IMG/VR virus record: IMGVR_UViG_3300021368_000276
Location: 1 to 23,041 of that record
Length of the DNA stretch: 23,041 nt
Direction: 5' to 3' (one strand)
Origin: a virus
The notes under the pieces were generated by a model. It ran no database searches, was not told where the DNA came from, and saw nothing but the letters and a program-made list of their open reading frames with translations. The position numbers were made by a program, and so were the translations under genes. Numbering within the stretch: the stretch's first letter is position 1; each line of letters opens with the position of its first letter. This document shows, piece after piece, positions 1 through 23,041 of this stretch.

Positions 1-1305
1 AACGTGTCGCCATCCACGTCTATACTCTGCTAGACCGTTGATGTGAGCACCTGAACCTGCCGCTTGTGGTTCATATTGTCCAGTCGATTGGTTATATACA
101 ACGAATGCACGGTCATCCTTTTGTAGAGAGATACCCGTGAACTGTGCAACCACCATCGATTTGAAACCAGTTGCCTGGGAACCATCGGCGTGCATACCAT
201 TGATACCCCATACAGAACGTAGGGAGCAGTTGAACACATATGGTGAGGCAGAGTCAACGGTATCAATCTCAACCTTCACGAGGATGTTTGAACCAATAGC
301 ATTACCGCTAGGTTCAGATGACATTTGATAGGTGAATTGGTTGCCCTGTGCTGAGGTTACCAAGAACGATCCATTATAGAGTAGTTGATCCTGCTCAGTA
401 GGACCAGTAACACCAGATATATTAACAGCGACACCCACGGAGAATCCGTGATTCTTCGGGTTGCCAAGTTCATCCACCGTAAATGCCGTGGCAGTTTGTC
501 CATTACGGATAATCTGAGATACAGCAAATTCGTCAGAAATAGGACCAACGATCCTGTTTTCTTCGATTCTTGCCTGCAACTGGTCTTGTGCAACAACGCC
601 AGAAGAGTCAGGAATAGTAGCGTATGCTTTCGAGATCTTCTGATAGTAGAGACTCAGATCGTCTGTGTTTGCATACTCAAAGCAAGTAATCTTGTGGTGA
701 GAGAAGTTAGGTGCAATAGTAGCGATGTCATCACCACGATAATATACACCGTTGTTGTCCCCATCAAAGAAGGACATCTGCCAGAAATAGCAACCACCAG
801 TCAGTCTAAAAATCGCAGAAGCACCAGGCTCATTGACAGCAGTAATACCGAGACTACCCTGTACTGTGGGATAAGGGACATATTTTGGAATGATTTTGGT
901 TCTACGAAGGTCCGAACCAACAACAGAGACACCACGAGGGCAAATAATACCACCGTTAACTGAATTAAATTTATAAAGAACATTGCTACTACTTGTTAGA
1001 TCAAAGTTAGTATTAGCGTCAAACGGTTGAACGTCATTAAAGTCCGCAACCCCTGGTCTGTTATCTAGAACATACTCAGAGGGATACAGATAGATTGAAA
1101 ATGCGTCGAATTCGTCATTACTCAGACCAACACGATAGGAGAATCGTGCCACTTCAAGGAATGCTCTCTGCAACGTCTTAAACGGACGCAATGCAGAGTT
1201 ACCCCTATTGTCATATGCATCCGATGCATCAAAGTCGTCAGGGTTGACGTAGATAATACGTCCTGTCCTCGACGTAATGATATTTTTAAGACGAGTAAGT
1301 GCCAT
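1..1305 (-). CDS. Large virion structural protein, N-terminal part (cut by window edge)
   Basis: An open frame runs leftward from ATG at 1305 to the window edge without a stop, giving 435 residues of an incomplete protein. The N-terminus reads MALTRLKNIITSRTGRIIYV, followed by an acidic DDFDASDAYD stretch and a KTLQRAFLEVARFS helix. The rest is beta-rich and Gly/Asn/Ser/Thr-rich, as in fibre or baseplate-peripheral proteins. I recall similar N-termini in large cyanophage proteins annotated only as virion structural proteins, but cannot assign a T4 gene number. An AGAGGA Shine-Dalgarno-like element lies about 10 bases before the ATG, and a late promoter (1330-1337) sits 25 bases upstream, overlapping the stop of the preceding gene. 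It probably has its own late transcript. The C-terminus and total length are unknown. Confidence 0.8.
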   Translation of the reverse strand, partial: MALTRLKNIITSRTGRIIYVNPDDFDASDAYDNRGNSALRPFKTLQRAFLEVARFSYRVGLSNDEFDAFSIYLYPSEYVLDNRPGVADFNDVQPFDANTNFDLTSSSNVLYKFNSVNGGIICPRGVSVVGSDLRRTKIIPKYVPYPTVQGSLGITAVNEPGASAIFRLTGGCYFWQMSFFDGDNNGVYYRGDDIATIAPNFSHHKITCFEYANTDDLSLYYQKISKAYATIPDSSGVVAQDQLQARIEENRIVGPISDEFAVSQIIRNGQTATAFTVDELGNPKNHGFSVGVAVNISGVTGPTEQDQLLYNGSFLVTSAQGNQFTYQMSSEPSGNAIGSNILVKVEIDTVDSASPYVFNCSLRSVWGINGMHADGSQATGFKSMVVAQFTGISLQKDDRAFVVYNQSTGQYEPQAAGSGAHINGLAEYRRGWRHV

Positions 1306-1329
1306 TTACTTGGGTTCCTCTTACCTATG

Positions 1330-1337
1330 TATTTATT
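1330..1337 (-). promoter_or_regulatory. T4-type late promoter variant (AATAAATA)
   Basis: Reading leftward the sequence is AATAAATA, one base from the T4 late consensus TATAAATA. It is 25 bases upstream of the ATG at 1305 and overlaps the TAA stop (1338-1336) of the 736-residue gene. Its position before the next gene in a very compact genome supports function. Confidence 0.6.
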
Positions 1338-3546
1338 AGGGTGTGCCAGCGCCACCGCCACCATCAGCGGCTTTGGAGTTAACGACCACTGTGAAGTCAT
1401 CAGAGACTGATTCAAATCCAGTGACGTTATATGCAATATCACCAGCAGAAGAATATACCAAGATGTTCTGACCAGGACCAACCACAATACCAGTAGTTCT
1501 ATCTACTGAATTAGCAGCGATTGCCTTGTCATAAGCAATATAATCTTCGGCGTTAGCATATGTTTCAGCAGTTGCACCTGCCTTATCACCTGTACCAATA
1601 CCATTGATGTCAAAAGTGAGGTTAGCAGCACCGCCACCACCAAGCACAGCGTCAGTAGCAGTCAGGGTTGCACCATCAGCGTAATCCTTACCACCGTTGA
1701 CCAAAGTAACAGTAGCAGCACCAGATCCATCAACTACGATAGAAACAGTACAACCAGATCCAGTACCACCAGTAGGAGATACAGAGTAAGTTCCAGCAGT
1801 TCTTGATGCATCAGCACCACCAACACTGTCAAAGGCAAGAATCTTACCAGTAACTACTTCCGCCATGTAACGGTTCTCGTTAGCACGAGTCGGAGTGTCA
1901 TAGAAAGTATCACCAACTGCGAAAGCAGGAGATCCAACATCCAGAGAGATCTTCAACACGTTGCGTGCAGGGTCCCAATCATGGACGTATCCATACTTAC
2001 CAGGAGTTACACCATTGTTTTGAACAGTGTAAGTAACACCACCAAGGTCAAAAGTATCAGCAGCAGCGAAGGTCTCACCTGCTACCTTATAGATATAAAT
2101 TTCTTCGTACTCAGGATTATTAGCAACAGTAATAGGATGACCAAACTGAGCATTACTATCCTCAGTGTTAGCAACTGCGGGTTCAGCGTAGGTGTTAAGT
2201 GACAGAGGAGTTGCCTCATCAATCACAATTTCCAAATAACCATTAGATCCAGCAGTACCTACCTTAGTAACACCAGTAGTATATTCAACACCAGTCAGCG
2301 ATTGAGTTCCGTCTGCTTCTTCCGAGATACGGAGAGCATGACCAGTGTTAGAGGAATCAGATTGATCATAACGATAAGTACGCTCGTTGTCGAATCCAGC
2401 GTTAAGCGGGAATTCATAAGTTCCACTAGATGATCCCTCAGCAATGATAAATTTATCACGGTTTTCAATAGGGGTAGAACCCTGTGAGAAGTTTGCAGGT
2501 ACAGTAGCATTAGAAGTACCACCTGTCAAGGTCTCACCCTCAGTCAGGAAGTTCAGGAAATAGTCACCAGCATCAGTCAACTGAGTAACAGCAGAACCAT
2601 CGGTGTGGTCAACAGCAGAAGTACCGTATACACCACGGATCACACCCAGATCGTTACCAGCAACAGACTCAACTTGAAGGAGTTCGTTACCAATTCTGAT
2701 GAAGGATCCTTCAAGGAATCCAGTTGCATCAGTCAGAGTCAAGGTAGCATCAGCAGCAGCGTACGTTGCACCTTCGTTGATAGTAGATGTAGTAGCAGAG
2801 TCGATGAAAGACTTAACATACTCACCAGCAGGAATAGCAGATGCAGTCGAACCATACACACCACGAGTAACAGTCAGTGTGTTGTTAGTAGTGTTAATAC
2901 CACCAACGTTGATAGACAGAATCTCAGTGCCAGCAGTAGTTGGAGCAGAACTTCTCATCAAGAGAGTTCCCTCAGCAAGACCAGTGTTACGAGATACCTT
3001 AACACTTGTAGCACCAGATGCTACGTCTGCCATGTTGAGAGTTAGACCACCCGTGGTGTTATCGAACGCACGAACAGTAGCAGTCAATCCAGAAGTACCG
3101 CCAGTAACAGTCTCACCTGCAACCAACAAACCAATAAGGTTATCTACGTTGGTTTCAGTTGTGAAAAGTTTCTCAACTTTAACGTATCTCATCACGGTAG
3201 CAGTGTCCTTGAATACGTCAAGGAGTTTTGCAGTTGAACCGCTGGTCGATACAATATCAGCACCAGGAGTTGCATCAGCAAATGCAATACCAGGAGTGAC
3301 TTTCAACTTATATGTTGAGATTGGATTGCCCTTTGCAAACTCTAAGTTATTCGTGGTTGCACCTTCATCACCATTCATGGTGAGGATTTGGTCATAGTCA
3401 CGAATTGCAGCACGGTAGGTAACTCCGCTACCACTAGCATTGGTGGCAGTCAGGACCGTGGATGCAGTGTTATCGATGTTGCATCGATACAGTGATGTAT
3501 TTGTCGTTGCCCCTGGTTTTGCAGCGGCGAGTCTTCCTGCTGTCAT
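1336..3546 (-). CDS. Virion structural protein, beta-rich with internal repeats (736 aa)
   Basis: The 736-residue product is rich in Thr, Gly, Ala, Ser and Val and poor in Cys, typical of an extended beta-structured virion protein. It begins MTAGRLAAAKPGATTNTSLY and ends in a GGGGAGTP tail. Internal repetition is visible: a GETxTGGTS motif occurs near residues 144-153 and 337-346, and an RGVYGxxA motif near 228 and 304. The RGVYG motif follows a strand pattern seen in many phage fibre-type proteins. A Gly-rich SPTGGTGSGCT segment follows at about 589-599, then a repeated-strand segment to about residue 650. No enzymatic motif was seen. It lies 7 bases after the fibre-like gene upstream and is probably cotranscribed with it. 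Similar N-termini occur in cyanophage proteins annotated as virion structural; no T4 equivalent is assigned. Confidence 0.85.
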   Translation of the reverse strand: MTAGRLAAAKPGATTNTSLYRCNIDNTASTVLTATNASGSGVTYRAAIRDYDQILTMNGDEGATTNNLEFAKGNPISTYKLKVTPGIAFADATPGADIVSTSGSTAKLLDVFKDTATVMRYVKVEKLFTTETNVDNLIGLLVAGETVTGGTSGLTATVRAFDNTTGGLTLNMADVASGATSVKVSRNTGLAEGTLLMRSSAPTTAGTEILSINVGGINTTNNTLTVTRGVYGSTASAIPAGEYVKSFIDSATTSTINEGATYAAADATLTLTDATGFLEGSFIRIGNELLQVESVAGNDLGVIRGVYGTSAVDHTDGSAVTQLTDAGDYFLNFLTEGETLTGGTSNATVPANFSQGSTPIENRDKFIIAEGSSSGTYEFPLNAGFDNERTYRYDQSDSSNTGHALRISEEADGTQSLTGVEYTTGVTKVGTAGSNGYLEIVIDEATPLSLNTYAEPAVANTEDSNAQFGHPITVANNPEYEEIYIYKVAGETFAAADTFDLGGVTYTVQNNGVTPGKYGYVHDWDPARNVLKISLDVGSPAFAVGDTFYDTPTRANENRYMAEVVTGKILAFDSVGGADASRTAGTYSVSPTGGTGSGCTVSIVVDGSGAATVTLVNGGKDYADGATLTATDAVLGGGGAANLTFDINGIGTGDKAGATAETYANAEDYIAYDKAIAANSVDRTTGIVVGPGQNILVYSSAGDIAYNVTGFESVSDDFTVVVNSKAADGGGGAGTP

Positions 3547-3553
3547 TTGTTAA

Positions 3554-4888
3554 TTACCATCCTGCCTGGAAAAATGTTTGGAGTCGGAGTCTACCCCCGA
3601 AGGTTGGTGCCGCGAGAGGACCACCGAAACTAACACCCACCGCGTCGATGTTGTTAGTAGAGAGAAGCGTTGCGTCGCCATCAGGGAACTGAATGTTTAC
3701 AGAACCAGTGATGTTCGTGGTGTCAATGTTGATAATACCGTTGACATTATCAGGGTTATTGATCGCCATGTACTCCAACGTCTTATAAGCAAGCGTTTGA
3801 GTTGCTCGCTCTGCAACCAAGACATTTGGATCCGTACCATTATTTAGAGGGGCAGTAACACTGCCGCCTGGGAAACTGAATACGAGGTTGTTGTTGGTTG
3901 GGATGTTATCCATCTCCAACGTAACCTTCTTACTGTTATCGTCTGTATCCTGGAAGATAGCACCTTCGTACGTTTTGTTAGTCAGTACCTGTGAAGATGC
4001 TTCACCAACAACTTTAACGTTCAGGTCAGGGAACGTAACAGTTCTATCCTGAGTCAGTTCAGAACTGACAAAGATAACATAACGAGTTGGATCGTTCTCA
4101 TCATTAGAAGGAGTATTAGAGAACGTGGGGTTAACCATGTTCTTATTATATACGTCCTGCTCAGTAACGTCATCCAAGATAGTGGACTGAGTGATGGCAG
4201 CACCGAAATCGGGCAGTCTGTATGTATGCAGACCAGGTGAATCCCATGCGTCAGTCTCAAACTTTGCAATCTTTGCAGCGTTAGTAGAACCAGTAATACT
4301 CAGATCACTATCTTTAATAATGATCGTCTTATTAGTGATAGTCTGGTTCGTATCAGTAGCAAGAAAGGTGGTCGTAGTGTTCGCACCCAAGTTAGGGAAG
4401 TCGAAACGCTTCGTGCCACCTGCTGTTGATACAGTACCAACGTTGAAAAATACTCTCTTGCCAGGGTTTTGATCGTCCTCAAAGAACAGCGTGTTGTCGG
4501 TAAAGATTGTAGTACCGTCAACAGTAAAGTAACCACTACCCTGTGGAGTGATCTCTACGTTAGCATTTGCCGATGCAGTATCAATAGCACGGATTTCCAG
4601 AGTTGCGGATCCATCCGAGTTAGATTGTCTACTATTATATAATGCTGCCGTACCAAATGTCAGACCAAGTTCATTGACATTAGATTGGTACAGACCAGTG
4701 TCGCGGTCCAAGTTGAAAGCCAGTCCTGGGGCGGTCTGACTTCCTGCCGATACTGATCGAAAGAGTTGATTAACTCTTGCCTTCCTGTTGGGGATGAGTG
4801 GGTCAGAAATGACAATAGGAAGAACTGCTTCTCCCGTTACCAGGTCGTCGCCAACAGTTTGAAGTTGTGATATTCTTTTAGTTCCCAC
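3554..4888 (-). CDS. Tail-fibre-like structural protein with ~60-residue repeats (444 aa)
   Basis: The predicted start is GTG at 4888 (then GTKRISQLQ), with a weak GAGAG element just upstream; there is no better ATG. Residues 53-80 contain APGLAFNLDRDTGLYQS followed by ELGLTFGT, a motif common in phage fibres and fibre-attachment proteins. The body has about five units spaced 53-62 residues apart, near residues 161, 222, 282, 335 and 397. Each has a short strand ending in a Pro (FPN, LPD, FPD, FPG, FPD), and several are followed by a T-Q-T-L-T-N-K-T-like motif (NQTITNKTI, SQVLTNKTY, TQTLAYKTL). This architecture suggests a trimeric or elongated shaft. It has its own late promoter at 4919-4926. 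Exact role (fibre, fibre hub or baseplate decoration) is not determinable here. Confidence 0.85.
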   Translation of the reverse strand: MGTKRISQLQTVGDDLVTGEAVLPIVISDPLIPNRKARVNQLFRSVSAGSQTAPGLAFNLDRDTGLYQSNVNELGLTFGTAALYNSRQSNSDGSATLEIRAIDTASANANVEITPQGSGYFTVDGTTIFTDNTLFFEDDQNPGKRVFFNVGTVSTAGGTKRFDFPNLGANTTTTFLATDTNQTITNKTIIIKDSDLSITGSTNAAKIAKFETDAWDSPGLHTYRLPDFGAAITQSTILDDVTEQDVYNKNMVNPTFSNTPSNDENDPTRYVIFVSSELTQDRTVTFPDLNVKVVGEASSQVLTNKTYEGAIFQDTDDNSKKVTLEMDNIPTNNNLVFSFPGGSVTAPLNNGTDPNVLVAERATQTLAYKTLEYMAINNPDNVNGIINIDTTNITGSVNIQFPDGDATLLSTNNIDAVGVSFGGPLAAPTFGGRLRLQTFFQAGW

Positions 4889-4918
4889 TACACTCTCACG
4901 GGCGCTGTTGTTCCAAGT

Positions 4919-4926
4919 TATTTATA
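4919..4926 (-). promoter_or_regulatory. T4-type late promoter (exact TATAAATA)
   Basis: An exact TATAAATA reading leftward, 31 bases before the GTG start at 4888. Bases 3-5 of the element are the TAA stop codon (4924-4922) of the 79-residue gene upstream. Confidence 0.8.
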
Positions 4927-5161
4927 ACGTTACAGACCTGTGTCCCATGAGAAGAGTCAATAGCGAGTTTGCTTTCTCTCGCATTTTGTCGTGATAGTCA
5001 CGGGTACTAATGACTTCTGCGATGATCTCTTCGTAGCATTGCCGAGGATCAAAATCATCAGTACACATGTAATCGTTAATAGCGTCACTTAGACGTTCCC
5101 TCCTTTGTTGTTCGTAAGTTTTTAAGTGTCCCTCAGTCTGGGACATCGTGGAAGTTGTCAA
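4922..5161 (-). CDS. Small conserved-looking phage protein (79 aa), start TTG or ATG
   Basis: The product is a short charged helical protein: an N-terminal basic part (YEQQRRERLSDAINDYM), an acidic DDFDPRQCYEE stretch, then a long helix ending in GHRSVTL. No function is recognised. Start choice: TTG at 5161 is preceded at 5 bases by a perfect GGAGGA (plus-strand TCCTCC at 5167-5172), whereas the in-frame ATG at 5146 (MSQTEGHLK) has no ribosome site at proper spacing. I keep the TTG start but the ATG would remove only five residues. It overlaps the end of the upstream gene. Its pattern (L-x-x-AI-x-x-Y, acidic turn, EEI/EDI, then H-containing helix) resembles the 65-residue protein at 22607-22804, suggesting a small paralogous family. 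Confidence 0.75.
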   Translation of the reverse strand: MTTSTMSQTEGHLKTYEQQRRERLSDAINDYMCTDDFDPRQCYEEIIAEVISTRDYHDKMREKANSLLTLLMGHRSVTL

Positions 5162-5399
5162 TGTGTTCCTCCATATTAAAGACGATGGGATGGCACTCTT
5201 CCATAATTAAGTAAGATGACCATCGATAAAGATCTTCCATTGTGATCTTTGGATTGTTCTCTGCCTGTATGATGACCTGGGGGTCGTTGGGATCAAATCC
5301 CTCGTCCTCAAATGTGAACGGTAACCCAGAGATCAAAAATACTTTTACTATGCCACATGTATCAAGATAACAATACTGCTCAGTTACGTTGAACTTCAT
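5133..5399 (-). CDS. Hypothetical small acidic protein (88 aa)
   Basis: The 88-residue product begins MKFNVTEQYCYLDTCGIVKV and then has an acidic FEDEGFDPNDP segment followed by helical sequence. It has no recognised domain, signal peptide or membrane span. An AGAGGA element five to six bases ahead of the ATG at 5399 supports the start. It overlaps the preceding gene by 20 bases and the following one by up to 29 bases. It belongs to a run of five small genes between the gp5-like hub gene and the fibre-like genes. Real-gene support comes from coding continuity, the ribosome site and the packing; function is unknown. Confidence 0.7.
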   Translation of the reverse strand: MKFNVTEQYCYLDTCGIVKVFLISGLPFTFEDEGFDPNDPQVIIQAENNPKITMEDLYRWSSYLIMEECHPIVFNMEEHIDNFHDVPD

Positions 5400-5604
5400 G
5401 CGCTTCCTCTTGCATCATTGATGCGATCTTGCCTTCTAAGATACGACAAACTTCCTTAACGGTCGTTGCCTTAATACTATGTAGGTGTGTTGCGTCTTCA
5501 TAACCTAATACAGTACCATGCCAGTGCTGGTCTATGTCAGAGAACCACAGTTTAATGTCAACTGTTAAGTTCTTCTTGCATGGCGCTGAGTTCTTCATTG
5601 ACAT
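5380..5604 (-). CDS. Hypothetical small protein (74 aa)
   Basis: The product contains a Cys-Lys-Lys N-terminus (MSMKNSAPCKK), an aromatic/His-rich core (WFSDIDQHWHG) and a C-terminal helix (VKEVCRILEGKIASMMQEEA). Nothing in it matches a family I can name. The ATG at 5604 has GGAG 9 bases upstream (within the overlapping gene); an in-frame ATG at 5598 is also possible. The first 47 bases overlap the end of the Phd-like gene in another frame, an unusually long overlap for this region. It is likely cotranscribed with its small-gene neighbours. Confidence 0.65.
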   Translation of the reverse strand: MSMKNSAPCKKNLTVDIKLWFSDIDQHWHGTVLGYEDATHLHSIKATTVKEVCRILEGKIASMMQEEAHEVQRN

Positions 5605-5836
5605 ACTGTGCTACTCCTGCGGGATCGGGTTTCCAGTCACTTGGCATGGGCAAATCAGGTGGAAGTTCGTTATTTGCCTGCGCGTAACTGTTTACATATT
5701 CAGGTACAGGAACCATCAATACTGAGGGTTTGCCCTCCTGAACGATCTTGATTGTATGACCTCTTTCGACGAGTGTCAAGCAGAAGTCCAAGTTTTCTTG
5801 CACTTCTTCAATTTTCAATTCAAGTAGACTAGACAT
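5558..5836 (-). CDS. Phd/YefM antitoxin-like small protein (92 aa)
   Basis: Residues 1-48 fit the prevent-host-death (Phd/YefM) pattern: an N-terminal strand and helix (LLELKIEEVQENLDFCLTLV), then ERGHTIKIVQEGKPSVLMVP followed by VPEYV. Phd family proteins typically show the same order, with a basic or polar residue before G-K-P and a hydrophobic strand ending in V-P-x-x-E-Y. The C-terminus (residues 50-92) is acidic and Pro-rich with a final helix; in Phd antitoxins this region binds the toxin. I chose ATG at 5836 because it forms a TAATG junction with the upstream stop; an upstream in-frame start would add three residues. No Doc/YoeB-like toxin gene is seen beside it. It may act on a host toxin, regulate transcription, or be repurposed. 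Assignment by motif only. Confidence 0.7.
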   Translation of the reverse strand: MSSLLELKIEEVQENLDFCLTLVERGHTIKIVQEGKPSVLMVPVPEYVNSYAQANNELPPDLPMPSDWKPDPAGVAQYVNEELSAMQEELNS

Positions 5837-6030
5837 TAGAAACAATAAGTACGTTGATCAGATTCAAGGTTGTCTTGAAGCAACTCGGTGATCACTTGGA
5901 AACCCTCAGCACCATCGTTGTCGAAGGTGAACTGAACGGTCTCATCATAACCCTCATCATCTTGTACGACGATGCGGCGCTCAGGAAAGTGGAAGTAAGC
6001 GTGAGCGATAAAGCGAGGTTCAGTGTTCAT
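5836..6030 (-). CDS. Hypothetical small acidic protein (64 aa)
   Basis: The product is 64 residues, starts MNTEPRFIAHAYFHFPERRI and ends with ESDQRTYCF. It is acidic (VVQDDEGYDETVQF) with a predicted beta hairpin followed by one helix (FQVITELLQDN). I do not recognise a family. The start overlaps the stop of the gp5-like gene as TAATG, and its own stop overlaps the next start as TAATG, so translation is likely coupled on both sides. The link to gp5 suggests late expression with the hub gene but says little about function. Confidence 0.75.
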   Translation of the reverse strand: MNTEPRFIAHAYFHFPERRIVVQDDEGYDETVQFTFDNDGAEGFQVITELLQDNLESDQRTYCF

Positions 6031-8606
6031 TAGTTAAGCATTACAGGGAGACCGTAGATCTGAGTAGGACCGAGACCCGAACCCAGAGCAGCAAGACCAG
6101 TACCGACGCCGTAGGAGACGAGACCAGTAGTACACTGGTTAATAATAGCACCTGTTCCGCCAGTTACAACCTCGGCTATGCCACCTTTTGGAGTGGCTAG
6201 CAGGGTAACGTGAGCACCAGGAGATCCACCAGTGATGAGGTCTGCCATAGCAGCAGGTTTGCTGTTACCCACACCCATACGGATCTGTGCAGGAGGAGTA
6301 ACACCAGGGAATGGTGCATCCATGGTCACGTCAACGATAGCACCTTTCACCAGACTGTACTGACCAGTCACCACACTAGGCATTGCGGAGAAGACAGCGA
6401 TAACATCGAATCTACCACATGCAAGGAAACTGGTGATCCAGTTTGCTTCGTTGATGATCTCACCACTTGCTTTGTTAGTGATGACGTTTGCCTGATTGTT
6501 GATCTCAGGTGCATCAAGAGAGATAGCGTTAATACCTTTGATATTAACACGAGCACCCTGAATAGTAATGTCACCCTGATAAGAAATATCGTGGTCACCT
6601 GCTTTGGTTTGTACAGACTTCGCTTCTTTCTCACCATGATCCACATCGAAGTGACTACCGCCACTCTTAGCAGTCATGAGGTTGTTGAGAGTATCGCTTG
6701 CCTGATCCAACCACTTGTCACCACCCTTGAAGAATGATGAATCACTATTGGATTTTGCCTTGGCACCAGGACCGTTAGAGGTGTGCTCGTTCATAGAACC
6801 AGAAACTTCCAAGTGGAAGTCACCCATCACTTTCAGGTAGTAATCACCTTCAACAGTGTGAACGAGGTTGTTCTTGACGTTCTGTACAAGGTCGCGACCG
6901 TAGATAGCAGTCTCGTTGTTAGGAACGTTCGTGTGCTTATTACCACGCTTGTCTTCAAACGAAGTAACACCACCAGGACCAGAGCGAACACGCTTCTCCT
7001 TACCAGGAGTTGCATCGTCAATATCTCTTGCACCATTCAAGAACATTTGAGTCTGTTGCAAGAATGGATTCATCTCCTGGAAGTAGGAGTCAAAGATGTT
7101 ACCACCAGTGGATCCACCAAAGTCGCTAGATCCACAGTCTGCGTAGTTAGCGCCACCAGGACCAGCAAGTGCTTCACCAATATCGGTACATTCGGTGGTC
7201 CCCAATAATGGTAACCACCCTTTCGCTCGCGGTTTTCGACTCTTCCTCCCGCACGTTATGAACCCAGCAATAAAACCAATGATTGCAGAAATGATGTCAA
7301 GGATACTAGAAAAGTTCAGTGAGGTAAAGTCTACCGAGAAGATACTACTAATACCATCAGCAACTTTCTTCAAATCCTTGAAAGTATTGATTGCTTTCAA
7401 CACAGTGTCAGCAATCTTGTTGAACATTGCTAGTGCCTTACAGATCTTCTTCTGAATACCTGACATTGCCTTCTCAACGAAGTCAAGTACACCAGCAATC
7501 ATGTCATCGATCTTGTCCATGACATAATCAAATATACTCTGTAAGAATCCTCCTAGGTCTCCTACTATATTTGCGATTGCCGACAAGAAACCAGGGACAG
7601 GTTGACAGAAAATATCCTGAATAATCTGCATGATGATGTCCATGATCTTCTTCACGATGATCAGAGGAACAAAGTTAGACACAACCTGCATGATCTTATC
7701 GATCAGGAATTGCATCTTCTGTGCAAGGAATTCTTTCAGTGGGGCAAGCATACCACTGATTGCATTAGTAATGAAGTTAGTAAGGTTACTCAGTTGGTTC
7801 AGGATTGCCTTACCCTGCATCACATGTCCAGTGATAGCAGATACCATATTGCCATCTTCATCCTTGGCAATAGAACCAACACCGATACCCAGATCAGTGA
7901 GCATACGCTTCAAGTCTTTCGTGAAACCTTCGTTAGCAGGTCCAGTCGTACCATCAGCGATACCACCTTCATTAGAAGGAACACCAATAGGGTTGGTGAA
8001 CACGTTGAAGGGAGTCTCAACTTCTGCTCTACTTACAGCACCACGAGATGCCTCCTCACCACCAGTAACACTACCAGGCGTTTGACCCTGCGATTTCGCA
8101 TAGGGGTGACCACCCATAGCGGGAGTGTTGTTTAGACTCGTCTGTGAGGGAGTATTAGTTTTGTTTTCATTCGCCTTTGTGGGATCAGCGAATACAGTGC
8201 GTGCCATCTCATTAGGAGTGCCACGACCACCGTCCTTAGAACCCGTGTTCTCAGGGTTCTTCATAGTTCTGAATGAACCTAACACGCAAGGAAGTTGTGC
8301 CTCTTCACCATCAAGGAAGAAACCAAGTACCTGTGCGCCAGGTTGCAGTTCAGTTGTAGTACCAGCGTTTTTAACCTGGGGTTGGTCAGTTGGGAGAAGT
8401 ACCGTTGCCCACGGCAGCATTTCCGTAGGGAGTGTCTGCAAGTGGGATGATGATCCGTCTTCGGAGGTTTCTGATTGGGTATACCATCCAAGAATACGAA
8501 CTTTAACCCTACCTAATTGAGCAGGGTCCATATGGTCTTCAACTTCACCAATCCACCAGTGAAATCCATCTCTGCCAGCAAAGTCAGTTTTTGATCCTAG
8601 TGCCAT
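6030..8606 (-). CDS. gp5: gp5-like baseplate hub/spike protein without a visible lysozyme domain (858 aa)
   Basis: Residues 1-115 match the OB-fold start of T4-like gp5 (GFHWWIGEVEDHMDP, then QLGRVKVRILGWY and PGAQVLGFFLDGEEAQLPCVLGSF). Residues 115-255 are a low-complexity linker. Residues 260-452 form a long hydrophobic/amphipathic helical region, with no T4-lysozyme-like catalytic pattern where T4 gp5 carries its lysozyme. From about 555 the sequence turns to short repeated strands (YGRDLVQNVKNNLVHTVEGD, then LKVMGDFHLEVSG and DITIQGARVNIKG), as expected for the triple-stranded beta-helix spike. The C-terminus is Gly-rich with a hydrophobic tip-like end (GLPVMLN). It is joined to cpeT upstream and a 64-residue gene downstream through TAATG overlaps. 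In T4, gp5 sits under gp27 at the needle tip; gp27-like is encoded nearby at 10005-11597. Confidence 0.9.
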   Translation of the reverse strand: MALGSKTDFAGRDGFHWWIGEVEDHMDPAQLGRVKVRILGWYTQSETSEDGSSSHLQTLPTEMLPWATVLLPTDQPQVKNAGTTTELQPGAQVLGFFLDGEEAQLPCVLGSFRTMKNPENTGSKDGGRGTPNEMARTVFADPTKANENKTNTPSQTSLNNTPAMGGHPYAKSQGQTPGSVTGGEEASRGAVSRAEVETPFNVFTNPIGVPSNEGGIADGTTGPANEGFTKDLKRMLTDLGIGVGSIAKDEDGNMVSAITGHVMQGKAILNQLSNLTNFITNAISGMLAPLKEFLAQKMQFLIDKIMQVVSNFVPLIIVKKIMDIIMQIIQDIFCQPVPGFLSAIANIVGDLGGFLQSIFDYVMDKIDDMIAGVLDFVEKAMSGIQKKICKALAMFNKIADTVLKAINTFKDLKKVADGISSIFSVDFTSLNFSSILDIISAIIGFIAGFITCGRKSRKPRAKGWLPLLGTTECTDIGEALAGPGGANYADCGSSDFGGSTGGNIFDSYFQEMNPFLQQTQMFLNGARDIDDATPGKEKRVRSGPGGVTSFEDKRGNKHTNVPNNETAIYGRDLVQNVKNNLVHTVEGDYYLKVMGDFHLEVSGSMNEHTSNGPGAKAKSNSDSSFFKGGDKWLDQASDTLNNLMTAKSGGSHFDVDHGEKEAKSVQTKAGDHDISYQGDITIQGARVNIKGINAISLDAPEINNQANVITNKASGEIINEANWITSFLACGRFDVIAVFSAMPSVVTGQYSLVKGAIVDVTMDAPFPGVTPPAQIRMGVGNSKPAAMADLITGGSPGAHVTLLATPKGGIAEVVTGGTGAIINQCTTGLVSYGVGTGLAALGSGLGPTQIYGLPVMLN

Positions 8607-9097
8607 TATGTTAGCGTAAAGTCTAGTTGCCTTCCATTATTTAGACGCTCAAACTGAAACAGACCTTCCTCTGGTTCTTTGCCCCATTGGAACTTACCTG
8701 TCTCAATATCATATCCTGTATCACGAGAGCGATAGAAGACACCATTAAATTGGATCTCAGATACTACTCTCGTATTTCTCAGAATACATTCGTCTTTAAC
8801 TTCACCGAACCACCATCCATCATAATATCCCCATTGTAAGTCGCAGGCAGGTTTTGCATCTGCTTTGTTGATGGCATGTGTGATAACAGTATGCTCATCT
8901 AGATATTCACAAAAGATATTGTAATGACGGTATGGATCGTCTTCTGTTTGGTAATTATACCATTGTTTTAAGTCTAGCACATTAGCGCCGACTTTGGTAT
9001 ACAAGATGTTAATCTGTGGCCATTTACTAGGGTCTGAGAATGCTTGTTTCCTGTTGCGATAGTGCCCCAGGATCATCTTTTCAAATAATGAGGTCAT
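8606..9097 (-). CDS. cpeT: CpeT-like phycobiliprotein lyase relative
   Basis: The 163-residue product follows the CpeT/CpcT pattern: GHYRNRKQAFSDP near residues 11-23, DPYRHYN at 54-60, a Cys at 104 (KDEC), SRDTGYD at 124-130, FQWG at 136-139 and GLFQFER at 145-151. In cyanobacteria CpeT-family proteins help attach phycoerythrobilin to phycobiliproteins, and cpeT is a known auxiliary metabolic gene of T4-like cyanophages. Here it lies between a 2OG-Fe(II) oxygenase and the gp5 hub gene, overlapping the former by 17 bases and joined to gp5 by a TAATG overlap. It is therefore on the same transcript as a structural gene, probably from the sigma70-like promoter at 9723-9751. Whether it acts as a lyase or binds bilins only is unknown. 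Confidence 0.8.
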   Translation of the reverse strand: MTSLFEKMILGHYRNRKQAFSDPSKWPQINILYTKVGANVLDLKQWYNYQTEDDPYRHYNIFCEYLDEHTVITHAINKADAKPACDLQWGYYDGWWFGEVKDECILRNTRVVSEIQFNGVFYRSRDTGYDIETGKFQWGKEPEEGLFQFERLNNGRQLDFTLT

Positions 9098-9686
9098 ACC
9101 ATCCAGTCACAATAATCTTCTCTTCATTAGGTGCAGGGAGTCCCTTATGCATATGGGTCCAATCTGCTGGCCAGATCAATGTCAGACCTTTCTTTGGTTT
9201 TATCTTAGCATTCTGCACGTCAAAGAATGTCTCACCACCCTCTTCAATATCATTGAGGTAGGTCATCCATGCCATGACACGATTAGCACATTCAGGATTA
9301 GCAGAGTTCCTTTCACAGTGCAAAGCAAAAAATCCCCCATTAGGAGGATACCATTGCATATTGAAATCCTCTTGAAGATCCCAATGAATCGTACGCAACA
9401 TAGGCCAATAGTTTACATATTCCCTAGTTACTTCTGCTAGTGCATCAATATAATTTGTGACCCTCTCATCTTTATGATAACGAGGAATAGTCATATCAAT
9501 AGAGTCCTTGATGGACTTATCAACACCACCAGCGCCACCATTGGCACCACCACAGTGTCCCTCTGTCTTTTCTAAGTAGTCACACGAATGCCAGAAATCT
9601 ATGAGTCCATCACAGATCTCTGGTTCGATTATGCCACCACCAATAAATGAGTTATGGGCATCAATATCAATGTATTCACTAATCAT
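9081..9686 (-). CDS. 2-oxoglutarate/Fe(II)-dependent oxygenase (prolyl-4-hydroxylase-like)
   Basis: The 201-residue protein has the core of the 2OG-Fe(II) oxygenase superfamily: ALHCE (His123, Glu125) as the H-x-D/E iron motif, a MTYLNDIEEGGETFF segment typical of P4H-type enzymes, then TLIWPADWTHMHKGLP with a distal His (His180 most likely) and Lys190 in EEKIIVTGW as the likely 2-oxoglutarate contact, where Arg or Lys is usual. Use of Glu in place of the commoner Asp in the H-x-D is tolerated in the family. Such oxygenases are frequent in cyanophages; substrates are mostly unknown. It is the first gene after a near-consensus sigma70 promoter (9723-9751) and overlaps cpeT. Confidence 0.85.
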   Translation of the reverse strand: MISEYIDIDAHNSFIGGGIIEPEICDGLIDFWHSCDYLEKTEGHCGGANGGAGGVDKSIKDSIDMTIPRYHKDERVTNYIDALAEVTREYVNYWPMLRTIHWDLQEDFNMQWYPPNGGFFALHCERNSANPECANRVMAWMTYLNDIEEGGETFFDVQNAKIKPKKGLTLIWPADWTHMHKGLPAPNEEKIIVTGWYDLII

Positions 9687-9722
9687 AGCTAAGAGACTGC
9701 CCTTTCAACCCTGACAGTGTTG

Positions 9723-9751
9723 AGTATAATGATTTATTGGTACGTTGTCAA
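9723..9751 (-). promoter_or_regulatory. Near-consensus sigma70-type promoter before the oxygenase/cpeT genes
   Basis: On the minus strand TTGACA (plus 9746-9751) is followed after exactly 17 bases by TATACT (plus 9723-9728). Transcription would begin roughly 30 bases before the ATG at 9686. The spacer also holds AATAAATC, close to the phage late element, so the site could serve both early and late RNA polymerase forms. It lies in the only gap in this operon, 66 bases between the CP12-like and oxygenase genes. Confidence 0.7.
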
Positions 9752-9752
9752 G

Positions 9753-9980
9753 TCAGTCTTCGTAGACTAGACATTCTGGTTCGGAAGGATTCTGATCGCA
9801 ATAGACTTCCAAGTATGTGGGATCGTGATGATCTCCTTCTTCGATCTCTTTCTTGTGGTTTTCGACGTACTCTTCTAGGTCGTGCAATTCACCCTCGATG
9901 TGTCTACGCATCTGTGGGTTTGTGGTAGGATCTTGAAGAATATCCTTGTCTTTTTGGATGTGTTGTTCGATACTATCCAT
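9753..9980 (-). CDS. CP12-like small protein (75 aa)
   Basis: The product is mostly charged helix (residues 1-48) with a C-terminal motif DPTYLEVYCDQNPSEPEC followed by LVYED. This matches the GAPDH-binding end of CP12, an intrinsically disordered inhibitor of the Calvin cycle: Cys61 and Cys70 are separated by eight residues, with NP between them and E-C-x-x-Y-acidic at the end. The N-terminal Cys pair of canonical CP12 (PRK-facing side) is absent, and the AWDxVEEL core is only loosely echoed by GELHDLEEYVENH. Phage CP12 genes are known from cyanophages, where they are proposed to redirect carbon flux toward NADPH. The ATG at 9980 has a GAGG element 9 bases ahead and a late promoter 26 bases upstream. 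Its expression in the late class would be unexpected for a metabolic effector. Confidence 0.7.
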   Translation of the reverse strand: MDSIEQHIQKDKDILQDPTTNPQMRRHIEGELHDLEEYVENHKKEIEEGDHHDPTYLEVYCDQNPSEPECLVYED

Positions 9981-10004
9981 GGTTTGTACCTCGGAGGTAT
10001 AATG

Positions 10005-11597
10005 TTATTTATTCTTAGTAACAGGTAAACTATCTCTACACAAGAATAACTGGGTAGTAATACCTGTTTTCTTGTATGTGTGGATCAGTCCTTTGATCAT
10101 ATACTTGCCAGAATAAATTCTGTCTTTCATGACCTTCTTGTTACCCTTTTGATTGGACGAAGGTAGGTCCACCTTGATTATAGCGCCTGCATACAAACTT
10201 GTATTACCTGGTACAGTAATTGTCAGCGTATGGGTATTAAGCAGTGACCATCTAGCAGCAGAGTATGCTGAGCAGATCACTGTGTTGTCAGATTGGTCGT
10301 CTGCACCACCATCAGCAGCTTGTGCTGTCTGGTGAGAATTCTTAGGTAAGATCTTAAATTTAGATCTAGTAGGTGCTTTCTCGGTATACTTCTCAACCAA
10401 CTCTTTGTCGTATGGGAATCCCTTTTCGATGGTTGATGCAGTCTCAAACAATGTAAAGATATTTGTAATAAATGGTCCACCAGCAGTTCCACCTGGTTTA
10501 CCCATCTTCTCTTGTGTTGCTGCCTGCTGCTCAGTAAGTTTCTTCTTACTACCTTCCTTTCCTTTATCCCATTTGAAACTCTGGGCGTTACCAGCAGTGA
10601 AGAATCTATCCTCCTGCTTCTCTTCTTGTTTGTAGAGTTGACTTAATTGATCAGATGATAATTGATTTAGTTTTTGACTACCATTTGCGTCAAAACTACC
10701 GTTGTTCTTGAAATACTTATCAAAGGCAAGCGAAGAGGATCCACCTGCCTGTGGTGCCATACTGTCAGTGATCTGTGGGAATGAAATACCGTAGGTTACA
10801 GTCTTATATACACCCAGTCTCAGTTTTTCTAGTTGGTTTGTTCTCTCAGGATATAGAACCTGTTCAATCTTGTATGCATCAACTGCTGGGTTATTATCAT
10901 TAACGTTCGACTGACCATAGATGAAAGTAGCAATAGACTTTTGCTCACACAAATAATCCATAGAGAGGAAGTTGTATCCATTCTTATTTTCAAAGAATAG
11001 GTATCCAGCTTGTCTCTTGCCTGCTTTACGTTTCTTGTTAGAACCTTGGTTCTTTCTAGCAACCTTGTCGGAAATATATGAAATTAGGTCAACAGGACGC
11101 CAGTTAGGTGATACACAGTTGGCATTACTGTATGGTTCGATGTTTACCTTCTTACTAGGGACATCCAACTTCTTCATCAGCATACGCTCTACGATGTCTG
11201 TGCGACCCGCCATGGGTCCAAAGGCACCAAATGCTCTGTTAGACTCGTTTGCATATATTTCTGGTGATGCACAGTGCAAGATATACATTTTAGTACGTTC
11301 TTGCTTCACCACACTACCAATCTGGTAAACACGCAAAGTGTGTTTGATAGTCTTGAATTTACCTTGATTGATTCTACCAGCAGCAGATGTCTCAAACTGA
11401 ATCTGAATCTCCTCAGAACCTCTAAGGTTATCGTCAAAGTTTACTGAGTCTATAATAGAAATATCACACCTAACAAAAGGCGAGTCAATCGACTCCATCC
11501 AGTTGAACTCACCCACCATATCAATGATGTCAGCTTTCTCGCCATCATCAAATATAATGTCAACTTTTTGCAGTTTATATGACTTAGTATAACTCAT
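10005..11597 (-). CDS. gp27-like baseplate hub protein (530 aa)
   Basis: The N-terminal 100 residues have the tail-hub pattern of gp27/gp44/VgrG-type proteins: an initial strand set (KLQKVDIIFDDGEKADIIDM), then EFNWMESIDSPFVRCDISII and LRGSEEIQIQF. The rest contains basic Lys-rich loops (NKKRKAGKR) and strands consistent with a duplicated beta-barrel hub. It is longer than T4 gp27 (about 390 residues), with a Lys/Gln/Asp-rich insertion at about 300-370. The gene is last in a coupled series after the two long tape-measure-like proteins (ATGA overlap at 11594-11597), and gp5 is encoded a few genes downstream, matching the gp27-gp5 partnership. The assignment rests on pattern and synteny; a structure search would be needed for proof. 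Confidence 0.8.
   Translation of the reverse strand: MSYTKSYKLQKVDIIFDDGEKADIIDMVGEFNWMESIDSPFVRCDISIIDSVNFDDNLRGSEEIQIQFETSAAGRINQGKFKTIKHTLRVYQIGSVVKQERTKMYILHCASPEIYANESNRAFGAFGPMAGRTDIVERMLMKKLDVPSKKVNIEPYSNANCVSPNWRPVDLISYISDKVARKNQGSNKKRKAGKRQAGYLFFENKNGYNFLSMDYLCEQKSIATFIYGQSNVNDNNPAVDAYKIEQVLYPERTNQLEKLRLGVYKTVTYGISFPQITDSMAPQAGGSSSLAFDKYFKNNGSFDANGSQKLNQLSSDQLSQLYKQEEKQEDRFFTAGNAQSFKWDKGKEGSKKKLTEQQAATQEKMGKPGGTAGGPFITNIFTLFETASTIEKGFPYDKELVEKYTEKAPTRSKFKILPKNSHQTAQAADGGADDQSDNTVICSAYSAARWSLLNTHTLTITVPGNTSLYAGAIIKVDLPSSNQKGNKKVMKDRIYSGKYMIKGLIHTYKKTGITTQLFLCRDSLPVTKNK
10006..10013 (-). promoter_or_regulatory. T4-type late promoter variant (AATAAATA) before the CP12-like gene
   Basis: AATAAATA reads leftward here, 26 bases before ATG 9980. 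It overlaps the TAA stop (10007-10005) of the gp27-like gene. One base differs from the T4 late consensus. Confidence 0.55.
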
Positions 11598-14302
11598 ATC
11601 AGTGCCTTAGGTGGAGTAGAGATATCAGACAACCAACCCATACGTGGTTGGAGGAATGCCATTGCAGGATTCTTATATTCACCACTGCCGCCAGCAACTA
11701 CTGGTGGGGGTGGTTCAACTGGCGGTGGTGGATCATCTGGAAGTTGTTGAGAAGAAACTTGGGATTCCGATTGTTTCTCTGCTGCTGCTTCTTTCTTTGC
11801 TAGTGCTGCGTCACTAATCTTTTCACCTGGTCCGTTGATGTCATCAAGATAACTTTGCATCAATTCAGCACCACCCAAGTTATTGAAGGCGGACATGATG
11901 TCAATCTTCTTGGGTTTAGCATCAGCAACAGTGCCAGTACCATCAGCAGCAGTTCCATCGGGTGCAGTACCACCCTGACCAGGAGTATCAGCAGAGGCAA
12001 GATTGAGGTTGGGATCATCATTAACCAGTGCAGCGCCGCCACGAGCACTGTTAAGTGCTTGTTTAACTTCCGCTACGCTATGTAGCGCCTTATTGCCGTT
12101 GCCATAGTAACTATTACCAGTATTAGGATCAGGCAGTGATGCCCACTCTCTTGCCAGTTCCAGCATTGCACCATTTTCATCATTATGTTGCTTCTGGATA
12201 TACTGCCATGCATATGGTCTCTTGTATTTGATAAGACCAACACCTAATTTATCTTGGAGACTCTTGTCATACTTTGCTTCCTTATCAATGTTCATCTCCT
12301 TCACAATATATTTCATCGTGTCGGGAATGATCTGATAACGACCAGCAGCAAACAACTTACCAGATGACTGTTGAGACATAACCTCACCGACAGTCATATC
12401 AGTCAGGTTCTTACCTAAGATTTCAGACGCATTATGAGTGCTACCAACAATACGACCACCAGAAGTTCCTTGGTTCATAGAGTTATATCCACCCTCGCCA
12501 GATGCAATGAAGTCCAACAGACCACCTGCTGCCATTCTCTTCTTATTACACCATGTGCATCCTTTGACGAACCCACCTTTTGCTTTACTTGCCGTCTCTT
12601 CCATGTCACCAATATAAGATCCCATAAGATCAGCACCACCAAGGTTCTGGAATACCTTACCAATGTCAATCTTTTGAGGACCAGTTGATGCATCAGTACC
12701 TCCCGAAGAATTGGAGGTAGATTTACCCATGGGTTCTTTAACTACGTGGACCTTATCTTGTCCACCACTCTTCAATATCTGAGACTTATTGGCAACTTCG
12801 CGTGCCATGTCTTCAATACTTCTCTGACTCTCTGGTTTCTTCCAATAGTCAGGATTGCCACCAAGCATGTTGACAGACATGCCAACACCTTTCTTAGCAA
12901 GACCAAAGAGAGTAGGATCCATTGTCTTGTTAAGACCCAGCAGGTTCTTACCTGCGTCGATCATGCCACCCAGGAACATCTGGGGAACTTCACCACCCTT
13001 AGCGAATGGCATAGGAAGACCAAATCCAGAGCGAGATGCCTCTGCTATTCTTGTGTTAGTGAGACCTGGATTACCTCTGGTTGCAGGAGTGTCGAATGGA
13101 ACAACGAATGCTTTTCCTACACCACCACCTGCTGCCTTTGTTGCAACATACTCTGTGCCATGACCAATGAATGCAGTAGACCTACCACCATCCAGCGATA
13201 CAGGATACCCAGACTGAGGTCCCTGGATCCAACCACCAGCAGCGAACTGTGGTAGAGGACCACCACGAGCAAATTCACCAAATCCCAACATGTCGGCACT
13301 GATGGGAGCACCAGTCATGCCACCAGACTCTCTGATCTCGTCTGCCTGAGACTTGTTGGGATCGTCTGGATCCTCTATGACTGCTGTACCATCCTGATTA
13401 GCGTTGACTGCTGCAACAGCAGTACCAACAACAATAGCGCCAGCACCAAGGGCGAGCATACCACCAAGACCCATGCCCTTGACGAATGCCATGAGACCTT
13501 TAATCATGCCACCGATGCCTCGGAAGAGACCCATGAGCATCTTCTTCAATCCACCACCCTTCACCAGTTTCATGATGACACCGCCAGCGGCGAGACCAAA
13601 CTTAGCGAGGGCAACTGGTGCAAATATCGCACCTAATACAGTAACAAATTTAAGTAGACCAAATAGTCCCTTAAAACTTAATGGATTCTCTAAAAACTCT
13701 ACCAGTCCTTCAAGACCAAAGGTCACCAAGAAATCAGCGATCTTCACGAACGCTTCGATCATGCCTCGGACAGCCTTAAATATCCTCTTTAACTTATCTT
13801 GATTCTCTGGTTTACTCATCCAGTCGAGAACCGTATAGATGAGTAGAGACTTGAAGATATTCTTCAAGAGTGCAGCAATACCTTCAAAGAATCCTAATGA
13901 TTTCTTAGCAGCACCAATAGTATTCTTGTCTTCGTCCTTATTAGTTTTCTTCTCTTGGAGTTTTTCAGACGCTCTATCTCTAACTAAACCTGCTTGTCTG
14001 ATAGCAGCACGCTTAGCATCCTTAATTCTTTTCTTTTCATCCTTGATATAATCTTCACGCTGCTTCAACATCTCCTCACGGAGTTCCATGTTCTTGAAGG
14101 TATACTGAGCGAAGTTATCCTTCATCTCCTCCACCATAATAGCGATGGAGTTTACAGACGCACCAAGACTATTGGTAGCAGAGATACTCTTTGCGAATCC
14201 AGCAGCGGGTTGAGTGACAACCTTATCTCCTACCTTAACTGTGATACCACCACCCTTAAACTTGGGTGGAGTAATCATCTTATATAATCTTGCCTGTGCC
14301 AT
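11594..14302 (-). CDS. Long helical tail-hub/tape-measure-like protein with lysozyme-like domain (902 aa)
   Basis: Residues 1-300 are helical, with a charged coiled-coil region (residues 56-120, ending in RASEKLQEKKT) and hydrophobic segments up to about 300 (GMLALGAGAIVVGTAVAAV). Residues 593-756 are a lysozyme-like domain: LLDFIASGEGGYNS with candidate catalytic Glu603, FAAGRYQIIPDTMKYIV at 651-667, and EWASLPDPNTG at 719-729, similar in layout to lambda-type muramidases. A CTWC pair (582-585) precedes it. A motif KIDIGKVFQNLGGADLMGSY (544-563) and a second copy at 798-825 flank the domain. A Pro-rich segment (855-868) lies near the C-terminus. The N-terminal half is paralogous to the 1002-residue neighbour. 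It is coupled on both sides (TAATG at 14302, ATGA at 11597). Likely cuts peptidoglycan during genome delivery; position in the virion is inferred. Confidence 0.85.
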   Translation of the reverse strand: MAQARLYKMITPPKFKGGGITVKVGDKVVTQPAAGFAKSISATNSLGASVNSIAIMVEEMKDNFAQYTFKNMELREEMLKQREDYIKDEKKRIKDAKRAAIRQAGLVRDRASEKLQEKKTNKDEDKNTIGAAKKSLGFFEGIAALLKNIFKSLLIYTVLDWMSKPENQDKLKRIFKAVRGMIEAFVKIADFLVTFGLEGLVEFLENPLSFKGLFGLLKFVTVLGAIFAPVALAKFGLAAGGVIMKLVKGGGLKKMLMGLFRGIGGMIKGLMAFVKGMGLGGMLALGAGAIVVGTAVAAVNANQDGTAVIEDPDDPNKSQADEIRESGGMTGAPISADMLGFGEFARGGPLPQFAAGGWIQGPQSGYPVSLDGGRSTAFIGHGTEYVATKAAGGGVGKAFVVPFDTPATRGNPGLTNTRIAEASRSGFGLPMPFAKGGEVPQMFLGGMIDAGKNLLGLNKTMDPTLFGLAKKGVGMSVNMLGGNPDYWKKPESQRSIEDMAREVANKSQILKSGGQDKVHVVKEPMGKSTSNSSGGTDASTGPQKIDIGKVFQNLGGADLMGSYIGDMEETASKAKGGFVKGCTWCNKKRMAAGGLLDFIASGEGGYNSMNQGTSGGRIVGSTHNASEILGKNLTDMTVGEVMSQQSSGKLFAAGRYQIIPDTMKYIVKEMNIDKEAKYDKSLQDKLGVGLIKYKRPYAWQYIQKQHNDENGAMLELAREWASLPDPNTGNSYYGNGNKALHSVAEVKQALNSARGGAALVNDDPNLNLASADTPGQGGTAPDGTAADGTGTVADAKPKKIDIMSAFNNLGGAELMQSYLDDINGPGEKISDAALAKKEAAAEKQSESQVSSQQLPDDPPPPVEPPPPVVAGGSGEYKNPAMAFLQPRMGWLSDISTPPKALI
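11828..11911 (-). repeat. Linker motif copy 3 (LGGAELMQSY unit) in the 902-aa protein
   Basis: Encodes KKIDIMSAFNNLGGAELMQS at residues 798-817 and continues YLDDINGP. At DNA level it shares a 22-base identical run and a second 15-base run with the copy at 14563-14646 in the neighbouring gene. Confidence 0.85.
12035..12526 (-). other. Lysozyme-like domain of the 902-aa protein
   Basis: Codes for residues 593-756. It opens with a helix carrying the candidate catalytic Glu603 in SGEGGYN, followed by AGRYQ (653-657) and a WASLP motif (720-724), the same order as in lambda-type lysozymes. No signal peptide precedes it, as expected for a virion-delivered enzyme. Confidence 0.75.
12599..12673 (-). 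repeat. Linker motif copy 2 (LGGADLMGSY unit) in the 902-aa protein
   Basis: Encodes KIDIGKVFQNLGGADLMGSY at residues 544-563 and continues IGDME. It lies just before the lysozyme-like domain and is more diverged than the other two copies. Confidence 0.8.
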
Positions 14303-17300
14303 TAGTTACCCGTGAGGAGTGGTGTCATCCCAGAACCTGGGGTTATGATCTGAGGTGCTGGTGTTGTTGCACCAAACACTTTCTTAGTGAGGATCATGAC
14401 GTTGTTGCTTCCACCTTGTAAATCTTCTTCACGTTGCTGAGAACTCTCAGACTGTGATTTTAGTAGTTCACTCTTTCTATTTAGTGCGTCTTCTTCCTGT
14501 TTTATCTGTGCTGCACTGGCTCCACCACCAGCAGACACCGTGCTACCACTACTTGTTTGAGAAGGACCGTTAATATCTTTAAGGTAACTTCCCATCAATT
14601 CAGCACCACCCAAGCTATTGAAGACATCCATGATGTTAATCTTCTTGGGTTTTGGTGGTTGCGTGTCAACCGCCTGATCATTCGTCTTAGGAGTGCCATC
14701 AGGATTTGTAGCACCATCACTGGTGTTACCTGATGCATCATTAACTAATGGTGGAGAATCTCCGTACTTAGCATTAGTGTTGATAGACCTAGGTGCCTTC
14801 CACATGTACATATCATTAGGTGGCATCTGGTTATTAAAGATGCCAGGAGTCATTCTGTAATACTTACCAGGACCATCAGTCTTGTTTGCAGAACTGTTAG
14901 TCTTTTTCCAAACTCCACCTATGCCAAGTTGCCCGAATGGGTCATTTACGATCCACCCGTTATCGTCGTAACCAACCAAGAGACCCCAGTGACCACTGCC
15001 TTTGTACTTAAATCCTAGTGGTACTGGATATCCAGCATCAATCTCTTGTTTTAATACCTTATGTCCAAATGCACCAACTCTAACACCAGAGGTGTTAACA
15101 CCAAAATCTTTCAGTGCCTTCTGTTGCGGTGCTGCATTAGTTGAGTCACCATACTTCTGTCTTACTTCATTATATTGCTCTGATGATAGAGGTTTCTTAG
15201 TCAGATAACTTGTCCACATTGCCATAGTCGTGGAGTAACACTGAGTGTCACCTCTACGACCAAACTTATCATTCTTGTTTGCTCTCTGGTTCAAGTAAGG
15301 AACATTGGCGAGAACCTTACCACCTTGTGCAAGTTCTTGATCCCCTTCGCCTTCTTTCTCACCAAATCCCAGCATATTCATCAGTTTACCGATGAGTTCG
15401 CCAAGACCAGGTAACTTAGATAGTTGACTATCTAATTGACTCTTCAATCCACCAAGACCCAGAGTATTGATCAGTGCATTCTCACCATCTGCTAATGCTG
15501 GAATGAAGTCTCTGGCGAATAGGTATCCATCAAGGAACATCGATGCCACGTTAGTAGCACCAGCAGTTGCAAGACCAGCAATATCCAGAACACCTGAGAT
15601 AGATTCCAGCAGACCACCAACACTATCACCAGCAGCGAAGCGATCATATGCAAATGCTAGGTTGACGACACCACCAATAACAGGAAGAACAGCGGCAGCT
15701 CTCTTACCTAATTTACCACCAGCAGTGGCAACATTAGTAATACCTTTCTCTGAGAACAGTTTGCCTACTTTGTCATAACCAGGGATCTTCTGCAATCCCT
15801 CCATCAACTTTGCACCAACCTTATTCGCTTGCTCTATGATTGGCTCAACGAATGGTTGGACCTTAGCGACAATCTGTTCCATGAAGAACTTCTTCGCCTT
15901 GGTGCCGAGACCATCAACAGTCTCAACTGCAAAGTTCTTGATACCAGTACCAAACTTTTGGGCAGTAGCAGTGGTTGCTTCCCAGGCACTCTTCATGCCC
16001 TTGTTAGCCCAATTACCAAACTTTATTGCTTTATCGCCAATAAAATCAACACCTGCCTTAGCACCAGTCTTCAATCCCTCAACAGTATTGCTACCTGCTC
16101 TTTGAAGTTTCTGCCACCAATTTAGTTTCTTGGGTGCTTTTGTAGCAACATCAGTCGCTGTTTCTCCAAGGTCTACTGCTGTATCTACAACCTTAGTTGT
16201 TGTCTTGGCAGCATCACCAACGTTATCTACATTCTTGGCAACATTATCTACAACATTCTTAGGTGTGTTGTCAGGTAAGAGATCCAGTGGATTAGGGCAC
16301 AAACCACCCATGAGACCACCAACCAGTCCTCTCCTGCCGCGTGGACGACGGTTGCGACGACGACGGTTGTTGTCTCTACCAAACCTTCTGTCAGCAGCAT
16401 CCCTACCGTAACGTCTCTCGTATCTCTCCCTAGATCCTGTTCTACGCTTACGTCCATCAACATCAACATCAGGACCATCAAGACGACGACCATCGCGGTC
16501 GCGGTCTGGTCGCATTCCTTGTTTGTCTGCTGATGAAACTGCTTTACCAAGTCCACGCATGAACTTGACATCACCAATAAGTTTCCAAGGCATTAGGACC
16601 CTGGAAGCAGCCCAAAGTGCAGCAAGACCCCCTACAAGTTGTAGGACGCCAAACATTTGTTCAAATATCCTGGCAACACCAGTCTTCTCGGATTCTCCAA
16701 AGATATTTGTGATGCCCTTCATCACAAGGTCGATACCAAGACCTGCTAAGGCACGACTAAACGTCCATATAGCAGAGACAAATCCGAAGACCTTCTTTAA
16801 TGCTTCTCTATTTTCTTCTTTGCTTACCCAGTCCAGCAACTTCATTGCCAGAAGCGGTGCCAGAACCTTCATCAGCATAGCGCCGAGAGAGTTCAGGGGT
16901 GATAGCAGGTTCTTTAAGAACCCAAACTTACCCTTTTCTTTCTTTGCTAGTTTCTCCCCTTCTTTCTTCTTCTGTGCAGGTGCTTTCTGCTTCTCTTGTA
17001 ACTTCTCTGATGCCTTATCCTTCGCTCTTCCTTTCTTTCTACCTAAAATGTCCTCTTGCGCTTCGATGATAGAGACTTTATGCTTGTGCTCTTTCTCATC
17101 GATTTCTTTCTCACGCTGTAACGAATCCAGTTCAAATTCCGTATGAACCTGTGCGATCTCTTTGAAATCTTGTACAGCAACTCCCAAATACGAAACAGCA
17201 CCACCCAACCTATTCTTCGAGAAGACCTCGGTCCTGATTGCTTTCCCGAGGTCATCTTGCCCAGTGCTAGGTGCCTTTACGCTGATATATTTTCTTAGGG

Positions 17301-17310
17301 TTGCTGCCAT
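14302..17310 (-). CDS. Long helical tail-hub/tape-measure-like protein with C39-like peptidase domain (1002 aa)
   Basis: Residues 40-130 form a charged coiled coil ending in KASEKLQEKQK; 135-245 are hydrophobic helices, with LLDWVSKEENREALKKVF at 158-175 matching the paralogue at the same positions. Residues 268-328 are a striking Arg/Asp-rich low-complexity stretch (GRDNNRRRRNRRPRGRR). Residues 350-650 are amphipathic and Ala/Gly-rich, tape-measure-like. Residues 665-820 match the papain-like C39 peptidase pattern: VPYLNQ, Cys691 in GDTQCYSTTMAMW, His774 in GSGHWGLLVGYDDNGW and Asp790 in VNDPFG. One copy of the LGGAELMGSY linker (889-916) follows. In T4 the tape measure is gp29, near gp27; here this gene and its paralogue lie next to a gp27-like gene and after gp26, consistent with that role. 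It probably cleaves peptide cross-links during infection, but this is inference. Confidence 0.85.
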   Translation of the reverse strand: MAATLRKYISVKAPSTGQDDLGKAIRTEVFSKNRLGGAVSYLGVAVQDFKEIAQVHTEFELDSLQREKEIDEKEHKHKVSIIEAQEDILGRKKGRAKDKASEKLQEKQKAPAQKKKEGEKLAKKEKGKFGFLKNLLSPLNSLGAMLMKVLAPLLAMKLLDWVSKEENREALKKVFGFVSAIWTFSRALAGLGIDLVMKGITNIFGESEKTGVARIFEQMFGVLQLVGGLAALWAASRVLMPWKLIGDVKFMRGLGKAVSSADKQGMRPDRDRDGRRLDGPDVDVDGRKRRTGSRERYERRYGRDAADRRFGRDNNRRRRNRRPRGRRGLVGGLMGGLCPNPLDLLPDNTPKNVVDNVAKNVDNVGDAAKTTTKVVDTAVDLGETATDVATKAPKKLNWWQKLQRAGSNTVEGLKTGAKAGVDFIGDKAIKFGNWANKGMKSAWEATTATAQKFGTGIKNFAVETVDGLGTKAKKFFMEQIVAKVQPFVEPIIEQANKVGAKLMEGLQKIPGYDKVGKLFSEKGITNVATAGGKLGKRAAAVLPVIGGVVNLAFAYDRFAAGDSVGGLLESISGVLDIAGLATAGATNVASMFLDGYLFARDFIPALADGENALINTLGLGGLKSQLDSQLSKLPGLGELIGKLMNMLGFGEKEGEGDQELAQGGKVLANVPYLNQRANKNDKFGRRGDTQCYSTTMAMWTSYLTKKPLSSEQYNEVRQKYGDSTNAAPQQKALKDFGVNTSGVRVGAFGHKVLKQEIDAGYPVPLGFKYKGSGHWGLLVGYDDNGWIVNDPFGQLGIGGVWKKTNSSANKTDGPGKYYRMTPGIFNNQMPPNDMYMWKAPRSINTNAKYGDSPPLVNDASGNTSDGATNPDGTPKTNDQAVDTQPPKPKKINIMDVFNSLGGAELMGSYLKDINGPSQTSSGSTVSAGGGASAAQIKQEEDALNRKSELLKSQSESSQQREEDLQGGSNNVMILTKKVFGATTPAPQIITPGSGMTPLLTGN
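14563..14646 (-). repeat. Linker motif copy 1 (LGGAELMGSY unit) in the 1002-aa protein
   Basis: Encodes KKINIMDVFNSLGGAELMGS at residues 889-908 and continues YLKDINGP, C-terminal to the peptidase-like domain. Nearly the same DNA sequence occurs at 11828-11911. Confidence 0.85.
14851..15318 (-). other. C39-like (papain-fold) peptidase domain of the 1002-aa protein
   Basis: Codes for residues 665-820, with Cys691, His774 and Asp790 in the order and spacing of bacterial C39-type and related cysteine peptidases. All three candidate catalytic residues are intact. Confidence 0.7.
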
Positions 17311-17495
17311 TAGAGTGGTACACTACCGTTTTGTTTGTTCATACGTCGCTCTTCTTCCTGCAAGTAAGCAAGTAGAAGGTTGACATAAACATCACGTTCC
17401 CATGGCATCATATTTTCTAGTTCAGTCAAACTGTACTTGTGATGCTGCATCAATGCAAAGTTAGTCTTATAATGATTCATAAGACTATCGTGCAT
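17310..17495 (-). CDS. Short ORF after gp26, likely expressed as a -1 frameshift extension of gp26
   Basis: This frame encodes a 61-residue helical segment: MHDSLMNHYKTNFALMQHHK, then YSLTELENMMPWERDVYVNL and LLAYLQEEERR. The E-L-E-x-M-P-W-E-R-x-x-Y-x-x-x-L pattern is typical of the second (T-like) half of phage tail-assembly chaperones. Its reading frame is -1 relative to gp26 and stays open through the end of gp26. The ATG at 17495 lies 5 bases beyond the gp26 stop and has no ribosome site. Together with the slippery heptamer TTTTTTC before the gp26 stop, this points to a gp26-extension fusion of about 297 residues, as in lambda gpG/gpGT. Independent initiation at ATG 17495 or TTG 17498 cannot be excluded. 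The end couples to the 1002-residue gene by TAATG. Confidence 0.8.
   Translation of the reverse strand: MHDSLMNHYKTNFALMQHHKYSLTELENMMPWERDVYVNLLLAYLQEEERRMNKQNGSVPL
17462..17487 (-). other. Stem-loop downstream of the slippery site
   Basis: TAGTCTTAT and ATAAGACTA are exact inverted repeats of 9 bases separated by an 8-base loop. The stem is AT-rich, so its stability is modest. It lies within the short ORF, 19 bases after the heptamer, longer than the 5-9 bases usual for a stimulator. Confidence 0.6.
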
Positions 17496-17528
17496 CAATG
17501 CTACCCGAAAAAACTTGCTAGACCCTCC
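17479..17528 (-). promoter_or_regulatory. Candidate programmed -1 frameshift cassette (SD-like, slippery heptamer, hairpin)
   Basis: Reading leftward: GGAGGG (plus 17523-17528) is followed after 9 bases by TTTTTTC (17507-17513), positioned in the gp26 frame as AG-T TTT TTC and then GGG TAG stop. About 19 bases further on is a 9-bp perfect stem with an 8-base loop (17462-17487, partly outside this span). Slipping by -1 enters the downstream short ORF. The three elements and their order match the dnaX-type frameshift signal and the frameshift in tail chaperone genes. Confidence 0.75.
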
Positions 17529-18202
17529 AACAACACTTCATTCTCTACTCCTGTTTTAGGATTAGTAACGAAGATAGTGTGGGATAGTTTTGGCATAGTT
17601 TCAAAGAACTTCTGAATCTGAGCAAACTGCTCATTGTTCATTTCACCGATGAATTCAGTTGCTTCTTTCTTAGTGAAAGAATCATAGATTTCATCACCTT
17701 CATATACTTTATCAATACAGTCAGCAGCAAGTGCGAACACGTCATCAAGTGATGGATCATCAGTCATGTTACGTTCAACGAAAACATCCAGAGCAGGATA
17801 TTTCATTTGAATCTTGACATCATCACTGAGTTTGACAATCTTTTTGTGATCCTTAGGAACGTTGACTTCAACCGCATTAAGGTCAAGTTCAACATCTACC
17901 TCAGTTTCACCGTCATCTTGACAAACGACTTTGAATTCGCTGACCTCACCGACCGCCTTAGAACGGATCTGCAAGAACAGATATTCCAACTCAAATGTAG
18001 GGAGATCATCAACAGATTTTAGGTCTGTGCAGTTTTTAAGAATAGTCTTAACTGCTTTGATCATCTCTTTCTCCTTCTGACTCTCCATGGCGAGGTAGAG
18101 GAGTTTCTCTTCTTTTACGAGGAATGGTCGGAAATTGACTTTCTGACCACTAACAGGCAGAGTACAATCATACTCTGGCACAGCAAGTTTTGGTAAAGGC
18201 AT
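17501..18202 (-). CDS. gp26: gp26-like baseplate hub/tail chaperone protein (233 aa)
   Basis: The 233-residue protein fits the T4 gp26 family: MPLPKLAVPEYDCTLPVSGQ and VNFRPFLVKEEKLLYLAMES at the start, then ILKNCTDLKSVDDLPTFELE and YLFLQIRSKAVGEVSEF. The second half is acidic with helices and ends EGLASFFG. In T4, gp26 is needed for hub assembly; related proteins in other phages act as tail-assembly chaperones for the tape measure. Here it is followed by a -1-frame short ORF and the two tape-measure-like proteins, which supports the chaperone view. A late promoter (18224-18231) lies 21 bases upstream of ATG 18202. No strong ribosome site is visible in the short leader. Confidence 0.85.
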   Translation of the reverse strand: MPLPKLAVPEYDCTLPVSGQKVNFRPFLVKEEKLLYLAMESQKEKEMIKAVKTILKNCTDLKSVDDLPTFELEYLFLQIRSKAVGEVSEFKVVCQDDGETEVDVELDLNAVEVNVPKDHKKIVKLSDDVKIQMKYPALDVFVERNMTDDPSLDDVFALAADCIDKVYEGDEIYDSFTKKEATEFIGEMNNEQFAQIQKFFETMPKLSHTIFVTNPKTGVENEVLLEGLASFFG

Positions 18203-18223
18203 AATGATAGATTACGATAAAAT

Positions 18224-18231
18224 TATTTATA
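18224..18231 (-). promoter_or_regulatory. T4-type late promoter (exact TATAAATA) before gp26
   Basis: Exact TATAAATA reading leftward, 21 bases before ATG 18202. Bases 3-5 are the TAA stop codon (18229-18227) of the gp54-like gene. Confidence 0.8.
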
Positions 18232-18967
18232 CACTATATCGCTGAACGTCTGGGTTACCCGAACCTTCAACTCGTAGTCGTACTTCTTCCCAGGTAAAGG
18301 CAGCTTGTTTCTGCTTATGTTTGAGAGTCTTAGGACTAACAGGATCCATTCTATATCTCTCAAAGTAAAACTCAACTTCCATGATCAGTAAACTCGTTTG
18401 TTCGTTATCGAGAGTCATAGTGCTGACATTTACTGGAAATGCACCATATATTTGATATACAGCAGTTGACTGCATTGGGTTCAATGCGCCTTTATGCTCT
18501 TTATCCTTCTGATCGTTGTTGTCGTTGATAATTCTGAAATTGGCACCGCTTTCCCATTTTACAATAGACATGTCGGTGACGTAATCGTCATAGAATCCAA
18601 CAGTATTGTCAGAATCAGAAGCAGCGTAGTGCATCCATCTCTCAAAGAACTTTCTATGACTTTGATCCTTAGTTACAAGGAACGATACATTCATAGAGGA
18701 GTTCGTCTGTCCAGTAGCGAAACGACGAATCATACCAAAGTTATTAACCTCACCAGTGGTAACTGCTCTACTAGGTACAGTCACTGAATTAGCAAAGTAA
18801 TTGACATTCTGAACAAACTCTCTGGTCTCAGAATTTATCCTACCAAAGTCACTTGCCATAAAGACAGGAGGTGGCAGACGGAATTCCCACAGATTACTCG
18901 TAGCAGGTGCCAACCTGTTAGTGGCAATCTCTGCCCTGAATTGATTAAATCTATTAGGATTTCCCAT
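18227..18967 (-). CDS. gp54: gp54-like baseplate tail-tube initiator (246 aa)
   Basis: The sequence has the tail-tube fold pattern shared by gp19, gp48 and gp54: an N-terminal LWEFRLPPPVF strand, VNYFANSVTVPSRAVTTGEV, then a long helix (TKDQSHRKFFERWMHYAA) and a final strand set YQIYGAFPVNVSTMTLD with LLIMEVEFYFERYRM. Its length is between tube protein and T4 gp54 (about 320). The start at 18967 (MGNPNRFNQ) gives a TAATG overlap with the gene upstream; a longer in-frame start five codons earlier is less likely. In T4, gp54 sits on gp48 and starts tube polymerisation. Here gp48 is on the opposite strand about 0.9 kb away. Confidence 0.8.
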   Translation of the reverse strand: MGNPNRFNQFRAEIATNRLAPATSNLWEFRLPPPVFMASDFGRINSETREFVQNVNYFANSVTVPSRAVTTGEVNNFGMIRRFATGQTNSSMNVSFLVTKDQSHRKFFERWMHYAASDSDNTVGFYDDYVTDMSIVKWESGANFRIINDNNDQKDKEHKGALNPMQSTAVYQIYGAFPVNVSTMTLDNEQTSLLIMEVEFYFERYRMDPVSPKTLKHKQKQAAFTWEEVRLRVEGSGNPDVQRYSV

Positions 18968-19434
18968 TAGAGTCTGGACCAAATAAAACTACTAGGCACA
19001 TCTATCCTCATACCTGCTCTTCTCATTGTAAATTGTTCTAGTGGTAGAGGAGTCATATCGATAAGGTCTTCACGCCGAACAGTTTTGATGTTACTAGCAT
19101 TTGACATAAAGTATTTATGATGGCAACGGGAAGGATATGAAACAGACCCACCACCCCATGACTTTGCTACGCTTCTACGTGCATCTGGTCTAAGATAATG
19201 CAAGTTTCCACCTGAGAACTGTAAGTTCTGCATATCTATGTCAGTAATCAGCACCATAGGGAATCTGTCATAGAAGGGTAGTTTCTCAGTAGCAGCAGCA
19301 TATGCATAGTAGATTACATCACCCACCTTGAAACCTGTGGAGTCTTGTAACCCATAGAATGCCTGAGAGCGATACCAGTCCTTAGACTTCTTCTTCCCTC
19401 CTGCTAAATCTTTGATATCAGTAAAAATACTCAT
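18967..19434 (-). CDS. Conserved-looking phage protein of unknown function (155 aa)
   Basis: The product has a basic N-terminus (KDLAGGKKKSKDWYRSQAF) and a central motif GDVIYYAYAAATEKLPFYDR followed by FPMVLIT and NLHYLRPDARR. The pairing of LPFYDxFPMVL with a later LHYL-P is familiar from many T4-like and other marine phages, but I cannot attach a T4 name with confidence. The motif suggests a small beta-barrel. It lies between gp4 and gp54 with ATGA and TAATG overlaps, so it is likely made late with structural genes. It could be a virion or connector-associated protein. Confidence 0.8.
   Translation of the reverse strand: MSIFTDIKDLAGGKKKSKDWYRSQAFYGLQDSTGFKVGDVIYYAYAAATEKLPFYDRFPMVLITDIDMQNLQFSGGNLHYLRPDARRSVAKSWGGGSVSYPSRCHHKYFMSNASNIKTVRREDLIDMTPLPLEQFTMRRAGMRIDVPSSFIWSRL
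19112..19119 (-). promoter_or_regulatory. Possible late promoter (CATAAATA) upstream of gp54
   Basis: CATAAATA reads leftward within the 155-residue gene, about 145 bases before ATG 18967. It has one mismatch to TATAAATA and lies inside coding sequence (His-Lys-Tyr codons), so it may be chance. Confidence 0.4.
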
Positions 19435-19865
19435 ACCTTTAACTCGTTTTCTGTAAGGATCTTGAACGTCATGCGCCTGTCTTTACAATACTCCTGTGCT
19501 GCCTTCCACTTTGCCTCGTTGACAGCATAGGTCTTCACTTCACTTAGATACTGTTTTGTGATTCTCTTTTTCTTCTTGGGCGGAGCACATTGCGACTTCG
19601 GTTTAATCTCGATAATGAACTTCTGAGACCTTCCGTCCCTGGTTCTTGCTCGGACATAGAAGTCGGGAAAATAGCGATGAACCCGATTATCAACAGGAGA
19701 AATGTAGGGGATGACAATTTCTTCCGAACCCCATTCAACAATGTTTTCATTTTTGTCACACCAAACCATGAACTTTCTTTCCCATAAACTCCTATAAATA
19801 ATGTTTGTAGGGTCCCCTTTATATTTTTGTCTATTTGACGGACGGTATTTTCCCGAGTAACTCAT
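19431..19865 (-). CDS. gp4: gp4-like head completion protein (144 aa)
   Basis: The start at 19865 gives MSYSGKYRPSNRQKYKGDPT, matching the usual N-terminus of T4-like gp4; an upstream in-frame extension would add 22 residues with no family similarity. The body shows SLWERKFMVWCDKN, EWGSEEIVIPY, HRYFPDFYV and FIIEIKPKSQ, with Pro67-Asp68 and Glu86-x-Lys88 in a PD-(D/E)xK nuclease-like arrangement and Glu29 in SLWER. gp4 closes filled heads before tail attachment in T4. The first codon shares CATG with the divergent gp48 start. No ribosome site is evident, and the only late-promoter-like sequence upstream is a TATAAATC at 20058-20065. Confidence 0.85.
   Translation of the reverse strand: MSYSGKYRPSNRQKYKGDPTNIIYRSLWERKFMVWCDKNENIVEWGSEEIVIPYISPVDNRVHRYFPDFYVRARTRDGRSQKFIIEIKPKSQCAPPKKKKRITKQYLSEVKTYAVNEAKWKAAQEYCKDRRMTFKILTENELKV
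19793..19800 (+). promoter_or_regulatory. T4-type late promoter (exact TATAAATA) for gp48-gp53
   Basis: Exact TATAAATA (preceded by CC) on the plus strand, inside the antisense gp4 coding region, 63 bases before ATG 19864 of gp48. It is the only plausible late promoter for the plus-strand pair. Confidence 0.8.
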
Positions 19866-20910
19866 GGCAAGTAATAGATTGATGTATCCGCTAATCGCCC
19901 CTAGGGGTGGAGTGGGTTCTGATGGAGCCATATCGAGGAATTCACGATATCCTACTAAGGTAATGGATTACCTTAAATTCACCATCTATGAGTCAGATGA
20001 GAATTCTAACTCATATACTTATGCAGGTAAAGGCAAGGGTGGTGGCGATAAGAAAAAGATTTATAAGACAGTATACCTCTATTTACCACATCAACTAACT
20101 GAAACTTTTAATACGTCATACGATAGAGCAGCACTAGGTCCTTTTGGATCAGCAGCAGTTGATGCTGTCTCTGGTAGAGGCGACATGGATACATTTACCA
20201 AAGCAATCCAAGATGGTGCTCAATCGGGTAAGTCACAGGTTGCATTTGGTGCTGTTTCTGGTATCTTTAATGGTTTGTCTGGTGCTATTGGAGTAGATGG
20301 TAACATCAGTAAGAACCAACTGGCAGCACTAGCGAAAGGTAAGGTATTCAACCCATATGAAGAAACCGTCTTCCGTGGTGTGAACTATCGTCAGCACAGT
20401 TTTGACTTCGACATGGCACCTCGTAATGGTGATGAAGCAAGTGCAATTAGAGATATTATTCTAACTCTTAGAGATTCGATGTTGCCAGGTACATCTGGTA
20501 AAGCTGCCGAATGGTTGACTGTACCTAGATTCTTCCGTACTGAGATTGTTAGATATACTCCTGGTAAGTTAGGCAATCAGAGTGGTAATAAAATTAGCAG
20601 ACCTCAAACTCTTGCAACTCTGTTGACCTATCCTGTCAACATGGTGCTGACTGGATTACAGGTAAACATGACTCCTTCTGGGCAAAACAATTCCATTAGA
20701 CGTGGTAATGATCTCGAAGACTACGGTCCTGCAATGTACAAAATGTCCCTAACCTTCGACGAGACTGCATTCATTACTCGCGGTATGTACAACACCAAGG
20801 GTAAGAAAACAGGAAACGAGCAAATCCAACCTCCAAATAGTTTCACCTTACCTGATGACGCTTTCCCATCAATCGGAACTGGCGACACTAACTACTTCGA
20901 CTTCACCTAA
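19864..20910 (+). CDS. gp48: gp48-like baseplate tail-tube cap/junction protein (348 aa)
   Basis: The protein shows the gp48 pattern: YPLIAPRGG at the start, then DYLKFTIYE at 34-42, VYLYLPHQLTETF, a Gly/Ala-rich region near 87-150, and NPYEETVFRGVNYRQHSFDF with MAPRNGDEASAIRDIILTLR, the strongest tail-tube-junction motif. Residues after 215 contain PRFFRTEIVRYTPG. Length is close to T4 gp48 (364). It begins on the same CATG as divergent gp4, with a weak GAG element upstream; ATG at 19882 or 19963 are in-frame alternatives, but neither has a better ribosome site. A late promoter is at 19793-19800. Its stop overlaps gp53 as TAATG. Confidence 0.85.
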   Translation: MASNRLMYPLIAPRGGVGSDGAISRNSRYPTKVMDYLKFTIYESDENSNSYTYAGKGKGGGDKKKIYKTVYLYLPHQLTETFNTSYDRAALGPFGSAAVDAVSGRGDMDTFTKAIQDGAQSGKSQVAFGAVSGIFNGLSGAIGVDGNISKNQLAALAKGKVFNPYEETVFRGVNYRQHSFDFDMAPRNGDEASAIRDIILTLRDSMLPGTSGKAAEWLTVPRFFRTEIVRYTPGKLGNQSGNKISRPQTLATLLTYPVNMVLTGLQVNMTPSGQNNSIRRGNDLEDYGPAMYKMSLTFDETAFITRGMYNTKGKKTGNEQIQPPNSFTLPDDAFPSIGTGDTNYFDFT

Positions 20911-21896
20911 TGCCTTACTTCTCTTACCTACCTGACGTTAAAGTCCGTGTTTCGTCGTTCCGTAATAACAACGTCGAACCTTTTGTCGTCGCCAAGAATA
21001 TCTTCCGTCGTTGTAAACTGGTAGAGGATATCCAAGATGCTATCTTGGGTTTCCAGCAGTATACTGTCATGAACAATCAAAGACCTGATCAGGTCGCCTT
21101 TGAAGTGTATGGCGACTCTGAACAGGACTGGGTGATCTTCCTCTGTAATAACATTACCAATATGTACAATGATTGGCCAATGTCAGAGAGGGAATTGACT
21201 GATTATGTAAAAACAAGGTATTCAGGTCGTCTGAACGATATTCATCATTATGAAACTAATGACATTAGAGACGATAGTGGTAGACTTGTCGTAAAGGCAG
21301 GAATTGAGGTAAATGCCAATTATCGTTATTATACTCCTCAGGGCACTTTGGTCCCAAATGCTTCTATCCCTATTTCTAACTGGGAATACGAAAAAGCAAT
21401 AAATGACCAGAAATCGAATATCTGGTTACTAAGACCCGAATACGTAGAAACGTTTATTGACGAATTTGAGCAACTTATCGCATATGCGCCAAATGACGAA
21501 ATTGAAGATGTAAGCGGTATTAAGTTTACTCCTAATGCTGTCAATGAAACGTTCGTAATTAAGAAGATTGATTATTCCACAGAATATGGCAGAACAGCAG
21601 GCGTTCAGTTTGCTTCTGGTCTTGAATTGGTAAACAAAGTCGTTACTACAACTCAGACGGAAAGTGGAGCAACTGTTACTACTTCTGTTTCTCAATCTGA
21701 GACCACATCATCTTCTGGCGTTAACAGCAGCGGTGTCGAAGCAGGTACACAGGATGCCTCTTCAACCAGTGGTTCAGGAGATACGTCAAGTTCGTCCAGC
21801 GGTTCTTCCAGTGGAAGTTCCAGTGGATCGAGCAGTGGATCCAGTAGTTCTGGATCTAGCGGTTCCTCAGGTGGAGGAGGATACGGAGGATACTGA
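20910..21896 (+). CDS. gp53: gp53-like baseplate wedge protein with Ser/Gly-rich tail (328 aa)
   Basis: The first 240 residues fit gp53: MPYFSYLPDVKVRVSSFRNN at the N-terminus, RPDQVAFEVYGDSEQDWVIF at about 57-76 (a LysM-like segment known in this family), then ITNMYNDWPMSERELTDYVK and SNWEYEKAINDQKSNIWLL. From residue 245 the sequence becomes Ser/Thr-rich and from about 280 almost pure Ser and Gly with a GGGGYGGY end, which T4 gp53 (about 196 residues) lacks. gp53 helps join wedges to the hub in the T4 baseplate. The gene starts on the gp48 stop (TAATG), and its last 30 bases are antisense to the small minus-strand gene at 21867-22052. Confidence 0.85.
   Translation: MPYFSYLPDVKVRVSSFRNNNVEPFVVAKNIFRRCKLVEDIQDAILGFQQYTVMNNQRPDQVAFEVYGDSEQDWVIFLCNNITNMYNDWPMSERELTDYVKTRYSGRLNDIHHYETNDIRDDSGRLVVKAGIEVNANYRYYTPQGTLVPNASIPISNWEYEKAINDQKSNIWLLRPEYVETFIDEFEQLIAYAPNDEIEDVSGIKFTPNAVNETFVIKKIDYSTEYGRTAGVQFASGLELVNKVVTTTQTESGATVTTSVSQSETTSSSGVNSSGVEAGTQDASSTSGSGDTSSSSSGSSSGSSSGSSSGSSSSGSSGSSGGGGYGGY
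21783..21893 (+). repeat. Ser/Gly-coding low-complexity repeat in gp53
   Basis: Imperfect short repeats of AGT/TCC/GGA-type codons encode tandem SGSS-like units and a GGGG end. Synonymous variation between copies indicates selection for the Ser/Gly protein sequence rather than a simple DNA expansion. Confidence 0.8.
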
Positions 21897-22052
21897 TTCT
21901 TCCTTCTTTAACTTGAAGTAAAGTTTATAAAATCTATCACACATCTCTCTGAGGACCTCATGGTCCTCGGTTAGACCGTATTTCTTTGTATATGTACAAG
22001 AACCCTCCATCTCAGAGATGAGAAGGAGGATTTCAACTGCTGAGGGTTTCAT
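21867..22052 (-). CDS. Hypothetical small protein (61 aa)
   Basis: The product MKPSAVEILLLISEMEGSCT, followed by TYTKKYGLTEDHEVLREMCD-like charged helix and a Ser/Val end, has no recognised domain. It begins in an ATGA overlap with the glutaredoxin-like gene, so translation is likely coupled. Its 3' end overlaps the 3' end of gp53 by 30 bases on the other strand, so its last ten codons are antisense to gp53's Gly/Tyr tail. A strong hairpin (21949-21970) lies inside it. Confidence 0.65.
   Translation of the reverse strand: MKPSAVEILLLISEMEGSCTYTKKYGLTEDHEVLREMCDRFYKLYFKLKKEESVSSVSSST
21949..21970. other. Strong hairpin between the convergent gene ends
   Basis: GAGGACC and GGTCCTC form a perfect 7-bp stem around a 4-base loop (TCAT), extended by one G-T and one C-G pair. 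It is GC-rich and lies 53 bases after the gp53 stop. No U-rich run follows on either strand, so it is not a classic intrinsic terminator, but it could slow or stop convergent transcription. Confidence 0.6.
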
Positions 22053-22291
22053 ATGAGACCCTTTTCTTGTGCTAGATGTAGCAAATCCTTCAAATGCCCT
22101 ACATGTTTTGCTCCAAGGGCAATTTGAGGATATGTGGCGTCTGGTCCGAATTCGTTCTCAAACGCTCTTTGGTCAAAATGCTGATTTAGGCGATATTCGA
22201 GAAATTCGCCTTCTAGTGATTTTAAGAGTTGTGCTGCTCTTTCACATTCTTGTGATCCATTACTATAAATTACTGCTGTCTGTGGGATCAT
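22049..22291 (-). CDS. Glutaredoxin-like protein with a degenerate active site (80 aa)
   Basis: The start at 22291 (MIPQTAVIYS) is set by the TAATG overlap with the upstream stop. The fold pattern is glutaredoxin: AVIYS strand, a helix after the active-site loop (CERAAQLLKSL), GEFLEYRLNQ, then TYPQIALG with the cis-Pro (Pro55) and a C-terminal helix (HLKDLLHLAQEKGLI). The expected C-P-x-C is replaced by SQEC (Ser13, Cys16), so the usual nucleophilic N-terminal Cys is missing. The GG-x-DD-L motif is reduced to VGHLKDL. A monothiol thiol-transferase or a non-redox binding role is possible. It ends in an ATGA overlap with the 61-residue gene. Confidence 0.75.
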   Translation of the reverse strand: MIPQTAVIYSNGSQECERAAQLLKSLEGEFLEYRLNQHFDQRAFENEFGPDATYPQIALGAKHVGHLKDLLHLAQEKGLI

Positions 22292-22602
22292 TAGTCGCGT
22301 TGTCTCCAATCGTCGGGTTTGTCTCTTTTGAACCAGTCAACAATTTCGTCTGCACCATCGAACCCCGTTCTGTGATTAGATGGGTCGGGGTCGCCTAATC
22401 CCATCTTATTCATAAAATCATCCATACTGCCCTCCTCAATCCCTTTGGATTGCCGACGTGCTTTCTGCAACCAGTCACGAGCGAGAGTGTGACTTTTAGC
22501 AAGTTTTTCTGCCCAGATCATATCTGAGAGAGGCACCTCCTCGTTATTTGCAATGCAACGACAAATAGATTCGAGTCTGAGGCGATAAGCAGTTGAGAGC
22601 AT
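22291..22602 (-). CDS. Hypothetical protein (103 aa)
   Basis: The product starts MLSTAYRLRLESICRCIANN, continues with a helical EEVPLSDMIWAEKLAKSHTL, then ARDWLQKARRQ, and ends with a Gly/Asp/Pro linker and DEIVDWFKRDKPDDW. It seems to contain an N-terminal helical domain and a short acidic C-terminal helix with conserved-looking aromatic residues. I do not recognise a family. Four bases separate its start from the previous stop, and its own stop forms TAATG with the glutaredoxin-like gene. It is one of four likely cotranscribed small genes. Confidence 0.75.
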   Translation of the reverse strand: MLSTAYRLRLESICRCIANNEEVPLSDMIWAEKLAKSHTLARDWLQKARRQSKGIEEGSMDDFMNKMGLGDPDPSNHRTGFDGADEIVDWFKRDKPDDWRQRD

Positions 22603-22606
22603 ACTA

Positions 22607-22804
22607 TCACTCGCGTAGTTTAAGTTCTAAGTCTTCCAGTTTATGGTACTCAGCATGTGCGCGTTCTTGACGCTCACACACTATATTTAGGATATCTTCC
22701 ATAATGACAGCGTTGTCTGCACCGTCATCAAGGTACTTTTCGATTGCTTCGCGTAAGTAACGATGTCTATGCCATTCTGGGGAATAAGGTTTGTAGTGTG
22801 CCAT
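22607..22804 (-). CDS. Small helical protein (65 aa), paralogue-like to the 79-aa protein
   Basis: The product MAHYKPYSPEWHRHRYLREA followed by IEKYLDDGADNAVIMEDILN and a final helix (RQERAHAEYHKLEDLELKL) is a charged three-helix-like protein. It shares with the 4922-5161 protein the order L-x-x-AI-x-x-Y, an acidic turn, an E-[DE]-I helix and a His-containing final helix. No function is known to me. It is the first gene of the four-gene leftward cluster. No clear ribosome site or late promoter precedes the ATG at 22804. Confidence 0.75.
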   Translation of the reverse strand: MAHYKPYSPEWHRHRYLREAIEKYLDDGADNAVIMEDILNIVCERQERAHAEYHKLEDLELKLRE

Positions 22805-22940
22805 GGTATAAAATTATGAAAAACCCTGGGGGTCAAAAAATACTGGGAATTTTTTTCCGACCTTTTGGGAAATGAAAGTCGAAATAATATATGGGGTTAA
22901 AATGCTGGGTGAACGCGGTAACGTCTACGACACCTAACCC
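22805..22940. other. Intergenic gap of 136 bases
   Basis: The gap is AT-rich with several homopolymer runs. Reading leftward, a TTGACC (plus 22831-22836) could be a -35 element, but no convincing -10 follows at 16-18 bases with room for a leader. A short ACCC-CCA-GGGT hairpin followed by T's is a weak terminator candidate for the structural gene to the right. No late-promoter motif is present. Confidence 0.5.
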
Positions 22941-23041
22941 TTACCAGTTTTTCTTTGTAGTACCCAGGGTGATCGTGATAGGGTTCATAGTAGAAAGTCC
23001 TGTACCCCCAGCAACGCTTGGGTCTGTGGTGATGTCCACGG
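22941..23041 (-). CDS. C-terminal end of a structural-looking protein (cut by window edge)
   Basis: Reading leftward from the window edge, one frame gives VDITTDPSVAGGTGLSTMNP followed by ITITLGTTKKNW and a TAA at 22943-22941. The Thr/Gly/Ile-rich alternation resembles the C-terminus of a beta-rich virion protein, like others in the window. A second open frame (Arg/His/Tyr-rich) on the same strand looks less like phage protein. The gene starts beyond the window, so its identity is unknown. Confidence 0.6.
   Translation of the reverse strand, partial: VDITTDPSVAGGTGLSTMNPITITLGTTKKNW

Follow-up and report, generated by a model that had tools for sequence, protein, structure and literature searches.

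We propose, at a probability of roughly 0.92, that gp26 in the window, by which we mean the whole 23,041-nt stretch analysed from an uncultivated marine cyanobacterial phage (IMG/VR record IMGVR_UViG_3300021368_000276), is the short form of a T4-like tail assembly chaperone whose long form is made by a −1 slip. The preliminary description of this DNA had read the gp26 end as a programmed −1 frameshift cassette, and on comparative grounds that reading is strongly supported by conservation of the heptamer and frame, missing start codons, collinearity with T4 gp51 and a chaperone-like predicted fold. In the proposed mechanism, most ribosomes would terminate at the gp26 TAG to give the 233-aa protein, and some, holding tRNA-Phe in both the P and the A site on T_TTT_TTC, would slip back one base, re-pairing from TTT TTC to TTT TTT, putatively aided by an upstream Shine-Dalgarno (SD)-like element and, in this lineage, by a hairpin 5 nt downstream. 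Slipped ribosomes would read CGG GTA GCA and onward to make a long form ending in a gp51-like domain. The long form would correspond to T4 gp51 and the short form to T4 gp26; T4 has two separate genes instead.

Direct reading of the minus strand gave ...GTG TTG TTG GAG GGT CTA GCA AGT TTT TTC GGG TAG as the end of gp26, as first described: the heptamer is in X_XXY_YYZ phase, GGAGGG precedes it by 9 nt and the −1 frame is open into the short ORF, for a predicted fusion of 297 aa in all against the 233 aa of the zero frame (Table 1). TTTTTTC occurs once per strand in the window, and a scan of 25 ORFs gave 16 in-phase X_XXY_YYZ heptamers; just two of these, this one included, lead into a −1 frame open for at least 55 codons.

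Table 1 Features of the gp26 junction and neighbouring genes in the window
Feature	Position	Strand	Basis or remark
gp26 / short chaperone form (TAC-N-like), 233 aa, zero frame	17501..18202	−	PF12322, phrog_150, predicted fold
gp26 stop TAG	17503-17501	−	
Slippery heptamer T_TTT_TTC, X_XXY_YYZ phase	17507..17513	−	Sequence; conservation in gp26 ends
GGAGGG, internal SD-like element	17523..17528	−	9 nt 5′ of heptamer; putative stimulator
Two-tier hairpin	17447..17501	−	Starts 5 nt after heptamer; fold z −5.39; putative stimulator
Hairpin outer stem, 11 bp	17501-17491 / 17457-17447	−	
Hairpin inner stem, 11 bp	17487-17477 / 17472-17462	−	
−1-frame extension, 65 codons (RVALMHDSL...), gp51-like C-terminal domain	17310..17507	−	phrog_634, alignment, T4 gp51 collinearity
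TAA stop of −1 frame	17312-17310	−	
Short ORF, 62 aa	17310-17498	−	phrog_634 3.6e-29
Tail-tube-like gene, upstream	18227-18982		phrog_45 2.6e-41
1002-aa downstream protein, presumed tape-measure-like client	14302..17310	−	phrog_790 (named endolysin) 2.8e-68
902-aa second large tail protein	11594..14302	−	Partly homologous to the 1002-aa protein
CpeT-family protein	8606-9097	−	PF06206 2.8e-11; between tail genes
2OG-Fe(II) oxygenase	9081-9686	−	8.8e-12; between tail genes
gp53-like wedge protein, long Ser/Gly-rich C-terminal tail	20910-21896	+	PF11246 1e-11

Relatives were gathered by gp26 protein similarity, independently of the junction, and 193 of 195 sequences were counted, leaving out T4 (L081, no hit in that search) and the truncated L193; the window is one of the 193, among which are also several near-duplicates and some IMG/VR copies of isolates. 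An in-phase TTTTTTN was found in 189/193 gp26 ends, window included, a count that does not represent independent trials because the sequences are related and near-duplicates are among them. The heptamer was TTTTTTC in 175 ends, TTTTTTT in 11, and TTTTTTA and TTTTTTG in one each; Rhizobium phage RHph_I1_18, counted within the 189, has TTT TTA AAC eight codons 5′ of its stop. The −1 extension spans 56-69 codons in 188 of these 189 ends, and in the other the contig ends within it. TTT TTC GNN TAG closes gp26 in all of the first 80 loci (gp26 identity 49-100%), and TTTTTTC is also present in 3/3 isolates added later. Conservation of the heptamer and −1 frame among relatives, part of the alignment check suggested in the preliminary description, is very broad.

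Codon choice at the slip site was analysed after removal of four non-canonical sequences (L186, L093, L094 and L095), which left 189 ends that clustered into 131 representatives at 95% and 111 at 85%. The junction Phe-Phe is encoded by TTT TTC in 122/123 representatives (95% clusters), compared with just 2/137 Phe-Phe pairs elsewhere in gp26, and all 123 have T as the last base of the codon before it (72.8 expected). A Phe-Phe C-terminus could yield the heptamer by chance, with genome compactness accounting for the overlap, and Phe-Phe near the C-terminus is itself conserved; this explanation is extremely improbable against the 103/103 FF-ending representatives (85% clusters) that carry TTTTTTY in phase, where 200 synonymous randomisations of the same 103 averaged 38 and never exceeded 52. 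The same Phe-Phe-Arg product would arise if RNA polymerase slipped on the T run and inserted one U. T runs are slip-prone, and HTVC008M-like Pelagibacter phages have a run of eight T, but six T are usually too few for polymerase slippage, and the run is six T then C in 175/193 ends. Conservation of codon phase, together with the SD-like element and, in places, the hairpin, points to ribosomes and not polymerase, and we hold the transcriptional route to be very unlikely.

The short ORF could also be a separate gene (gp51), as annotated, with its own ATG or TTG or with termination-reinitiation at the gp26 stop. Among 17 heptamer-bearing annotated isolates, a separate short CDS is listed in 15, none at all in two, and one joined to gp26 in none. 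An ATG lies within 20 nt after the stop in 77/126 representatives, including the window, where it begins 5 nt after the gp26 stop, and in some Vibrio, Stenotrophomonas, Rhizobium and Ackermannviridae relatives it overlaps the stop. (This analysis used 126 of the 131 representatives; one was truncated and four, whose extensions look normal, lacked the search motif.) The first −1-frame ATG is, however, more than 45 nt beyond the stop in 47/126, and 26 of the 34 far-ATG representatives (of 102 with TTT TTC, 85% clusters) lack ATG, GTG and TTG throughout the first 16 −1 codons. Those 16 codons encode conserved protein, typically RIALxHxSLENYY, with variation greatest at the −1-frame third position, and at the position of the window's short-ORF Met, aligned relatives have Leu, Ala, Ser or Phe as alternatives. 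The ATG of the short ORF had been described as lacking a ribosome site, which is true: anti-SD pairing before the first short-ORF ATG (mean −0.96, 126 representatives) is no better than at random sites (−1.39, 655). The argument from it is weak, as gp26's own ATG scores little better (mean −1.87, 130). Independent initiation or reinitiation was rejected as the main route on the missing start codons and this weak pairing test. A separate gene would also leave the frozen TTT TTC codons unexplained, and T4 gp51 is the full fusion. We judge a separate gene unlikely and favour programmed frameshifting.

Of the putative stimulators of that frameshift, the SD-like element drew mixed support. Its Glu-Gly codons lean towards SD-like sequence: the upstream Glu codon is GAG in 63/96 Glu-Gly representatives, versus about 30% in gp26 bodies, and SD-like strings at Glu-Gly have a mean z of −0.86 (102 representatives) versus 0.03 in 510 control windows. 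A random synonymous version is at least as SD-like as the real one 38% of the time on average. The stem-loop of the preliminary description is present, but its 9-bp size and spacing of about 19 bases described the inner part of a two-tier hairpin that starts closer to the heptamer (Table 1). The 82 nt from the heptamer onward fold at −25.6 kcal/mol (z −5.39; 0/200 shuffles as good). Across the family, downstream folding relative to synonymous versions has a mean z of −1.87, with 46/102 representatives below −2, versus a mean of −0.68 and 57/306 windows below −2 in controls.

A downstream structure conserved family-wide was unsupported, RNAalifold giving almost no consensus for 21 sequences (−0.88 kcal/mol). 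When the pairs of the window's structure were imposed on the 21 sequences, 78.6% of cells were paired (0/500 shuffles as high), six pairs were changed on both sides (6/500 as high) and the covariation score was matched by 3/500; for further pair types, 496/500 shuffles were as high. Compensatory support for the window's hairpin in these sequences appears modest, and as a lineage-specific element the hairpin would not be a conserved part of the frameshift signal.

Four of the 193 ends lack an in-phase TTTTTTN: the L186 contig, the T4-type gp26 of pzk-kv8, phiA8-29 of the Ackermannviridae, and Vibrio phage K476, which is unclassified. The L186 gp26 is 99% identical to that of HTVC008M but has an early stop, probably an indel error. 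No gp51-like extension was seen for the 208-aa T4-type gp26 of Marfavirus (L094). Four further Ackermannviridae (Ag3, Ds23CZ, May and PST-D24; L211-L214) were added after the count of 193 ends, and none has the heptamer, which makes 0/6 with phiA8-29 and K476; L210, which duplicates phiA8-29, and L196-L205, loci of T4-type gp51, stand outside the junction counts. The preliminary description had set relatives that lack the heptamer but keep both ORFs against its own reading, and such relatives exist in form: all five Ackermannviridae and K476 keep the −1-frame C-domain. Their junctions are ATT TTC (Ag3, Ds23CZ, May and PST-D24), CTT TTT (K476) and CTT TTC (phiA8-29), not X_XXY_YYZ, and in May and PST-D24 the C-domain has neither an early start codon nor an annotated ORF. 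A search with K476 gp26 as query returned no matches. The (A/C)TT_TTY site of the Ackermannviridae should not slip in tandem, and the unvarying −1 frame suggests a different route, perhaps one-tRNA slippage. With a slip site essentially frozen in most of the T4-like phages sampled and stimulators that vary between lineages, we tentatively suggest that the short:long ratio is tuned by lineage to the tail proteins, of which the window has two that are large and partly homologous, and that the Ackermannviridae may extend this scheme with a single-tRNA variant.

Family assignments place the window's gp26 and short ORF with T4-like gp26 and gp51 (PF12322, phrog_150 and phrog_634). gp26 matches the T4_baseplate family PF12322 (1.4e-70) and phrog_150 (baseplate hub; 6.4e-77), and the short ORF, besides its match to phrog_634 (baseplate hub assembly catalyst), weakly matches the C-terminal end of phrog_150 (6.3e-5). 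T4 gp51 carries both PF12322 (residues 1-201, 3.9e-52) and phrog_634 (residues 147-246, 1.2e-23), and its architecture is therefore what a frameshift would yield here; T4 gp26 matches PF12322 and phrog_150, with no phrog_634 match in the profile comparison. When a profile of 18 fusions was aligned with one of six T4-type gp51 proteins, the match ran through the junction over 231 columns (probability 99.1; E 1.4e-18, from a single comparison). Judged by these profiles, the predicted fusion is collinear with T4 gp51, and T4 gp26 is the counterpart of the short form. T4 and Aeromonas phage 25 have separate, divergent gp26 and gp51 genes for the two forms, whereas the window has one gene with a −1 frame. 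Within the phage collection, the window's gp26 is nearest to its counterpart in Synechococcus phage S-SZBM1, at 75% identity. C-domain matches were found in 576 phage records, of which 462 bear the name Synechococcus, Cyanophage or Prochlorococcus. A gp51-like domain is open in the −1 frame yet unannotated in Aeromonas phage AS-zj (L090 2193-2360) and Synechococcus phage S-H9-1 (L208 1201-1368).

An AlphaFold2 model of gp26 (pLDDT 87.4) was compared with 751 PDB chains. The top entry was the HK97 tail assembly chaperone 2ob9 (Z 7.5, rmsd 4.4, 83 residues; 13% identity, chain of 107 residues), followed by YqbN, which we take to be a phage chaperone (PDB 3klu; Z 6.7, rmsd 4.1, 84 residues; 8% identity, chain of 119 residues), with the next best at only Z 2.2. 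Both matches fall on gp26 residues 1-86, at Z values below 8 that can reflect a common arrangement, and residues 87-233 lie outside them. The gp26 N-terminal domain is thus predicted to resemble a tail assembly chaperone fold; this is moderate evidence, since Foldseek alone gave no significant PDB match (none at E up to 0.001; HK97 chaperone E 1.2). The T4-type gp51 model has a similar order of elements, then C-terminal helices, and no tail chaperone was among the best 50 of its 59 matches, for which only Foldseek's chains were aligned. A sequence search for solved relatives gave four chains within E 1, the best at 0.15, and none is named as a tail protein. The viral structure library gave 60 matches at E up to 0.001; of the best 50, 30 are named, 16 of these as baseplate or baseplate hub.

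Tail assembly chaperones of T4-like phages were reportedly identified by Vladimirov, Gautam and Davidson (Virology 2022, 566:9-15), who are said to have found the frameshift conserved in several T4-like groups, with T4 using genes 26 and 51. Passages in the PRFect paper (PMC10885494) and in the paper on Pakpunavirus Adele (PMC12846349) cite that work for T4-like chaperones (TACs), with separate genes in some, and a passage in the latter cites it for the poly-T slip sites of T4-like TAC-N genes. Given the work of Vladimirov et al., a gp26 frameshift is not new as a kind, and this locus may already be known outright; the literature searched, in which that study was represented by citations of it, contained no statement of this frameshift for cyanophages. 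The present analysis adds codon-level selection tests, the missing-start evidence, a lineage-specific hairpin and six heptamer-less relatives (five Ackermannviridae).

Like the gp26 junction of the window, the dnaX cassette has an SD-like element about 10 nt upstream and a hairpin a few nt downstream of its heptamer, A_AAA_AAG, and the slip site of lambda is G_GGA_AAG, unlike that of the window. The gp26 junction differs from dnaX in its U_UUU_UUC, in a hairpin limited to this lineage and in function. As a passage of PMC5009743 describes it, lambda G/G-T is like the arrangement proposed for the window in that the −1 shift lies near the 3′ end of the chaperone gene and the two forms share an N-terminus; the G:G-T ratio of about 30:1 is given there as important. 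gp26 is longer than lambda G, and the likeness rests on arrangement, not sequence similarity. Vandenendeviridae and Andersonviridae are other phage groups whose tail chaperone gene, in myophages, has a conserved −1 site with a T run (GTTTTT) according to part of PMC12846349, a likeness to gp26 by description only. In cyanophages, the short 'gp51' probably forms the end of a frameshift product and is not a gene of its own, which links T4 gp51, essential for tail assembly according to a passage of PMC3004832, to a recoded gene in marine phages. Frameshift rate and tuning become directly testable in cyanobacterial hosts.

The short and long forms probably chaperone the large tail protein or proteins encoded downstream, which are presumed tape-measure clients from their position and from relatives so annotated. 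A chaperone gene of the G/G-T kind would be expected between the tail tube and tape-measure genes; the tail-tube-like gene (phrog_45) is upstream of gp26, and the 1002-aa protein on the other side matches phrog_790 and not a tape-measure family. It contains a C39-type peptidase domain at residues 669-791 (Peptidase_C39_2, 1.9e-9), and BLASTP finds the 902-aa protein similar to it towards both ends (E 2e-15). The HTVC008M gene that comes second after the short ORF matches tape-measure families. Identification of the 1002-aa protein as a tape measure was not adopted, as its BLASTP match to part of the HTVC008M protein is unconvincing (E 0.046). Elsewhere in the window, a glutaredoxin-like ORF (22049-22309, minus strand) has an in-phase AAAGGGT at codon 83 of 87, followed by 63 open −1 codons, probably a mere overlap with the next ORF.
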